A stretch of 64,000 bases of DNA from Leptospirales bacterium (lineage in GTDB: Bacteria > Spirochaetota > Leptospiria > Leptospirales > Leptonemataceae). Under the pieces are notes generated by a model. The model was not told the DNA's origin. It did not search any database and saw only the letters and a program-made list of their open reading frames with translations. The stretch is from the NCBI GenBank assembly GCA_016788865.1, contig JAEUSB010000003.1, positions 1-64,000 on the forward strand. The letters run 5' to 3'. Position numbers and translations under genes: made by a program. Below, one piece after another: positions 1-64,000 of this stretch. Within the stretch, counting starts at the first letter, position 1; every line of letters begins with the position of its first letter.

Positions 1-206
<206 letters not shown>

Positions 207-569
207 TAAAAGGAGTAGAGAAGTCACTCACGTGACTCTCAGGTTAATCACCTTGTTTCCTAGACTGACATTTCGTGTCTGTTCAGCTCTTAAAGATCCA
301 GATAGGTCTTTCTGATTGATGATTGTAACGCTGACGCGGAAACAATCTGACATACGACAATCAAATTAAGATCAATTTGGAAAATACAATTTTGTCGAAA
401 ATAGCAAATGCAAATCTCTCGAGAAGACACAACCCCGAAGGTTAGTGTCTTAACAAGATGATCGCTACAAAATAACTGAAAGCAAAGCATTCTCTTCAAG
501 CTCAGAATGATAGCGCGAGCAATCGCGACTAACGTTTACCAATGAGTTCCAGCAAGAGAAAAGTAATAT
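207..569 (+). other. 16S-23S internal transcribed spacer without tRNA genes
   Basis: About 363 bases separate 16S from 23S. No tRNA-Ile or tRNA-Ala is visible: there is no T-loop GGTTCGAATC-like segment and no terminal CCA with an acceptor stem. A short hairpin (GTCAC/GTGAC, about 222-236) follows the 16S end. AGCTCTTAAAGA at 285-296 resembles the boxA antitermination element of rRNA leaders and spacers (weak match). The last 8 bases belong to the processing stem that encloses 23S. Confidence 0.8.
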
Positions 570-3536
<2,967 letters not shown>

Positions 3537-3539
3537 TAT

Positions 3540-3734
3540 TACTCTGCTCTCAATCGAAAGCTTGAGAGCGGTGTTGGTCCAAGTAACGCTCGGTTATCGA
3601 AAGATAGCCGCTGATTACAGCACATCGTTTTGATAAGCGCGATGTGTTGATGCACCCAAATCCGGCGCTCCGTATGTCGCGCCGGTAGTTCTTTGCGCAA
3701 GGCTTTGCCGTAGCGCATTGGATTCAAAAGAGAG
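3540..3734 (+). other. rRNA operon trailer: row of hairpins, no recognisable 5S
   Basis: This is the slot where 5S rRNA normally lies. I find none of its conserved segments (no CCGAACTCGGAAGTTAAG-like loop). Instead there are five consecutive hairpins: 3546-3569 (GCTCTCAA/TTGAGAGC), 3591-3610 (CGGTTATC/GATAGCCG with a GAAA loop), 3621-3646 (CACATCG/CGATGTG), 3662-3685 (CCGGCGC/GCGCCGG) and 3694-3717 (TGCGC/GCGCA with an inner GGC/GCC). Either 5S is encoded elsewhere, as in Leptospira, or a very divergent RNA is present. Confidence 0.6.
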
Positions 3735-3761
3735 AACCCGCATCACTGCGGGTTTTTTTTT
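3735..3761 (+). terminator. Rho-independent terminator of the rRNA operon
   Basis: Perfect 8-bp stem AACCCGCA (3735-3742) / TGCGGGTT (3747-3754), loop TCAC, followed by a run of nine T residues counting the two at the end of the stem. It lies directly after the hairpin trailer and before the first protein gene, so it most likely ends the rRNA transcript. Confidence 0.93.
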
Positions 3762-4089
3762 GCTTTCGAATGAGACATTCCCCGCTCGAGGCACTATTAC
3801 TTTCGGTGAAGCGATTTTTCAATGGGAGGAAACGTGAATCTCACAAGCACGAGCCGCCCGGGGGCCACCTCATATGTCACGAACTTACCGTAAAAGCTCC
3901 TCAGAACAACCTGGTTGCTGGAGGATCATAACCACGATAACGTTAGGCGCTATTGATACGAGGATTCGGTTGGCTAGGCCTTTTGGATTATCGCCGGAGG
4001 CGGGTAGCTCTTTGGCAGAAAATTATCCTGGATTTCTTCTTCGTTGCATGTTTCGTCGCAACTTTCTTCGCTCGTCTTGTCATTCAAGT
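3762..4089 (+). other. Intergenic region upstream of lipoprotein gene
   Basis: The reading frame of the next gene is open through most of this stretch (from 3874), but the residues there are low-complexity and show no domain. A clear lipoprotein signal peptide begins only at 4090, or at the alternative in-frame ATG 4048. I read it as leader and promoter DNA. No convincing sigma-70 promoter could be fixed by eye. Confidence 0.4.
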
Positions 4090-6054
4090 ATGCGTCTCAC
4101 TTCGATCGGTCTGGCCCTGGCATTGAGTCTAACATGGCTCGGTTGTAAACAGGGATCCTCAAGTCCGCTGAGCACACTCTTGCTCGCTGGTGCTGCTGCC
4201 GGCGGGCCGGGGACTTCCGATCAGAGTCTTACGGGAGATATTCCGGCCGGGCCTTCTGCATCGGATGCGACGCTCTCGATTCCAGAGGTTGTGGATCCAA
4301 ACAGTACGGTTTCAGATTTCGACCCCAATCACCCGCTGCACATTTTACCATCCGCCGCGGGGACTGGTTTCGCCGGCGGACTGACAGTTGTATTTTCCAA
4401 ACAGATTGATTGTAAATCATTTGGTAATCTAGACTCGGGTGGACGCTGGTATACGCGGATGACCGCTGCAAGTGCTTCGGACTTTCTAGTAATTAAGAAA
4501 ATCAATTCTGATGGCACCTTGAAGGATGTGAAGACTAACGGCCTATTGCTCTGCTACACTGGATGGCACGTCTTTGATCCAGGTCGTGAGTACTATGGGC
4601 CGCAGCAGTTGCTGATATGGCATCCCGGAGATCCTGGAGAATTCAGGTTGGATAATCCATCTGGACTTGAGGGTGACGGCCAATACCTATTTCTCATCTC
4701 CCATAAGATTCGCGGAATAAGGGGAGATCAATTCCAGCAAACAGATAGCAGAGTTACTGAGTTACCGGCAGGATCCCCATACTACCCAATTAAAGTACCG
4801 ATTTACTCCTGCGTTGCCGCAACATATGCGCCACGGACAATGTTGAGAGCCAACCTGATGAAGGATAGTTCCGGAGAAAGGTATATTCACCCAACCGGAC
4901 CAGGTTTCATAAACAGCCCGCTCGCTTTTCCTTGGACCGAGGATACCCTGTACACTCCGCTTAAACTGTTGCAAAGGACGTACGTTCCTGAATGGAAAAA
5001 CCTGCATATGTTCGAGACACAGGCTCCTCCGAGTCTGAGTCTTCCCTCGTGCATAAAGAATCCAGGCAAGCTTGATGAGTTCGTCATCTCTGTGGCGTCT
5101 GCGGCCGACCAGGCCGAATGGTCCACTCGATGCGGTGCAGAGGGTGGAATGTGGATTCCGTCCTGGCAGGCAAGAACACCGGCGCAATTGTATGCGTCCC
5201 CATCGAGCTGCATTGTGCCAGAGACTCAATCTTGCAATCGTACCACAAGCCTCGTTCCTGTCGGGCGCTGGTTTTCACCCGAAGGGAAGCCTTCACAAAA
5301 GTACACCTATTGGGATACGGAAGTAATGCGGATTGAGGTGAAGGATAGCTGCCAGGCAGGTTGGCAGAAAATAAAACTGACGGGAATGAATATCGACGGC
5401 CCGCTTCCAGCCTGGTATAAATACTATGCTTTGACGCTGCAGAATGAACAATCCAACGCAGTCTACGGCGTTACTCTCGCGGCATCGGACACAAAGAGTT
5501 CTTCCGCAACAGCGCTCGTATATATCCCCAAAGGAAATAGCTCCTTCCAGATTCGGTGGCACAATGACGCTGCCCGGAAAGGTGTTTATGATGCGAATTT
5601 GCTGTTGAAAACGGTTGGGATCGTTCCTTCAGACACTCCGCTTCCCGCGCCTGCAAGTCCGATGAAACGGACAGGAAGAAGCTACTGTGATGTTGCCGGA
5701 CGCTTGTACTTCTCTGAAAAGGGAGCTATCTGGTACGCTGCCCATAGTACCGCCACGTATTGCTTCTCAAATCTGCAACCTGGCAGGTACCGCATACGAC
5801 TGACGGGGGGCGGCCTTGGAAATTTACCAACTGATTACCAGGCATTTGCATTGAAGGTGACCGGTGGACGTGACGTCGCCGTGGCGTCCTTGCCGGCAAA
5901 TATTTCGCAGGCAACGGCCGATGTGTTCCTGAACCTGGATGAGACTGCGATGCTCAGTGTTTCTCTTCAGAATGGCTTTGGTTCAAGCAATGAAACGACG
6001 GCCGGGTTCGAATTGCGCGCCATTGAGCTTAAGCGACTGGGGCCCGCACAGTAG
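4090..6054 (+). CDS. Large secreted lipoprotein of unknown function (654 aa)
   Basis: The product starts with a basic n-region, a hydrophobic core and a lipobox ending LTWLGC, so it should be exported and lipidated at Cys19. The ATG at 4090 puts the signal peptide at the N-terminus. An ATG 14 codons upstream (4048) is also possible, and neither has a strong ribosome-binding site. After a Ser/Gly/Ala-rich linker (about residues 20-55) the chain is non-repetitive, rich in aromatic and Cys residues, with no catalytic motif I recognise. The cysteine pairs suggest disulfides outside the cytoplasm. The C-terminal 150 residues are beta-rich and look like an immunoglobulin-like or carbohydrate-binding fold (weak inference). 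It stands alone between the rRNA terminator and the oxidoreductase operon. Confidence 0.8.
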   Translation: MRLTSIGLALALSLTWLGCKQGSSSPLSTLLLAGAAAGGPGTSDQSLTGDIPAGPSASDATLSIPEVVDPNSTVSDFDPNHPLHILPSAAGTGFAGGLTVVFSKQIDCKSFGNLDSGGRWYTRMTAASASDFLVIKKINSDGTLKDVKTNGLLLCYTGWHVFDPGREYYGPQQLLIWHPGDPGEFRLDNPSGLEGDGQYLFLISHKIRGIRGDQFQQTDSRVTELPAGSPYYPIKVPIYSCVAATYAPRTMLRANLMKDSSGERYIHPTGPGFINSPLAFPWTEDTLYTPLKLLQRTYVPEWKNLHMFETQAPPSLSLPSCIKNPGKLDEFVISVASAADQAEWSTRCGAEGGMWIPSWQARTPAQLYASPSSCIVPETQSCNRTTSLVPVGRWFSPEGKPSQKYTYWDTEVMRIEVKDSCQAGWQKIKLTGMNIDGPLPAWYKYYALTLQNEQSNAVYGVTLAASDTKSSSATALVYIPKGNSSFQIRWHNDAARKGVYDANLLLKTVGIVPSDTPLPAPASPMKRTGRSYCDVAGRLYFSEKGAIWYAAHSTATYCFSNLQPGRYRIRLTGGGLGNLPTDYQAFALKVTGGRDVAVASLPANISQATADVFLNLDETAMLSVSLQNGFGSSNETTAGFELRAIELKRLGPAQ

Positions 6055-6135
6055 CCCATCTCAGAAATTGAGCTTGAACTAAAAAACTGCCAAAAGCCAT
6101 CCTAACTCCGGCGCCCGTCCGGGGCCGGGGGTTAT

Positions 6136-7782
6136 ATGCAGAAGACGATTGTAATTGTAGGTGCGGCGTTGTCCGGTCCGACTGCTGCCGCGCGCGCCCG
6201 TGAACTGGATGAATCCGCGCGCATTATTCTAATAGAAAGAAACACCCGCGTCAGTTACGCCCTGGCTGGCCTTTCGCTTCACCTGAGCGGCGAGGTCGCA
6301 AATCTAGACGATCTCAATCGCGAGCGGGAAGACTTTTTCCGCTCCGTGTACAACATCGAGGTCCTCACCAGAACCGAAGTCATCTCGATTGATGCGGCGG
6401 GCAAGAAAGTGGAAATCCAGACGCCGTCGGGACGCGAAACAGTCAATTACACATCCCTCATTTATGCGGCTGGCGCTGCATCGCTTGAACCTTCCGGGGC
6501 GGCCGGTGCTTCCAATCATTGCGTGTTTAGAACGTTAGACGACCTTGAGAAAATTTCCGGAGTCTTAAAATCGGGCAAGAAACGGTTCGTGATCCTCGGT
6601 GGCGGACCCATGGGCATTGAGGCGGCGGATGGCCTGGTTCGTGCCGGTGCGGAAGTCACAATTGTGGAGCGTTCGCGCCGTGTTTTGCCTTTATTCAGCA
6701 CGCTCTTCTCCAGCCTGGCGGAAGAAACACTGGCCAGGAAGATGCGCATTCTCACCGGCGCAGAGAGCGATTCCTTCGAAATTCAGAACGGACAGATTGT
6801 TTCGGTGAGTGCGAAGTTTGCAGAGGACCGAAGTGAAAAGGTGGAAACAGATTTTGTAATTTCCTGCACGGGTGTGCGGCCGCGCACAGAGATCCTGGGA
6901 AATGCCGGCGCAAACCTCGCGGCCGACGGATCCGTAATCATCGATGAATATTGCCGCACGAGTCTTCCGGATGTTTTTGCCTGCGGAGTGGGCGTGCACC
7001 TGCCCGAGCGCGACGGCGCCAGGTTCTTGCCGCAGGCGGCCGCGGCAGACCGGACGGCGCAGGCAGCCGGCGCGAATGCTGCAGGGGCTTCGGTCCGTCT
7101 CGAAAATCTGGCGGGGGCTATGCTGCTTCGGCTTCCTGCCGATCACGGCGAAGAAATAGGCCGCACCGGTCTCTCCCTCCGTGAAGCAAAAGATATGGGA
7201 AAGGACGCGTCTCGAGTGATCGTTCATGTAATGGATCGAGAGGCGTACATGCCCGGCGCGGCCCCCGTGATATTACAGCTGATATTTGAGAAAGGTAGCG
7301 GCCGCATTCTGGGTCTTGAGGGAATTGGCCCGGGGCTGGCGCGCAGACTGGACACTGCTTCTGCTGCGATTGCAGGTGGCCTTTCGATTCACAAACTGGC
7401 AGGACTGGACAGCGCCTATCATCCTTCGAGCGGAGCCGTTCGCGATGCACTTATGGTGGCGGCTACCGTTGCCAGTCAGGCTGAGCGTGGCCAGACGCGT
7501 TTTGTTGAGGTTGCAGACATCTCGAAGAAACCCGGCGAGTATCTGATTCTGGACGCTGGCAAAAAGGCGGACGGCTCTGTGCATCTCCATATTCCTCTGG
7601 AAGATCTACGGGGCAGGCTGACCGAGGTAAAGCAGGCCCTCGAAAAATCGCAAGCTCGCAGAGTGGCCGTTCTCAGCGAAACAGGGAGGCGCGGACATCT
7701 GGCGGAACGGATTCTTGCACACAATGGAATCGAAGCTGTCAATATTCAGGGGGGCCGCAGACTCTTCGGGAGATCTGTATGA
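6136..7782 (+). CDS. FAD/NAD(P)-dependent oxidoreductase with C-terminal rhodanese-like domain, both signature Cys missing
   Basis: The 548-residue layout matches CoA-disulfide reductase/rhodanese fusions. There is an N-terminal FAD-binding Rossmann fold (GAALSG, residues 9-14), a second NAD(P)-binding fold with GGGPMG near residues 155-160, a dimerisation domain with the YHPSSG segment near 430, and a rhodanese-like domain from about 455 to 548. In the family the flavin-proximal redox Cys lies in an SFANCG-type motif; here the segment is VSYALAG (39-45) with Ala44 in its place. The rhodanese loop, normally CxxGxR, reads SETGRR. Disulfide reduction and sulfur transfer by the usual chemistry are therefore unlikely. 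It may pass electrons from NAD(P)H through FAD to a partner. The stop overlaps the next start (ATGA), so it is probably co-translated with the radical-SAM genes. Confidence 0.85.
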   Translation: MQKTIVIVGAALSGPTAAARARELDESARIILIERNTRVSYALAGLSLHLSGEVANLDDLNREREDFFRSVYNIEVLTRTEVISIDAAGKKVEIQTPSGRETVNYTSLIYAAGAASLEPSGAAGASNHCVFRTLDDLEKISGVLKSGKKRFVILGGGPMGIEAADGLVRAGAEVTIVERSRRVLPLFSTLFSSLAEETLARKMRILTGAESDSFEIQNGQIVSVSAKFAEDRSEKVETDFVISCTGVRPRTEILGNAGANLAADGSVIIDEYCRTSLPDVFACGVGVHLPERDGARFLPQAAAADRTAQAAGANAAGASVRLENLAGAMLLRLPADHGEEIGRTGLSLREAKDMGKDASRVIVHVMDREAYMPGAAPVILQLIFEKGSGRILGLEGIGPGLARRLDTASAAIAGGLSIHKLAGLDSAYHPSSGAVRDALMVAATVASQAERGQTRFVEVADISKKPGEYLILDAGKKADGSVHLHIPLEDLRGRLTEVKQALEKSQARRVAVLSETGRRGHLAERILAHNGIEAVNIQGGRRLFGRSV

Positions 7783-9275
7783 ACGATTCAAACCTCAGCA
7801 GCTCGGACTGGGCTCTGCGCTCAGCGGCGGACCTGCAGTCCTATGACCCGGCCCAAGTATTTTCTGCCGGCGAACACTGCCATCACATCTCGAATACAGC
7901 GTATCCATTGTCGCATAACGTTACCTGGCTCCCGTACCGCGTGAAACGAGAAGGTCATAGAGATCTGGTGGAGTCTGCTTTCGACCGGATACGAAATGGC
8001 GGACTTACTCTGTACTCTCACATCCCTTTCTGTCAGACGCGGTGCTACTTCTGCGAATACACCGTAGTAGGCCGTTCCGAGTTAAGTGCAACGGAAGAAT
8101 ACATGTCGCTGCTCTCACGTGAACTGCAGATGTACGGCGGCCTGCTCGGCAAGAGACGGCTGTCTGGTTTTGATATCGGGGGAGGCACGCCCTCTTTTGT
8201 GGATGCGAGTCTAATCGAGGCACATTTGAGCGAAGTTCGACGTACATTCGACGTCGGTGCGGAGTGTCTGGTAAGTATTGAAACCACTCCGGCCATCGCG
8301 GCGATCGAACCGGCGAAAATCCGCGCCTATAGACAGATGGGCATAGACCGGATCTCCATGGGCATTCAGGTAACCGAACCGGATTTACTGAAACGCCTGA
8401 ATCGTGATTCAAACGGAGTCTCCGAGATCTACCGCGCCGCTGAGCACATCCGTGATGCCGGGTTTCGGAATTTCAACCTCGACGTTATGTACGGCTTCGC
8501 AAGGCAGTCATTGGAAAGTCTGGAACATACGTTGCAGGTTGCAGTTTCACCTGCTCCAGAGTCCATAACACTGTACCGAATGCGTTACAAACTCACACGC
8601 ATTTCCGATGAGGCGGATCAGGTGGGTCTTGATTTTGTGCGTTCGCATGCTGCACTTGCGTCCCGCATTCTAAAAGAAGCCGGCTATGTTTCCAACCCCG
8701 GCAAAAACACATACACACGCCGAGATCAGGCGCGGCTTCATTCCGGGACGAGTGCGTACCTGACGCGGCGCGTCATTCAGGGTATGCCGTATCTGGGCAT
8801 TGGTCTTGGCGCGCAGACCTTTACGGACACGTCGATTGCGTACAACGACGGGGCTGCATCCAAATCCATTGCACCGTACAGAAAGAGTGTGGAGTTAAGC
8901 CGGCTGCCGATTCAGGATCAATACAACCTGCCGCTGATTCAAATGGCTGCCAAAATGACTGCGGTGAGTTTCTATTTTGGCGAAGTCAATCTTGCGAGCT
9001 TCAGCCAGAAGTTTGGCACAACATTCGAGAATGTCTACCCGAATGAGGTGCGTTATGCGATTTCCGAAGGGCTTATGCACTACACCGAGTCCGAGAATGG
9101 TCCTGAGCTGGCGGGCCTGAATCGGCACAGCCTTTCGCTGACGGAAAAAGGTGCGCGGCATTTCAACGGGACAATCGCCCTGTTTTTTGCACCGTCGGTC
9201 CAGAGAGTTCTGCTGGAAAACACTGTGGATTTAAGAAGAAACAGAGCTGCGGCTCTATCGACGGCGGTTGCGTGA
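7779..9275 (+). CDS. HemN/HemW-like radical SAM enzyme (498 aa)
   Basis: The radical-SAM cluster motif is YSHIPFCQTRCYFCEY, with Cys85, Cys89 and Cys92 (CX3CX2C) to bind the 4Fe-4S cluster that cleaves S-adenosylmethionine. The GGGTPSF segment, the IETTPAIAA stretch and the GIDRISMGIQ block are typical of the coproporphyrinogen III oxidase-like superfamily, and a HemN_C-like region fills the last 150 residues. The fourth Cys (CXC) typical of true HemN is absent (CEY), and about 75 extra residues precede the barrel. I therefore do not call it coproporphyrinogen oxidase. It overlaps both neighbours (ATGA upstream, GTGA downstream), so the three products are probably made together and may act on one substrate. 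The substrate is unknown. Confidence 0.88.
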   Translation: MNDSNLSSSDWALRSAADLQSYDPAQVFSAGEHCHHISNTAYPLSHNVTWLPYRVKREGHRDLVESAFDRIRNGGLTLYSHIPFCQTRCYFCEYTVVGRSELSATEEYMSLLSRELQMYGGLLGKRRLSGFDIGGGTPSFVDASLIEAHLSEVRRTFDVGAECLVSIETTPAIAAIEPAKIRAYRQMGIDRISMGIQVTEPDLLKRLNRDSNGVSEIYRAAEHIRDAGFRNFNLDVMYGFARQSLESLEHTLQVAVSPAPESITLYRMRYKLTRISDEADQVGLDFVRSHAALASRILKEAGYVSNPGKNTYTRRDQARLHSGTSAYLTRRVIQGMPYLGIGLGAQTFTDTSIAYNDGAASKSIAPYRKSVELSRLPIQDQYNLPLIQMAAKMTAVSFYFGEVNLASFSQKFGTTFENVYPNEVRYAISEGLMHYTESENGPELAGLNRHSLSLTEKGARHFNGTIALFFAPSVQRVLLENTVDLRRNRAAALSTAVA

Positions 9276-10045
9276 ACGGCAAAGATCCAACATGGGATTT
9301 TGCGAATGTTCTATTCGCGGGGCCCTGCAATCGGTTCTGCCCTTTCTGCATAGGCAAAGAAATTCCAGGCCGTGTGAATCAAGAGAATCTGGATTTGTTT
9401 CCACTCCGCAATCAGGACGAGTTTGTGAACCGGATCAGGGATCTCGTGATACCGGAGGTCGTCTTTACCGGGACAACAACAGATCCGCAGCTTTACAAAC
9501 ACGAGGAGCAGTTGCTCTTGCTATTGAAAGAGCAACTATCAGGCGGCGAGAGCCCGGTGCGTTTTTCTGTTCATACCAACGGGGTGCTCGCACTTCAGAA
9601 GATCCGCGTATTTAATCAGTACAACCGCGCCTGCATTTCTTTTCCCTCTTTCTCGCCGGATATCTACGAGAAGATGATGGGCTCAAGGCGCGTGCCGGAT
9701 TTAGCAGCAATTGTTCGGGAAAGCGAAATTCCTGTGAAAGTCAGCTGCATTGTAAACGAGCATAATTTTCGCGATACCGATCGGTTCCTCGATCTTGCTG
9801 CGGATGCCGGAATCAAGCGCATTGTTTTCCGAAAGCTGTTTGGAGAGGCGCGGAATTTTCCGATCCTGGAAGACCGGGCAGTGGAAAGTTACTACAGGGA
9901 AAATCCTGTGTACCGGATCAACGGCCTGGAAGTAACGGTCTGGGATTTTGACAGAAGTACCAGCAAGAGCATCAATCTCTTTCCCGACGGAACGATTGGC
10001 AGTTCTTACTTGCTTGCGCGGACACCGGAATTTACGCGAGTTTGA
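9272..10045 (+). CDS. Short radical SAM enzyme (257 aa)
   Basis: The N-terminal motif GPCNRFCPFCIGK supplies Cys19, Cys23 and Cys26 (CX3CX2C), the radical-SAM 4Fe-4S ligands. The following residues give a small partial TIM barrel, with VFTGTTTDP in the usual GGE-like position and a glycine- and threonine-rich turn. No SPASM or other auxiliary-cluster domain is visible. The start is a GTG overlapping the stop of the upstream radical-SAM gene (GTGA). Two unrelated radical-SAM proteins coupled to a flavin oxidoreductase suggest one multi-step modification pathway with its own reductant. The product is unknown, and no precursor peptide or carrier gene is obvious next to it. Confidence 0.85.
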   Translation: MNGKDPTWDFANVLFAGPCNRFCPFCIGKEIPGRVNQENLDLFPLRNQDEFVNRIRDLVIPEVVFTGTTTDPQLYKHEEQLLLLLKEQLSGGESPVRFSVHTNGVLALQKIRVFNQYNRACISFPSFSPDIYEKMMGSRRVPDLAAIVRESEIPVKVSCIVNEHNFRDTDRFLDLAADAGIKRIVFRKLFGEARNFPILEDRAVESYYRENPVYRINGLEVTVWDFDRSTSKSINLFPDGTIGSSYLLARTPEFTRV

Positions 10046-10430
10046 ATTTCCTGGATGGTAAATGGCGCGCGAATCGCCCTGGCTCCGATACTGCTTGCTT
10101 AATCGATTTAAGAAATCATGAAGTATGAATGCCAATGGCGAAATAAGATTGCCTGCGACTCTTGCATATAATGTGAGTTGACCTTCGAGCGCGATTCTGA
10201 GTGATCGAAAGTGAATTCGGCATCGGACATCTACCCGAAATCAGGTATCATAGGCTGGCCGATCTGCGCATGCATTTGATTTGGCCACACCGCGCATAGC
10301 GCAAACCTCTGGAGTAACCACTCGATGACGGAAATATCTTCTCCGGAAAAACAAAATCAGAAAATCGTTTGCATCCTATAGACAATCCGGCCCGTTGCCT
10401 AAGGCATAGGAGGCAGTTAGGCGACGAATC
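10046..10430 (+). other. Intergenic region, 385 bases
   Basis: No credible gene. A TATAAT hexamer at 10167-10172 lacks a properly spaced -35 partner. An AGGAGG sequence lies at 10408-10413, about 17 bases before the next start, further away than usual. Confidence 0.5.
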
Positions 10431-10709
10431 GTGCTGAGTCTTTTGGTGTTACCCCTGGTTACCAGTTGCTTCACATTTAACTGGGGAAACATCGGCTATA
10501 TGGAACCGGGCGGGGCGGGAAACGGAAACGCAACCAACCTGCGTACTACCAAACATTGCGAACTATTGAACAATCCCATCTTTCAAAATACACTTGCGCA
10601 AGCAAACTCTGAAAACGGGAACCCAAAAATGTGGAAAGACGTTGATACAGAGGTGCCGTTCTTCGCAATCCCACCTTGTGTGATTATCACAGGCACACCG
10701 GTCAACTAG
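10431..10709 (+). CDS. Small putative lipoprotein (92 aa)
   Basis: The frame opens with GTG and encodes a short hydrophobic segment ending LVTSC, a lipobox, so the mature protein would be lipidated at Cys13. The signal sequence is very short and has no basic n-region, and AGGAGG is 17 bases upstream, so the true start is uncertain; an in-frame stop at 10407 prevents a longer version. The mature part is Asn/Gly-rich with two further Cys residues. Function unknown. The next gene, 12 bases on, is also a small lipoprotein; they probably form an operon. Confidence 0.6.
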   Translation: MLSLLVLPLVTSCFTFNWGNIGYMEPGGAGNGNATNLRTTKHCELLNNPIFQNTLAQANSENGNPKMWKDVDTEVPFFAIPPCVIITGTPVN

Positions 10710-10721
10710 GAGACAACCCAA

Positions 10722-11048
10722 ATGAAATTCAGAATCCTATTCGTTTTAGTTGCAATCACAATGCTCTGTTCTTCGTGCCATGTCCTCAAGACAATGGGGC
10801 GTTATAAGGTTCTTGCGACGCAAGCCCCTGCGGACAAGGTTGCCGTCAGCACCACCCCTGTGAAAGGAGAGGATTGCACATTTCTTGCGGACACCATTGG
10901 CTGGCCTAGCGTTCAAGTGGCCGCAGAAAACGCACTGGCGCAGGCACCCGGCGCAACAGGCCTGAAGGATGCGAGAGTGGAAATGATGCACACTTTTTTC
11001 GCCCTCGGTTACAAATGCGCAAAAGTCAGTGGGATCCCGGTTAAGTAA
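10722..11048 (+). CDS. Small lipoprotein (108 aa)
   Basis: A classic signal peptide (MKFR start, hydrophobic core, lipobox CSSC) precedes an 89-residue mature domain. A GGAG ribosome-binding site lies 7 bases before the ATG. The mature part contains a GEDC segment, an Ala-rich stretch and a terminal GYKCAKVSG. Two Cys residues flank an Ala/Gly-rich helix, a layout that recalls the small TRL-like lipoproteins of Gram-negative bacteria; that resemblance is weak. Likely anchored in the inner or outer membrane facing the periplasm. Function unknown. Confidence 0.75.
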   Translation: MKFRILFVLVAITMLCSSCHVLKTMGRYKVLATQAPADKVAVSTTPVKGEDCTFLADTIGWPSVQVAAENALAQAPGATGLKDARVEMMHTFFALGYKCAKVSGIPVK

Positions 11049-11309
11049 GCGGCACCGCTTTCTTTGTACGCCTTCGACGAACCTCTCTTTCGCCGGAAAC
11101 CAAATTCTGCTTCCATTCAAATGTGATCTGGAAGCAGAATTGCCGGCGCAACAGATTTTCAACCAGTGTCACGGCTGGAATGCTTGGCCGTGGCGCGGTG
11201 TTTTCTGAATGCAACTCTACGCCTGTGACCACCAATGGAAATCGCGAAACAAAATCAAGATTCGCGAGCCAGGCCGACTCTCACTGAATCAATTCTGGCG
11301 CAAAGGCAA

Positions 11310-11588
11310 CTAAGTTACTTTTCGGTCGGATGGGTCTTTGAACCGATTCGAATGCTGATCCCTTGCTTGGGAGCAGCCATAACGCCAACCGCTTCCAGGG
11401 TTTTTACACAGCATCGCATTTAAGCATTCTTCCAGGGCATTCCAGTTTTCGCCAAAATATCCCGGCAAGCTGAGACCCGAGTCCAGAGCAGCGAAAAGGT
11501 GATCAACGTCTTTTACTCCCACCGGAACTCTTGCGATCGTGGCTTCTGCGTCCAAGACGCCGGGGTGTAATTCAAATACGAAATGCAT
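11310..11588 (-). CDS. Barstar-like ribonuclease inhibitor, divergent C-terminus (92 aa)
   Basis: Residues about 20-58 carry the barstar signature, including LPGYFGENWNALEECL, which matches the LPxYFGxNxDALxDxL core that binds barnase-type ribonucleases. The start is set at the ATG preceded by AGGAAGG on the minus strand; an ATG 6 codons upstream is in frame. After the signature the C-terminal 32 residues are polar and basic and lack the hydrophobic beta strands and final helix of barstar, so the gene may have lost its proper 3' end by frameshift. No barnase-like gene lies nearby. Lone barstars are known, so a regulatory role is possible. Confidence 0.6.
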   Translation of the reverse strand: MHFVFELHPGVLDAEATIARVPVGVKDVDHLFAALDSGLSLPGYFGENWNALEECLNAMLCKNPGSGWRYGCSQARDQHSNRFKDPSDRKVT

Positions 11589-11885
11589 AACCCTTCCTGG
11601 TTCCAATAGACTTTAATTTTACTCCCGAATTCCACGAACTCGCTCCCATAACGCCTGAAATGGCAACCAATTCCAGTGCTTTCTTCCTGCGCGTAACGAC
11701 TTTCTTGCTAGCGAGACGTTATGTGATCAGTGTTTCGCTTGCATATTTGTGAAATTCCCTTTTTTGGTTCCTCCAAATAGACAGACCGCATAGAGCCCAT
11801 TGAAAAATGCGGTTCTCGACTTCCTTCCATCAGTCGAATAATTGTTATTGCACGACGGCCACCTCGTTCGTAGGCTCTCGCGTTA

Positions 11886-14800
11886 GTGGAAGCTTCGCCC
11901 AACCTCACCCTCCAGGAGAAATATCGACTGGCAATCGAGTCGCTTATGCGTTTCGATTTTCAAAGACGAGAAGCGGATCTAAGATGGATGCTGGCCGAGT
12001 CCAGAAAACCCCGTATGGGGCTTTCCTGGCTGAAGGAGCAATACTACGCGTTGCTCCGCAAATGTGAAGAGCATCCAGTTCCCTTTCAACTCATCTACGA
12101 CCTTGAGACAATTGCGGCTAGAATCTTCCCAAGAGCGGCGAGAAAATTCTCATTCCTTCCTGAGCCTATCAACGAGTATTTCAAGACTCGCCTGAAATAC
12201 TATGATTCGGATATCAGAAGCCTGGTCGATTCAGAAACCTTCCAAATTAGAGATCTGCTGGCTGTGCTCGGCGCAATGGGTGAGCGGGACGGGAGAAGCA
12301 TGGTTGCAATGTTTCTTGCGCAAATGAGCCAAGGAAAGGTCCACAAATCCCTCGCCGCTCGCCTGGGTTCAGATCAGCTCTCGAGACTAGTCCGTGCGCT
12401 TGATGAAATTCCACTAACCGCCGACGCGGATGATTTGCCAGTCTTGCTCCAGCACGCGGCAGAGATTGACTCCCCTTTCGTTGAAGGCAGTGATACGCCC
12501 GGACTTGACGAAGGCGGCGCATTTGCAACTACGCTGCATGGAAGCGGGCCTGCGAGCGAAGAAGCAGGCCTGTCCGCCGCCAATGTCTATGCAAATCCAT
12601 ATACCGATGATGTCGCGGAGTCACCCACGATGCCTGCTCAGGTGCAGAGTGTTGCGTGGTCGGATGAAGAAATGTCGGTCCCTGACGGGGATGCTCTGGG
12701 GCAAGAGTCGAGTGTAGATGACCAACCGTGGAGTTTAAACGATCCGGAGACGACGCTTGAATCGCGGCACCTGCAAGATCCGCAAGACGTGCAAATCGCC
12801 GACGGGTTTTGGGATTCTCCTGACTCGCCTGCGCGAGAGGCTCCGGGCTCCGGCGATTCTGAGGAGTCCGCTGCTGCCTCACTCACCGACGACGATGTCG
12901 AAAATCTAGGCCGGACAAATGATTTTCTTTCGGGACAGGACGCATATATCGATGCGTATCGTGAGGATTTGCTGGACGATGAAGGAGCGCATCAGCTAGA
13001 AGAAACGTTAGACGATCATAAGTCGCGCGATCTCAGATCGGACGCGGCATACAAGGAATTCCTCCTTGAACAATCCGGGCGCGTAATCACGCGTAAGGAT
13101 CAAATCCTTGGGCTCTCTGGTCTTGGCTCCCGCATCGATCGCGCACTTGAGCAGAGGGAAGAAGAAAATTCCGTCCAACTACTCGCAGAGCTGCACCCGC
13201 TTGCGTTTCTGACAGAGCAAGAACGGCTGCTGCGCGGACTCGATGCAATCGAAAGTCCGCTTGGGAAAATCATGGCTCATCTTTCGGCGATGTATCGGAA
13301 GCTGAACATCCCCGATATGCGCGCATACGTGGACTACTACGCGTCGCAACTCGAAGAGGCCGGGCTCTTTGATTCCTTTCCAACAATTCGTGAACGACTA
13401 CTAAACTATCGCAATAGCCTGGTGGATCCACCACCCGAACTCTTGAAGCAAGTGCACATGGGGCTTCATGAAATTGAGGATTCGCTAAAAGAGGACCATC
13501 GCAAATGCGTTGAGTCGCAAGTGCACTTTCTACACGAATGCCTGGAGAACGAAGTTTTTAGGCGAGTCTGGCCAACGATTGCGGTAATTCTTGAAAATCT
13601 AATCAAGGCTGAGCTCCTCTCTCTGGGTGAAAACATTGAAGTTTCTCCCTGGCGCGACCGCCTCCACGCGGAGGAGCGTCCAAAACCAAGAGACTTTCCC
13701 ACTATTCTTGCCGATGTTGAGCCGGAAAGCTCTGAAGGTATCGCTGCCCTCCTTGCAGAGCATATGAAGGGCTCAGTTCCGGACGGAGCGAGCTCTTCTC
13801 GTCCCAACTTTCTGGCAAATAGATCGAATGATCCGCAAAAAGACGCAACGCGGATGCAAGCTTCGCTGCTCCATCTTTTTTCTCAGGACTCACACGCGGC
13901 CATGGAGCTCTCAGGTGAAATCCTGAACGGAACCGAGTACAGTTCGCTAGAAAGAGAAACGATTTTGCGTGTTTTGCAAAGACAGGAACCGACTCCGGCC
14001 GCCGAGCTATTTCATTTTGATCAATTCGTGCGCTCTGCTCGTGGAGCCGAGGAACAGCGGCAATGCACCGAGTCCTTACGCGGAGGCGTCTCGTCGCATT
14101 TAATCGACGCAAGGATATCATCGATCAATCTGGAGCAGGCGCAGAACGGGTCGATGCAGCGGCTATCCCGGTTCCTTCAAAGCCGTGAGCCCACGGTCAA
14201 GCTCAGAATCTTCCAGGAGATAGCAAAGGACCATCACATTCCGGAAGGGATGAAAACGCTATTTCGCAAGAGTGCGGATGTGAATGAGTTTGAAAACTAT
14301 CTCGAAAGCATTACAACATCGAATCTATCCAGTGCAAACAAGCTAAAGTTGCTCCGCATACTGAAGCAGGTCGCTGTCCATCGTAACTGGCTGACCGCTG
14401 CGTCGGAGGCGCGAATCAATAGTAAGATTCTATTCTATGAGCGCATCTTAGCCGCAGATCAGGTTCGCGAAGCAATCGTCGCAAAACGACATAGCTTTTA
14501 CAGAAGGCACCGCGACGAAATCAGGCAAGCTCTCATGGAAGGAAGAGCGAAATCTATTCGCGCCATACTCAGGAGTCATTCGCCCGATCCCGCTCCATCA
14601 ACGCATTCGCGCAAGGGGACCCTTGACCAGGACGAGATGGAGAAACCAATTGAGGAATCGCATCAACACGGATTTAGCGACGAATTTCTTGAGGATTTGA
14701 TTCAGAACAGGATGCGCGCGGCCAGGTGGTTTACAAGGCTTCCCGAAGGCTCCCGAGAACAACTCCACAAACAGGCAGAACTCCCGGGGAAAGCCCAGGT

Positions 14801-15860
14801 TCTTATCCACCAGATTGAGAAGGACAATGCATTTAAGAAGGCTTTGCGCCATCTAAAGAAACCAGTGGACCAGGCAGTGCTTGAGAAATTGTCCGAGGAA
14901 TTTCCTGAACCGGAATACCAGGCAAGGTTAAAAGAGTTCCGTACTCCCGTCCGCGCACCTTCCGGTGCACCTGCCGCGGCTCCCTCGTCAAAGCCCGGCG
15001 CATCTGGAAAATCTCATGAACAGAACGCGATCCAGATGGATGCCAGTTTTGATCACATTGTGGAAAATATGGTTCGTTCCAGCCAGGACTTCGAAGAACT
15101 TCCTCCGGTATCCATGGAGGATGCTGAGTTGGAACCGTCCCGCGCGGAGTCCGTGAAGCCTGCACAATCAAAGGCACATGTTTCACACGATCGCGTCGCC
15201 ATTTCTGCGCATGCGGCATCGGACGAGGGACGAAACGTGCAAGAGAAACATCCTGGTCACGATCATCACAAGAGTGCGGATCATCACAAGAGTGCGGATC
15301 ATCACAAGAGTGCGGATCATCACCATCACGAAGATCGGGATAGCCAGAGCAGCGGCGTTGACGGATTTACGTCCACACTGGCGCGCGGCTTCAGCAATCT
15401 GTTTTCAAAAGCCAGGCCTGCGTCTCGATCGAACGCGGAAAAACGCGGCGCACATCCACATGGTCCATCGGCAAAGGTGAAAGAAAAGAATTCCGGAGCA
15501 AAGAAAGTACAAAAGGCTGCCGGGGAATTGATGAAAGGTATCAAGGCGTACTCAAAAGGAGAAGTCTATCTGAGCGAGAAAGATCACAAGTCTCTTGAGA
15601 AAGACATGGAAAAGCATCCTGACTCAAAAAGGCTCATGGACGATCATTCCTATCTTTTCAAAGTAGATCATCCGGATCCGGCCCAGTTTCAGCCGCCGAT
15701 CTTTGTAATCATTCCCGAAATGAAAGCACTGAATCACGATCCGTCTAAGAAAAAGGCGGCAATGCAAAAAATCGAACAATCGATGAGCGGGGCACCGGCC
15801 AAGAAGAAGGCACATCTGCAAGCTCTCCTCACATTCATGGAGCGCTACAAGACTAAGTAG
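11886..15860 (+). CDS. Giant hydrophilic, mostly helical protein with His-rich repeat (1324 aa)
   Basis: No signal peptide or membrane segment, so cytoplasmic. The start is a GTG, and the region before it holds no better site. Residues 1-200 are helical and Arg/Leu-rich. About 210-360 is acidic, Ser/Pro/Asp-rich and probably disordered. About 360-1010 is long charged helices with Leu/Glu/Arg periodicity. Around residues 1126-1146 a DHHKSA hexapeptide occurs three times and runs into DHHHH, a metal-binding-like segment. The last 180 residues are very Lys-rich with a small globular-looking end (PPIFVIIPEM). No family recognised. It might be a scaffold or a metal- or nucleic-acid-associated protein, but nothing in the sequence settles this. 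Confidence 0.8.
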   Translation: MEASPNLTLQEKYRLAIESLMRFDFQRREADLRWMLAESRKPRMGLSWLKEQYYALLRKCEEHPVPFQLIYDLETIAARIFPRAARKFSFLPEPINEYFKTRLKYYDSDIRSLVDSETFQIRDLLAVLGAMGERDGRSMVAMFLAQMSQGKVHKSLAARLGSDQLSRLVRALDEIPLTADADDLPVLLQHAAEIDSPFVEGSDTPGLDEGGAFATTLHGSGPASEEAGLSAANVYANPYTDDVAESPTMPAQVQSVAWSDEEMSVPDGDALGQESSVDDQPWSLNDPETTLESRHLQDPQDVQIADGFWDSPDSPAREAPGSGDSEESAAASLTDDDVENLGRTNDFLSGQDAYIDAYREDLLDDEGAHQLEETLDDHKSRDLRSDAAYKEFLLEQSGRVITRKDQILGLSGLGSRIDRALEQREEENSVQLLAELHPLAFLTEQERLLRGLDAIESPLGKIMAHLSAMYRKLNIPDMRAYVDYYASQLEEAGLFDSFPTIRERLLNYRNSLVDPPPELLKQVHMGLHEIEDSLKEDHRKCVESQVHFLHECLENEVFRRVWPTIAVILENLIKAELLSLGENIEVSPWRDRLHAEERPKPRDFPTILADVEPESSEGIAALLAEHMKGSVPDGASSSRPNFLANRSNDPQKDATRMQASLLHLFSQDSHAAMELSGEILNGTEYSSLERETILRVLQRQEPTPAAELFHFDQFVRSARGAEEQRQCTESLRGGVSSHLIDARISSINLEQAQNGSMQRLSRFLQSREPTVKLRIFQEIAKDHHIPEGMKTLFRKSADVNEFENYLESITTSNLSSANKLKLLRILKQVAVHRNWLTAASEARINSKILFYERILAADQVREAIVAKRHSFYRRHRDEIRQALMEGRAKSIRAILRSHSPDPAPSTHSRKGTLDQDEMEKPIEESHQHGFSDEFLEDLIQNRMRAARWFTRLPEGSREQLHKQAELPGKAQVLIHQIEKDNAFKKALRHLKKPVDQAVLEKLSEEFPEPEYQARLKEFRTPVRAPSGAPAAAPSSKPGASGKSHEQNAIQMDASFDHIVENMVRSSQDFEELPPVSMEDAELEPSRAESVKPAQSKAHVSHDRVAISAHAASDEGRNVQEKHPGHDHHKSADHHKSADHHKSADHHHHEDRDSQSSGVDGFTSTLARGFSNLFSKARPASRSNAEKRGAHPHGPSAKVKEKNSGAKKVQKAAGELMKGIKAYSKGEVYLSEKDHKSLEKDMEKHPDSKRLMDDHSYLFKVDHPDPAQFQPPIFVIIPEMKALNHDPSKKKAAMQKIEQSMSGAPAKKKAHLQALLTFMERYKTK
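15261..15314 (+). repeat. Three perfect 18-base tandem repeats (His-rich coding repeat)
   Basis: The 18-base unit GATCATCACAAGAGTGCG occurs three times without a mismatch, then a truncated fourth copy begins at 15315. It lies in frame inside the giant protein gene and encodes DHHKSA three times. Identical synonymous codons in all copies point to recent slippage expansion. Confidence 0.95.
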
Positions 15861-15903
15861 TCAGGTATTGTCGGAACATCAGACTTGTGAATATTTGCCA
15901 ACG

Positions 15904-15925
15904 AGCCCGCCCCGTGAGGTGGGCT
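15904..15925. terminator. Possible shared terminator hairpin between convergent genes
   Basis: AGCCCGCC (15904-15911) pairs with GGTGGGCT (15918-15925), with one G-T pair and a six-base loop, between two genes that converge here. It lacks a clear T tract on either side, so the call is weak. Confidence 0.35.
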
Positions 15926-15941
15926 ATTGTGCGCTAGACGA

Positions 15942-16304
15942 TTAGAAGATTTTGCTGAAGACCTTGATAATCTGAACGGAGAATGAGTTGGAGGGCGCTG
16001 TTTCCTTGCACTGCTTCTTTTCCCGAACAGTGGCGCCACCTTTCAGGCCTACCATTACTGTGCATTTTCCTCTGGCTCCTGCCGGTTCCTTGACTGTGTT
16101 ATCATTCAGCTGGATTTCTACCTGGACGCTGTGATCAGTACTCCGGTTACTTTTGAGTGTGACATCAAACGTTTTGAAGCCCGGGATTTCATCGGCCAGG
16201 GGGCTTACTGTGACCTCGATTCCATCTTCCGTTGCTCGCTGTGGTTCTGCCCAAACCAGTGCGGGAATTACAAGGGCTAGAAAGGCTATTGTTCTGAGTT
16301 TCAT
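15942..16304 (-). CDS. Small exported protein (120 aa)
   Basis: A strong GGAGGAGA ribosome-binding site sits 4 bases before the ATG. The product begins with a typical Sec signal peptide (MKLR, hydrophobic core, VWA before the likely cleavage), leaving a roughly 100-residue mature periplasmic protein. The mature part is beta-rich with alternating polar and hydrophobic residues and one Cys pair (GKCTV and KQCKE) that could form a disulfide. No lipobox and no recognised family. It is divergent from the propeller protein at 16515, with about 210 bases of shared upstream DNA. Confidence 0.72.
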   Translation of the reverse strand: MKLRTIAFLALVIPALVWAEPQRATEDGIEVTVSPLADEIPGFKTFDVTLKSNRSTDHSVQVEIQLNDNTVKEPAGARGKCTVMVGLKGGATVREKKQCKETAPSNSFSVQIIKVFSKIF

Positions 16305-16514
16305 GAAATCTCCTCCATACTTTTACTATGCCTGTTAGATGCCAGAACAGCAGGGTGTGGCTATCCTTTTTCTACAGACTGAAAGAAAAGGATCATTGTA
16401 GCAATGGGATGACTCCTGTCGAACCGTCCGCCGAGCTTCCCATGGATCCTGAAGCTTGTTTTAGACCTCGGAAAAATAGTTGTGCTCTTTCTTTTGGAAT
16501 GTCTCTAATAGCTC

Positions 16515-18086
16515 ATGAGACGATTCGTCCCGTTCTTTTGTCTGTTCCTGGTTTCGGCAAAGTTCCCCGTGTTCGATGCTCTGGAGTTTCGTCCCCAGGG
16601 CGAAGCCTGGGGAGTCGTACATTCCATTTTCCTGGAAGACTTTTCCCTCACATCAGCCAGGTACACTCCGGATGGAAACGCAGTAATCGCCGGAAGTGAT
16701 TATGGACACCTCATTCTTGCTGACATCAACACGGGAAAAATTCGCTGGAAGGTGAGGCCTTTTCCGGAAAGCAAGAACGAAATTTTTGTGACCGATGTGG
16801 ATCCAAGCGGAACGAAGTTTCTTACCATCACCTCTATTGGCGCAAGAGAAGATCATTTTACTTTGAATATTCATCAAACCTCAGACGGCAAGATCATCCA
16901 GTCAATTGCCGAGGAATCATATTTCTATCACAAGGACCATCAATATGTAGTGGATAATCGCAAACCAGATCCCGCAAAAGTACAGGAGATTGAAGCAGAG
17001 GAAGGATCTCGGTACTGGATCATGCGGCCAATGGGGGCAAGGTCTGCGCATGGGGGCCGCCACATCCTTTCCAGGTGGAAGAATGCGAGGGAGGACTTCG
17101 GACTATTTGACGTGAGCTTTCGCCTTCATGACGTGCAGACGTCTCGGAGATTGTGGCACTACCAGCTCAGACCAGATAAGGTCACATTCGACGATGGACA
17201 GCCCGGTGGATGGCAGATAACGTTGCCAACAGCACCTATTGCAGAGCTGAAAGACGGAACGTACATATATGGGAACCCGCACGCCAGGTTACACATTCTG
17301 GACGAGGGTCTCATCAAGAAGAATGAACCTATTGCAAACATCATGGAAAAAACAACCCCTCCGGTGTTCGCCATTCCTCTGAGTGTCCACAAAGGGTTTA
17401 CTGATATGGCGATGTCAATCTGTGACATTCAGCAATCGCCCGATGGTCAAACTGTCTACGTTGTTGCGGGGACGGGTGGCAATCGCCAGACGTACGCGTT
17501 CGATCTGAAAACAAAAAAGGAAACCTGGCATAGTCACGAGTACGACGTAGGGATGGCTACTGTGAATCCTGGCGGCACAATGCTCGCCACGGGCTACCTG
17601 AGTGGTGGCGGCAGTCGCGTTCACCTAATTGATTTGCAATCCATGAAACACGTCTATTCAGGCCCGCGTTTCGGAACCATGACAACCAATAGTGTTCAGT
17701 GGAATCCGGTGTACGCAGAGGCCCTTGTTGTGCGCGGGAACATGGTTGTGTTCCTACGCAAGCTACAGCTTAGACGAATTCAGATCGGCGACTCCTGGAA
17801 AGCTGCCGGGTTTTACGTTAGAAGGGGCGTGTCATTTTACGCATTCGGAAAAGGTGAGATCAACGTTTCCACGCTGAATAAACCGGAATCTGAACGCTGG
17901 TCCAGAGGGGAGACGGATGAGTTGTTCTTTGGAGAGTCTGATGGAAGAATCGATCTGGCGCGCGATGCAGACCTGGAAGGCGAGGTGTACTTACAGGGCG
18001 ATCCGGCAACGTGGGAAATATACGGAGGATTGTCTGCTGAAGAATTCGAATCAGTCGCGCGTGTCCGCTCGCGGAAATGGAAATGA
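16515..18086 (+). CDS. Exported WD40/PQQ-like beta-propeller protein (523 aa)
   Basis: An N-terminal hydrophobic signal sequence (MRRFVPFF to about residue 22) precedes repeating blade-like units: SARYTPDGNAVIAGSDYGH, VTDVDPSGTKFL, ICDIQQSPDGQTVYVVAG and ATVNPGGTMLATGYLSG. Each has the DG or G turn and the hydrophobic strand typical of WD40/PQQ-like propellers. About seven blades would fit its length. No catalytic motif is seen, so a binding or scaffold role in the periplasm or at the surface is inferred. The ATG has only a weak ribosome-binding site. It is one of four propeller genes between 16 and 31 kb. Confidence 0.75.
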   Translation: MRRFVPFFCLFLVSAKFPVFDALEFRPQGEAWGVVHSIFLEDFSLTSARYTPDGNAVIAGSDYGHLILADINTGKIRWKVRPFPESKNEIFVTDVDPSGTKFLTITSIGAREDHFTLNIHQTSDGKIIQSIAEESYFYHKDHQYVVDNRKPDPAKVQEIEAEEGSRYWIMRPMGARSAHGGRHILSRWKNAREDFGLFDVSFRLHDVQTSRRLWHYQLRPDKVTFDDGQPGGWQITLPTAPIAELKDGTYIYGNPHARLHILDEGLIKKNEPIANIMEKTTPPVFAIPLSVHKGFTDMAMSICDIQQSPDGQTVYVVAGTGGNRQTYAFDLKTKKETWHSHEYDVGMATVNPGGTMLATGYLSGGGSRVHLIDLQSMKHVYSGPRFGTMTTNSVQWNPVYAEALVVRGNMVVFLRKLQLRRIQIGDSWKAAGFYVRRGVSFYAFGKGEINVSTLNKPESERWSRGETDELFFGESDGRIDLARDADLEGEVYLQGDPATWEIYGGLSAEEFESVARVRSRKWK

Positions 18087-18120
18087 TTCGTGCGTAGCTC
18101 CGTAGTAGTCTGACCGACGT

Positions 18121-18322
18121 TCACAGTTTATTCAGGTAGCTGCTCTGAATAATGCCGGAGCACAGCCGTCCCGTTAGAATGCGGGTCAATCTCTGCAAAG
18201 GTTGTGGCGTTATGCGACGCCATGTAGATCTTACCGTCGGGACCCAGGATGCTTCCCGCGTAACCCGCCGTTGCCGAAAGGATAGCCACGGAATTGGTGG
18301 TAGTATCCACGACTGCAATCAC
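18121..18322 (-). pseudogene. Fragment of a beta-propeller protein gene
   Basis: A 64-codon minus-strand frame encodes VVDTTTNSVAILSATAGYAG, a GPDGKIYMASHNATTFAEIDP segment split over two strands, and a terminal SNGTAV. This is about one and a half blades of the Leptospira-type GPDGKIY propeller repeat. A TGA stop lies four codons before the GTG, and there is no ribosome-binding site, signal peptide or further blades on either side. I read it as the remnant of a decayed gene. A functional 64-residue protein is less likely. Confidence 0.55.
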
Positions 18323-18662
18323 GTTCGTCTGTCATCAGCCTTAGCAACACAGCCTGTCTTCTTTTCACTTGTAAGGAAAAGTAAATCAATAAAAGTTAAT
18401 AATACTTACTAATTGCCCGCCCGTAAAGGTTGTCCCTCGAGCCCCTGGGTCTGCGCCGCAGGACGAACAGAGGCCTAAATCTATTACAGGGAAACGAGCG
18501 CTTGTTGGGCGCCGGGAAGCCATGGAAAAAAGTGGCAGCACAGGTATGCACTGGCGGCTTTGACGCAGTCATCTGGGCCTGTTTTTTTCGCTTACCCGCA
18601 TCCGGCGAAGGTTAAGTTTGGAAATTATTGAGACAAACGGAGCATGGATTCGTAGAGTAGTT
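18323..18662 (+). other. Intergenic region, 340 bases
   Basis: An A+T-rich patch (about 18365-18412) may hold a promoter, and GGGCCTGTTTTTTTCGC near 18580 ends in a T run without a convincing stem. No gene visible. Confidence 0.4.
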
Positions 18663-20669
18663 ATGATGAAGAGTGTTTGTTCTTTGATTCCAGTCATTTT
18701 GCTCACGGCGCAGTGCTGGGTCATGGGAACCGGAGGCGATGCTGGCGGAGACGGTAAAGGGGACTCGATGCTGAAAATGCTGGGGCTTACCGCTGCATTT
18801 TCGATTCGGGATGTGGCCACCAACTCGCAAGGTAGCGGGATCGCCAATGAATCAACGACGCTCCAGCTAGCGCCGGTAAATTTGATAGGAGCGGACCGAG
18901 TAAACCCTGTCGTAACCATTGGAGCGGACGATACTAACCTCTACCTGGGCACCAGTCATTCGATTGTCGCGTACAATAGGGCGACCGGTACGAACACCTG
19001 GCTGGGCGGGGGCACAGCACAGTCCGAAAGTATCTTTCGCTATCCACAGGATTTTGCCTGGGACAATGGTTACTTGTATTTCGGCGGCGGCGGTCAAATC
19101 CAGCGTCTCTTCACCGGGAGCGATGGGAAGGGGGCGATCGAGACGGCCGTGCCCTACTCCCAGATCGGCGGGTCTAACGGCGTCCGGGGACTTTCAACGA
19201 ACAGCAGGACTGCTTTCTGGGTTGCTTACAATGGGAGTTACGATATAGTCATGGCGCGGAGTTTGACGCAAGCGGGGCCGCCTCAATCGTTACTGACCAT
19301 TCCGAATGAGGTCACCATCCGCGCCAGCGAGTCTGCGTTATACGTAATGGTTCTGCCACGGCCGGGTAATGGGGCCGTTTTGCGCTATGATCTGGCTACT
19401 GGGACGATCACAGTTATCCAGGCCGGTCTTTCACTTGCCCCTTACTACCGAATTCCAAACGCCATCTCGGGTGGGCGATTCTTTTGGGCGAGCGGTAGCA
19501 ATATCTACTCGGTCTCGCATACTGCGACGGTCCCGGAGTTGGTTGCTGCCGGAATTCCTAATGTCAGGGAAATTTCAGTGGAGGGAAACCAACTGCTTGC
19601 GCTGCAGTATGAATACGCATCTAGTCCTAGCAAGATATTCAGGGTGGATTTGCCCACGGGAGTTGTGACTCAGGCGGCGTCTGGTGCAGGTCACGGAGCC
19701 TTGCGTACGGTTCTACGACATGGTGGTGTCTCGTACTGGGCTACACCATGGGCCCTGTACAAGCTCAATTCAGACGGATCTACAAGCGCGTTGTATTCAC
19801 AAGATCCCGTCTCGAGTTCAACTCCCATTGGAGCAACAGGCGATGCCACGCTGATCGGGGTCGGTGATCGAATAATTCTAGCTTTCGGCAGTTCAAGCCA
19901 TTTGCTTTCACATGACATTACGACTGGCGTGAACAACATAATTGAACCAGCCTCTCTGAGGTGCGGTCGGGATTGCTTGTCAACGGATGGTACCTGGATC
20001 TATGCCGGGTCGGGTGCAGGTATTTACAGAATCCCCTCCGACCTTCGCCTGAGAAGTGCGGACCAGGTCACCCAGGGGCCGGTAAGTTCTCACCAATGGC
20101 TAATCGATGGGGATTCAATTTATTGGTCTGGCCGCGACGGGGCCAATCCAGACGGAATTTTCCGAGCAGGAAAGGACGGTTCTGCGCGGCAGCAGCTCTT
20201 CGCCGGTCCACATCGTGGCCTTATTCTTTACAATGATCGTCTCTATTTCACCTGCAATAGTTGCACAACGGTACCCGGTTGGGTCATCGCATCCATTCCG
20301 AAAGAGGGCGGGGCAGTAATTCCGGAAGTCGGTCTGGGCCTGGAACCGGGCAAGCTCGTGCGGAAGGGAGACATATTTTATATCACGGATAGGCTGGCTG
20401 GAACACCCTGGCTTCTCTTCGCGTTAAATATGCCTTTGCAGCAAGCTGCAGTCGTTGGCGAAGTTGGAGGCAACGACTATGACTTGAGTGTGTCGGATAA
20501 ATACGTCTACGCTATCTCTTCCGGTTGGACTATGCGATTCAAAACTAAGGCATGGGATTCCTATTCGTCGCGTCAAACCATCCCAATTAGTTCCAATGCA
20601 ATTCACTTCAGCGGTAACTCCCTTTACTGGTGGGACTCAACCAAAGGCCTGCAGAAAATCGACGAGTAG
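18663..20669 (+). CDS. Beta-propeller lipoprotein (668 aa)
   Basis: The signal peptide MMKSVCSLIPVILLTAQC ends in a lipobox (LTAQC), so the ATG at 18663 is preferred over the upstream TTG at 18618. After a Gly-rich linker the chain is a long run of irregular propeller blades with recurring DDTNLYLGTSHSIVAYN-, DGDSIYWSGRDG- and NDRLYFTCNSC-like strands that end in hydrophobic-aromatic turns. The pattern Y-F/W-x-x-x-G-x-I-x-R/K resembles the DUF5050/PQQ-like propellers of surface lipoproteins. No active site is apparent. Probably surface- or periplasm-exposed and concerned with binding. Confidence 0.8.
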   Translation: MMKSVCSLIPVILLTAQCWVMGTGGDAGGDGKGDSMLKMLGLTAAFSIRDVATNSQGSGIANESTTLQLAPVNLIGADRVNPVVTIGADDTNLYLGTSHSIVAYNRATGTNTWLGGGTAQSESIFRYPQDFAWDNGYLYFGGGGQIQRLFTGSDGKGAIETAVPYSQIGGSNGVRGLSTNSRTAFWVAYNGSYDIVMARSLTQAGPPQSLLTIPNEVTIRASESALYVMVLPRPGNGAVLRYDLATGTITVIQAGLSLAPYYRIPNAISGGRFFWASGSNIYSVSHTATVPELVAAGIPNVREISVEGNQLLALQYEYASSPSKIFRVDLPTGVVTQAASGAGHGALRTVLRHGGVSYWATPWALYKLNSDGSTSALYSQDPVSSSTPIGATGDATLIGVGDRIILAFGSSSHLLSHDITTGVNNIIEPASLRCGRDCLSTDGTWIYAGSGAGIYRIPSDLRLRSADQVTQGPVSSHQWLIDGDSIYWSGRDGANPDGIFRAGKDGSARQQLFAGPHRGLILYNDRLYFTCNSCTTVPGWVIASIPKEGGAVIPEVGLGLEPGKLVRKGDIFYITDRLAGTPWLLFALNMPLQQAAVVGEVGGNDYDLSVSDKYVYAISSGWTMRFKTKAWDSYSSRQTIPISSNAIHFSGNSLYWWDSTKGLQKIDE

Positions 20670-20676
20670 TTCCGTC

Positions 20677-20740
20677 TCGGGAGTGCCTGGCTAAGCGCTA
20701 CGGAGGCCAGCTGCTTTCTCCCCAAGGAATCCACTCCCGA
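20677..20740 (+). other. Nested inverted repeat downstream of propeller gene
   Basis: Outer 9-bp perfect stem TCGGGAGTG (20677-20685) / CACTCCCGA (20732-20740) encloses an inner stem CTGGC (20687-20691) / GCCAG (20706-20710). It starts 7 bases after the stop codon. A CTTTTTATTTA stretch follows about 30 bases later. It could stabilise the 3' end of the message or form part of an unusual terminator. Confidence 0.4.
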
Positions 20741-20795
20741 TAACGAGACTGGATTCGGCGTGACATCTTTTTATTTAACGTGAAAATCGACTTTC

Positions 20796-21506
20796 ATGAA
20801 AGCAGTTCTGGGTCTTGGTTTTGTTTTTGTAAGTGTTTGCAGCATCCATGCGCAGATCAACGCCATAACCTCAACCGGTGACCAGGTAATTCTCCACGAG
20901 AATGGAACGTGGAACTATGTAAAGGAATCGGATGCAGCGCCCCGGCAAATTGAAACCAATCCAAATCCGTTTGTTGCGGACAAGGCATCATCATTCCTGG
21001 TCCGGAGTCGCAAGGTAAACACAGGCGTCTGGATCGATCCAAAAGTATGGACATTCTCAAAGGGCAAGCCGGGAACAGCGCAGGAATTTTCTTTTAAGAA
21101 AGGAAGCGATGATCTCTACGCGCTTATGATCTCAGAGGAGATATCTGTTCCGCTCAGCACGCTGAAGGAGCTTGCGCTTGACAATGCTCGCAAAGCAGCC
21201 CCGGACATCAGAATCGTAAAGCAGGAATACAGAACGGTGAACCAGAAGCGGGTCCTTTACATGCAGATGACAGGGACTCTGAGAGGTGTTCGATTCGTGT
21301 ATCATGGCTATTACTTTTCAAACGCTCGAGGAACAATTCAACTTCTGGCCTATACGAGCGAGCGGCTCGGTGAGCGATTTACGTCAGAAATAGAAACATT
21401 CCTGAACGGATTTGTCGAACTCGACGCAACAACGGAGTCGGACACAGATCGGACCACACACCTGACTCTGGATCGCGGCTCAACTGCTCTGCGCGCGATT
21501 CGATAA
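20796..21506 (+). CDS. Exported protein with N-terminal HENGTW-type domain (236 aa)
   Basis: A Sec signal peptide (MKAVLGLGFVFVSVCSIHA) precedes the short motif TGDQVILHENGTWNYV, a small beta domain found near the N-terminus of many exported proteins. Residues about 70-210 form an alpha/beta domain ending GYYFSNARGTIQLLAYTSER and a helix with ETFLNGFVEL, which looks like the PsbP/Mog1-type fold of DUF1795 proteins (weak inference). No lipobox. Probably periplasmic, function unknown. It is separated from the flanking propeller genes by about 70-125 bases. Confidence 0.7.
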   Translation: MKAVLGLGFVFVSVCSIHAQINAITSTGDQVILHENGTWNYVKESDAAPRQIETNPNPFVADKASSFLVRSRKVNTGVWIDPKVWTFSKGKPGTAQEFSFKKGSDDLYALMISEEISVPLSTLKELALDNARKAAPDIRIVKQEYRTVNQKRVLYMQMTGTLRGVRFVYHGYYFSNARGTIQLLAYTSERLGERFTSEIETFLNGFVELDATTESDTDRTTHLTLDRGSTALRAIR

Positions 21507-21578
21507 GTCCAACCTGCTTTCTTCGGGTTTCATTTAGGATAGCTTGCAAATCAAAGGCTTGTCGGCTGAGGAGGTTCA

Positions 21579-22751
21579 ATGATACTGCACAGCATGCACA
21601 TAAAGCGAGCCGCGTTGGCCTTCACGTTACTTGTTTGCTTCTCATCCCTGGTGGCTTGTCGTGCTTCAAGCAACTGCTCGGATTCAGATGCACGCTGCGA
21701 CGCGCTTATCGCAGGATTGCTTTTTATCCCTTACTGGAAACCCGTGGCGCGGGTTGCGTACAGCACCAACTCAGCCACCAATTCCGTAATGGCGGTTAAG
21801 ATCGATTCTAAAACCGGCGCAGTCGCGTCCATAGCCGGTTCCTTTTCTGCAGGAACTGCACCTAACGTTGTTGTTGCGGATTCTTCCGCAAAGTTCCTCT
21901 ATTGCGCCAGCTTTACTTCTGATACGGTCTCCGTGTTTGCTATCAATGAGGGTTCCGGTACTCTGACATTGGTTCAAACCGTTAACACTCCGGGCGGTTC
22001 AAACCCGGCCGGACTCGTTCTATTTTCCGATTTTCTCATGGTGAGTCAACGCACGGCCAACCAGGTTCAGGTTTACCGGCGCGATCCGTCCACCGGTATG
22101 CTTACGATTCATGGTTCCGCCGTTGCTGCGGGCACGGAGCCTCGACATGGCGTTGTTCACCCGAATGGGCGTTTCATTTACGTTGGTCTTGAGAACGGAG
22201 CTCTGGGGGTTGGCCGACTAACTGCGAATAACGGCACTCTGACATATGGCGGCAATATTGCCCTTACAGGCGGGGCAACGAACCTTTACACAGTGACAAT
22301 CACCTACGACGGTCGGTTCGTGATAGCAAGTGCTCTCGGTGGAAGCAGAACGTGGGTCTACAGCGTCGATCAAACCACCGGTGCTCTTACCGAGGTGTAT
22401 TCCGTTGCAGCAACCAGTACGGTTTCACACGGGATTGTCGCGCATCCCTATTTGCCAGTAGTCTACCTTGGCTTTGACAGCGTATCTTCCAATATTGAAG
22501 CATTTCAGATTTCAAACAGCGGTGCGCTGACGCTTCTTTCAACGATCACTGTCGCAGCGGGATTCAACCGGGGGCTGGCTGTAGATCCGCAGGGAGGCTT
22601 TCTGTATTCTGTAAATTCTTCGCAAGGTTTTGTCCTGGCACCACTGAGTCCTTCAACAGGAGCATTCACGACTGGGAGTGCCAGTGCCGTTGCTCCAGGT
22701 GGTACACCCGTTCACGTGACGCTTGCGACTTCCTATCAGGCCTTCTGGTAG
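21579..22751 (+). CDS. Lactonase-like seven-bladed beta-propeller lipoprotein (390 aa)
   Basis: GAGGAGG four bases before the ATG is a strong ribosome-binding site. The signal peptide ends in lipobox SLVAC. The mature protein consists of repeats of about 45 residues with the YVYVAN / DxxTGxL / HPxGRFxY pattern of the 6-phosphogluconolactonase-like (lactonase) family, for example VYRRDPSTGMLTIHGSAVAA and HGVVHPNGRFIYVGLENG. Seven units fit the length. In the cytoplasmic Pgl enzyme this fold hydrolyses a sugar lactone, but an exported lipoprotein has no access to that substrate, so a binding role is more likely. A similar blade type occurs in the remnant at 18121-18322. Confidence 0.85.
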   Translation: MILHSMHIKRAALAFTLLVCFSSLVACRASSNCSDSDARCDALIAGLLFIPYWKPVARVAYSTNSATNSVMAVKIDSKTGAVASIAGSFSAGTAPNVVVADSSAKFLYCASFTSDTVSVFAINEGSGTLTLVQTVNTPGGSNPAGLVLFSDFLMVSQRTANQVQVYRRDPSTGMLTIHGSAVAAGTEPRHGVVHPNGRFIYVGLENGALGVGRLTANNGTLTYGGNIALTGGATNLYTVTITYDGRFVIASALGGSRTWVYSVDQTTGALTEVYSVAATSTVSHGIVAHPYLPVVYLGFDSVSSNIEAFQISNSGALTLLSTITVAAGFNRGLAVDPQGGFLYSVNSSQGFVLAPLSPSTGAFTTGSASAVAPGGTPVHVTLATSYQAFW

Positions 22752-22784
22752 CTTCTTCTGGGTCACAATTATTACGAGGGTTGT

Positions 22785-22799
22785 CCAGGCAACGCCTGG
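22785..22799. terminator. Weak hairpin between convergent genes
   Basis: CCAGGC AAC GCCTGG, a perfect 6-bp stem, lies between the stop codons of two convergent genes. No T tract follows, so terminator function is only suggested by position. Confidence 0.35.
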
Positions 22800-22806
22800 G
22801 CCCGGT

Positions 22807-23793
22807 CTAGAATACAAGCTTGTATGACAGGTCGTGGCCAATCCTTTCTGAGAATTTACGCACAGACTTCGCAGTCATTGCTTCGCTAATTCCTGATGGC
22901 AATAGAGTGAGAAGCCATCCTGCAAGGGGGAGTTGTTCCCCCTTCACTCGCGCAAAGAAGGGGGGAGCAGTGTAATTGATCTTTGCTTCCAGCTTACCTG
23001 TGTCTTGAAGAAACTTGTAGAGCTTTCTAAATAGGATAAAAGAAGAATCCGCGTAGTGCGCTGACCAGTTGCTCACTGGAATGAAATCTGTGAGATGGAT
23101 GAGCTGATAGTTCAGCTGAATCCAGAAGTCTTTGCCGGACATCATAATAGGCTCATTGTCGATCACTCGGTGAAAGTGAACCTCCTTGAGGGAATCTCTG
23201 CGTGCGGCATTCTCTTGCAATTCCACAAAGAGCGCATTGTCGTATAGCAGGCGTAATACGGAAGGAAAGGCTTGCACGTGATTCCATTCGTCAGGGCTCA
23301 TCAAGGGTTTGAGACGCGGAATTTTCTCCTTACCCATGGCGAACGTATTGGTCCCTGTTCCAAGTATGGAGTGCAGAAGCATCACCAGTGCCGAGTGTCC
23401 CGGAAAATAGTGATGAGTATACTCGTAGCAATAGTACAGATGATCGAGGAACGAACCGTCCGCATGTTCCACATCAAAATCGCACTCTTCTGTTAGGAAG
23501 CGGAGAAGCTTTTCGTCGATTGGCGGAAGCTTTTTGGATTGCGATTTGGCGCGGTATTCTTGCTCAATGGAACGCGCAGCTTCTGCATCCCAGGACACGT
23601 CTTTGGCAATTCTAGTCTGGATCACAAGGCGCGGCAGGCTGCCTTCCAGTGTATTGAAGATGGTCCTGTTAAGGTCAAAATTCTGAATGGGCCGGACGTG
23701 AGTCAGAAGAGCGTGGTCGGCGATCCCTCCCCTGGCTATGGCGGCCTTTCTTTGATGGCTGTGCTCCGGTACTGTGCCTGCGCTTTGTTTCAT
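22807..23793 (-). CDS. Cytoplasmic protein of unknown function (328 aa)
   Basis: No signal peptide or membrane span. The ATG at 23793 has AAAGG about 13 bases upstream; an in-frame TTG at 23820 would add nine residues. The chain is rich in aromatic and charged residues and mainly helical, with a central HHYFPGHSALVMLLHS stretch and several His residues (YTHHYFPGH) that could bind metal or cofactor. No known family recognised. It is divergent from the next gene, the starts being about 100 bases apart, so the pair may share a regulatory region. Confidence 0.7.
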   Translation of the reverse strand: MKQSAGTVPEHSHQRKAAIARGGIADHALLTHVRPIQNFDLNRTIFNTLEGSLPRLVIQTRIAKDVSWDAEAARSIEQEYRAKSQSKKLPPIDEKLLRFLTEECDFDVEHADGSFLDHLYYCYEYTHHYFPGHSALVMLLHSILGTGTNTFAMGKEKIPRLKPLMSPDEWNHVQAFPSVLRLLYDNALFVELQENAARRDSLKEVHFHRVIDNEPIMMSGKDFWIQLNYQLIHLTDFIPVSNWSAHYADSSFILFRKLYKFLQDTGKLEAKINYTAPPFFARVKGEQLPLAGWLLTLLPSGISEAMTAKSVRKFSERIGHDLSYKLVF

Positions 23794-23896
23794 GGTAGTT
23801 GAATTGCCTTTCTCTGCCAACTGTCAACTCTTTGGACACTCGATTGCCTGCCTGGAAAGGGTTGTCTTATCCTGCGCAGAATTGCCCCTGGATTTG

Positions 23897-24577
23897 ATGT
23901 CAACGGCTGGCGCGAATCTATATCAGGTCCACGACAATGGTGGACGACCCTTTACCGTTCTTGTGGAAGGTCCGTCCGGCGCGCAGCGTGTTTCCGTTTA
24001 TCATACTCGCGCAGACCGAACGGAAGGCTACCCGGTCTACTATGATCTAGAAGTGTACCAGGATTCACCGCCCCGGCCAGAAGAGCTCGCCATTTCCTGG
24101 GAGAAAGTACCGCGCGTTTGGATTGCCGGTTGTCCTTCGATGTACGCAGGCGAAGAAGAATCGTTGGGAAATTCGCTGCTCATCAAGTTGCCCAACTCAG
24201 AATCCACGCCTGGCAATAACTCCTATGTGCACATTGGTGTCAGTATTTTCAAATTCACTACGGTGGATCCAATCACCGCTTTCGATAGTCCCATTGACAA
24301 TAACGATGTAACATATCCGGCAGCACTCTCGAATAGTGAGACATTCTTCCTTGGAGATCAACAAAGACTCCCGCGCTCTTTAATCAAAGCTCTCGGACCA
24401 GTCGAGGAAAACATGAAGCATCTGCCGGTAGAAGCGCTCGAATGGATCTTCATTCATGAAGCATTGTATGGCTCGCCGGAAGAGCAGAAGCTCTGGCGAA
24501 AAAGTGATTCCGGATTCAACCCGCAGGCAAAACCGCTTGAAGGGTATGAGGAACTCGTTGCGCGGCCAGAGAATTAG
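23897..24577 (+). CDS. Cytoplasmic protein of unknown function (226 aa)
   Basis: The frame is open from 23774, but that N-terminal part overlaps the start of the divergent gene and looks non-coding; the ATG at 23897 (MSTAGANLYQVHDNGGRPF) is preferred. The product is acidic and beta-rich, with an opening YQVHDNGGRPFTVLVEG reminiscent of small beta-barrel domains and a central WIAGCPSMYAGEE segment. No signal peptide. No family recognised. Its last four bases overlap the end of the convergent membrane protein gene. Confidence 0.65.
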   Translation: MSTAGANLYQVHDNGGRPFTVLVEGPSGAQRVSVYHTRADRTEGYPVYYDLEVYQDSPPRPEELAISWEKVPRVWIAGCPSMYAGEEESLGNSLLIKLPNSESTPGNNSYVHIGVSIFKFTTVDPITAFDSPIDNNDVTYPAALSNSETFFLGDQQRLPRSLIKALGPVEENMKHLPVEALEWIFIHEALYGSPEEQKLWRKSDSGFNPQAKPLEGYEELVARPEN

Positions 24578-25152
24578 ACCAGGATCTTTCTAAGCGCTGT
24601 TCCCATCATCCACATCGAAATTGCGAGTGCGTAGTGATACAGGTCGACGCGCCGCAACTTCCAGATCTCCCCTGATGAACCAATTGCGAGTCCGGCCACG
24701 ATCAGAACAATCGCGCCGCCAATTGCAAGCACGCCAGCAACGGAAACCATCGATCGAACTCCTGCAACAATTATGATTAGAGCCCCGATTCCACCAATCA
24801 CCGTCGCATAAAAAGGAATTGGAAAAACAAATCGATTCACGAGGCATACAGCCAGCAAAGCAACGCCAGCAGCTTCAAGCTGCAAAGTCGTAACCGGGAC
24901 GCGAAAGACCGCGTGGGCAAAACTCAAACCGAGTAGCGGAATACCAACCTGGCCTGCCATGGCAGAAAGCGTTGAATGTACTGGAACTATCCCCGGGAAT
25001 ACGGAAAAGCGGAGAACGCCGGCGAATGCGGCAGCGCCGGTAAGGAGAAAGGCAATTGCTCCAGGGCGCAAGCCAGCATTGTACACAATCCAGGCGGCCC
25101 AGAAAGAAACCACGGCCAACACCCCATCCGAAAGAACCGTTGAAAGCTGCAT
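24574..25152 (-). CDS. Multi-pass membrane protein, unknown function (192 aa)
   Basis: About six hydrophobic segments of 17-22 residues, separated by short polar turns, cover nearly the whole chain; Gly and Ala are abundant within them (for example ATVIGGIGALIIIVAGV). Charged residues are few (GLRPG near residue 30, KLRRVDLYH near 165). No transporter signature is visible. The last 20 residues include WMMGTALRK. It ends overlapping the convergent gene at 24577 and begins about 215 bases from the ECF sigma gene, which is divergent from it. Confidence 0.72.
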   Translation of the reverse strand: MQLSTVLSDGVLAVVSFWAAWIVYNAGLRPGAIAFLLTGAAAFAGVLRFSVFPGIVPVHSTLSAMAGQVGIPLLGLSFAHAVFRVPVTTLQLEAAGVALLAVCLVNRFVFPIPFYATVIGGIGALIIIVAGVRSMVSVAGVLAIGGAIVLIVAGLAIGSSGEIWKLRRVDLYHYALAISMWMMGTALRKILV

Positions 25153-25368
25153 TCTGCTTTATCACTACGGGGTTTCGGTTGTCTACAAAAACAGGGGGGA
25201 GAAGGCACCTAACGGTCCCAACCGGTAGGGATTCAGGAATAGCGTCCTCGCGTTTCACTTTTTGTGCGTTTTTTTTTGGGTGCCGAGTTTCGATTTTGCT
25301 CGTCGTTTCTTCATAGTGCTGGCGAAAAAAGATACTCTTCGCCGGTTGCGTGAGGAGTTTGGAAGATC

Positions 25369-25887
25369 TTGAGACCCCTTGAGATAGAAGAGGTTTACCG
25401 TGACGTTCGTGATCGGCTCTGGAGCTACATCAACTCAATTGTCCGGGATAGCGATGCGAGCGAGGATATCTTCCAGCGTGCCTGGCTGAAAGTGCTGCCG
25501 GTCATCTCAAAAAAGGGCCTGGACCGTGAATCTCTTGTCCCTTATCTCTTCGGGATTGCTCGAAACGAGTGCATGGACCATTTCAGGCGCCGTACGCGCG
25601 AACTCCGTGCGCTCGAAAAAATTGCTACGCCACAGGCAACGGCGGCCGCAGATGAATCCGGCGACATTCGAGATGCAATCGACGATTGCCTGAACAACGC
25701 TGCACTGGCTGAGTCAAGGCGGGAAATGCTCCGCCTCCGATTGATTGGGCAGCTGTCTATGGAAGAAATTGCGTCGATTTTGAAGCTATCACGATCCACG
25801 GCGTACCGAGAGCTCGAGGCAGGGCTTCAGTTTCTGGCAGCGGCACTCGAAAGAGCCGGTATTGGACGTGAAATTCTGCAAAAATAA
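25369..25887 (+). CDS. ECF-type RNA polymerase sigma factor (172 aa)
   Basis: Sigma-70 region 2 spans residues about 10-75, with DASEDIFQRAWLKVL (core binding and -10 melting) and YLFGIARNECMDHFRRR. Region 4 spans about 120-165, with LRLIGQLSMEEIASILKLSR and STAYRELEAG forming the -35 helix-turn-helix. Regions 1 and 3 are absent, as in ECF factors. The start is a TTG after GAGGAG. The next two genes, a FecR-like membrane protein and a lipoprotein, follow within about 60 and 9 bases. This arrangement suggests a cell-surface or envelope-stress signalling unit in which the second product restrains the sigma factor. Confidence 0.93.
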   Translation: MRPLEIEEVYRDVRDRLWSYINSIVRDSDASEDIFQRAWLKVLPVISKKGLDRESLVPYLFGIARNECMDHFRRRTRELRALEKIATPQATAAADESGDIRDAIDDCLNNAALAESRREMLRLRLIGQLSMEEIASILKLSRSTAYRELEAGLQFLAAALERAGIGREILQK

Positions 25888-25946
25888 TGAGATGAAAGGG
25901 CAATTGGAGCGTTGAGATTTTGGAAGAAGCAGGAAACAGGGCAAGA

Positions 25947-26864
25947 ATGGACGAAATGATCAAAACCTTGCTTGAGCGCCCACCCGGTCAATGGCCGGCC
26001 GGGGTCCGTCGTGCTGTGTCTGAATCCCCTCCTGAATCGGTGGATGCAAAAGTCCTCGCCGCGATACGTGCTATGCCAGAGCCATCCGGTTTTCAGATAG
26101 TTCGGTACCGGTTTCATTTTGCCGCCGCAGCGACCGTGGTTCTTGCCTTCCTGGCCTTTCTCTGGTTCCCCAATACCGGAGCCGATTTGCGAATGCAACA
26201 TTCGGGTGCGGCGATTCTTGAGCGTGAGGGCAAAGTCATCGCATTAGATACAGTCAGAAGCGAGGATATCCTGACGACCGGTCCCCGAGCTTCTGTCGTA
26301 TTGACCCAGGATGCCAGGGTCTTTCGTCTTCTGGCCGATTCTCGAATCAAACTGAAGAACACGAGCCCTTTGCGGATTGAACTGGTGGAAGGTGGCCTTC
26401 TTCTGGATTCCGGTGGACAACACGACTTTGTAGTTTTGTGGCAGGGAGCGGAGTTTCGGCCGCTGGGTACCCAGGCAAAGTTCGAAGTTCACGGCGACAG
26501 ACTGGAAATCTCCGTAGTGTCCGGCGCTTTCTCCCTCCAAAAATACTCAACGACAGAAACCATTCAGGCGAACCAAACCATCCGGATTTTCCGAGATGCA
26601 ATAACCAGGAGCAATTTGAGTTCCGCAGAACTTCAAGCAATCGAACGTGAGCTTGTGGCCCTCAAAGACGTTTCCAGGGAAGATATGTCATCGCTTGAAT
26701 CCATAAAGAGATTTTATGGCTCAATTCAGTCTGTTCGGATGCGCGACGGAAAAACAATGGTGGGATTCTACTTCGTTAGAAATGGGCAACCGTTCTTGCA
26801 TACGATCGACGGGGTGATCCCCCTGCTTTCAAAACAAATTGAAGAGGTCCGTCCGGTCCAGTAG
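25947..26864 (+). CDS. FecR-domain single-span membrane protein, probable anti-sigma regulator (305 aa)
   Basis: The cytoplasmic N-terminus (about residues 1-50) holds ERPPGQWPAGVRRAVSE and ESVDAKVLAAIRAMPEPS, similar to anti-sigma tails. One membrane segment lies near residues 60-82 (AAAATVVLAFLAFLW). The periplasmic part (about 85-225) is FecR-like: it contains ILTTGPRASVVLTQDARVFR and VEGGLLLDSG, the beta-solenoid-like FecR repeats. A C-terminal small domain has DGKTMVGFYFVRNGQPFLHT. The start is ambiguous between a TTG at 25920 and the ATG at 25947. Its place right after an ECF sigma gene makes it the likely anti-sigma factor or signal transducer. Confidence 0.82.
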   Translation: MDEMIKTLLERPPGQWPAGVRRAVSESPPESVDAKVLAAIRAMPEPSGFQIVRYRFHFAAAATVVLAFLAFLWFPNTGADLRMQHSGAAILEREGKVIALDTVRSEDILTTGPRASVVLTQDARVFRLLADSRIKLKNTSPLRIELVEGGLLLDSGGQHDFVVLWQGAEFRPLGTQAKFEVHGDRLEISVVSGAFSLQKYSTTETIQANQTIRIFRDAITRSNLSSAELQAIERELVALKDVSREDMSSLESIKRFYGSIQSVRMRDGKTMVGFYFVRNGQPFLHTIDGVIPLLSKQIEEVRPVQ

Positions 26865-26872
26865 GTCTGTGT

Positions 26873-27535
26873 ATGCAATGTTTCGTCAGCAATTTTGCGT
26901 CTCGCAGGAAGCTACAGTGTCTTGTTTTATTCCTTCTGAGTGCAGGATTCGCATCCTGCACCATACAGAAGTTTCAAGCGCCTGCACAGCATGCCACAAT
27001 TCTCCTGGAAACGCCAGTGAACGACAAGTGCCGCGAGCACACGGCGCAGCATCGCTACTACCTCCTGTTTGGAGCTATTCCGGTTCACGTTCCGCCTCTG
27101 GTATTTCCGGATAACACGCACTCGTATCGCATAACAGAACGGTCCACGGTGGGGGACGCCTTCTTTACCGCCATACTGGGGTTCTTCATAACATTGCGCC
27201 GTGACACCATTGTGCTTGAGATTTGCGATTCGTCAATGCTGGTAATTTCATCTGAGAAGTTGAAGCGACAGATCGAAGAAGAGCGCGAAAAGGTAAATCA
27301 GGAGGTTGCCAGGAAGCAGGAAGAGAAATTGAATGCAATCCTGGATGCCCTGAAGCCAGATCCAAACCTACCAGAACTGCAGGCAGTATTCCTAAAGAGC
27401 GGAGAAATTCTCAGGGGTGAGATCTCTGAAACGACTACAACAGAGATTCTAATCAAGATCAATGGGAGCGAACCGCGAAAGATCCTTAGAACAGACATTG
27501 TTCGCATTGTTTACCTTTCAAAAGAGCAATCCTGA
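26873..27535 (+). CDS. Lipoprotein with C-terminal SH3-like motif, in ECF operon (220 aa)
   Basis: A long signal sequence (Arg/Lys-containing n-region, then LVLFLLSAGFASC) ends in a lipobox. The mature part opens with a domain around KCREHTAQHRYYLLFGAIPV similar to spirochaete lipoproteins of unknown role, then a coiled coil rich in Glu/Lys (about residues 127-155, EKLKRQIEEEREKVNQEVAR), then a short beta domain with FLKSGEILRGEISETTTTE. That last motif is built like the C-terminus of the preceding FecR-like protein (hydrophobic-x-DG/SG-x-x-hydrophobic-x-G). The shared module and 9-base spacing suggest the two proteins work together in one envelope-sensing unit. Confidence 0.75.
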   Translation: MQCFVSNFASRRKLQCLVLFLLSAGFASCTIQKFQAPAQHATILLETPVNDKCREHTAQHRYYLLFGAIPVHVPPLVFPDNTHSYRITERSTVGDAFFTAILGFFITLRRDTIVLEICDSSMLVISSEKLKRQIEEEREKVNQEVARKQEEKLNAILDALKPDPNLPELQAVFLKSGEILRGEISETTTTEILIKINGSEPRKILRTDIVRIVYLSKEQS

Positions 27536-27693
27536 GCAATTGGCGAGCACTCACCACAGGCCCATGCTTCACCGGCACCTGATCTGCCGTTAAGTGGCGT
27601 TCATGTCGTCGAAAGTGCTCATTTTTCCTGAGACACTTACCTCGCGGCCGCATACTACTCTTGTTGGACGATTTCAACAGGAGGTTTATACAT

Positions 27694-30480
27694 ATGTCAC
27701 TGGTACGAAATCTACGGAGGGGGAGCGCATTTTTCATTGTTTTAATGACGATTGCGATGCTTGCCCAATGTTCAAAAGATAAACACGGCGATAGCCAATT
27801 CTTGCTTTTCAGCGCCCCACAGGCTTCTGCCGGGCAAATTCCCGGTTTTGATCCTGCCAATCCTGCGAGTTCGGTCTCCCAGCACGTATCTGCTGCAAGC
27901 GGCGGCACATTGTACCTGAACAATGAGGTCACGCTCACGATTCCTCCGGGATCCCTTTCCGAGGATACAACGATCGAAATCAAGAAACTGGCTCAGATTC
28001 CCGACGCAGATCGTCAGGGATTTACAGCATTCTCGCAGGCTTACGAACTTCTTCCAGAGGGGACAACTTTTGATCCGTCAAAGCCGGCTCGCCTGAGCGT
28101 TCGCTATGACAATGCTAAAATGGCTGCGGATCTCCTGGATCCAGCCCAAGGCCAAATAATGTATCTCAATGAGCAAATGAATGCTTACGTCGGGGTCCCG
28201 AACTCCGTTGATACAGACACGGCAGTCATTAACGCCGAGATCACGCACTTCACAATCTATATGCCGGTCGCCAAATCGTTCGCCGCGATCAGCAGCGGGC
28301 CGACCGTAATGATCCTCGATACAATGCCGGTCTCCGCGCAGGTAGTTGTTGGCGCTCCTGTATACGTGCGAGCGCAAGTAACTCACCCCCAGGCCGCTAC
28401 TGGCGGTTCTGTGGCCAGTGTTCAGCTGACGTACACTATCAAGGGCCAAACCCCAAAAACGGTTATCATGCAGCCTGAGAAAGTCCCCGATCCAAACTAT
28501 ACACCAACCACAGCCTCAAATGACATTTACGGTTTTGTTATTCCGTCGGGCGAATGGGGTAGTAATCCATGCGGGGTTGTTGGAGTTGGAAATGAAATAG
28601 ATCTACAGGTTGTAGCTTACGACAACGGGGGAAAAGTTGCAGGACCGGTGAACTATGCGGTCAATACCACTCGGGTCCTGACGCCAGGAAGCTCCTCGCT
28701 CCAAACAACCGGCACATCGAACGTTATCACAGCAGGCTATACTAGAACGTATCGAGTTCGAGCTAACTACCGGAACTCTTGTGCCGGAGGTCAGGTCGCA
28801 GCAACACTTCCTGCTGATCCATCTACGGTATCAGTACCAGCGTCCCCCGGAGACGTTGATGTCGCAGTCTATCCCGGGTACTCCACGATTGCGGTTACGC
28901 CCAAAAGGACTCTTAAGGACACGAACCAACTAACGGATCCGACCAAGGCATACACTCTCAATGTTGCGTTTGCACCAGCGGATCTGCCATTTGCGTCCTT
29001 CAAGGTAATGCCAGGCTCAATCGTAAGTATGGAGATTCTTGATACAAACGGAAATTCCATCAGCGGGCCAATTACAGTTCCCGGCAGAAGCACCTACCAA
29101 CTGGATGCACGCGGTGTTGATGTCTTCGGAAACCAAGTCGCGATCTACCCTTCGTGGAGCGTTGATCCATCCATAGGAACAGTCGCTGCTGACGGAACGG
29201 TATCCATTCAGAATAACGCGACGCTTGCTGGCATTAGTGCTTCGTTTGGTATTCTCAGTGCGCCGCCGATCCAGATGAACGTAATTCCACGTTATACGGT
29301 CACCGCGAATGTGACTGGATTGGTAGGTAGTACTACCCTTGAGTTAAATGGTGTCACTGAACCCGCTGCAATTACCTCAAACGGTAGCTACGTCCTTCAG
29401 GGTTTTGTGGCTGATTTCACGACGCCAACCGTTATGGCAGCCGTCCAGCCCTTCATGGGCGCATGTCACGCCGACAATACTCAATTCGTTGGAAGCGCAG
29501 ACATTGTAGTCAATGTGAAATGCTTCCAGTTGCAGGGAAATAGCATTGTGGGCTCGGCTCCTACTGCCATTGGCTTTTCAAGTTTCGCAGGTTCCGGAGC
29601 CGCTGGAAGCACCGATGCTTTTGGGAGCTTCGCGAGTTTTAACAACCCGTACAGCATGACGACAGACGGAAAGTATCTCTATGTAACCGAAACCTCGGGG
29701 AATAGAATCCGCAGAATCAACGCAACGGATGGGAAGGTTGACACAGTTGCCGGCGGCGCTTCCGGATACCTGGACGGAATTGGTGCCGCGGCGCGCTTCA
29801 GCAGCCCTGTGGGCATCACGACAGACGGCACCGCCTTGTATGTAGCGGAATCCGGGAATTGCGATGTTCGCAGGATTGATTTGCGGACAAAGAATGTGAC
29901 CACCCTTGCAGGAAGCGCTGGAAGTTGCAGTGCCCTGGACGGTACCGGTACGGCAGCTCGATTTAGCACACCGCAGGGCGTCGTCACGGACGGGACGCAC
30001 GTTTACGTTGCAGATGCCGGAGCCCATGCAATTCGCAAAGTTCACATTGCAAGTAGAATCGTAAGCGCCGTGGCTGGCTTGTATGGCACTGCCGGAAACG
30101 CTGACTCCAACGTTTCGACGTCCGTGCGATTCAATACGCCTCACCTTATCACCGCTGACGCCACGCACTTGTACGTTGGAGACTATTACAACTATAGTGT
30201 TCGCAAAGTTCCAAAGACGATGTCTGGTCCCTCGACAATTACGCTTGCGATCCTCTCGCCGGGCGAGTCTCCGGGTGGAATGACCTTCATTGGAGGTGAG
30301 CTGTTTCTCACGGCGCATGATTCAGGGTTTACTCGGGATGTTATTCGGATGGATCCGGTCACCGGGTCATTCACCACAATTTTCAATTGGGGTACCCATG
30401 GTTTCGGCATCACTTCGCCGGATGGGTCGCGACTTTTCTTCACCAGCTATGCTGGCCACAGCATCAATGTGACGAACTAG
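27694..30480 (+). CDS. Large lipoprotein: ZU5-like, Ig-like and NHL-propeller domains (928 aa)
   Basis: A perfect AGGAGGT ribosome-binding site lies 9 bases before this ATG; the frame is open further upstream but has no better start. The signal peptide ends in lipobox MLAQC. Residues about 55-165 contain GGTLYLNNEVTLTIPPGSLS, a ZU5-like domain. About 190-600 is beta-rich with Ig-like or Big-type repeats (SWSVDPSIGTVAADGTVSIQ is Big2-like). From about 640 to the end are NHL-type propeller blades, each with DGT.LYVAE/D...IR+ motifs such as TDGKYLYVTETSGNRIRRIN. Likely a surface-exposed adhesin- or sensor-like protein. A strong terminator follows about 80 bases after the stop. Confidence 0.85.
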   Translation: MSLVRNLRRGSAFFIVLMTIAMLAQCSKDKHGDSQFLLFSAPQASAGQIPGFDPANPASSVSQHVSAASGGTLYLNNEVTLTIPPGSLSEDTTIEIKKLAQIPDADRQGFTAFSQAYELLPEGTTFDPSKPARLSVRYDNAKMAADLLDPAQGQIMYLNEQMNAYVGVPNSVDTDTAVINAEITHFTIYMPVAKSFAAISSGPTVMILDTMPVSAQVVVGAPVYVRAQVTHPQAATGGSVASVQLTYTIKGQTPKTVIMQPEKVPDPNYTPTTASNDIYGFVIPSGEWGSNPCGVVGVGNEIDLQVVAYDNGGKVAGPVNYAVNTTRVLTPGSSSLQTTGTSNVITAGYTRTYRVRANYRNSCAGGQVAATLPADPSTVSVPASPGDVDVAVYPGYSTIAVTPKRTLKDTNQLTDPTKAYTLNVAFAPADLPFASFKVMPGSIVSMEILDTNGNSISGPITVPGRSTYQLDARGVDVFGNQVAIYPSWSVDPSIGTVAADGTVSIQNNATLAGISASFGILSAPPIQMNVIPRYTVTANVTGLVGSTTLELNGVTEPAAITSNGSYVLQGFVADFTTPTVMAAVQPFMGACHADNTQFVGSADIVVNVKCFQLQGNSIVGSAPTAIGFSSFAGSGAAGSTDAFGSFASFNNPYSMTTDGKYLYVTETSGNRIRRINATDGKVDTVAGGASGYLDGIGAAARFSSPVGITTDGTALYVAESGNCDVRRIDLRTKNVTTLAGSAGSCSALDGTGTAARFSTPQGVVTDGTHVYVADAGAHAIRKVHIASRIVSAVAGLYGTAGNADSNVSTSVRFNTPHLITADATHLYVGDYYNYSVRKVPKTMSGPSTITLAILSPGESPGGMTFIGGELFLTAHDSGFTRDVIRMDPVTGSFTTIFNWGTHGFGITSPDGSRLFFTSYAGHSINVTN

Positions 30481-30562
30481 ACTGCAAGCAGTCGACCGGG
30501 TAATGGAAACCCCGGTTGAGTCTCAGTGGTCAACGGCACTGATGTTTCCCTGATCCTTCCTC

Positions 30563-30590
30563 AAACCCGTCGCTCTGACGGGTTTTCTTT
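30563..30590 (+). terminator. Rho-independent terminator after large propeller lipoprotein
   Basis: Stem AAACCCGTC (30563-30571) / GACGGGTTT (30577-30585), loop GCTCT, followed by TCTTTTTCC. A stable 9-bp hairpin with a T tract. Confidence 0.9.
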
Positions 30591-30613
30591 TTCCAGGAAG
30601 TCCCTTTTTGCCG

Positions 30614-31096
30614 TTATCCGCCGGATTTCTCAATAAATCTTTCTGATTCGTCGTTAACACTAAAAACTACTCGCCACATCCATGCGGGCCAGTGTTTGGT
30701 TTTCCTTTTGTTCTTCCAGCCTTCAAGGCAGGCAATAATGTCCACCAGCAGATGTCGGTTGAATTGCATTGAAAATTCGATTTTTTGTTCTGCGGCTTTA
30801 GCGGCCATGCGATTCAGATTCTGCTGCGTGTTCTTCAGTCGATCAATGTACTGTGTGAGAAACTCCGTCATGGGTTCAGGGTGTTTTCTGCGCAGAGTTT
30901 CAATCTTCTCCAGTTCTGCCTCCTGTAGCCTGACTCCGTTCTTTGATTGTTCTTCAGCGGACTCCCATTCATTTTCTGAGATCCAACCGTGATCTCTGGC
31001 CCAGTCCATTCCCGACATTTCTGGAGCTTTGTTGTTCAGCGCGACAAGCCTCTCGCTGATCAGACGAATTTCCCTTTCAATCCCTGCGGCTGTCAA
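30614..31096 (-). CDS. Small coiled-coil-like cytoplasmic protein (160 aa)
   Basis: The TTG start at 31096 is chosen because GGAGG lies 8 bases upstream on the minus strand; a further ATG nine codons upstream lacks a site. The product is hydrophilic and helical with heptad-like runs (EIRLISERLVALNN, RLQEAELEKIETLRRKH, RLKNTQQNLNRMAAKAAEQ), and ends in a Trp-rich stretch (KHWPAWMWRVVFSV). No signal peptide, membrane span or known domain. It diverges from the VOC gene at 31169, with about 70 bases between the starts. Confidence 0.65.
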   Translation of the reverse strand: MTAAGIEREIRLISERLVALNNKAPEMSGMDWARDHGWISENEWESAEEQSKNGVRLQEAELEKIETLRRKHPEPMTEFLTQYIDRLKNTQQNLNRMAAKAAEQKIEFSMQFNRHLLVDIIACLEGWKNKRKTKHWPAWMWRVVFSVNDESERFIEKSGG

Positions 31097-31168
31097 TTTC
31101 CAACCTCCAGCGCATTTGCGCAAAAAAAAGAACCTTGCCCCTGGGACTCATCACAGGCAATATGAGGC

Positions 31169-32275
31169 ATGGAAACGATCACACCACATCTCTGGTTCGA
31201 CAAGGAAGCCATAGAAGCGGCCAGGTTCTACACATCAGTATTCCCTCGATCGCGAGTAAAGCGTGTGTCGAAAATTACCGGGACCCCGTCAGGGGACTGT
31301 GATATTGTGTCCTTTGAACTTCGCGGCCAACCTTTTGAAGCCATCAGCGCTGGCCCGTATTTCAAATTCAATCCATCCATTTCTTTCATAGTAAATTTCG
31401 ATCCTTCGAAAGAGCAAAAAGCAGAACAAAGTATCAATTCTATCTGGGAAAAGTTGCTGCCTGGCGGAACTGTGCTCATGCCACTTCAGGAATATCCTTT
31501 TTCAAAGCGGTACGGCTGGATACAGGACAGATTCGGATTGTCCTGGCAGTTGATCCTTTCAAATCCTGAGGGAGAGGATCGCCCGGACATCATGCCATCG
31601 CTTCTGTTCGTGGGAGAGAGCTGTGGCAGAGCGGAGGAGGCAGTGACCTTCTACACGTCAGTGTTCAAGAATTCGAAGCGCGGCTCTTTCATGCGTTATG
31701 ATTCAAGCCAGCCACCGGAAAGGGAAGGAACGGTGATGTTCACTGATTTCAGACTTCAGAACCTTTGGCTCGCCGCAATGGATAGTGCGAGGGACCACAA
31801 GTTTGGATTCAACGAGTCCATCTCTTTGATGGTGAACTGTGACACGCAGCGGGAGATAGACTATTACTGGCAAAAGCTCTCTGCCGTTCCCCAGGCTGAG
31901 CAATGCGGTTGGTTGAAGGACAAGTTTGGACTGTCATGGCAAATCGTACCGCGGGCCATGCAAGAAATGATGGCAAAAGCCGATAAAGTGCAGCTTGATC
32001 GGATCACAAAGGCGTTTCTGAAGATGAAAAAGTTCGACATTAAGGAGTTGGAACGGGCTGCAAACGCAAAGAGCGTTGGTAAGAAACAGGTCGCTAAGTC
32101 AAAAGCAATAGCCAAACCAGGAGGCACGCTCAAAAGGAAGGTTGTGGCCAAAAAGACAGTCAGTAAGCGGACCTCCGCAAAGAAGTCTGCACACAGAGTG
32201 AAACCAAAAAAAAGGACGAGCGCTCGCGGACCATCTACCAGGAAAGCCCGCGGCAAATCACATTCAGTCAGATAG
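31169..32275 (+). CDS. Two-domain PhnB-type VOC protein with Lys/Arg-rich tail (368 aa)
   Basis: Two tandem PhnB-like (3-demethylubiquinone-9 3-methyltransferase/glyoxalase superfamily) domains occupy residues about 1-128 and 140-270. Each has the entry segment (TPHLWFDKEAIEAARFYTSVF, and the related PSLLFVGES then EEAVTFYTSVF) and the closing WLKDKFGLSWQIVP or YGWIQDRFGLSWQLI. Residues about 298-368 are about one-third Lys/Arg with Ala/Ser/Thr/Pro/Gly spacing (KRKVVAKKTVSKRTSAKKSA), resembling histone H1-like tails and likely to bind DNA or RNA non-specifically. Substrate unknown; enzymatic activity is not certain. The tail is real coding sequence in the same frame. Confidence 0.82.
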   Translation: METITPHLWFDKEAIEAARFYTSVFPRSRVKRVSKITGTPSGDCDIVSFELRGQPFEAISAGPYFKFNPSISFIVNFDPSKEQKAEQSINSIWEKLLPGGTVLMPLQEYPFSKRYGWIQDRFGLSWQLILSNPEGEDRPDIMPSLLFVGESCGRAEEAVTFYTSVFKNSKRGSFMRYDSSQPPEREGTVMFTDFRLQNLWLAAMDSARDHKFGFNESISLMVNCDTQREIDYYWQKLSAVPQAEQCGWLKDKFGLSWQIVPRAMQEMMAKADKVQLDRITKAFLKMKKFDIKELERAANAKSVGKKQVAKSKAIAKPGGTLKRKVVAKKTVSKRTSAKKSAHRVKPKKRTSARGPSTRKARGKSHSVR

Positions 32276-32336
32276 GCACTTCGCCAGAAGGTGATGGAGG
32301 GCTTGACGTTCTCAGGCGTCGACTCTCCTTGAGGAT

Positions 32337-32741
32337 ATGACAATCCTTAAGGCTCTTTTCGAAAAACCGGCAAATCTCTCCGCCGCCTCTCGATTTACGG
32401 CGCTTAACGGTGTGCTATATATAGCCTCGGGACTGGTCCTTGTCGTTTGGCCCGGAATTGCACAGAGCATATTCATGGAGAGTGAATTTGTCGGTCGCGA
32501 AGAAGCGTTACTTCGGGTAATAGGGCTCACCCTGGGGGTAATAGGCTGGTTCTATTTCTTTGGTGGGCGATCAGGGGCGGGACAAATTGTCGCGGCCTCA
32601 GTTGTGGACCGGCTCATTTTCGTCCCGGCAGTCCTCATCCCCATTGCCCTAATGGGGGTCTTCCCAAAGCTGATGTTTGCCTTTGGCCTCATGGACCCGG
32701 CGTTGGCAATAGTTGCCTGGATTCTGTTTCGTAAACAGTAG
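32337..32741 (+). CDS. Small four-helix membrane protein (134 aa)
   Basis: Four predicted transmembrane segments, at about residues 23-43, 60-76, 84-106 and 114-131, with an N-terminal cytosolic arm (MTILKALFEKPANLSAASR). The loop between helices 2 and 3 carries FGGRSGAGQ. No transport motif is visible. The gene sits between the VOC protein and the convergent cyclase gene. Probably inner membrane; function unknown. Confidence 0.7.
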   Translation: MTILKALFEKPANLSAASRFTALNGVLYIASGLVLVVWPGIAQSIFMESEFVGREEALLRVIGLTLGVIGWFYFFGGRSGAGQIVAASVVDRLIFVPAVLIPIALMGVFPKLMFAFGLMDPALAIVAWILFRKQ

Positions 32742-32804
32742 CCCTGACCGCGTGAAATTGCCTGTATCCCCCGATCTGGTTAAGCGCGGAGCTGACGTGC
32801 ATTT

Positions 32805-34094
32805 TCACTGCTGGTCGGTTTCAATCTTATAAATGCGCACCGGGAAGTCTTTTCCTCTGAGCATTACTTCTCCCAGCGCCCCGAAGCTTTCTGTATTCCT
32901 AACGCGCTGTTTAACGCTTTCTGAGACAATGATGTCGGTGTTGAATTGTTTGCACAGTGATTCCATGCGGCTTGCAATATTGACTGTATCTCCGATTACC
33001 GTATACTCCAGCCGTTCCCGCGTACCAATGTTGCCCACGATCGCTTCGCCAAAATTAACCGCGATACCATGAGCTAACTCTTGCTGATTCTTTGCGCGTT
33101 GATTGGCGTTGAAATCGACAAGCGCCCGCCGCATGCCAATTGCCGCCTGGACAGCGTTCTGGGCATCGTTTGCCGTTTGCGTTGGCGTTCCAAATGTTGC
33201 CATGATTGCATCGCCAATGTACTTGTCCAGGGTCCCGCCATTCTGAAAGATCACATCAACCATACAGGCGTGATAGTTGGACAGAATTTCTACGACTTCC
33301 TCTGGTGAAAGAGACTCGCTGAGTTTGGTAAAGCCGCGAATGTCGCAGAACATAACTGCAACGCTTCGACGTGTTCCTCCTGGTTTGAGGAAATCTTCGT
33401 CGGCTGAAGTAATTTTCTCTGCAACCCCGGGAGAAAAGTAGCGTTCCATTTGCGATTTGTCTTTTTCAAGTTGAACGGCGCGCCGCACGGTTACGCGCGC
33501 AATATACGTAAGGTAGGTAAGCGCGAAACACCCGAAGAATAACGGGAGTACAATATGCACGGCGAAATACAGGAAGAAACTCACCCCGTTTCCAAGCAAG
33601 TGATCAACGAACGAGTCTGTGTTCATTCCAGCCTGGATTCCAATTGAATAGACGAAGAAACCTATCTGGCTGATCGTGAAGCCGATTCCTACAATTGCAG
33701 GATAGAGTGGTCTGAGCGCAAAACTGTTAAGAATCATCAGGCCGGCGCTGAAAGTGTAGATTGTGGACTTCAATAAGAAGGCCGGTGAGACTTGCGTTCC
33801 GCCCACAGCCAGATACCAGATGATTGCAATGACGGTTAGGAAGACACAATCTGTCACTGCACTTGCAGAACCAATCAGAGTTAAGTGCGCTCTTTTTCGA
33901 ATCAGGAAGAGGAAGAAGAGCAATAATCCGATGACTACGAATGATGTAATTCCGCCATAAACCCGCTCGAAGTGGGTCGCCTCAGGCGAAAAGCTGCCCG
34001 CAAGCATTGTCAGGAAAAAAACAATCTTCAGGATCAGGGAAACGCGAAGGCCTGAATACTCTCGTTCTAGAAACAGGCCTTCTGTTCTGGTCAT
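32805..34094 (-). CDS. Membrane-bound class III adenylate/guanylate cyclase (429 aa)
   Basis: Six hydrophobic segments fill residues about 18-205, followed by a linker (KDKSQMERYFSPGVAEKI) and a class III cyclase catalytic domain from about 235 to 410. The VAVMFCDIRGFTKLSE block supplies the first metal-binding Asp, and GGTLDKYIGDAIMATFGTP supplies the second. IAVNFGEAIVGNIGTRERLEYTVIGDTVNIASRME is the conserved nucleotide-binding and transition-state region. All expected catalytic blocks are present, so it should make cAMP or cGMP at the inner membrane. It lies 40 bases downstream of two voltage-gated channel genes on the same strand, and an operon is likely. Confidence 0.92.
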   Translation of the reverse strand: MTRTEGLFLEREYSGLRVSLILKIVFFLTMLAGSFSPEATHFERVYGGITSFVVIGLLLFFLFLIRKRAHLTLIGSASAVTDCVFLTVIAIIWYLAVGGTQVSPAFLLKSTIYTFSAGLMILNSFALRPLYPAIVGIGFTISQIGFFVYSIGIQAGMNTDSFVDHLLGNGVSFFLYFAVHIVLPLFFGCFALTYLTYIARVTVRRAVQLEKDKSQMERYFSPGVAEKITSADEDFLKPGGTRRSVAVMFCDIRGFTKLSESLSPEEVVEILSNYHACMVDVIFQNGGTLDKYIGDAIMATFGTPTQTANDAQNAVQAAIGMRRALVDFNANQRAKNQQELAHGIAVNFGEAIVGNIGTRERLEYTVIGDTVNIASRMESLCKQFNTDIIVSESVKQRVRNTESFGALGEVMLRGKDFPVRIYKIETDQQ

Positions 34095-34134
34095 CTTGTG
34101 GCTAATCGACGTGGTTGGGCCACCGTTTACGTTC

Positions 34135-34953
34135 TCAGAGTTTCTTCAGTTGCTTGTTCAGGGCTTTTATCTGGTCGCGCAGACGTTCCAGATTCTGCTC
34201 AATCACAGCAACTCGCACTTCAGTGCTCTCAACTGGTGCGTCTATTCCCTGTGCCTCCATATCCTGACGGGTCTCCTCTTCCTTGGCGCTTTCCATGGCA
34301 CCCACGATAATTCCAAATAAGAGGTTCAGTGTAGTGAAAGTTGTCAGGAGGATAAATGGAATGAAAAACATCCATGCGTTTGGCACTTTCTCCATAACAG
34401 GGCGTGCAACATCCGGCCAACCTTCCATAGTCAGGAACTGGAAAAGAGTGAAGAAACTCACGCCCAGATGTCCAAAAAATTTAGGCTCTGCCTTCCCAAA
34501 GAAATTTGTCGCCATGATTGCTGCAACATAGAACATTACGAAGAGGACTCCACCAACCGACGCCGTACCCGGGATTGCGGCGAACATTCCGTTTATAACC
34601 CTTCGCATGGACGGAATCGCGGTGACCAGGCGCATAAGACGAAATACGCGAAGCGCACGCAAAACGGAAAGCGGACCGGAGGCCGGAACAAGCGCCACGG
34701 CAACCACAACGAAATCGAAAACATTCCATCCATCCCGGAAGAAGCTGAGTCGCTGGGCGATCAACTTGAGCACCAGCTCAAAGCAAAAGATAAAAAGGCA
34801 TATGTGATCCAATACTTCAATAATATGATGGATGTCCGGCGGTAAACCCTTGAAGGTGAGTATTCCCAACGCGAGGGCGTTGAAGAGAATTGTTCCAATG
34901 ATGAAGCGTTGGAAGAATTGTTTTTCTGGAAGTGAAAGAATAGAAGCGAGCAT
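34135..34953 (-). CDS. Single-domain voltage-gated cation channel, filter TMEGWPD (272 aa)
   Basis: A BacNav/CavMr-type channel subunit. S1-S6 fall at about residues 17-33, 48-66, 77-90, 95-112 (S4), 130-152 and 195-222. S4 carries Arg99, Arg102, Arg105 and Arg108 at every third position, the voltage sensor. The pore helix leads to the selectivity filter TMEGWPD (175-181), where Glu177 gives the high-field ring. Sodium-selective bacterial channels usually have LESW; a Gly after the Glu is found in the calcium-selective CavMr, so calcium permeation is plausible (inference). The C-terminus (about 240-272) is a coiled coil that would assemble four subunits. The gene follows a paralogue after three bases. 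Confidence 0.9.
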   Translation of the reverse strand: MLASILSLPEKQFFQRFIIGTILFNALALGILTFKGLPPDIHHIIEVLDHICLFIFCFELVLKLIAQRLSFFRDGWNVFDFVVVAVALVPASGPLSVLRALRVFRLMRLVTAIPSMRRVINGMFAAIPGTASVGGVLFVMFYVAAIMATNFFGKAEPKFFGHLGVSFFTLFQFLTMEGWPDVARPVMEKVPNAWMFFIPFILLTTFTTLNLLFGIIVGAMESAKEEETRQDMEAQGIDAPVESTEVRVAVIEQNLERLRDQIKALNKQLKKL

Positions 34954-34956
34954 GAC

Positions 34957-35802
34957 TTATTTCCCCTTGCCTGAACGGCCTGTCTTGATCAGCCTTTGCA
35001 GGTTGTTTTGAAGCGCGGCGAGATCTGCAACCGCTTCCTTTATGTTTTTTTCTATTAGAGCGAGTCGCACTTCAACCTTTTCGGGCGGCGCGTCGATACC
35101 CTGCGCTGACATCTCTTCCCGCGCCGCCTCTTCCTTGGCCTCTTCCATTGAGTTAACTACGATACCAAACACGAGGTTCAACGTGGTGAATGTAGTCATT
35201 ACTATGAATGGAATGAAAAACAGCCAGGCCAGCGGAGACGTTTCCATGATTGTGCGAGCCATGTTCGGCCAGCCTTCCGTCGTCATAAGCTGAAAGAGTG
35301 TGAAGAAGGCAGGACCAAGCCCTCCAAAATTCTCCGGATCGATTTCCCCGAAGAATCCGATGCCCATGACGGCGGCCACATAGAAGATTACGAGAAGTAT
35401 TCCAGCGACGGACGCAACACCCGGAATAGCCCCAAACATACCAGAAATTACCTGACGCATGGAAGGAAACGCGGTGACCAGACGCATGAGTCGAAACACA
35501 CGCAATGCCCGCAACACTGATAGCGGACCGGCCGCCGGCGCAAGTGCTATGGCCACTACCACGAAATCGAAAATGTTCCAGCCATCCCGAAAAAATCCGA
35601 CACGCAGGGTAATCAGTTTTAGCAGTATTTCAATACAAAATACAATCAGGCAGGCATGATCGAGCCAGTGTAAAGCATCGACGATGGCCGGGTCAAGATC
35701 AGGAACTGTTAGGATTCCAAGGATGGCCGCGTTCAGCAGGATCACCCCGATAATTGCATTCTGAAATATGCGATTGGCCAATAAGGCTTCGATAGCTTTC
35801 AT
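34957..35802 (-). CDS. Single-domain voltage-gated cation channel, filter TTEGWPN (281 aa)
   Basis: A paralogue of the downstream channel, with the same S1-S6 plan and a very similar sequence in S3-S4 (RDGWNIFDFVVVAIALAP) and in the pore. S4 Arg98, Arg101, Arg104 and Arg107 form the voltage sensor. The filter is TTEGWPN (174-180), with Glu176, Gly177 and a final Asn where the other has Asp. The C-terminal helix is followed by a short basic tail (KTGRSGKGK). It is the first gene of the minus-strand group: channel, channel, cyclase. Two subunits made from one mRNA could form homo- or heterotetramers with different ion selectivity. Confidence 0.9.
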   Translation of the reverse strand: MKAIEALLANRIFQNAIIGVILLNAAILGILTVPDLDPAIVDALHWLDHACLIVFCIEILLKLITLRVGFFRDGWNIFDFVVVAIALAPAAGPLSVLRALRVFRLMRLVTAFPSMRQVISGMFGAIPGVASVAGILLVIFYVAAVMGIGFFGEIDPENFGGLGPAFFTLFQLMTTEGWPNMARTIMETSPLAWLFFIPFIVMTTFTTLNLVFGIVVNSMEEAKEEAAREEMSAQGIDAPPEKVEVRLALIEKNIKEAVADLAALQNNLQRLIKTGRSGKGK

Positions 35803-36421
35803 AACTCTCCTGAATAATTCCGAAAGGATTCGCTACGCACAAGGTTTCTAGCGCAACCAAGTTTTTCCTCTCGTAGATTAATTTCGCGCCCCGGCTATCG
35901 CGAGCGTGCCGCAAATTCCTCCACAGGAGTCCTTTTGGTGCGGATCATTCGTGAATGTACGTACTGGGCCCTGCGTAGACCAGCCCGTGAAGTCCGGAGT
36001 GGGCTCGCACACCGAGCATCGCGGAACAAATCCGAGCTACATCCGGCGTTCCGGGAACCGGACGGGACTTCTGATCCCACTTGATCAGCAAACCACCGGT
36101 TTTGTGCTCCACAGGAGACGGTAAATTGTCGCAGTCTGGCTGACAACGATCCGTTTGGTGTAAGTTTCAGCGGACTATGAGTACAAAAATTCGCTCGCCG
36201 TTTCTCGCCTGACGTCGCGCTGGTCTTGCGGCTCTTTTTTCAGAGGCGATACTTGTGGATCTCAAGGAGCGAATTACCGAGTCGGGGGTCATGGAGTTGC
36301 TTTCGCGAAGTCCGGGATCAGCGTCTGTTCGGCAGAAACTCCTGTGTGGCGCGGATCTGTCCGCCATGTCCCCACCCTCGTATCGAAAAATCGAGACGCG
36401 GCTGCAGTCCGCGTCTGAATC
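35803..36421 (-). other. Intergenic region, 619 bases
   Basis: No gene that I accept. The short open frames here lack ribosome-binding sites and recognisable protein character. The sequence CTCCACAGGAG occurs twice (near 35918 and 36106) and is itself a short hairpin. The promoter of the channel operon should lie at the left end of this stretch. Confidence 0.4.
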
Positions 36422-36847
36422 TTACTTCATGAAATGTTCGCGCAGATCCTTGATGGAGTCAGCGGCTTTTGCGCGCTGCTCCGGCTTCAGGATGGCGTGA
36501 AATGCCACGATCTTGTCGAGGACAAGACTCTCCATTTCTGCGTGAATTGCCTCGCGGCGTTTCTGCAGGTCCTTGAGTTTGTTCTTGTCCATTGAGTCCG
36601 AACGAACCATTGCTTCAAATTCCGAAGAAATTTGTGTCATCTGTGGTTTGTTGGATTTTGCTTTGGCTACAAGCTCGTCGCGGATTTGTCCCAACGTTTG
36701 TGTTTGGGACTTATCGAGATCAAGCTTGCTTTCGATCTTGTCGGTGATCCATTCAGCCCGCTTCTCAAGCGATTTTCCTGGATGGCGGCAGTTTGCCCCG
36801 ACTAACGCAACAAGCGCGAATATAACCAGGGCGTACAATTTTTTCAT
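36422..36847 (-). CDS. Spy/CpxP-like small lipoprotein (141 aa)
   Basis: A GAGGAG site precedes the ATG by six bases. The signal peptide ends in lipobox LVGANC. The 120-residue mature part is all-helical and strongly charged, with LDLDKSQTQTLGQIRDELVA and a terminal LKPEQRAKAADSIKDLREHF, the pattern of the Spy/CpxP/CnrX family (helical chaperone-like periplasmic proteins with an L-TxxQ-like motif). In that family members protect envelope proteins or sense stress and metals. The exact role here is not shown. It stands between a long intergenic region and the first YfhO-family gene. Confidence 0.72.
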   Translation of the reverse strand: MKKLYALVIFALVALVGANCRHPGKSLEKRAEWITDKIESKLDLDKSQTQTLGQIRDELVAKAKSNKPQMTQISSEFEAMVRSDSMDKNKLKDLQKRREAIHAEMESLVLDKIVAFHAILKPEQRAKAADSIKDLREHFMK

Positions 36848-36889
36848 CCGATACTCCTCTGTGATGTATCGAGTAAGACCTGGAAAAGG

Positions 36890-39232
36890 TTAAAAAGGTT
36901 CCGTGCTCTTGTGCTTGCGTGACAAGAACAGTCCGACCAGGACTGCCAGCCAGGCAAACAAGCTCACCGTGATACAGATTTTTAGAAGCCAGGGATTGAA
37001 AGTAAAGACGACCACGTGTCTTCCTGGTTTTAGCTGAACTCCACGGTAAAGCAAATCCACGGGAAAGATTTCTGTTTCGACGCCATCGACGTGCGCCTTC
37101 CAGCCCGGATAGAATTGGTCTGTCAGGACCATGACCGATTCGCCACGGCTTTCTATCTCCACTTCCACGCGCTCAGAAGAGTAGCTACGAAACGTCCCAG
37201 GTCGCATAACGTCCGAGGGGTCCGTATGCAAGCGGGTGAGTCGCTCGAAAGTCTCGCGCGTTGTCTCAACGATGAGTCTGGCCTGTGGATCGAATTTCGA
37301 GTCCATTAGGGCGGCAGCTGCCACGGGCGATGTTGCATGCAAGAAGGAAGTATGAAGGAATATTCTTGGCAGGGGGTTATCCAGGGCGTACGCGCCGAGA
37401 ATCGCTTTCTCGGCTATCGTCTTGGCCACGTCTTTCTGATTGAGCCAGCCCGGATGTTTGGTAAACAGGAATTTTGCAATGGGATCCTTGATCTCAAATC
37501 CTTCAACTTTGCGAAGAGGAAATGTGCCATGGGTTTTGAGATGTCTTTCCCGAAGTTCTTCAAAATGATCTTTTCTGGAGAGAATGTATCTCACCCCTGC
37601 CAGTCGGTACAGGTTGAAGTTGAGCTCGCGGTCCTTCCCAAGAATGTAGTAATCACCAATCCAGATAAACTGAGGATCTGGTTTGTGATTTATGGAAAGC
37701 TGGTTTTGATAGAGGTAAGATCGGTGAGTCCCCATACGATCGTAGGAGTTGACTTGCGGAATTCTCGCCAGCATACCTGTGTTCTGACAGAAATTCGCTT
37801 CGAAGTTGCAAATGATTTCGAAACGATCCTCCGGTTGCATCTTGAGTTCGTTCAAGAGTTTTGATCTGAACTCATTGACGTACTGCGGCAGCTCGTAAGG
37901 CGGCAAATAGGTGAGCTCAATCGATTTCCGATCGAAAAAAAGAAAGAGAGGTGTTAACAGCAATAACCCCAGCGCCGCCTTGAGATAGAACCCGCGCGGT
38001 CCCTTAGAGACTGACATTAGCTTCCTGACCAAGGATGGTCCGCGTTCAGGCGAATATATCTGTCTCTGGCGCCAGAAAAGAATCAAGGTGTGCAAGCCCA
38101 TTCCCAGAAAGAACGAGCAAGAGAAGATAAAGAGGAAGCCCATTCGTTTGGGCATTCGGAATTGAGAACCAAGGGGATTGAGTTCAAAGTAAAGCTTTGA
38201 GAAAGGCGTTGTCTCCCCGATTGTCGCCAGGTAATAGTAAACAAAACAAAAGGCCATGAAGCCAAACAGGGTTCGGCGTCGTTTCAGTCTGAAGGCCAGC
38301 AGCATGGAAAGCAAAATAGTTCCGAGAGCAATAGATTCAGAAACGGCGGTAGCCCGTGCGTCGTTCGATTTGTCCTCAAACAGCTTTCGCATTTGAAGTA
38401 GTTGAAAGGGTGTCCAGAGATCTGTGTCGGTAGAGCGGAATTGTGTGTAAGTGAGCGACGACTTGGTAAAGGGACCTTCGCGAGCTGCCTCGTAAACGCC
38501 CTGAAGCTGGCCCAGGATCAAGGCCAGAAAAACGATGCCGGCGAGAGTTTCCAGCAAGAACAGGCGAGCAACGGCTCCGTATTCTTTGCGCACAAGTCTT
38601 CGAATCTTCAGCGTGGCCAGTAGCAGAATAAGAAACTCAGTCATATAGTAAAACCACTGAGCTGCGCCGCCGAGAAAGGCCAGGGCAAAGAGCAACGCAA
38701 AGTAGATTGCAGTCCTTATCTGCAAGCGATCAGCCAGGTGAAGAGCGCATAACGTCATCCATGGAAGCCAGCAGAACGTGGACAGGACCGGTGTGTTCCA
38801 ATCAACCCAGCCGATTGCATACAGAAAGAATAGCAATGCGGCCCCTGCCGCCGCGAGCGGCTGCATTCTCAGGTATCGTAGCAGGGCATAAACACCAATC
38901 AGCGCAATATAAAGCGAGACAATCAGTTCTGCAAAGATTCCGCGCTCTGGGCCCAGGAGGAAGTGCAGTATGAGTCTTGGTGGATAGAAGATGCGATGTT
39001 GCCACGAGCCAGTAAAGGCCATACCGCCGGACTGATAGGGGTTCCAGTATGGTATTTCAAGCTGCGAGAATCGAGAATGAATGTAGGCCTGCCAGGGATA
39101 ATCCTGGTGTAGAAAGTCGTTCCACATGAAGTTTGTTCCCGGGTTGACCGCGCCTTTTATTAGAAGGAAGCAAACCGGAAAGAGTGCCAGTAGAATGATT
39201 CCGCTGTGTTTTTTGATGAATCTGCCAGCCAT
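36890..39232 (-). CDS. YfhO-family polytopic membrane protein, copy 1 (780 aa)
   Basis: Some 11-13 hydrophobic segments fill the first 430 residues, after which a soluble, probably extracytoplasmic domain ends in a single membrane span. The early loop has PYWNPYQSGG and the late domain has DQFYPGWKAHVDGVETEIFP, both shared with the four copies downstream and diagnostic of the YfhO family. In Bacillus and Listeria such proteins act with a GT2 enzyme and a GtrA-like flippase to attach sugars to cell-surface polymers, acting outside the membrane. This copy is the most divergent of the five. The acceptor and sugar here are not known. Confidence 0.85.
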   Translation of the reverse strand: MAGRFIKKHSGIILLALFPVCFLLIKGAVNPGTNFMWNDFLHQDYPWQAYIHSRFSQLEIPYWNPYQSGGMAFTGSWQHRIFYPPRLILHFLLGPERGIFAELIVSLYIALIGVYALLRYLRMQPLAAAGAALLFFLYAIGWVDWNTPVLSTFCWLPWMTLCALHLADRLQIRTAIYFALLFALAFLGGAAQWFYYMTEFLILLLATLKIRRLVRKEYGAVARLFLLETLAGIVFLALILGQLQGVYEAAREGPFTKSSLTYTQFRSTDTDLWTPFQLLQMRKLFEDKSNDARATAVSESIALGTILLSMLLAFRLKRRRTLFGFMAFCFVYYYLATIGETTPFSKLYFELNPLGSQFRMPKRMGFLFIFSCSFFLGMGLHTLILFWRQRQIYSPERGPSLVRKLMSVSKGPRGFYLKAALGLLLLTPLFLFFDRKSIELTYLPPYELPQYVNEFRSKLLNELKMQPEDRFEIICNFEANFCQNTGMLARIPQVNSYDRMGTHRSYLYQNQLSINHKPDPQFIWIGDYYILGKDRELNFNLYRLAGVRYILSRKDHFEELRERHLKTHGTFPLRKVEGFEIKDPIAKFLFTKHPGWLNQKDVAKTIAEKAILGAYALDNPLPRIFLHTSFLHATSPVAAAALMDSKFDPQARLIVETTRETFERLTRLHTDPSDVMRPGTFRSYSSERVEVEIESRGESVMVLTDQFYPGWKAHVDGVETEIFPVDLLYRGVQLKPGRHVVVFTFNPWLLKICITVSLFAWLAVLVGLFLSRKHKSTEPF

Positions 39233-39300
39233 GAAACAAATCGTTTAGGAAACTCTAACTCACCAACGAAAACAGCAGTCGTATCGAATACAACTCTAAA

Positions 39301-41058
39301 TCAGAACCGTCTCATTGGGTCAGGTTCCCACACCGAGGCCAGAATAAAGGAGGGAGGGTCGCCTTTGTCGATGCGATTCCATCCGCACATTGTTAGCAAT
39401 TCACGGGTCTCCGCGATCCGATTTTGATACCCTGCTTTGTAGACGTCATCGATTACATAGATCGTCTCAACACGATTCGCCCTTAAGGTATCTCGAATCT
39501 TTGCGCAGGTCGCGGATTGCTGTTCCACAGAATAGCCCCGGATCCGGCCCGGCTCCATGAACAGTTCCAGAAGGCCTGCGTTTCTCAGGGGCGCATATCG
39601 GAGGATAGGTGAAAGCCTCGGGTAGTCGGCGTCAACGATCGCGGCGCCCGTTCTCACCTGCAGGAAGAAGGTGTGTTTTGAATCCAGGTCGGGTGGGAGG
39701 CCCATGACTACGGCTCCCGGCTTAGCCTTTGCAGCGCGCTCCAATGTTTGCGGAAATACAAGCGATGGTTTTTGAAATTGATTGGCATTCCAATGATTTT
39801 CAATGCCGATCAGTGCAGGGAACAGGATTGCAACATAGCGCAATCGACTCGCAGAAATCCCGAAACGAGAAAATATAAAATCAACACCACAACCAGCCAT
39901 TAAGCAAAGGAAAACCAGAGTGAGAAAGAAATAGCGATCGGGTGCCCGGTCAGCCTGCAGAATAGGGACAACCTGTTTGAAGTAGTGATAGGGCAGGGTA
40001 ATGCCGGTTGGATGACCTGCCCAATTCAAATGAGTACCAGCAAAAAACACAATTCCAATCAAACCTATGAGGCCAAAGCTCCAACGAGCCAGTACGCTGG
40101 ATTGGAACTTGAAAAATCCAATCAGCGCGAAGATATAAATGAGCAGGCCCGGGAAGATGTGGTTGTGAACGGGCATGGTCCACCACGGAAACAGAGCTTT
40201 GAATGTGGTCTGATGTATGCCGGGTCTGAAGGGTCGGGTTACGTCGGGATCTAAAGTCCCCAGAGGAAGGAAGGGATACGCATCTGCGAATTCCTTGAGG
40301 GCAATGAGATACGGGAGGCTTAGAATAACGAACGTTAGCCCCGCGAGGCCCGCACCCGCGTATGTCCACGGTTGTCGGAATAGCTCGCGGTGGCGTATCA
40401 GATAAGCCAGTATGAGAATGTTCCCTATCAGAATGAAGTGCAAAGAGTAGGTCTGACTGCTGAGAACAAGCAAGGTCAGCATTACTCCAAGGAAGACACC
40501 GTTCAATAAGGACTCTCGCATTGTCTGGCTTTTCAGTAGGCGTAGCAGCGCAAGCAGAGCACCTACTGGCATCTCGATGCAGCCCAGGTGAAGGCGCGTA
40601 ATATTCTCCAGATGGATGGTCGAAATCGTCAGGAAGATTCCCGAGTACAGGGCTGCGCGATTGCTGAAGCCGAGCTCGCGACAGAAGAGAAACATTGCTA
40701 TTCCTGACGCCGCAAACGAGAATTGGATTACCAGGAAAAAGGACAAGGGGACTGCAATATCTCCTGGTAACCAGGAGAGCAGCACGTAGAATATGCCATA
40801 CGGTAGGCTTAGAGTCGCCATCGCAAGATTGGCCTTTTCTGGATAGAAGAGCGTCGTGGAGTAGAAAGGGGAGTGTAGATTTACAATGGAATCCTTCAGC
40901 CACCAGAAACTCCAGCTGAAGAGAAAGGTATCCGTAGTTGAATCTGCCGGTAAGTGCAGCGGGAAGCGGATCAGAGGCCAGGTAGCGATAGCCCCCAGTG
41001 CAATGCAGATGGCGCCAACCTTCCAGAGTGAGGTGCTCTTCTCTTGTGCATTACCCAC
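39301..41058 (-). CDS. Large GT-C-like integral membrane protein (585 aa)
   Basis: About 11-12 transmembrane segments. The first periplasmic loop contains PADSTTDTFLFSWSFWWLKD, with acidic residues at the place where GT-C glycosyltransferases have their catalytic DxD or similar (inference). The C-terminal part (from about residue 440) is soluble and ends SVWEPDPMRRF. Not a YfhO member: the WNPYQSxG and PGW motifs are missing. Start is a GTG at 41058. It lies 68 bases from the YfhO copy 1 start on the same strand, so the two are probably co-transcribed. Likely acts in lipid-linked sugar transfer or polymer assembly. Confidence 0.75.
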   Translation of the reverse strand: MGNAQEKSTSLWKVGAICIALGAIATWPLIRFPLHLPADSTTDTFLFSWSFWWLKDSIVNLHSPFYSTTLFYPEKANLAMATLSLPYGIFYVLLSWLPGDIAVPLSFFLVIQFSFAASGIAMFLFCRELGFSNRAALYSGIFLTISTIHLENITRLHLGCIEMPVGALLALLRLLKSQTMRESLLNGVFLGVMLTLLVLSSQTYSLHFILIGNILILAYLIRHRELFRQPWTYAGAGLAGLTFVILSLPYLIALKEFADAYPFLPLGTLDPDVTRPFRPGIHQTTFKALFPWWTMPVHNHIFPGLLIYIFALIGFFKFQSSVLARWSFGLIGLIGIVFFAGTHLNWAGHPTGITLPYHYFKQVVPILQADRAPDRYFFLTLVFLCLMAGCGVDFIFSRFGISASRLRYVAILFPALIGIENHWNANQFQKPSLVFPQTLERAAKAKPGAVVMGLPPDLDSKHTFFLQVRTGAAIVDADYPRLSPILRYAPLRNAGLLELFMEPGRIRGYSVEQQSATCAKIRDTLRANRVETIYVIDDVYKAGYQNRIAETRELLTMCGWNRIDKGDPPSFILASVWEPDPMRRF

Positions 41059-41131
41059 GGTATGTTAACGAAGGCCGGGGCCCCTGTGTGCAAGCATCTT
41101 TTGACAGGCGCACAATGAAATGGGATGACTT

Positions 41132-41572
41132 TTGATCAGGATGCAGCGAAGTGGTTTTGTCGTGCAGAAAGAAAACGATGTGCTCCTATCGAGACCAATG
41201 CGCTGGTATTCGCGCCTTGTAGTTGTCGCTGTTGGTCTCCTGTTCGTATTTGCGGTGGTTCTCGCCCGGAAAGAAAACAGCGCTCGCAAAACAGATCTGC
41301 GCGATTCGCAAAATCTTCACAATGAATTGAGCAAGCTTAAACCATCCATCGCGCAGCAAGAGCGCCTGTCGGTCTTTACCGGTCCAGGATTCTTCACGGT
41401 TGAATCTGCCCGATTCATTGAATATGAGCTCCATCCAATCCAGGTCGAATGGGTGGCAACGCCGCTGGTTCCACAAAAACAAAACGTCCTCGTGCATTCA
41501 TCCCATCCGGATTTTGCTAACGCCGGAGGTCAGAGAACACAGAACTTCGCCCTCGTGGAGCCACGTCGTTGA
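41132..41572 (+). CDS. Small single-span membrane protein (146 aa)
   Basis: One hydrophobic segment (about residues 28-46, LVVVAVGLLFVFAVVLA), then a charged helix (ARKTDLRDSQNLHNELSKLK) and a beta-rich periplasmic domain ending LVEPRR. The start could be this TTG or the in-frame ATG at 41141; neither has a strong site. The stop overlaps the TTG start of the next gene (TTGA), so it opens the long polysaccharide operon or its first half. Function unknown; position suggests an accessory subunit of the next membrane protein. Confidence 0.62.
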   Translation: MIRMQRSGFVVQKENDVLLSRPMRWYSRLVVVAVGLLFVFAVVLARKENSARKTDLRDSQNLHNELSKLKPSIAQQERLSVFTGPGFFTVESARFIEYELHPIQVEWVATPLVPQKQNVLVHSSHPDFANAGGQRTQNFALVEPRR

Positions 41573-42840
41573 TTTCGCGGATTCTGCACATAGCGTTCTA
41601 TTATCTGAGCGTGATGCCCCTTGTGGCCTTCTTGCTTTTTAAGTTCCTCCCTGCTGGAGAGCTGAATAAGGCAAGGCTTGCGATGGTTGGGATTCTGATT
41701 ATGCTTGCCCTGCCACTGAGATTGATTCTGAAAACGATTCCTACGCAGCCCATTAAGCTGAACAGGAACCATGCATGGTTTGCTGTTGTCCTGACTTTCG
41801 GATCAGCGTTCCTCCTCTGGCGCATTTCTCAACACACACAGGGCATGACAGACGCCTGGCAGATGTGGAATATGAAGGGGAAATTCTATTTCCTTTCATT
41901 TGTGAACGGAGTGGAGTTCCGGCTTGTCCTACCAGAATGGTTTCATCCTGGATATCCGGCTTTCTTTCCGTTCCAGTTGGCCGGGATCGCTCTGCTGCTT
42001 GGGACCTGGGTTTCAGAAGTTGCAATTTTCGTTGCGCTGCTTTATTACGCTCTAATCGCTCTGATGTTTTTCGATCTAGCCGGGCGTATTCAAGGCGCCA
42101 GACCTTTTTGGCCCACTACGTTAGGCGATATTTCTCTGCTCCTCGCAATTCTTCTACCGGTCTTGCCGGGGATTATTATGGCCACGGCCGAGCAGTGTGC
42201 TGATATACCGCTCGGCGTGTTTCTATTGTATGCGTATTATTTGACTCGTGAACTCACTGGCTCGGGGAAAGGCAGCGTGGGACTGTTTGCCTTGCTGGGG
42301 CTATCGTTCGCTGTGATGCTTCATGTCAAAAACGAAGGCGTGCTCCTGGTACTCATGGTCTTTCCTGCATTTCTCTGGCTTTTTCGTTCCAGCCTGAAAT
42401 CACTGAAGCATACCGCCATGCTCCTCGGTAGCTTTGGGCTCTCTTTCGTGTTGCTGGTTTTGTTCAAGGTCCATGCTCCTGAGCTGCAGCCTTACAAATT
42501 CCAGTTGAGCCGCGTAGTTCAGGACCTGGTGGATCTCTCCCGTTACGCATTCATTCTCAAGGGCTTCCTGGCTTTCCAGATACTGACGGCCTTCTTTGCA
42601 CCCATTGCAGCTGCAATCCTGGTCTTCCAATTTCGTAAGAAGGACCTCTTTCTGTTGGTTCCTCTGTTGCTGAATTTCGCGTTCTATCACGCCTTCTTCC
42701 TGATCACGCCTGAGGATCTGCCATGGCACTGGATCAGCGCCTACCATCGCATTAATATTCAAGTCATGCCTGCCTGGTTCTTTGTTTCGGCTGCTTCTCT
42801 CGGCGGGCTCCTCCTCCACAAGGAGTCGGGGAATCCATGA
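41569..42840 (+). CDS. Polytopic membrane protein, GT-C-like (423 aa)
   Basis: Ten or so transmembrane segments with short loops; the first periplasmic loop has GMTDAWQMWNMKGKFYFLS, with Asp in the position of a GT-C catalytic acid, and a mid-chain HVKNEG segment. The chain lacks a large soluble C-terminal domain. It resembles a membrane glycosyltransferase of the oligosaccharyl or PMT-like superfamily in plan only. Start TTG overlaps the previous stop. The next gene, rfbF, follows after 66 bases, so the sugar-nucleotide genes may be read from the same transcript. Confidence 0.72.
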   Translation: MISRILHIAFYYLSVMPLVAFLLFKFLPAGELNKARLAMVGILIMLALPLRLILKTIPTQPIKLNRNHAWFAVVLTFGSAFLLWRISQHTQGMTDAWQMWNMKGKFYFLSFVNGVEFRLVLPEWFHPGYPAFFPFQLAGIALLLGTWVSEVAIFVALLYYALIALMFFDLAGRIQGARPFWPTTLGDISLLLAILLPVLPGIIMATAEQCADIPLGVFLLYAYYLTRELTGSGKGSVGLFALLGLSFAVMLHVKNEGVLLVLMVFPAFLWLFRSSLKSLKHTAMLLGSFGLSFVLLVLFKVHAPELQPYKFQLSRVVQDLVDLSRYAFILKGFLAFQILTAFFAPIAAAILVFQFRKKDLFLLVPLLLNFAFYHAFFLITPEDLPWHWISAYHRINIQVMPAWFFVSAASLGGLLLHKESGNP

Positions 42841-42906
42841 TTTTTCGATTGATCGCGGAAGCAAGGCTGTGACTTTTTCCACCTTGAACAATTGGGGCAA
42901 AATTAA

Positions 42907-43671
42907 ATGAAAGCAGTAATCCTGGCAGGTGGCCTGGGATCCAGGATCAGCGAAGAGAGCTCTGTTAGACCCAAGCCACTGATTGAAGTGGGCGGAAAAC
43001 CCGTGCTCTGGCATATCATGAAGATATATTCCCACTATGGTGTGAATGATTTCATTATTTGTCTGGGTTACAAAGGGTACATGATTAAAGAGTACTTTGC
43101 CAATTACTTCCTGCATATGTCGGATGTAACCATTGAACTCGCAAACAACAAGATGAGCGTTCACCAGCAGTACGCAGAGCCATGGCGCATAACGCTGATT
43201 GATACGGGTGAAAAGACAATGACGGGTGGCCGGTTGAAGCGAGTTCGCGACCACGTTTCCGGAGAGGATTTTTGTCTCACGTACGGTGATGGCGTTGCGG
43301 ACATCAACATTGAACAATTGGTCAAGTTTCACAAGAGTCACGGCAAAGCAGCAACGTTAACGGCTGTTCAGCCTCCCGGTAGATTTGGCGTATTGCGCTT
43401 GCAGAATGATTCGATTACAGCATTCGAAGAGAAGCCAAGCGAAGGCGGGTGGATCAATGGGGGATTCTTTGTCCTTTCCCCGTCGGTGATTGATCTAATC
43501 CAGGACGATGAGACAGTTTGGGAGCGCGAACCAATGGTGAAGCTCGCAGCAGACGGTAATCTGAAGGCATATTTTCACGATGGGTTCTGGCAGCCCATGG
43601 ATACGTTACGCGACAAGCAGCAGTTGGAAGGACTCTGGGAAAGTCGGAAGGCTCCCTGGAGAGTCTGGTGA
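42907..43671 (+). CDS. rfbF: Glucose-1-phosphate cytidylyltransferase
   Basis: Makes CDP-glucose from CTP and glucose 1-phosphate, the first step towards CDP-3,6-dideoxyhexoses. The 254-residue protein opens with the nucleotidyltransferase signature KAVILAGGLGSRISEES and has the PKPLIEVGGKPVLWHIM substrate block, FCLTYGDGVADINI (metal-binding Asp) and FEEKPSEGGWINGGFFVLS. Length and motifs match RfbF throughout. It overlaps the next gene (GTGA), the expected pathway partner, showing translational coupling. Confidence 0.96.
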   Translation: MKAVILAGGLGSRISEESSVRPKPLIEVGGKPVLWHIMKIYSHYGVNDFIICLGYKGYMIKEYFANYFLHMSDVTIELANNKMSVHQQYAEPWRITLIDTGEKTMTGGRLKRVRDHVSGEDFCLTYGDGVADINIEQLVKFHKSHGKAATLTAVQPPGRFGVLRLQNDSITAFEEKPSEGGWINGGFFVLSPSVIDLIQDDETVWEREPMVKLAADGNLKAYFHDGFWQPMDTLRDKQQLEGLWESRKAPWRVW

Positions 43672-44759
43672 ACCATGCGGTCTGGTCTGGGCGCCGGGTC
43701 TTTTTGACCGGTCATACAGGCTTCAAGGGTTCCTGGATGGTGGCCTACCTGAAGCGCCTTGGCGCGGAAGTTACCGGGTACAGCCTGGCGCCCCTGACGG
43801 ACCCGTCCCTCTTTATCGAAGCAAACATCCAACCATTGCTCGCAAATCATCACCTCGCGGACGTAGAAGACCTGGCAACGCTCAAGAAGGCCATGCAGGA
43901 ATCTCGCCCGGAAATTGTGTTTCATATGGCTGCGCAACCCCTGGTTCGTGAGTCATACGTGAAGCCAATTGAGACCTTTCGGACAAACGTGTTGGGAACC
44001 GCCAATGTGCTCGAATCTGTCCGGGCAGTTGATACGGTGCGAGCCGTAGTAAATGTTACAACAGACAAAGTCTACGAAAACCCGGAACATGCCAAACCAT
44101 TCCTCGAAGATGAAAAGCTCGGCGGCTATGATCCGTACTCTGCAAGCAAGGCTTGTTCGGAAATTGTCACTGCCGCCTATCGTCAGTCCTTCTTCAATGC
44201 AGCCAGTTATCGAGAACACAAAGTGGCGGTGGCAAGTGCCCGCGCGGGAAATGTCATTGGTGGTGGTGATTGGTCGCCGGATCGGTTGGTCCCGGATTTG
44301 CTTAAGGCGCTACTCAAAGACGAAAAACCGCTGATTAGAAATCCCGTGGCAGTGCGACCCTGGCAGCATGTGCTCGAACCAATCTCGGGCTACTTGAACC
44401 TGGCTGAGAAGCTTTTTCAAGAGGGGCCTGCCTTTGCGGAACCATTTAACTTTGGCCCCGATGCGAGCGACATGCAACCAGTCCTCAAAGTTGCAGAATT
44501 GATCCTGGAAGTATGGGGCAAAGGCGAGCTCAATGTTCAAAAGTCGCCTAACGGACCTCATGAGGCTGGCGCTTTGCTTTTGGACAATACCAAAGCAAAG
44601 AAACGGCTGCACTGGCATCCAGTCTGGAATCTCAAGACTGCTCTAGCGCGAACCGTAGAGTGGACGCAGCACTGGCATCAGGCAAAAGGTAATTTGATGG
44701 ATCTGATGTCGCATCAGATCGCTCAGTACGAAAAAGACGCAAGCAATGGAAGAGGCTAG
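43668..44759 (+). CDS. rfbG: CDP-glucose 4,6-dehydratase
   Basis: Converts CDP-glucose to CDP-4-keto-6-deoxyglucose. An extended SDR with the NAD-binding TGHTGFKGSWM motif near residues 15-25, the catalytic NVTTDKVYEN stretch, and the YDPYSASKACSE motif with the YxxxK Tyr and Lys. The SARAGNVIGGGDWSPDRL block and the RPWQHVLEP segment are typical of RfbG. Start is a GTG overlapping the rfbF stop. About 57 bases separate it from rfbH, with an unusual in-frame extension of rfbH directly downstream. Confidence 0.96.
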   Translation: MNHAVWSGRRVFLTGHTGFKGSWMVAYLKRLGAEVTGYSLAPLTDPSLFIEANIQPLLANHHLADVEDLATLKKAMQESRPEIVFHMAAQPLVRESYVKPIETFRTNVLGTANVLESVRAVDTVRAVVNVTTDKVYENPEHAKPFLEDEKLGGYDPYSASKACSEIVTAAYRQSFFNAASYREHKVAVASARAGNVIGGGDWSPDRLVPDLLKALLKDEKPLIRNPVAVRPWQHVLEPISGYLNLAEKLFQEGPAFAEPFNFGPDASDMQPVLKVAELILEVWGKGELNVQKSPNGPHEAGALLLDNTKAKKRLHWHPVWNLKTALARTVEWTQHWHQAKGNLMDLMSHQIAQYEKDASNGRG

Positions 44760-44816
44760 AACCTGGAAACAAATCTGACACCCCTCACAGCCGGCGATAT
44801 TTGCAAGTTACAATGG

Positions 44817-46358
44817 ATGAGCCAGGAGCGCATGGCGCTGGTAGTTTCCATCGAACAGGATGAAGCGCAAATCGTGTTCGCTTGCGATCCGGCGCAATCG
44901 CTATTCAATCTGAATTCCGAGGAGTTCGAAGGTCCATTTGAAAGTCTGGCTTTCCCCGTTAAGATATCCGCTTCTGTGCCCGTTGCGACAACTACGCGTG
45001 TGGGCCGCCTGAAGAGGACGGCGCTTGAACGCTTTCTAAGAAAGTTCATGGAGAGTCAGACCCGCAACTATTACCAGGCAATCCACAAACCCGCGCAGGA
45101 CTCGCCTTTTGAGCCTGGTAAGACTCGAGTGACGTACGCGGGACGTGTTTTTGATGCAGGCGAGATGGTGAACCTGACCAATTCCGCGCTGGATTTCTGG
45201 CTGACAAGCGGTCCTTTCTCGGCTGAGTTTGAGAAGCGATTTGCAAAGCTCCTTGGTGTCAGGAAATCCCTCCTGGTAAACTCTGGCTCCTCGGCTAATT
45301 TGCTCGCGTTTTTTACTCTGACGTCTCCAAAGCTCGAGGAACGGGCCATAGAAAGAGGCGATGAGATCATCACTGTAGCCGCTGGTTTTCCAACCACAGT
45401 TGCACCAATGCTGCAGTACGGTGCTAAGCCGGTCTTCATCGATGTGAGCGTAGACGATGGAAACTACAATGCGGATGTATCCTTGCTTGAGGCGGCGCGT
45501 TCTGAGCGCACCAAGGGTGTGATGATGGCGCATACACTCGGGAATCCATTTGATCTGAATACGGTACGCGAATTTTGCAAGAAGTACAATCTCTGGTTAG
45601 TGGAAGATAACTGTGACGCATTGGGCACTCGTTATGAAGGGCAACTAACGGGCAGCATTGGCGATCTGGCAACATCGAGTTTTTATCCGCCACACCATCT
45701 TACAATGGGTGAGGGCGGCGCTGTGTACACCGGGAACTTGAAGCTCGCAAGCATTGCGGAATCCATGCGCGATTGGGGTCGCGATTGCTGGTGTGCATCC
45801 GGTAAGGACAATACGTGCGGCAAGCGCTTTGAATGGGAACTGGGTGAATTGCCCGCAGGATACGATCACAAGTACATTTACAGCCACCTGGGCTTCAATC
45901 TCAAGGTCACTGATATGCAGGCGGCCATTGGCCTTGCGCAACTGGACAAACTGGATGAGTTCGTCACGTTGCGACGGAAGAACTGGCAGACCCTGCGCGA
46001 TGGCCTTGCGGACTTGCAGGATGTCTTCATATTACCAACTCCAACAAAGGGATCTGAACCGAGTTGGTTTGGTTTTGCACTGACAATTCGTGAAAACTCC
46101 GGAGTAAAACGTCGTGAGCTGATTGATTATCTGGAAGCCGAGAGCATCCAGACCAGGCTGGTATTTGCAGGAAACCTGCTGCGCCACCCGGCCTTTGACA
46201 AAATGAGAAAAACCGGCACCGACTACCGGGTAGTTGGGGACTTGAAGAACACGGATCGCGTGATGAACCAGACCTTCTGGCTTGGCGTTTATCCAGGAAT
46301 GAAGACCGGTATGATTGAATACATGATCGAGAAGATTCGCAAGTTTGTGAGACGTTAG
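44817..46358 (+). CDS. rfbH: CDP-4-keto-6-deoxyglucose 3-dehydrase (E1), with N-terminal extension
   Basis: Removes the C3 hydroxyl to give CDP-3,6-dideoxy-4-keto-hexose using pyridoxamine phosphate and a 2Fe-2S centre. The aminotransferase fold has its usual Schiff-base Lys replaced by His (PPHHLTMGEGG, His294), and the cluster ligands Cys266, Cys324, Cys326 and Cys334 reproduce the C-X57-C-X-C-X7-C spacing known for this enzyme. The usual protein is about 437 residues; this one has about 76 extra N-terminal residues of beta-rich character before the MESQTRNYYQAIHK start-like segment. The frame is open back to the rfbG stop, so the true start may lie even further upstream at a non-ATG codon. 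The E3 reductase partner is not in the window. Confidence 0.95.
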   Translation: MSQERMALVVSIEQDEAQIVFACDPAQSLFNLNSEEFEGPFESLAFPVKISASVPVATTTRVGRLKRTALERFLRKFMESQTRNYYQAIHKPAQDSPFEPGKTRVTYAGRVFDAGEMVNLTNSALDFWLTSGPFSAEFEKRFAKLLGVRKSLLVNSGSSANLLAFFTLTSPKLEERAIERGDEIITVAAGFPTTVAPMLQYGAKPVFIDVSVDDGNYNADVSLLEAARSERTKGVMMAHTLGNPFDLNTVREFCKKYNLWLVEDNCDALGTRYEGQLTGSIGDLATSSFYPPHHLTMGEGGAVYTGNLKLASIAESMRDWGRDCWCASGKDNTCGKRFEWELGELPAGYDHKYIYSHLGFNLKVTDMQAAIGLAQLDKLDEFVTLRRKNWQTLRDGLADLQDVFILPTPTKGSEPSWFGFALTIRENSGVKRRELIDYLEAESIQTRLVFAGNLLRHPAFDKMRKTGTDYRVVGDLKNTDRVMNQTFWLGVYPGMKTGMIEYMIEKIRKFVRR

Positions 46359-46369
46359 TCGCACATAAA

Positions 46370-46759
46370 ATGGAATTGTTTCAGAAAAGATCTTTTGGAT
46401 TATTCCTGATCGTCGGTGGAATAAACACCGTATTTGGCTATCTCGTCTTTGCTCTGCTAACTCTAACCGGGCTTCACTATTCACTTGCTGCTTTTTTGGC
46501 CACGGTCATTGGTGTGATCTTTAATTTTTTTACAACGGGAAGAATCGTATTTGAGAACCGTTCTCCAGCGCTCATCTTCCGTTTCTTCCTGGGATATGGC
46601 GTGTACTATGTCCTGTACGTAATTTCGATCGGCCTGCTAAAGCATTTTGGTCTCGACTCGTTGGTTGCGGCAGCAATTGCGCTTCCCCCGCTTTCAGTAG
46701 TATCCTATCTATTGAATAAGTACTTCGTTTTCCCGCAGGCCAACGGAAACCCGGGATGA
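46370..46759 (+). CDS. GtrA-family membrane protein (129 aa)
   Basis: Four transmembrane helices cover most of the chain, with the GtrA signature FLIVGGINTVFGYLVFALL in helix 1 and SYLLNKYFVFP at the end. GtrA-like proteins are thought to move undecaprenyl-phosphate-linked sugars across the inner membrane for O-antigen or teichoic-acid modification. Together with the GT2 enzyme at 49562 and the YfhO proteins, this fits a three-component glycosylation system. The stop overlaps the next start (ATGA). Confidence 0.92.
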   Translation: MELFQKRSFGLFLIVGGINTVFGYLVFALLTLTGLHYSLAAFLATVIGVIFNFFTTGRIVFENRSPALIFRFFLGYGVYYVLYVISIGLLKHFGLDSLVAAAIALPPLSVVSYLLNKYFVFPQANGNPG

Positions 46760-47802
46760 AGCCAATCGATTCTCGGGACCTTGGGCATTTCCTGGAAAAA
46801 ACAAGGAGTTGCTGGGAAACGTTAGGCGGTAAACGAGTTTTCATTACGGGAGGGAGTGGCTTTGTAGGTCGGTGGTTGCTCGAAACGATTCTCTACGCCA
46901 ATGCTCGCCTGGGCCTTTCACTTTCAGTGGGAACAATGACGCGGGATGCGAAGACTCTTAGAGCATCCCTGCCGCACCTGGTGAATGATTCCGCGCTGAC
47001 CATATACCAGGGTGGATTTGCTTTTTTAAAGGGTCTAAACGGTGAGTTCGATTTCGTAGTCCACGCAGCGGCCGATACTCGTGTTGCCCCTGAACGCGCC
47101 GATGAAATCCTCGCAAGCATGCTCGATGGAACGCGAATCGCTCTCGATTTTACTGAACGTGTTGGTGCGAGGGACTTCCTTTTAACCAGTTCTGGAGCCG
47201 CATACGGCCGGCAACCTCCCGATATCACCCATTTGTCGGAGGAATACCCGGGCAAGCCCGACGCCAACGATCCATCATCTGCATATGGCGAGGGGAAACG
47301 CCTGGCGGAATTGATGTGTGCCCGGAGCTCGGAGCAAACCGGAATTCGGACGAAGATCGCGCGACTGTTTGCCTTTGTTGGTCCGCATCTGGCGTTGGAC
47401 CGGCAGTATGCTGCTGGAAACTTTATTCGAGACGCCCTTCGCGGAGAAACCATTCGGATTGCTGGAGATGGGACCGATCTCCGGTCGTATCTTTACGCGG
47501 CTGATATGGCCATCTGGCTCTGGACAATTCTCTTTCGCGGCGAGCCGGGGAGAATCTACAATGTGGGTTCTGATCAAGAGATAAGCATAGAGGAGCTTGC
47601 AAAGCTCGTCGCGCAGGCCGCCGGCTCACGGGCTCCAATTTCAATCGCAAAAACCCCGGTACCGGGTAAATTACCGGCCCGGTATATTCCGAGCACGGCG
47701 CGGGCGCGTACGGAATTGCACTTGCAGGAATGGGTGCCGACTGCGGAATCTATCAAGCGTACCGTCGAATGGTTTCGGGACCAGACCCACGGTATTGTTT
47801 GA
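46756..47802 (+). CDS. NAD-dependent epimerase/dehydratase-family SDR (348 aa)
   Basis: An extended SDR with the Rossmann motif FITGGSGFVGRWLL near residues 28-42, HAAADTRV, the SSGAAYG block and the active-site YGEGK (YxxxK). NVGSDQEISIEELA is the C-terminal substrate-domain motif. Similar enzymes (abequose or paratose synthases, or the YerF-type reductase) reduce the 4-keto group of CDP-3,6-dideoxy-hexoses, and the neighbouring genes make that kind of substrate. Which sugar is made is not shown by sequence. It overlaps the gtrA-like stop and is followed closely by the transketolase pair. Confidence 0.88.
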   Translation: MKPIDSRDLGHFLEKTRSCWETLGGKRVFITGGSGFVGRWLLETILYANARLGLSLSVGTMTRDAKTLRASLPHLVNDSALTIYQGGFAFLKGLNGEFDFVVHAAADTRVAPERADEILASMLDGTRIALDFTERVGARDFLLTSSGAAYGRQPPDITHLSEEYPGKPDANDPSSAYGEGKRLAELMCARSSEQTGIRTKIARLFAFVGPHLALDRQYAAGNFIRDALRGETIRIAGDGTDLRSYLYAADMAIWLWTILFRGEPGRIYNVGSDQEISIEELAKLVAQAAGSRAPISIAKTPVPGKLPARYIPSTARARTELHLQEWVPTAESIKRTVEWFRDQTHGIV

Positions 47803-47808
47803 TTGTTT

Positions 47809-48618
47809 ATGTCTAACTTTGATCCGCGAAAGCTCAGAAAGACTGTCCTTGAAATGGCATACGCCGGGTCAACGGTGCATATCGCATGTGCCTTTTCCAT
47901 AATAGAAATACTCGCCGTTCTGTATCGTTCGCATCTGAATCTTGGCGACCGCACAGTCGACGCGCAAGATCGCGACTTCCTCGTCTTGAGTAAAGGCCAT
48001 GGTGTTATGGCGCAGTATGCTTGCATGCGCGAACTCGGCTGGCTCAAGGACAAAGATATTTCGAATTATTTTGGTGATGGCACCCTTCTCAAAGGGCTAT
48101 CAGACGGTCACGTACCGGGCCTTGAGGTAACGTCTGGATCGCTCGGGCACGGTCTATCAGTTGGCGTTGGGTTAGCACTGGCTGCGAAACGGAAAGGCAC
48201 AGGTCAGCGTTGTTTTGCGATCGTGGGAGACGGGGAACTGAACGAAGGTGCTATCTGGGAAGCAATGCTTTTTGCAGCGCAGGTCGAACTGAGCAATTTG
48301 CTAATCATTGTAGATGCCAATGGATTTCAGGCTATGGGGCGTATTGACGAAATCATCCGTCTCGAGAGCATTGCGGACAAATTCAAATCGTTTGGATTTG
48401 AGACGCGCGATATTGATGGTCACGATCAGGATCTGCTGACTAGGACCATCGATGAGTTGATGCGGTTGAACTCGCCAGCCCCGCGTGCTCTTGTTGCGCG
48501 GACCATCAAGGGTCAGGGAATTTCCTTCATGGCCAATGACAACCGCTGGCACTACACCAGGTTGAGTCCTGAAAGCTATGCAAAGGCTCTGGCAGAGCTG
48601 GAAGAGCAGGGCAAATGA
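47809..48618 (+). CDS. Transketolase-like N-terminal subunit (269 aa)
   Basis: A ThDP-binding half-transketolase. SKGHGVMAQYACM and GSLGHGLSVGVGLALAAK match the transketolase N-terminal domain, and VGDGELNEGAIWEAML followed by DANG forms the ThDP/Mg motif (GDGE...N). The length is typical of the split form, in which the pyrimidine-binding domain is encoded by the next gene. The ATG is preferred over the TTG two codons earlier. ATGA overlap with the C-terminal subunit. In this setting a two-carbon (ketol or acyl) transfer to a keto sugar is a reasonable inference; a housekeeping role in pentose metabolism is less likely because of the surrounding sugar genes. Confidence 0.92.
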   Translation: MSNFDPRKLRKTVLEMAYAGSTVHIACAFSIIEILAVLYRSHLNLGDRTVDAQDRDFLVLSKGHGVMAQYACMRELGWLKDKDISNYFGDGTLLKGLSDGHVPGLEVTSGSLGHGLSVGVGLALAAKRKGTGQRCFAIVGDGELNEGAIWEAMLFAAQVELSNLLIIVDANGFQAMGRIDEIIRLESIADKFKSFGFETRDIDGHDQDLLTRTIDELMRLNSPAPRALVARTIKGQGISFMANDNRWHYTRLSPESYAKALAELEEQGK

Positions 48619-49565
48619 GAAACGCGTTTTCAGATGCACTCGTTTCGGCTGCAAGAAAAGATTCCCGGGTGCTCCTGTTGACAGGGGACCATGGGTACGC
48701 GCTGTTCGATCCGTTCCGCGCCGCGTGTCCGGATCAGTACATCAACGCTGGAGTGGCAGAGCAAAACATGGTTGGCGTAGCTGCCGGTCTTGCCAAGGGA
48801 GGGTTCCGGCCGTTTGTCTATGGCTTGAGCGCCTTTGTGCCCATTCGTGTACTCGAACAAATCAAAATGGATGTTTGTTATCACGAACTGCCCGTCATAT
48901 TTATTGGTGATGGGGCCGGGGTGGTTTATAGCTCGCTTGGATCAAGCCATCAAAGCACGGAGGATATTGCCGCGCTCCGTTCCTTGCCCTCGATTTCCAT
49001 TTTTTCGCCGGCGGACGCAGCGGAGATGACCGCTTGCATGGAAGCAGCGCTGGCCAGCACAGGCCCCGTGTATCTGCGCATGGGCAAGGCAGATCTTGGA
49101 AAGATTCACGATTCGCCACCGGTTGTGAAGAGCGGAGGGCTAATCAATGTTCAACAAGGTCGCTCTAAAATGGCCTTCATTGCGACGGGTTCCATGGTAT
49201 TCGCTGCGCGCGCAGCTTCGCAGGAATGGTCGGATGTGGCTGTATGGAGCGCGCCTTCATTGAAACCCATCAGTTCTGAATCCATTGAACAAATCGCAAA
49301 ACAGCATGAGATTATCGTTACATTTGAAGAGCATTCAGTTTCCGGCGGACTTGGCTCAATCGTCACGGAAGTATGCTCAGAGCGATTTCCACGCCACGTG
49401 CTGCGAATAGGCATCCAGGATCGGTTTTCTCAGTTTTGCGGATCATACGAGTATCTAATGCGCGAACATAAGTTGGATCTGGAATCCGTTGTTGAGAAGA
49501 TTCGCAACTACCTGGTGCAGTTGGGAATGGAAGAGACGCATGGGCTGAAGAATAGGGCAAAATGA
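48615..49565 (+). CDS. Transketolase-like C-terminal subunit (316 aa)
   Basis: Contains the pyrimidine-binding domain with the catalytic Glu in INAGVAEQNMVGVAAGLA, then the FIGDGAGVVYSSLGSSHQS segment, the SPADAAEM and YLRMGKAD blocks and a transketolase C-terminal domain (about residues 190-310). The two subunits together make one ThDP active site. ATGA overlaps with both neighbours, including the GT2 gene, show that this set is translated as one unit. Confidence 0.92.
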   Translation: MRNAFSDALVSAARKDSRVLLLTGDHGYALFDPFRAACPDQYINAGVAEQNMVGVAAGLAKGGFRPFVYGLSAFVPIRVLEQIKMDVCYHELPVIFIGDGAGVVYSSLGSSHQSTEDIAALRSLPSISIFSPADAAEMTACMEAALASTGPVYLRMGKADLGKIHDSPPVVKSGGLINVQQGRSKMAFIATGSMVFAARAASQEWSDVAVWSAPSLKPISSESIEQIAKQHEIIVTFEEHSVSGGLGSIVTEVCSERFPRHVLRIGIQDRFSQFCGSYEYLMREHKLDLESVVEKIRNYLVQLGMEETHGLKNRAK

Positions 49566-50506
49566 AAAAGAAGCGAATTTCGATAGTCACTCCCTGTTAC
49601 AACGAAGAAGCGAATGTGCAGGAAGTCTACCGCCAGGTGAAGGAGCAGTTTAAGAAGCTTCCCGCTTACACGTATCATCACATCTTCATAGATAACGCGT
49701 CAAAAGACGGTACGGTCAGCATTCTGAAGGATCTTGCAAAGAAAGATAAGAACGTTCGCATCATAGTCAATTCGAGAAACTTTGGTCCGCTTCGATCTCC
49801 CTACCATGGACTGCTTGAGGCAGACGGTGATGCGGTAATCCTCCTGGTCGCCGACCTGCAGGATCCGCCGGAGATGATTGGAAAGTTCATAGAACAATGG
49901 GAAGCCGGGTTTAAGGTTGTGCTTGGGATCAAGACGTCAAGCGCCGAGTCATGGTTGATGTTCCTCGTGCGGAAGCTATTCTATTATCTGATTGGCGTTC
50001 TCTCTGACACGACGGTTCAACTTACCAAGAACAACACGGGATTTGGCCTTTATGACAGACAGATTATCCAGATCCTGCGCGGACTGGAGGATGCAAATCC
50101 ATATCTGCGTGGCATGATTTCAGAATTGGGCTTTCCCAGCGCAAAAATTCCTTACAAGCAGCCTGCGCGCGCTGGCGGCAAAAGCAGTCATAATTTCTAC
50201 GTAAATTATGACTTTGCAATGCAGGGAATCGTAAACCATTCCAAACTCCCTCTGAGAATGGCGACTTTTTCCGGATTCATCCTTTCTGGACTTTGTGCTC
50301 TGGTTGCTCTTGGATACCTTATAGCCAAGCTTCTCTTCTGGACGGAGTTTCAGTTAGGTATTGCGCCCCTTGTTGTTGGTGTATTTCTATTTGCGTCCGT
50401 TCAATTGTTCTTCATTGGAATCCTGGGTGAATACATTGGTGCGATTCACACACAGGTATTGAAAAGACCTCTAGTGATAGAGAAAGAACGCGTGAACTTC
50501 GACTGA
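49562..50506 (+). CDS. GT2 polyprenyl-phosphate glycosyltransferase with two C-terminal TM helices (314 aa)
   Basis: The N-terminal GT-A domain has ISIVTPCYNEEANVQEVYRQ, the IDNASKDGT loop, and LVADLQDPPEM with the catalytic DxQD-like motif. Two membrane helices (about residues 228-255 and 263-290) anchor it. This plan is that of DPM1/GtrB/CsbB-type enzymes, which make undecaprenyl-phosphate-linked single sugars on the cytoplasmic face. A GtrA-like partner lies in the same operon and YfhO proteins follow on the opposite strand, so the complete loading, flipping and transfer set is present. It is the last gene of the operon. Confidence 0.93.
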   Translation: MKKKRISIVTPCYNEEANVQEVYRQVKEQFKKLPAYTYHHIFIDNASKDGTVSILKDLAKKDKNVRIIVNSRNFGPLRSPYHGLLEADGDAVILLVADLQDPPEMIGKFIEQWEAGFKVVLGIKTSSAESWLMFLVRKLFYYLIGVLSDTTVQLTKNNTGFGLYDRQIIQILRGLEDANPYLRGMISELGFPSAKIPYKQPARAGGKSSHNFYVNYDFAMQGIVNHSKLPLRMATFSGFILSGLCALVALGYLIAKLLFWTEFQLGIAPLVVGVFLFASVQLFFIGILGEYIGAIHTQVLKRPLVIEKERVNFD

Positions 50507-50600
50507 TTTCCTTTCCTTTGTATCGTCGGAAATTTCGGGGTGCATTCGCGGCCGATGCTATCGTTTCATGTGATAACGCCTCATGAGAAAAGAAATTGAC

Positions 50601-52818
50601 TCAGACCTTTGCCCATCTGCTTCGACAGTGGCAGACAATGAGGAAAAGCATTATGGCCAAAAGGCCGAATCCGGAGAACGCTAGCAGCACAACCAATAAC
50701 GTGGGTTTGTATTCAAATTCAACACGGTGTGTTCCCGGAGGAAGTTTGATCGTGCGAAAGATCAGGTTTGCAGCATAAACCTCAACCTGAACTCCATCAA
50801 TTCTTGCGATCCATCCGGGAAAGAACTTGTCACCAAGGACCAGGAAGGTGTCGCCCGCCGCATTTGTTTCAAGCACTACCCGTTCCGGCTCATCTACAAG
50901 AAATTTGGCCGGTGCCAGGTGATCACCGGGGGAGGTTCTGGTAAGTAGCCCTTCCTGGGCTGGAATTTCGACTGCGGTTTGCAGGAGAGGGTTCAGAGAT
51001 TTCGACATGAGGATTGCGCTTTCGCGGGGTCCTGAAACGGGGACAATTCTATTGGTCAGGTAGGCTCTTGGTAGTACGGGCCCGCGCATTTGGAATAGCA
51101 AGTACTGATCAAGATGGTCACCCATGGCCAATAAGGTCGTTGATCCCAGGGTCTTGCTTACAAACTCAAGCATCTCTGGAGTCGCAACGGCATCATTGAT
51201 CACAATGAAACTCTGCAACACTTTCGCTTTCGTCTCTGGGTCTGCTCTCAGCCAGAGGCCGCGATTCCCGAGTATCCATTTGACCGATCCGGCGCCTAAT
51301 AGTTGTAAGGTGGTGTTCTTGGCCAATGCTTTGTAATCCAGATGGGTTTCTCCAAGCCAGATGCTGTCCTTGTTCTGGTTTCGCAGGTCTTCAGCAAGCA
51401 AGGACGAGAATAAGAAAGAGCGGTAGGTGTTGGAAGGTTCGTAGTCCGAGAGGTTCCGCCTGGAAGCCAGCATGCCAACTTTCTCGCAAGGTGCGAAGAA
51501 TGAATTGCAGACGGAATCAAAACGATATGCCTTTTGATCCGGCAGGACACTTTGTGCGGTGCGCGCGTAGCCATCAATGTACCGGGCCACATGGATAAAT
51601 GCAACAGCTGGGAGATGTTTTTGCGGCACTACGACAGCCAGAACAAGCAAGGCCAGTAGCAAATTTCGGTGGGCCAATTTGATTGAAGAAAATTTGCGCA
51701 AGAGGCGGTTGGCGTTTTGAATGAAGAAGGCCATACCTACAGATGCGGGAATAAGTAAAATATGGTTCGCGCGCTCAGGGATCCTGAACGCGGATCCCAG
51801 TGGGTAGTGATTGAAGTACCATTCAGCTATGGGACCCTGACGGCCCATCGAAAGCAGAGCAATAGGAATGGCCAGACAGATCATGGCAACTACCAGTGGA
51901 CGGTTTCGTGGAGATAAGAGCGCGCTTACTAGTCCGGCAGCGATTAACAATGGCAAGACGATTTTGGTGATCGTGTTGCCTCCCAGGAGATCGGGCAGGA
52001 TGCTTCCTGCGGGTCGTCCGCCTAATCGATTGAACTGATGGATGGTCACTCCGATTTCTCCCCGGATTCCCAGCGCAAAGAACTCTCCGGCGGAGACCAT
52101 CTGCGGGGCGGTGAGGATTGCGAAGAACACGATCGCCATTCCCAACAAGAGGGCGGTTCGTAATTTCTGCGTTTTCAATACGCGAGCGTTTTCAACGAGT
52201 GAGAAAATAAACACAAGTGCGCAGGCATGCAAAGCAAAGAACGCGTACTGTGGATACCCAGCGTACAGGAGCATGCTAAAGGCAAGGCATATCCCAAGTG
52301 CGCTTCTGACGCGCGGGCGGAAAGCAAACTTGCGAATTGCTAAGATGCATATCGGCAACCAGGTCACGCACGCCAGGAGATTTAATAGTTTGAAAGTATT
52401 TAGAAACTCTGCGGACAGTACAAACACCAGCGCCCCACTGAGAGATGGGACTTCCGAACCGAAAAGAACGCAGCATGGCATAGGATCCGATCATCCCAAG
52501 GAAGAAATGAAACAGGATCTCGATGAATTGTCCCACCTCAAGACCCAAGAGAATTGTCAAAAGCAGATGTGGGGGGTATAGCAAGCGCGCTTGCAGTGTG
52601 CCAATTACGGGATTGCCCGATGAAATATACGGATTCCACAGAGGCAGCTCGCCATTCATGACACGATTGTGAAAATACTTCTGCATGGGATATTCGTAAG
52701 TGACAATGTCGGAGAAGATATACGTGCGGTCTATTCCGCCCAGGTTACTACGGGCCAATAGGAACAGTACGCCGAGGAGAATTAGAACAAGCGGCGTAAG
52801 GCGGCCAACCGATATCAA
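50601..52818 (-). pseudogene. YfhO-family membrane protein, copy 2, frameshifted
   Basis: Two reading frames together cover a full YfhO-type protein: an N-terminal part from the TTG at 52818 (GGAGGAG upstream; a GTG at 52833 is also open) and a C-terminal part with the DKFFPGWIARIDGVQVE motif down to 50601. They join around 52430-52440: the first frame aligns with the paralogues up to SFRFGSPISQWGA and the second continues with LVFVLSAEFLNTF. Loss of two bases in a GCGC stretch would explain the break. All other parts match copies 3 to 5. It may be a recent inactivation, a phase-variation-like slip, or a sequencing error. Confidence 0.8.
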
Positions 52819-52973
52819 GAGTTCTCCTCCCACACATCATTTCTGCGCGAAGGCATGCAGGGGGAAACTCTGTTTTTGCTCAGTTTTGTGCGCGGTGGTG
52901 GAAGTACCAGGTTCCTTGAAGATTATCCAACTCGCCTCCGCAGTCCAATCCATTGGACAGGTGCGGAGGGTAT

Positions 52974-55268
52974 TTATTGCTCTTTTTTCAGCCGTTTCCG
53001 GCCCACCACAAGAAATGCAATTAGAATCGCGTACCCGACCAGCGATACTATGAATGAAACATAGAAATTCCACGGTTTGTAAACGAACTCTACTTCATGT
53101 TTCCCGGGTGATAACCGAATTGCTCGAAACATAATGTTAGCCGGATAGATCGTTGTGAGTTGACCATCGACTCTGCACTCCCAGCCGGGAAAATACTTAT
53201 CGTTCAGGACCAGGAATGCCTCACCCGCTGCGTCCGTCCGGATTACGATATGTTCGGGTTTATCGACAATAAAGTCCGCACGTTTCATATGATCGGCCGG
53301 GACGGTCTTCCCAGCCGTTAGTCGTAAATGCTCGGGTATTTCTAATACCGTTTGTTTCATGGGGTCAAACGGTGGTTCGAGGATTCGAGCGCTGTCTTTC
53401 GCACTTGCACTGGTTTCGATCCGATTGGTCAGATAGGCTCGGGATACTGTGCCTTCCAGCTTGAAGATAGTATACAGCGACGTATCTTTCGGTAAAAGCT
53501 CCAGAAGTATCTTCAGTTTCTCTTCGCCGACCTTCTCAAGAAGGCGAGCTCGCGCCGTATCATCCGGCACAATATCCACCGGGGTGACAAGACCTACCCC
53601 TTTGATTCTAGTCCGGTGTTCTGGAGTTGTTTTGCGCCAGAGCTCAGAGCTTGCCATAACCCACTTCACTGAGGCGGCTTGCAGTAGCTTCAGGGCGGCC
53701 GGATCCGTGAATGTATCAATATTGATATTTGTTTCCCCTAACCACAAATAGCCCTCAGGCAAGTTGCGCAGCTCGCTGGAAACCAGACGTGAAAACAAAT
53801 AGGAGCGATACGTGTTTGCAGGTTCGTAGTCTGTGAGGCTGCGCCGTCTGGCTATCATTCCTGCCTTCTGGCAGGGCTCCAGTCCAAAATAGCATATTGT
53901 GTCGTACCGATCGTAGCTGCTTTCCGGAATAACCTTCCTCAGATTTTCCGCGTAATGATCAATGTGTTTTGAGATATGCATGAAAGCCTGTGTTTTCAGT
54001 GCCTTTCCGGGCACCAGCAGCAGGGCCAGGGCAAACAAGAGCGCAACTGTCCCTGCCAATCGCAAACTTGTTTTCCTGATCTTCCGATCAACGATTACGA
54101 ATGCCAGTCCAAGAAAGAAGGCTGAAGGGAACAATAGCAGGAATAGTAAGCGCTGGGGAACACGAAAGGCAGAGCCCAGTGGATAGTTGTTGAATATCCA
54201 GTTTGCGAACTCGCCGCCTGAAGCAAGCAAGGCGAATGGAATCACAATAGCAACCATTGTCAAGATGCGTAATCGATATTCCCGCAACATTGCGTATCCC
54301 AGGATCGCACTGAGGGCTACCATCAGGGGCAGGGCGTACAAATGTGGGGGATATTGAATAGTTGGGGCTTGACCGGGTTGCGGCGGCACCATTTGAGCCC
54401 CTCCGTAGAGGTGCGGGAGCAATACAAGAATTGAACGACTGCCGAAGGGGTTGAACTGCTGCAAGGTTACACCGACTTCACTGCGAAGACCTCTTGAGAA
54501 TAGCTCGGCTGATGTGATAATTTGGGCACCGGAAACCAGGGCGAATAACGTTAAGGCGGTGCTGATCAACAGCAGGAAACGAACAGGGTGCCTCATAAGA
54601 CGCCGCCGCAGATGGAACGCTCCAAACAGAAAAACGATTACGCAAACGTGTGCCGCGTAGTACGCGTATTGAGGGTAGCCGGCGTAAATCAGCATCGAGA
54701 AGCTGAATGCCAGGATGGCTGAAGTCGTAAGGTCTGGCCGATAAAGAAATTTCCGTATGGACCAGATGCAAACGGGCACCCAGGCCACTGTAGCAATGAC
54801 ATTGAAAGCGGCAAAGGCGTTCAGAAACTCGACTGAAAGCATGACGCTCAGGGCGCCAACCATGCTGGCCATGCGCTTCAACCGAAACGATCTCAACATT
54901 GCGTAAGATCCAATTACAGTTAGGCAGAAGTGGAAAATAACCTCGAGCAATTGGCCCACATTCAGTCCAAAGACCAGAGTCAAGATGAGCCGCGGTGGAT
55001 AGATCAGGCGCGCCTCAAGCGTACCGATCATTGGATTACCCCCGGATTGGTACGCGTTCCAGAGCGGTAGTTCTCCATTCAGCAAGCGTTCGTTGAAATA
55101 CTGCTGCATTGGCAGATCGTAGCTGAGGTTATCAGCGAAGTTATAGGCTTCATCCAGCCGGTCGAGGTTGGATCTTCCGAGCAAAAACAGGAAGATCAAT
55201 AGAATTAAGGCGAATAGCGGTGTTCGCCTGGAACGTCCCATGCTGCGAACCAGTTCAAGCATTCCCAA
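52974..55268 (-). CDS. YfhO-family polytopic membrane protein, copy 3 (764 aa)
   Basis: Same plan as the other copies: about 11 transmembrane helices, opening loop GELPLWNAYQSGGNP, IYAGYPQYAYYAAHVC in the mid-region, then a soluble extracytoplasmic domain with DYEPANTYRSYLFSRL and DKYFPGWECRVDGQLTTIYP, and a final membrane span (WNFYVSFIVSLVGYAILIAF). The start is shown at the TTG; in-frame ATGs follow at 55262 and at codon 10, and no site has a strong ribosome-binding sequence. It most resembles copies 2 and 4. By family the protein would transfer a lipid-linked sugar to a surface polymer outside the inner membrane. Confidence 0.88.
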   Translation of the reverse strand: MGMLELVRSMGRSRRTPLFALILLIFLFLLGRSNLDRLDEAYNFADNLSYDLPMQQYFNERLLNGELPLWNAYQSGGNPMIGTLEARLIYPPRLILTLVFGLNVGQLLEVIFHFCLTVIGSYAMLRSFRLKRMASMVGALSVMLSVEFLNAFAAFNVIATVAWVPVCIWSIRKFLYRPDLTTSAILAFSFSMLIYAGYPQYAYYAAHVCVIVFLFGAFHLRRRLMRHPVRFLLLISTALTLFALVSGAQIITSAELFSRGLRSEVGVTLQQFNPFGSRSILVLLPHLYGGAQMVPPQPGQAPTIQYPPHLYALPLMVALSAILGYAMLREYRLRILTMVAIVIPFALLASGGEFANWIFNNYPLGSAFRVPQRLLFLLLFPSAFFLGLAFVIVDRKIRKTSLRLAGTVALLFALALLLVPGKALKTQAFMHISKHIDHYAENLRKVIPESSYDRYDTICYFGLEPCQKAGMIARRRSLTDYEPANTYRSYLFSRLVSSELRNLPEGYLWLGETNINIDTFTDPAALKLLQAASVKWVMASSELWRKTTPEHRTRIKGVGLVTPVDIVPDDTARARLLEKVGEEKLKILLELLPKDTSLYTIFKLEGTVSRAYLTNRIETSASAKDSARILEPPFDPMKQTVLEIPEHLRLTAGKTVPADHMKRADFIVDKPEHIVIRTDAAGEAFLVLNDKYFPGWECRVDGQLTTIYPANIMFRAIRLSPGKHEVEFVYKPWNFYVSFIVSLVGYAILIAFLVVGRKRLKKEQ

Positions 55269-55472
55269 AGCGTGCTTATCTCGTCACTCCATCAACCTTT
55301 TTTTCAATGCTTCCGTTCGAATACACTAGCAAGCGGCTCAGGAGTCTTGTGGTCCACAAGACTCCAATCTCGGACTGTCCGCCCGGCATCGAGCGACGGC
55401 AATTTTCTCAGAGGGTTACAGACGGGAAAAGTAACTCCTTCAATTTTCTGTCATATATTAGATGTTAGGCGA

Positions 55473-57740
55473 TCACGGTCGCGGTATCAGGCGTCTAACT
55501 ACGGTCACGAGGAAAACAGTCAGTATTGTCAGATATCCAAGGGCTGCGATGGCAAGCAGCGCAATGAGGGTTTTAGGCCGATAAGTAAATTCAACGATAT
55601 GTTTTCCCGGAGGAATCTTAATTGCGCGGAAAATTAGGTTGGCAGGAAAGATTTCGACGGCTTGCCCATCGACTGTTGCAACCCATCCCGGGAAGAACTT
55701 ATCATTGAAAACCAGAAAAGTATGCCCGGATGAGTTGGTTGTGAATCCTACTCTTTCCGGTGAATCTGTTGCGAAATCCACCGGCTGCATATGATCTTCT
55801 CGTTTAGGGATTTCCGGATACGATTCGGTAGCCTGGGATTCAATAACTGTCTCGACCATTGGATTTATCTTCTTGAGCAGTTCAAAGGATTCCGTTGGAC
55901 CTGAGCTGAAGCGTATTCGGTTTGTGAGGTAAGCACGGGGAGCTACATCCTTCTCAACTTTGAATACATGGTAGAGAGGGAGTTGGCCTCCGAACCCTTC
56001 AAGCAGTTCTGTCGTAAAACCAGAGCCAAAGCGCTTCTGCATGATCAATTGTGCCGCGTGATTTACAACAACGCCGATAGGTTTGGAAATTCCATTCTGT
56101 TCCATCTTGGCGCGGTCTTCAGGCGGCGTTTGCTTCCAGAGTCTGGAATCCCCCAGGATCCACTTAACCGAGCTCGCCCTTAGAATGTTCAATGCCTGCT
56201 GGTTGGTCAGGCTAATAAATGTGAGATTGGTCTCGCCGAGCCAGATATCAAATCCGGGACCATTGCCCACTTTTTCCGAAACCAATTGAGCGTGGAGAAA
56301 GGTTCTATAGGTATTTGCCGGTTCGTAGTCGTTCAAGCTCAAACGCCTTGCAACCATGCCGGCCTTCTGGCAGGGCTCCAGAAAGAAGAATGCGCAGATC
56401 GATTCGAAGCGATACGAACTCTGCGCCGGGATAGTCTCCTGGATATCCTTCGCGAATATATGCATCATGCCGGAAACGTGGGGGAACGCCTGCGTGCGAA
56501 GCCTCTTCTGTGGAGCCATGATGGCAAGGAAGATCAACACCCATATGCTCAAAAAAACGCGAAAACGCAGAATACTGCCCGGTGCGGTTCTTTTGAATGC
56601 AATGACAACTTGTGTCAAAATTCCCACGAGGAACGCACAGGGTATGAGCAGTACCCAGGAGGCGCGCTGCGGATAGCGAAAAGACGATCCAAGGGGATAA
56701 TGATAGTAGAACCATTCAGAAATGGGCGTGGCCGCGGCCATTGCAAGAAGGAGAAAGGGTATCCCCAACAAAATGTTTGCAATGATCTTTTCACGGAAGC
56801 GCCTGAGTCGCCAGTACCCCGTCACGATTCCGGCAATGATGACTAGATTAATAATCTGAAACTGCGGTTTGTATGCGCCACCAATTGCTTCGGGCAAGAT
56901 CCTTAAGGCAGATCGGCCTCCGTATGGGTTGAACTGCTGAAAACTCAAGCCGGCTTCCCCTCGCCACCCGAGGGAAAAGAATTCGAACGAAGCAAACAGC
57001 TGCGGCGCGGTGACGACAAGCAGGCTCAATCCGGCCAGCACTGAGTAGGCGGCCAGGGGGGTGAGTTGTCGCCGCAGGCGTTTCCGTCTTAAATACAAGC
57101 CGCTCAGGAAGACGATCACGCAGGCATGCGCCGCAAAGAAACCGTACTGTGGATGACCGGCGTAGACCAGCATCGCATGCGTGATTGCGATTGCCATGGC
57201 GCGCATGAAAGTTGGCCAGATCAGGAACAGGTTGATCGTCGCGATGCAGGCGGGTAACCAAACGATTGTTGCAATTAAATTCTGGGTAACGTTGAAGCTT
57301 GCAAGGTAGTCGTTTGCGAGCATGAAGAAGATTGCTCCCAGAATTGCCGGGCCGCTCTTCAACGAATAGGAGCGCAGCATGAAATACGTTCCGAGCAAGC
57401 CGAGGGCAAAATGAAAAACTAATTCGCAGAATTGTCCCCAATCCAGGCCCAGAAGCAATGTAAAGACAAGACGGGGAGGGTAAATCAGGCGATGCTGCAA
57501 TGTTCCAATCGTGGGATTGCCCGCCGATTGATATGGATTCCAGAGGGGCAATTCGCCCTGGCGCAATCGAGAATTGAAGTATTCCTGCGCTGGCCAATCT
57601 TGCGTGACGTTATCGGCAAAGACGTACGAATCATCAAATCCCGCAAGGTTGGATCGAAATATGAGAAATAGGGCGCCGATGCAGCAAAGGAGAACTACCG
57701 GTGCATATCCTGCGAGAGATCTAGGGAGGAATCGCAGCAT
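55473..57740 (-). CDS. YfhO-family polytopic membrane protein, copy 4 (755 aa)
   Basis: Full-length member with GELPLWNPYQSAGNPTIGTL near residue 60, VYAGHPQYGFFAAHACVIVF, the extracytoplasmic DYEPANTYRTFLHAQLVSE and the DKFFPGWVATVDGQAVEIFP motif before the last membrane span. Start ATG at 57740. It is divergent from the MBOAT gene at 57840, about 100 bases apart, so the two may share a control region. Confidence 0.88.
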   Translation of the reverse strand: MLRFLPRSLAGYAPVVLLCCIGALFLIFRSNLAGFDDSYVFADNVTQDWPAQEYFNSRLRQGELPLWNPYQSAGNPTIGTLQHRLIYPPRLVFTLLLGLDWGQFCELVFHFALGLLGTYFMLRSYSLKSGPAILGAIFFMLANDYLASFNVTQNLIATIVWLPACIATINLFLIWPTFMRAMAIAITHAMLVYAGHPQYGFFAAHACVIVFLSGLYLRRKRLRRQLTPLAAYSVLAGLSLLVVTAPQLFASFEFFSLGWRGEAGLSFQQFNPYGGRSALRILPEAIGGAYKPQFQIINLVIIAGIVTGYWRLRRFREKIIANILLGIPFLLLAMAAATPISEWFYYHYPLGSSFRYPQRASWVLLIPCAFLVGILTQVVIAFKRTAPGSILRFRVFLSIWVLIFLAIMAPQKRLRTQAFPHVSGMMHIFAKDIQETIPAQSSYRFESICAFFFLEPCQKAGMVARRLSLNDYEPANTYRTFLHAQLVSEKVGNGPGFDIWLGETNLTFISLTNQQALNILRASSVKWILGDSRLWKQTPPEDRAKMEQNGISKPIGVVVNHAAQLIMQKRFGSGFTTELLEGFGGQLPLYHVFKVEKDVAPRAYLTNRIRFSSGPTESFELLKKINPMVETVIESQATESYPEIPKREDHMQPVDFATDSPERVGFTTNSSGHTFLVFNDKFFPGWVATVDGQAVEIFPANLIFRAIKIPPGKHIVEFTYRPKTLIALLAIAALGYLTILTVFLVTVVRRLIPRP

Positions 57741-57839
57741 TCCTGATTGTTGCTCGATTGATCGGGGTGCAAGGATTTTTTACGGTCGCATTTCTTGTTG
57801 ACAGGAGTAAAAATGTAGCTTGATCCTGTTTTCCAGGGC

Positions 57840-59240
57840 ATGCAGTTTCAGTCAGCGCAGTTTCTTTTCTTCTTTATAGCTGTCTTCATCCTCAACGCCT
57901 TCCTGAATCGCTTTCAAACAACATCCTGGCCTAGAAACGCGGTACTCGTTATTGCCAGCTATATCTTTTATGCTGCCTGGAAGCCTGCGTTTCTAATTCT
58001 GATTTTGTTCGTGACCGGGTTCAACTACCTGACCGGTAGTGCACTGGCGTCGAATAACGTCCAACGGCGAAAAAGTTTTCTTGTGTTCGCGATCGCAGTC
58101 AATCTTGGTTTACTGTTCTATTTCAAATACTTTGCTTTCGCGATGCATTCTGTCTTTGTGCTTCTGGGTTGGATCGGATTTTCACAGGGCGATTTTACTA
58201 CTAACATCATTTTGCCGATTGCCATCTCATTCATAACATTCGAGGCCATAAGCTATAATGTGGATGTATACAGGGGTAGTTTTCGGCCTGAATCGAATTT
58301 GCTCTCCTTCGCGTTGTACTTTGCATTTTTCCCGCGATTGGTTTCCGGTCCAATTGTTCGACCGTATCAAATATTACCGCAGCTGAAGCGAGCGCGTAAT
58401 CGACTGCATATCCGTTCCGGCTTGTTTCTGGTGGTTCAGGGGTTATTCAAGAAAGTCTGCGTTTCTGACTTGATAAGCTATTTCCCCAATGCGGTTTTCA
58501 AGAACCCGGATGCACATTCGGCCCAGGACATCATCCTCGCAGTGATGGCCTTCACGGTGCAAATTTATTGCGACTTTTCTGGTTATACGGACATAGCGAT
58601 TGGTGTTGGGCGTATGCTTGGAATTCGCCTTCCACAAAATTTTCGCCTGCCGTACACAGCCCTCAATATTCGAGAATTCTGGCAGAGATGGCATATAACG
58701 TTGTCCACGTGGCTTCGCGACTATCTCTACATAGGACTGGGGGGAAACCAGACCGGTCATACGTACAGAAACCTGTTCCTGACTATGCTGCTCGGTGGTT
58801 TGTGGCACGGAGCGTCATGGAACTTTGTGATTTGGGGGGCTTTGCACGGATCCGTCTTGGTGGCCTATCATTGGTTCTCTCGCTTTCGCCCAAACTTCAA
58901 TATCCCGTGGCCCATTTCCTGGGTGATTACTCAGCTGGTCGTGGTCGTTGCCTGGATCTTCTTCCGCGCTGATACGTTTACAACCGCATCCCAAATGATA
59001 ACCGGTGTCTTTCAGCCGACCCGCTATACTGGATTTTTCACAAGAGATGCGGATCTGGTGGTCTATACAATTCTGGGATTCTATGTTTTTCACATTGGCG
59101 CAACGTTATTCCGCCGATTCAAGCGCCCAACATATAAGTATGGTCGTTTTTTTCTGGGTGCTTATCAGGCCTTATTGTTTCTCGCGGTATTGTTTGCAAT
59201 TAAACCAGATGACACTCCTTTCATCTATTTTCAGTTTTAA
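57840..59240 (+). CDS. MBOAT-family O-acyltransferase (AlgI-like, 466 aa)
   Basis: About ten membrane segments, with the diagnostic blocks FWQRWHITLSTWLRDYLYI and GGLWHGASWNFVIWGALHG; the His in LWHG is the catalytic His of the MBOAT family. AlgI, DltB and related proteins pass acyl groups across the inner membrane to surface polysaccharides. The next gene, starting two bases after its stop, encodes an SGNH-type partner that would complete the transfer in the periplasm. Probably O-acetylates a polysaccharide made by the neighbouring genes. Confidence 0.94.
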   Translation: MQFQSAQFLFFFIAVFILNAFLNRFQTTSWPRNAVLVIASYIFYAAWKPAFLILILFVTGFNYLTGSALASNNVQRRKSFLVFAIAVNLGLLFYFKYFAFAMHSVFVLLGWIGFSQGDFTTNIILPIAISFITFEAISYNVDVYRGSFRPESNLLSFALYFAFFPRLVSGPIVRPYQILPQLKRARNRLHIRSGLFLVVQGLFKKVCVSDLISYFPNAVFKNPDAHSAQDIILAVMAFTVQIYCDFSGYTDIAIGVGRMLGIRLPQNFRLPYTALNIREFWQRWHITLSTWLRDYLYIGLGGNQTGHTYRNLFLTMLLGGLWHGASWNFVIWGALHGSVLVAYHWFSRFRPNFNIPWPISWVITQLVVVVAWIFFRADTFTTASQMITGVFQPTRYTGFFTRDADLVVYTILGFYVFHIGATLFRRFKRPTYKYGRFFLGAYQALLFLAVLFAIKPDDTPFIYFQF

Positions 59241-59242
59241 TC

Positions 59243-60862
59243 ATGCGACCAGGTAGAAAGCACATTCGGTTAGGTATCGTTCAGGCACTATCCGCGCTCA
59301 TTGTACTGGTTGCGGCACATTTCTTTGTGAAGCGTTTTGTCGAGGCGACGGCGTTTTCTCCCGGTTTCTTTATTTACGCCCCTGGCGGTGAGTCGCTCGC
59401 GTACGAGGAATTTGAAAAGACTTCCGGCCGGAAGGTTGCTTTCGTTGGCAATTCTGTGATGGCGGCCCTCGATTTTCCGAGGTTACGGAAAGTCATCAAG
59501 CGTCATTACGGCGAAGACATCGAAGCCTTTAACTTTGGACGACCAGCCCAGGGTGTGGGCGACTATAGAGTAATCCTGTCACGAATGGCTGACTTGAAGC
59601 CTGACCTGATTGTAATGCAAATCCACGAAATCTCAATTGCCGGTCAGGTGTTTAGAACAAACGTCCGCGGGCAGATTGCAAATCGTACAGTTCTGGAACG
59701 CGTTGGTCCTGAGTTGTTCCTTGATTCCTATGGCGTCGAGGGCTTTTTTCAATCACCCCTGTACCGGCTTCCGCTTTATCCGTATCGGGATCCATTTCGT
59801 CAGACTCAATTGCAGCGATCCATTTACTTCGGTTCTACGTTAAGCGACGTTCAAAGCCGATTCTGGCGTCATTTGTTCCAGGGGTCGGATCCTTTCCTGG
59901 GGACACCGCAAGACGCACGCAGCAAGCACCAGGAAGCCATTCCCGAACTAGAACCGCGCGACAAGAAAATAAAGGGATACGGTATCGAGCTCAATCCGCT
60001 TCAAATCAAATTGTTTGAAGATATGCTCGAGGATCTGAAGGCAATGGGTGTACCATATTTCGTCTACCTCCAACCGGTGCCCCCGGCTATGGCTGACGCT
60101 CCCACTGGTGACTTCTTTCGACAGACACTGAGGAAACACAATGTTGAGTTTACGGACATTCGCAACGACTATCCGGAGAGTCTCTTCACCACAATGGCCG
60201 TTCATATGCGCGATTCAAGACACATGTTCGACCTGTTATTCGCAACTCAGCCGGCGGTAAATGTAGGATTCTCTGAAATAGACTGGAAAGAGGCTGGCCT
60301 GACGGTGGCCGTTCGTTCGCGATTTGACCTGCGAAGTTTCGACGAGTATGGAATGTTCAAACAGCTAAACATTGAAGGCGACCTCAAACGGAGAAACTAC
60401 TTTCTATTCTCCGGTGACGGGCTGATCAACGTGAGACCAGGTTCACCCGTTCAAATGGATCAGAAGGTTATTTCTGATTTTGCCGCCGGGCTGCCTGTTG
60501 CCATCGAGGACGAGATGCATTTTTGGGCACCAGCGCGAATAATGGAGAAACTCAAAGTGATTCGTTTCGAGAAAGGTCCGCCGGCCGCCGATATCGCAGC
60601 CTTGAAGCAACTCAGGTTCTATTCTGTTTCCGTTCCAGTAGGAAGAATTTCCGACTTATTTCAGGTCTCAGTGAATGGAGAATTCATTCCGGAGCTGGAT
60701 TCGATGGAGGCTCCCATGAACCACGGCTACTGGCTTGCGGATCGTGCTACGGGCCGGGTCACATTGATCCTTCCGCGCGGCCACTCGGTCAACAGCGTTC
60801 AAGTGTCGTACATCAACCAGGAGCGGGCATTAGGTAGTCGATTGAAAGCGCTTATCAAGTAG
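59243..60862 (+). CDS. SGNH-like periplasmic acyltransferase partner (539 aa)
   Basis: An N-terminal membrane anchor (about residues 10-30) is followed by a domain with KVAFVGNSVMAALDFPRL, the GNS-type block of SGNH hydrolase-like proteins, and FNFGRPAQGVGDYRVILS, as in Leptospira DUF1574-type proteins found next to MBOAT genes. The rest (about 250-539) is a soluble mixed domain with no second motif recognised. Its partner MBOAT protein would supply the acyl group across the membrane and this protein would place it on the polymer. The last bases overlap tail-to-tail with copy 5 of the YfhO family. Confidence 0.82.
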   Translation: MRPGRKHIRLGIVQALSALIVLVAAHFFVKRFVEATAFSPGFFIYAPGGESLAYEEFEKTSGRKVAFVGNSVMAALDFPRLRKVIKRHYGEDIEAFNFGRPAQGVGDYRVILSRMADLKPDLIVMQIHEISIAGQVFRTNVRGQIANRTVLERVGPELFLDSYGVEGFFQSPLYRLPLYPYRDPFRQTQLQRSIYFGSTLSDVQSRFWRHLFQGSDPFLGTPQDARSKHQEAIPELEPRDKKIKGYGIELNPLQIKLFEDMLEDLKAMGVPYFVYLQPVPPAMADAPTGDFFRQTLRKHNVEFTDIRNDYPESLFTTMAVHMRDSRHMFDLLFATQPAVNVGFSEIDWKEAGLTVAVRSRFDLRSFDEYGMFKQLNIEGDLKRRNYFLFSGDGLINVRPGSPVQMDQKVISDFAAGLPVAIEDEMHFWAPARIMEKLKVIRFEKGPPAADIAALKQLRFYSVSVPVGRISDLFQVSVNGEFIPELDSMEAPMNHGYWLADRATGRVTLILPRGHSVNSVQVSYINQERALGSRLKALIK

Positions 60863-63113
60863 CTCGGGATCGCGCCATGAACCATCCTCCAATCAAGCAA
60901 CCGGCGAGCAAAGCGTACGCAAGTAGCGACAGGATGAAGGTATTTCTGAATCGATCATCCCTGTAGGTGAATTCAATTTCATGAACGCCGGGAGGGAGCG
61001 GCACAGCGCGGAAAAGAATATTCGCGGCGAGAATGGGGGCTTGTTTTCCATCCACCGTACACTCCCATCCGGGAAAGAACTTGTCATTCAGGATAAGGAA
61101 CGCGTTGCCTCTGGTTTCCGTGCGAATTAAGATTCGCTCAGGATCGTCCTTCAAAAACGTTGCTGGTTTGAAAGAATCCTCAGGAAACTTTTCCTTTGGT
61201 ATCAGTTCCATAGTGTCAGGCATCTCAATGATGGTCCCTTTCATCGGATTAAAAGGGGGCTGCATCATCTGAATGCTTGTTTGGATATCCTGTGATGCGC
61301 TGACAACGTTCGAAACATAGGCCCGCGGAAGAGATCCTTGAATGGCGAAAACTTCATAAAGGGGAAGGCCTTCGCCATGATATTGGCTTATCAGATTAAA
61401 GGCCGCCTCACCTATCCTGGCGCGTAAGAGGTTGATTTTTCGCGAATCCGGGATGGCTCCGGTTCGCGATAGCACACTGGAGTTAAGGATCCTTTTGCGC
61501 AACTCGTCGGGTTTGGATTTCCATTCCACACTATCAGCGACTACGTGGTTTACGGATGCTGCCTGTAAAAATCGTAGAGCTACAGGATCGTCTAACGTTT
61601 TAAGACTGACCATCGCGTCTCCAAGCCAGACCAAGTCGCGTCGATTAGTCCGAATCGTTTCCGAATAGAGTGAAGCATATTCAAAAAACCTGTGAGTATT
61701 GGATGGTTCGTACTCAGAGAAGCTCCGGAGTTCCGCCATCATTCCGGCGCGGCGGTAGGGTTCCGTTTGAAATCCGGTAACTGTGACGAAGCGATGATTG
61801 CTGCCCATTGGAATGGCATGCTTTAGATCCTGAATGAAGGTATTCATATAGGGCATTGTATGCAGGAAGGCGTGAGCCCGGAATCGATTCAATGGCAAAA
61901 GGATTGACGCGAGGATTACAGGAACTGCAAAACAGGCGATAACACCGTATGGCTTTCTGATACTCAATAAGGCTTGAGATAGAACCGCAATGCTGAACGC
62001 GCATGGAAAAAGCAAGAGGTAAAGGGCTCGCATGGGCGCGCGAAACGATGATCCAAGGGGATAGGTTTCAAAAACCCAGGTCGAGAATGGGGTTGCCGGA
62101 CCCATGACCAAAAGAACGAAAGGAATGGAGCTTATCACCATTGTAAATGAATGCAAGCGCAGGCGTTTCAGTCGAAACCAACCGCTCACCAGTCCGCCAA
62201 ATATCAGCAACGGAATTACATTTAGTACAGGATGCTTGCCTTCAGCGTAGAGCCTTGTGAATATTTCTGACGGTGAATAGCCTCCAAATAGATGGAACTG
62301 TTCTTTGCTTACCCCGGTGACGCCTCGGATTCCCAACGAAAAGAACTCTGCGGCAGTGAGCACTTGAGGCAAAGCTATCAGGACAGAAATCAGGAGAGCG
62401 AGAGAGAGGAGCAGTACAATACGAATCGGGTTCTGAAAAATCCGGTCTCTACGCGAGAGGAGTGAAACCACGAATACCGCAAAGCAAAGATGCAGTGCGT
62501 AGTAGGCGTACTGAGGATAACCTGCGTAAATCAACATTGAAAATGTCAAGGCAAGAAGGCTACTATTGAATAGTACAGGGCGCATTGCAAAGACTCGAAC
62601 TCCGTAAAGGCAAGCCGGAACCCATGCCACGGAGGCGAAAACATTGTGTGAATAGGTCGCAGAAAGAAATTCCACCGAGAGCAGGACAGACAGGGTTCCA
62701 GTGGCCGCCGCCAATGGATGGAGCGAGTAGGTTCGTAGGAAGGCGTAAGTGGCAATGATTGTGAGGAAGAAATGGAATAGAATTTCAAGCAGTTGTCCCC
62801 ATGCAATACCAAACATCAAAGCGGGAAGAAGCCTGGGGGGATAGAGCAGTCTCTGTTGGAGCGTACCGATGACAGGATTGCCGGCCGATTGATAAGGGTT
62901 CCAGAGGGGAATCTCACCCTTGCTCAATCGATCGTGGAAGTAGCTAACTACCGGAAACTCAAACGAAACATCATCATAATTGCGATTGTTCTCCAGGTCT
63001 TCGACTGGATCAAACCGAACCAGATCTGAACGAAAGTATATGAAAGCGATGGCAAAAAGCAGCAGCAAGATCGGACTTCGCCGAGTATTGCGAAGGAGCT
63101 GCGAAACGGACAT
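60855..63113 (-). CDS. YfhO-family polytopic membrane protein, copy 5 (752 aa)
   Basis: Start set at the ATG at 63113 (MSVSQLL) with GGAGAG ten bases upstream; an in-frame TTG 11 codons before it is less likely. The family landmarks are GEIPLWNPYQSAGNPVIGTL, IYAGYPQYAYYALHLC, the extracytoplasmic SEYEPSNTHRFFEYASLYSE and DKFFPGWECTVDGKQAPILA, and a closing membrane span. It has a more acidic early loop than the other copies (DLENNRNYDDVSFEFP). The stop overlaps the SGNH gene by eight bases. Role as for the other copies; a different acceptor or sugar is the likely reason for several copies. Confidence 0.88.
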   Translation of the reverse strand: MSVSQLLRNTRRSPILLLLFAIAFIYFRSDLVRFDPVEDLENNRNYDDVSFEFPVVSYFHDRLSKGEIPLWNPYQSAGNPVIGTLQQRLLYPPRLLPALMFGIAWGQLLEILFHFFLTIIATYAFLRTYSLHPLAAATGTLSVLLSVEFLSATYSHNVFASVAWVPACLYGVRVFAMRPVLFNSSLLALTFSMLIYAGYPQYAYYALHLCFAVFVVSLLSRRDRIFQNPIRIVLLLSLALLISVLIALPQVLTAAEFFSLGIRGVTGVSKEQFHLFGGYSPSEIFTRLYAEGKHPVLNVIPLLIFGGLVSGWFRLKRLRLHSFTMVISSIPFVLLVMGPATPFSTWVFETYPLGSSFRAPMRALYLLLFPCAFSIAVLSQALLSIRKPYGVIACFAVPVILASILLPLNRFRAHAFLHTMPYMNTFIQDLKHAIPMGSNHRFVTVTGFQTEPYRRAGMMAELRSFSEYEPSNTHRFFEYASLYSETIRTNRRDLVWLGDAMVSLKTLDDPVALRFLQAASVNHVVADSVEWKSKPDELRKRILNSSVLSRTGAIPDSRKINLLRARIGEAAFNLISQYHGEGLPLYEVFAIQGSLPRAYVSNVVSASQDIQTSIQMMQPPFNPMKGTIIEMPDTMELIPKEKFPEDSFKPATFLKDDPERILIRTETRGNAFLILNDKFFPGWECTVDGKQAPILAANILFRAVPLPPGVHEIEFTYRDDRFRNTFILSLLAYALLAGCLIGGWFMARSRAT

Positions 63114-63273
63114 AGACGATTGCTCTCCAGGATCATAGCATGACAACTGTTTTTGGCATACTCAAGGAAGGGATGGCGTGCCCTTGCGGGAGGCGGTCGA
63201 TTTTATTTCCTCAAATCTCCGAGAATGCTAGTATGTATCACGCATCCGGTGGATTGTGACTGCGGTTTAAACG

Positions 63274-64000
63274 ATGACGAAAGGAACGATATTGCTGACC
63301 GGGGCATCGGGATTCATAGGCAGTCACATTGCAGAAACGCTCTTGCTAGGGGGGTGGAAGGTTGTGTGCTTGAGACGATCGACGTCAAATACCTGGAGAC
63401 TATCAGCACAACCAAACATCATCTGGCATGACATAGATCTGAATCAGGACCTGGCCCCGCTATTCGTAGAGCATAGCTTTGATGCTGTGATCCACGCTGC
63501 AACGGCTTATGGTAAGAAAGGTGAAGACAATTCTAGCCTGCTGTTCGCAAACGTGTATTTCCCTTTGCGTTTGCTGGATCTTGCAATCAAGCATCATGTT
63601 TCGCTTTTCGTCAGCACAGACACCTTTTTCAAAACAGCGGTGCACAACTATTCGTATATGCAAAACTATACCCTTAGCAAATCCCATTTTTCCGATTGGA
63701 TGGCTTTGGCCGGAGACGCAATCAAACTGGTAAGTCTTTCGCTCTTTCAGGTCTACGGTGAACGCGATTCGGACACCAAGTTTATTACCAACTTGCTTCT
63801 GAAGTTGCAACTCGGAGTGCCCGCAATGGACTTTACCAGGGGTGAGCAAAAGCGAGACTTCATTTATGTGAAAGATGTTGCCGCAGCGTATCAGTCCGTC
63901 ATTGACGCGCGTGCATCTATCAAACCGGGGCTGCATCTCTTTGATGTTGGTACTGGCGCCGAAACCGAGCTCCGGAAATTTATTGAACTCGCGGCACAGC
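63274..64000 (+). CDS. NAD-dependent epimerase/dehydratase-family SDR, 3' end outside window
   Basis: An uninterrupted frame of 242 codons runs off the right edge. It begins MTKGTILLTGASGFIGSHIAETL, the extended-SDR NAD-binding motif, and later has VIHAATAYG, FVSTDTFFKTA, the active-site YTLSK (YxxxK), and QVYGERDSDTKF. The C-terminal part seen so far includes DFIYVKDVAAAYQSV. It fits the sugar-nucleotide reductases/epimerases and is a distinct protein from the SDR at 46756. Its 5' end lies about 160 bases from the divergent YfhO copy 5. Confidence 0.88.
   Translation, partial: MTKGTILLTGASGFIGSHIAETLLLGGWKVVCLRRSTSNTWRLSAQPNIIWHDIDLNQDLAPLFVEHSFDAVIHAATAYGKKGEDNSSLLFANVYFPLRLLDLAIKHHVSLFVSTDTFFKTAVHNYSYMQNYTLSKSHFSDWMALAGDAIKLVSLSLFQVYGERDSDTKFITNLLLKLQLGVPAMDFTRGEQKRDFIYVKDVAAAYQSVIDARASIKPGLHLFDVGTGAETELRKFIELAAQ

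Follow-up and report, generated by a model that had tools for sequence, protein, structure and literature searches.

The locus described here raises the question of whether two paralogous voltage-gated channel genes, lying in tandem in a bacterial genome, encode two kinds of subunit of a single heteromeric channel or two separate channels, and whether the nucleotide cyclase gene that follows them belongs to the same system. The window, by which we mean the whole stretch of 64,000 nucleotides of a Leptospirales bacterium that was analysed, carries the three genes on one strand, with the following features:

34957..35802, minus strand: channel subunit A, 281 aa, a six-transmembrane voltage-gated cation channel and NavMs-like BacNav (open reading frame list, Pfam and structure match)
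34135..34953, minus strand: channel subunit B, 272 aa, a paralogue of A with orthologues in nine other loci
32805..34094, minus strand: membrane class III nucleotide cyclase, 429 aa, a neighbour judged to lie outside the conserved unit
35263..35283, minus strand: selectivity filter of A, TTEGWPN, residues 174-180
34411..34431, minus strand: selectivity filter of B, TMEGWPD, residues 175-181
35470..35526, minus strand: S4 voltage-sensor helix of A (sequence and alignment)
34618..34674, minus strand: S4 voltage-sensor helix of B (sequence and alignment)
34987..35073, minus strand: C-terminal coiled-coil helix of A, residues 244-272, with acidic e/g flanks and a heptad repeat whose a/d positions are hydrophobic, the A/B-fixed residues lying at e, g and a
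34138..34221, minus strand: C-terminal coiled-coil helix of B, residues 245-272 (heptad alignment), with Arg at one e position in all nine aligned B sequences
34951..34967, minus strand: A-B junction, comprising AGGGGA, a Shine-Dalgarno-like stretch at the 3' end of A, the TAA stop, GTC and the ATG of B

This layout, with 3 bp between the stop of A and the start of B and 40 bp between the stop of B and the start of the cyclase gene, agrees with the positions, strand and spacing given in an earlier note on this DNA, and the two filters are exactly those read there. A and B share the same reading frame in the window and are 61% identical over 271 residues. Both are intact, full-length six-transmembrane subunits with the hallmarks of BacNavs: the Ion_trans domain of Pfam (E 5.8e-44 for A and 3.3e-41 for B), a charged S4 helix in which the alignment shows all four arginines to be present in each protein (R98/R101/R104/R107 in A), and a T-x-[E/D]-x-W filter. 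Among solved structures NavMs (5hvx) lies nearest to both, at E 3.8e-70 for A and E 1.7e-73 for B.

About 85,000 named prokaryote genomes were scanned for the pair and read ORF by ORF and, with the addition of one further genome, G078, this survey yielded ten loci: the window, a Spirochaetia MAG (a Lac Pavin record, G001), a Thiomargarita MAG, three Magnetococcales MAGs, an Azonexus MAG, two Alphaproteobacteria MAGs and G078, which belongs to the class of the Magnetococcales locus L038 and carries a more diverged pair. They cover about five deep lineages, Spirochaetota, Magnetococcia, Thiomargarita, Azonexus and Alphaproteobacteria, the two alphaproteobacterial loci being near-identical, and such recurrence is far beyond chance. 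Orthologues of A, like those of B, are present in all nine of the other loci, the gene order is A then B in 10/10, no lone A or lone B was found in these loci or in the scan, and in each of the nine genomes searched in full this clade is represented by a single A and a single B. The distinct paralogous subunits always occur together (10/10 loci), an organisation that resembles that of CatSper. Lone relatives with the filter TLEGWPD do occur in Azospirillum, Pseudooceanicola, Pseudorhodobacter and genomes from the order of L042, but these group in a sister clade of their own.

The pair is rare. It turned up in 2 of the 48 genomes from the window's class, in 4 of 48 from that of L038, in 1 of 200 from the family to which the Azonexus MAG belongs and in 1 of 43 from the order of Thiomargarita. 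The named records that carry it are all metagenome-assembled genomes, in which single occurrences may be mis-binned contigs. This patchy presence over distant taxa suggests that the intact pair has spread by horizontal transfer. No relative of the channels was found on viral contigs, and plasmids yielded only relatives below 60% identity. As judged from its distribution, the A-B unit is one that persists or spreads as a pair. In G078 the diverged pair (contig C391, locus L140, 4425-7578) has DUF4337 proteins as its neighbours on either side, and S4 is eroded in both channel copies (FRVVDTLPS and LRLMEMVEEV), with the filter and the pairing kept.

The junction of the two genes consists of the stop, one codon and the ATG in seven of the ten loci (window, L037, L038, L040, L042, L043 and G078), of a 4-bp ATGA overlap in two (L028 and L041) and of a 24-bp gap in the remaining one (L039). 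Tight junctions of this kind are typical of translational coupling, and A and B would be expressed from a single transcript with coupled translation. Readthrough of the stop codon to yield a fused two-domain channel, which the shared frame of A and B in most loci would allow, was also considered and was rejected: the stops are of two kinds, TAA and TGA, with no common context, and the ATGA overlaps of two loci are out of frame, so that coupled re-initiation provides the simpler explanation.

The origin of the pair was traced in a maximum likelihood tree of 53 channels, from which CavMr itself was left out, AnclNav-like relatives from the window's family (filters TLEGWIE, TLEDWTD and similar) acting as stand-ins. 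A and B each form a clade (support 100/99 for A and 92/86 for B, the latter under the star threshold) and are united with support of 100/92, and the single TLEGWPD channels are sister to A+B (98/82). The whole TxEGWP group nests beside NavMs (99/96) and apart from the AnclNav-like channels (100/100), and smaller trees agree with this topology, from which A and B are to be read as clades arising from one ancient duplication inside the NavMs-like BacNavs; no subsequent loss of an A or B copy was found in the loci surveyed. Within A and within B the branching is similar and the distance matrices correlate (r 0.92, nine pairs), as is expected for joint inheritance, and purifying selection acts on both genes between the two spirochaete species (dN 0.12 for A and 0.10 for B, with dS saturated or about 2). 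The window's genome encodes a second channel, AnclNav-like with the filter TLEGWIE, on contig C1 at 46.2-47.1 kb (L029, 8246-9106) beside a response-regulator-like gene; it is L001 of the tree, where it lies apart from A and B. The same genome also holds a second ion-channel tandem (contig C92, about 64.3-67.4 kb; L005 and L007), in which a gene for a voltage-sensor-like S1-S4 with a later HAMP-like region, and no pore seen, is directly followed by one resembling a cyclic-nucleotide-gated K+ channel, with a TIGYGD filter and a cNMP-type C terminus.

The filters add to this history. A carries TTEGWP[N/S/T] in seven of the ten loci and TLEGWPD in Azonexus and the two Alphaproteobacteria, and the final Asp of the B filter is kept in all ten. 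In the branch of Spirochaetota, Thiomargarita and Magnetococcia, A has TTEGWP[T/S/N] and B has TMEGWPD (TSEGWPD in G078). TLEGWPD, which is present in the single channels and in both subunits of the Azonexus and alphaproteobacterial pairs, is probably the ancestral filter, and its occurrence in both members of some pairs implies that the filters became asymmetric only after the duplication. Since A and B share one filter there, asymmetry at the filter was not what first gave rise to the pair.

One duplication, obligate pairing in a fixed order over about five lineages, tight junctions, and A/B-fixed residues in the pore and the tetramerisation helix together lend strong circumstantial support to the heteromer that the earlier note had raised as a possibility, and they fall short of proof; we assign a probability of roughly 0.55 to the reading that A and B join in one heteromeric channel, probably permeable to Ca2+. 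On this reading, A and B would stem from an ancestor of the TLEGWPD type, presumably a homotetramer, whose gene was duplicated once in tandem long ago, and their coupled translation from one transcript would feed assembly of a heterotetramer, in the simplest case with two A and two B alternating. Depolarisation would move the four S4 sensors and open a pore whose lining includes one filter glutamate from each subunit, positions 4 and 6 of every filter being Gly and Pro; position 7 would form an asymmetric ring in the lineage of the window, with Asp supplied by B and Asn, Ser or Thr by A. The genes themselves, their pairing and order, the phylogeny, the purifying selection, the filter residues and the lack of conservation of the cyclase are direct observations, whereas the single transcript with its coupled translation, the co-assembly, the 2:2 stoichiometry, the permeability to Ca2+ and any physiological role are inferred. 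That different BacNav monomers can mix is illustrated by NaChBac, of which the wild type and mutants co-assemble when co-expressed (PMC7764494).

The main rival explanation, which we rate as less likely, is that A and B form two separate homotetramers with different gating or selectivity, both useful and expressed together. Characterised BacNavs are described as homotetramers (PMC6487023, PMC7764494, PMC4225499), and A and B both look complete, with four S4 arginines and the filter Glu. It also counts against the heteromer that co-transfer follows from adjacency alone and that both genes would be retained if both homomers were needed. However, neither gene was found without the other in the ten loci, and this pairing argues against a BacNav-type homotetramer of one gene product as the form in which A and B operate.

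The residues that distinguish A from B bear on the same choice. When nine A sequences were aligned with nine B and gap-free columns compared, 11 columns were found to separate 9/9 A from 9/9 B, in addition to a C-terminal tail present mainly in A. Six of them lie in the 24 columns of the C-terminal coiled coil against five in the other 245, a suggestive enrichment in the assembly helix (Fisher p 9e-5, or p 0.002 among variable columns only, in a test that ignores phylogenetic non-independence), and the other five lie in S1, the pore helices (L172/F, M173/L and 184 variable/P) and S6. When a and d are assigned to the hydrophobic residues of the heptad, five of these six coiled-coil columns fall on e, g or a and one on f; it is the e, g and a positions of a heptad that set partner choice. 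In NavMs the C-terminal helices of the four subunits, which show a heptad pattern, pack into a four-helix coiled coil that stabilises the tetramer (PMC3791462). This clustering of A/B-fixed positions in the assembly helix and pore speaks against two homotetramers, as do the e/g flanks of A, which carry a charge of -2 to -3 in 9/9 sequences (-1 to +1 in B) and are predicted to be repulsive between A subunits in Magnetococcales. On the other side, the g-e' pairs of B:B coiled coils score at least as well as those of A:B, and by a simple g-e' charge count the mixed tetramer beats two homotetramers only in Magnetococcales and Azonexus, the two being equal elsewhere, including in the window species. 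An AlphaFold model of A (21-row alignment, pLDDT 61, pTM 0.39) has a helix at 243-277 at low confidence, and both this model and one of the read-through A-B fusion (pLDDT 51, pTM 0.26) are too poor for an interface to be judged.

A still less probable alternative is that one copy, most likely A with its altered filter, conducts poorly or acts as a modifier and serves to tune its partner. A has lost the otherwise conserved filter Asp7 in one subclade, and the voltage sensors of both copies in G078 are degenerate although the pairing is kept, but the A of the window retains the filter Glu, Gly and Trp and all of the S4 charges, and the arrangement would in any case constitute a special form of heteromer.

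Concerning the ion carried by the proposed heteromer, the earlier note was right that Gly after the filter Glu is seen in a calcium-selective bacterial channel: in CavMr, with the filter TLEGWVD, this Gly4 is the key determinant which, together with Val6, sets Ca2+ selectivity (PMC7041947). The difference that it pointed out at the end of the filter, Asn in A and Asp in B at position 7, is real and partly conserved, but D7 is dispensable for the Ca2+ selectivity of CavMr, where D7M retains a PCa/PNa of ~144, and filter swaps between CavMr and NavAb gave no current (PMC7041947). Position 6 is Pro in both A and B. The A pore aligns gap-free at the filter with domain I of Cav3 (TLEGWVD), which is the best match of the window's A pore among eukaryotic domains, while pores of the NavMs type require an additional residue. 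The analogy with CavMr and with domain I of Cav channels makes the A/B pore probably Ca2+-permeable, a property that is likely, if not assured, in a NavMs-type frame.

There remains the cyclase. It carries the Guanylate_cyc domain PF00211 (E 1.5e-26, Pfam) in a class III catalytic region that follows an N-terminal membrane region, and its CDIRGF and DKYIGD motifs, including the metal-binding Asp residues, align with adenylate cyclase 2w01. The earlier note had suggested a coupling of voltage or calcium to cyclic-nucleotide signalling, perhaps for motility; in favour of a signalling operon are this architecture and the position of the gene on the same strand, 40 bp from B. In G001, a genome of the same genus, the channel pair lies in the same synteny without the cyclase: the order common to both is a YfhO-like protein, an LTXXQ-type small protein, A, B and an opposite-strand gene of 134/135 aa, and in G001 the end of B is separated from the oppositely oriented 135-aa gene by 50 bp with no cyclase between. 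The orthologous cyclase of G001 (70% identity) is located on another contig beside a NUDIX-like gene, and for that locus the window's genome holds a matching empty site on contig C25, with both DNA flanks directly joined (blastn, L147 4048-4313 to L148 4991-4726 and L147 4420-7749 to L148 3325-1). From these comparisons the cyclase has moved between sites within the genus, in one direction or the other. The relocation of this single gene left clean empty sites both ways and no obvious mobile element (L147 4048-4420 versus L148 3325-4991).

The window's 4.9-Mb genome contains 71 class III cyclase domains (PF00211), about one per 69 kb, a density at which a chance neighbour is plausible; several of these domains lie in very long open frames of up to 2509 aa. 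No cyclase was seen beside the other pairs whose neighbours were inspected (L037, L040, L041, L043 and G078), and there is no conserved third partner in those loci or the window, where the neighbours are unrelated (FGE-sulfatase, hybrid histidine kinase, RsmI methylase, argininosuccinate synthase, DUF4337 and YfhO). The survey of relatives for the same three genes, which the earlier note had advised, thus found the two-gene A-B unit kept and the three-gene unit not, linkage of channel and cyclase being absent from relatives. The note had named a failure of the three genes to stay together in relatives as a refutation, and by this criterion the unit of three is refuted and that of two confirmed. 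Relocation within the genus, the abundance of cyclase domains and the lack of cyclases at other pairs leave a signalling operon of all three genes highly improbable, and the suggestion of motility found no support. As a candidate partner of the channel the cyclase is rejected by synteny (G001 and the empty site) and by the abundance of such genes; on present genomic evidence it is a chance, recent and lineage-specific neighbour and not a coupled effector.

Bacterial Nav and Cav channels serve as structural models for eukaryotic excitability. Their homotetrameric state has been named as their main limit in this role, and asymmetry has been built into them by artificial concatemers (PMC6487023, PMC7764494). 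A search of the literature, confined to open-licence papers, turned up no voltage-gated cation channel of a prokaryote that is heteromeric by nature. The novelty would lie in the paired, probably heteromeric arrangement of BacNav subunits, and we see about an even chance that the A-B pair is the first natural example, with a 2+2 pore under selection across several bacterial lineages. If so, a natural two-subunit bacterial channel would supply asymmetry directly, it would show by what route a single duplication can turn a homotetramer into an obligate heteromer, and it would offer a small system for studying the influence of mixed filters on the selectivity for Ca2+ versus Na+. It would also be a living example of the passage from identical to different subunits, the kind of step that eukaryotic Ca2+ and Na+ channels must have gone through before their pores became asymmetric.

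Among known systems, NavMs of Magnetococcus marinus and the NavMs-like BacNavs are nearest, as the best structural match of A and B and their sister group in the tree; they share the 6-TM fold over its whole length, the S4 charges, the Glu-x-Trp of the filter and the heptad C-terminal coiled coil. NavMs is, however, a single-gene homotetramer with the filter TLESWSM, whereas A and B, two paired paralogues, carry Gly and Pro at filter positions 4 and 6 and are one residue shorter after the filter. CavMr and the other ancestor-like BacNavs (AnclNavs) resemble the pair in Gly at position 4 and, for B, in Asp at position 7, a likeness that suggests Ca2+ permeation (PMC7041947), but A and B fall with NavMs, away from the AnclNav-like channels and outside the AnclNav/CavMr group, so that their Gly4 filter arose separately, by convergence. 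In the sense proposed here, CatSper1-4 of sperm offer a parallel in which different single-domain subunits form one asymmetric Ca2+ pore, and the filters of CatSper3/4 have Gly4 as do those of A and B (PMC7041947); CatSper is eukaryotic and has four subunit types together with accessory proteins. Two-pore channels and the four-domain Cav/Nav channels likewise build an asymmetric pore from non-identical repeats, but these repeats are fused in one chain, whereas A and B are two genes split by a stop codon.

Follow-up and report, generated by a model that had tools for sequence, protein, structure and literature searches.

To our knowledge, the C4-branched 3,6-dideoxy sugars of Gram-negative bacteria have so far been explained by YerE-like enzymes. 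In the yersiniose route of Yersinia pseudotuberculosis O:6, the product of RfbF, RfbG and RfbH is the acceptor for ThDP-dependent two-carbon branching at C4, followed by ketoreduction. We propose the same scheme for the locus described here, but YerE is a single AHAS-type decarboxylase (a flavoprotein), whereas the enzyme at this locus is a two-subunit transketolase, which would be YerE-like in its working while lying outside the YerE family. As outlined in a review (PMC12247030), ErwE, of erwiniose formation, uses the same CDP-4-keto-3,6-dideoxyglucose as branching acceptor and is itself YerE-like, with longer hydroxy 2-oxo acids as donors. Pairs of proteins have been proposed to add a C4 acetyl branch in the avilamycin (AviB1/AviB2) and paulomycin (Pau11/Pau12) pathways; these differ from ours, to which we liken them by description, in being putative protein complexes from antibiotic clusters of Gram-positive bacteria. 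The proposed acetyl source for AviB1/AviB2 is pyruvate (PMC4753412). Also comparable are the split transketolases of miharamycin and amipurimycin, together with 13 Streptomyces sequences (cited in PMC12247030 from Krug et al. 2024), which are likewise proposed to add two carbons to a keto sugar. They are reported from Streptomyces, the transfer proposed is of hydroxyacetyl, and the review's passage on them mentions no rfbH context.

The window, by which we mean the whole 64,000-nucleotide stretch of Leptospirales DNA analyzed, contains one tightly packed operon encoding RfbF, RfbG, RfbH, GtrA, SDR, TktN, TktC and GT2 (Table 1), with 4-bp overlaps at RfbF/RfbG, GtrA/SDR, TktN/TktC and TktC/GT2. 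Family matches and these overlaps confirm the earlier note, which had read RfbFGH, an SDR and a split transketolase as parts of one operon. The operon runs beyond the segment 42907-49565 in which it was noticed: GtrA lies inside that segment, GT2 overlaps TktC, and two further genes, from 41132 on, precede rfbF. These two have counterparts in a same-genus locus (L074), where a 139-aa ORF is the positional equivalent of the small protein and a 427-aa ORF lies immediately upstream of rfbF. The GT-C type role of the larger protein is a candidate assignment from its hydrophobic sequence and the GtrA/GT2 context. The RfbH open frame reaches upstream to about 44763, and TktN has an alternative ATG start at 47809.

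Table 1. Genes of the operon, with the family matches on which the assignments rest
Feature	Position	Strand	Match
Opening gene of the unit in this genus, encoding a 146-aa small protein	41132..41572	+	no family match
Candidate GT-C type glycosyltransferase, 423 aa, crossing the membrane several times	41569..42840	+	no Pfam match
RfbF, glucose-1-phosphate cytidylyltransferase	42907..43671	+	TIGR02623, 463 bits (cut-off 300)
RfbG, CDP-glucose 4,6-dehydratase	43668..44759	+	TIGR02622, 467 bits (cut-off 278)
RfbH, CDP-6-deoxy-L-threo-D-glycero-4-hexulose 3-dehydrase (E1)	about 45048..46358	+	PRK15407, 705 bits (cut-off 423)
Small membrane protein of the GtrA type, candidate flippase for lipid-linked sugars	46370..46759	+	PF04138, 65 bits
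Extended SDR, proposed to reduce the acyl branch at C4	46756..47802	+	PF01370 (Epimerase), 109 bits
Class I TktN, the split-transketolase half that binds the diphosphate of ThDP	47803..48618	+	PF00456, 97 bits
TktC, pyrimidine-binding and C-terminal half	48615..49565	+	PF02779, 107 bits; PF02780, 58 bits
GT2, PgfS/ArnC/GtrB type	49562..50506	+	PF00535; PgfS model 205 bits, below the equivalog cut-off of 500

RfbF, RfbG and RfbH all match at the equivalog level, and RfbH retains the Fe-S/PLP motifs HHxTMGEGGAV and DCWCxxGKDNTC of an E1 dehydrase. Together they would yield a CDP-3,6-dideoxy-4-ketohexose. No RfbI/E3 partner reductase is encoded in the 64-kb window, as had been noticed earlier, and a search of the 94%-complete genome likewise found no Fer2-FAD-NAD protein of the RfbI type, the nearest being one 248-aa FAD_binding_6 protein and weak partial matches. 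An RfbI-like gene is present in 23 of the other loci compared. We count its absence, which touches on the electron supply of RfbH, against the explanation developed below.

TktN and TktC together make up a split transketolase, with Transketolase_N on one chain and Transket_pyr plus Transketolase_C on the other. Among solved structures, the TktC profile best matches the Carboxydothermus hydrogenoformans split transketolase (PDB 6YAJ/6YAK; 364 bits), which differs in retaining His100 and in not accepting pyruvate. The halves match transketolase families, whereas YerE-like proteins match acetolactate synthase models. AviB1/AviB2 would, again by description, be a pyruvate dehydrogenase E1-type pair; TktN itself scores far higher to transketolase models (best NCBIfam scores, 212 bits for transketolase vs 47 bits for pyruvate dehydrogenase E1 alpha). 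The enzyme is not a DXS, being split and having Leu rather than Phe at the His100 position. The genome has its own DXS (contig C103, with Phe at that position) and a separate housekeeping split transketolase, with TktN on C106 and TktC on C5. His100, His461 and Asp469 are intact in the housekeeping pair, the latter two within conserved motifs of the C5 protein. Thus, the pair in the window is an extra, dedicated copy, and a housekeeping role for it is ruled out.

This arrangement is not peculiar to one lineage: it recurs in several other phyla. A same-genus genome (G152) carries the whole cassette (TktC 79%, TktN 84% and SDR 68% identical), the order rfbF-rfbG-SDR-rfbH-tktN-tktC, accompanied by GT2/GtrA, is found on a Methylovirgula plasmid, and a global scan placed TktC relatives of 44-65% identity within rfbFGH operons of Pseudomonadota, Cyanobacteriota and Planctomycetota. 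To survey RfbH loci regardless of transketolase content, we used three RfbH-centred sets, 96 loci in total. A YerE-like gene was present in 34 and a split transketolase in 25, with both in a single locus, L090 (Fisher p=1.6e-5). Within the Comamonadaceae-type family, 15 of 39 RfbH loci carry the transketolase, 14 a YerE-like gene, 10 neither and none both (p=1.3e-4). The survey proposed in the earlier note, for rfbH beside a split transketolase, thus found the pairing repeatedly, and the near-exclusive use of the two enzymes supports a transketolase standing in for YerE in rfbFGH operons. Chance adjacency of the genes is ruled out by these surveys and by the conserved loci elsewhere. One Verrucomicrobiota MAG locus (L118) has a class I transketolase and RfbH was not found there, which we count against our explanation; L090, with its two enzyme types, is likewise counted against it. 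A literature search on rfbH with transketolase returned nothing relevant. A Klebsiella plasmid transketolase was considered as an apulose transketolase; this was not established, and the accompanying isomerase weakly matches sulfoquinovose isomerase.

The SDR retains intact TGGSGFVG and YxxxK motifs, and its family adjoins YerE-like as well as transketolase genes in RfbH loci. In the Comamonadaceae-type loci, the window-type SDR occurs in 21 with a ThDP enzyme and in none of the 10 without (p=6.9e-5). This tracking of the branching enzyme is what is expected of a branch ketoreductase and supports the reductase role suggested for it earlier. SDR 4-ketoreductases of this broad superfamily also make abequose and paratose, so that the SDR might reduce the C4 ketone itself, yielding an ordinary 3,6-dideoxyhexose, while the transketolase leaves the CDP sugar alone and feeds another precursor. 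Locus L079, where RfbFGH occur with an SDR of 45% identity but a ThDP enzyme was not detected in the stretch read, would fit such direct reduction, but the mutual exclusion of transketolase and YerE in RfbH loci, the way the SDR family follows the ThDP enzyme, the repeated origin of RfbFG linkage on the transketolase tree, and the fusion of an SDR of a second family to TktN in Paenibacillus make it very improbable. The Paraburkholderia-type loci L254 and L260 also have the SDR with no ThDP enzyme detected in the stretch read; with L079, they are counted against the best explanation. Because transketolase and YerE are nearly exclusive in RfbH loci and the SDR family co-occurs with ThDP enzymes, we regard a branching role of the split transketolase as well supported and likely.

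To gain insight into the unit transferred, we compared active-site residues. The GDG...N motif and the equivalents of Glu411, His26, His66 and His473 (ThDP/Mg residues) are kept in TktN/TktC. At E. coli His100, His461 and Asp469, however, the window enzyme has Leu, Gly and Leu, which sets it apart from a canonical EC 2.2.1.1 transketolase: TktN Leu99 aligns with the donor-site His100 of E. coli TktA, TktC Leu108 aligns with Asp469, and the phosphate ligand His461 is lost. The class I enzymes form a single clade (28/28, bootstrap 99, stem 0.70). All class I TktN proteins have Leu at His100, whereas other split transketolases have His, or Gln in two cases; counted by locus, Leu occupies this position in all 43 class I loci, some of them counted twice. 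Distant sequences were read from the multiple alignment, since the pairwise tblastn read-out of this position was off by one residue. Two further parallels were dropped. Asp469 is absent from nearly all split transketolases of the larger family, including RfbH-unlinked ones, so its loss does not mark ketone acceptors; and the residue at Ser385, compared with the Tyr of engineered variants, is Tyr in one alignment and Ala in another.

The change at His100 has precedents. DXPS consistently has Phe there, the GsTK H100L variant has about one third of the pyruvate activity of DXPS, and a native split transketolase with His100 refuses pyruvate (PMC7661550). E. coli transketolase with H100L, D469T and four stabilising changes uses pyruvate and the wild type does not (PMC10787763), and TKgst H102L/H474S accepts pyruvate and also 2-oxobutyrate (PMC7696235). 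The engineered enzymes E. coli 6M and GsTK H102L share Leu at this donor-site position with the window enzyme, and in 6M Asp469 is replaced as well; they are laboratory mutants acting on aldehydes, whereas the window enzyme is natural, split and part of a sugar operon. Because Leu replaces the donor-binding His100 as in these pyruvate users, an acetyl (yersiniose-type) branch is, given the branching role, the fairly likely outcome.

The earlier note had suggested hydroxyacetyl (ketol) transfer and a different side chain. If the ketol came from a ketose phosphate or from hydroxypyruvate, the sugar would gain a 4-C-glycolyl group, reduced to a 4-C-(1,2-dihydroxyethyl) branch. Ketol transfer is the normal transketolase chemistry, split transketolases are proposed for the same step in miharamycin and amipurimycin (PMC12247030), and the RfbFG-linked class II transketolases, which lie outside the window's clade, retain His100, which indicates that a CDP-ketose acceptor alone does not require a change there. 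Yet His100 is gone from every class I enzyme, replaced by the residue of engineered pyruvate users where DXS has Phe, and His461 is lost too. Ketol transfer is thus not supported for class I, for which we consider it unlikely; the ketol donor is probably wrong for the window clade and would fit the His100-keeping RfbFG-linked class better. Leu at His100 speaks only against a donor with a C1 hydroxyl, and could favor one other than pyruvate: 2-oxobutyrate (also taken by TKgst H102L/H474S; PMC7696235) or a longer 2-oxo acid, of which ErwE provides an example in this type of pathway (PMC12247030), would give a different alkyl branch. Such a donor seems quite improbable, as no donor-making enzyme is recognised in class I operons; several YerEb loci, by contrast, carry a 4-hydroxy-2-oxovalerate aldolase-like gene.

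In the explanation we prefer, TktN and TktC bind ThDP and activate a donor that has no C1 hydroxyl; pyruvate, decarboxylated in the process, is the simplest candidate. The acetyl unit would be joined to the C4 ketone of the RfbFGH product, putatively CDP-3,6-dideoxy-4-ketoglucose, leaving a tertiary alcohol; operon context and the His100-to-Leu change point to this acetyl transfer. The adjacent SDR would then reduce the acetyl group to give a CDP-yersiniose-type sugar, a 3,6-dideoxy-4-C-(1-hydroxyethyl)hexose. GT2 is proposed to load the finished sugar onto polyprenyl phosphate and, with GtrA, probably provides for the polyprenyl carrier, membrane crossing and then attachment to a surface glycan; a GtrA-GT2 pair also lies 3′ of the transketolase in many class I loci. 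We lean slightly towards this route as a whole, and no further, because a related donor could also give a yersiniose-like outcome.

More broadly, we judge it an even call that a widespread natural split-transketolase clade has become, independently, a pyruvate-using, ketone-accepting counterpart of YerE, by way of the same His-to-Leu change that engineers introduced, and that RfbFG operons with His100-keeping enzymes from separate lineages produce another, so far undescribed group of sugars with hydroxyacetyl branches. If true, the transketolase-based alternative would mean that an unusual way of forming a C-C bond evolved convergently, and its natural enzymes would join pyruvate and ketones in a manner akin to the goals of biocatalysis mutagenesis. 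A sequence rule at one position, Leu or His, would then predict surface sugars in many environmental bacteria.

The window lies on contig C49 of G000, a 4.88-Mb, 94%-complete draft genome. On the plus strand, closely packed genes encode a 146-aa protein, a 423-aa membrane protein, RfbF, RfbG, RfbH, GtrA, an extended short-chain reductase (SDR), the transketolase halves TktN and TktC and a GT2 glycosyltransferase, with 4-bp overlaps in four gene pairs from rfbF onward. RfbF, RfbG and RfbH all exceed curated equivalog cut-offs. The span in the earlier note, 42907-49565, indeed begins at the rfbF start codon and ends at the stop codon of tktC, but the unit extends beyond those limits. GT2 and GtrA suggest that the sugar is passed via a polyprenyl-linked form to a surface glycan. 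A search of the window bore out the claim that it encodes no RfbI-type reductase, the partner of RfbH, and none was found in G000 as far as searched. Thus, RfbH must have another electron donor. RfbI is present at other loci carrying the window's transketolase clade (class I), for example L123, L137, L221 and L233.

The whole cassette is present in the same-genus genome G152; G208, of the same genus, has RfbFGH without the window-type transketolase and with a different SDR. When 84,980 genomes were scanned with a TktC alignment as query, a block of relatives with 44-65% identity was recovered, mostly in the order rfbF-rfbG-rfbH-[SDR]-tktN-tktC-[gtrA-GT2]. The hosts were Variovorax, Cupriavidus, Achromobacter, Trinickia, Burkholderia, Herbaspirillum, Ramlibacter, a Rhodobacterales, Solimonas, Pseudanabaena and Planctomycetes. 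In most complete loci, tktN is directly preceded, or tktC directly followed, by an Epimerase-family SDR gene. A Methylovirgula plasmid carries rfbF-rfbG-SDR-rfbH-tktN-tktC plus GT2 and GtrA, and in Microcystis RfbH is on a separate contig, close to a contig end.

The earlier note had proposed surveying genomes for rfbH beside a split transketolase. We analyzed 96 neighborhoods selected by RfbH rather than by transketolase: the window's phylum supplied 40, the family to which a Polaromonas genome belongs 39 and the Burkholderia sp. OK233 genus 17. Of these, 25 contained a split transketolase without a YerE-like enzyme, the AHAS-type single-chain ThDP enzyme of yersiniose branching. The YerE-like enzyme alone occurred in 34, neither in 36 and both in one, L090 (Fisher one-sided p=1.6e-5). 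In the Polaromonas-family group, the corresponding counts were 15, 14, 10 and 0 (p=1.3e-4). There, 21/29 loci with a ThDP enzyme had the window-type SDR vs 0/10 loci without one (p=6.9e-5). All three p-values are optimistic because related genomes were counted as independent; contig ends also cut some loci. All 17 loci from the OK233 genus have the SDR; eight have a split transketolase, three a strong AHAS-like match and four a weaker one. We read these data as one "ThDP branching enzyme" slot that either of two families fills, with a shared ketoreductase.

G000 encodes a second split transketolase, with its N half on C106 and its C half on C5, and DXP synthase (DXS) on C103. The alignment shows that the classical residues are intact in the C106/C5 pair, so the window pair is a dedicated enzyme not required for the pentose phosphate pathway. 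In a tree of 91 split transketolases, class I was monophyletic (28/28, bootstrap 99) on a long stem. Other RfbFG-linked enzymes (class II) fall in several lineages, including Bacteroidota, Bdellovibrionota, Bacillota, Acidobacteriota and Elusimicrobiota. RfbFG linkage requires 8 Fitch changes vs ~30 with shuffled labels, and recruitment of split transketolases to RfbFG operons is repeated. A Paenibacillus plasmid encodes a 635-aa SDR-TktN fusion in an rfbFG operon without rfbH and with methyltransferases; L179 and L193 likewise have long TktN frames, each immediately preceded, in frame order, by an SDR from that family.

Coordinates of features in the window and at other loci
Feature	Location	Observation
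SDR	window 46756-47802	
TktN; TktC	window 47803-48618; 48615-49565	
RfbH N-terminal stretch	window 44763-45047	~95 extra aa in the window's genus (sequence comparison); recognizable in G152 and, less clearly, in G208; typical RfbH lacks it
YfhO-like membrane proteins	window 36890-39232, 50601-52833, 52974-55268, 55473-57740, 60855-63146 (minus strand)	similar, large, in a row around the operon; 50601-52833 looks broken into two frames
MBOAT O-acyltransferase, then 539-aa protein	window 57840-60862	possible glycan O-acylation pair
Housekeeping transketolase halves	G000 C106:18528-19328; C5:231753-232244	unlinked; C half adjoins what looks like an S-adenosylmethionine synthetase gene
SDR-TktN fusion	L071 10097-12001	
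Two Schlafen/AlbA-type genes, DUF1016 gene	L130 2860-6701 (Rhodoferax MAG)	between rfbH and tktN; apparent operon insertion
YerE-like gene with class II transketolase	L090 11201-16718	YerE-like match in two pieces, SDR in two ORFs; possibly decaying
RfbFGH, AHAS-like enzyme, 4-hydroxy-2-oxovalerate aldolase-like gene, SDR	L098 6180-8000; L103 5615-9009; L106 10426-12300	fits an ErwE-type route, longer branch from a 4-hydroxy-2-oxo acid
Split transketolase without Asp469, weak sulfoquinovose isomerase-like protein, FGGY kinase	L073 6763-11593 (Klebsiella plasmid)	next to sugar ABC transporter; locus probably serves sugar catabolism

The window enzyme is proposed to work like YerE, yet it lies outside the YerE family; its two-subunit make-up resembles AviB1/AviB2 (PMC4753412), and profile matches score it as a transketolase, not E1. 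According to a 2025 review, split transketolases may branch keto sugars; it mentions them from Streptomyces only and states that none has been characterized in vitro (PMC12247030). We found no paper tying rfbH operons to transketolase in the open-licence literature. Numbered by the actual Escherichia coli TktA sequence, the His100 position is Leu in every class I TktN. Of the remaining aligned split transketolases, two have Gln and the others, including all of class II, have His; no gaps flank the site between the window and sequences such as L013. Class I also lacks Asp469 and His461, both common losses in the wider split family. DXP synthases consistently have Phe at His100 (PMC7661550), as does the G000 DXS. 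Geobacillus transketolase H100L has about one-third of the pyruvate activity of DXP synthase (PMC7661550), E. coli transketolase was brought to accept pyruvate with H100L and D469T (PMC10787763), and TKgst H102L/H474S is listed with pyruvate (PMC7696235). Since class II keeps His in the same operon type, the His100 change is more likely related to the donor than to the acceptor. From the sequence and these published mutants, we thus predict that TktN/TktC would transfer an acetyl group, most simply from pyruvate, and that the product would be a yersiniose-type sugar.
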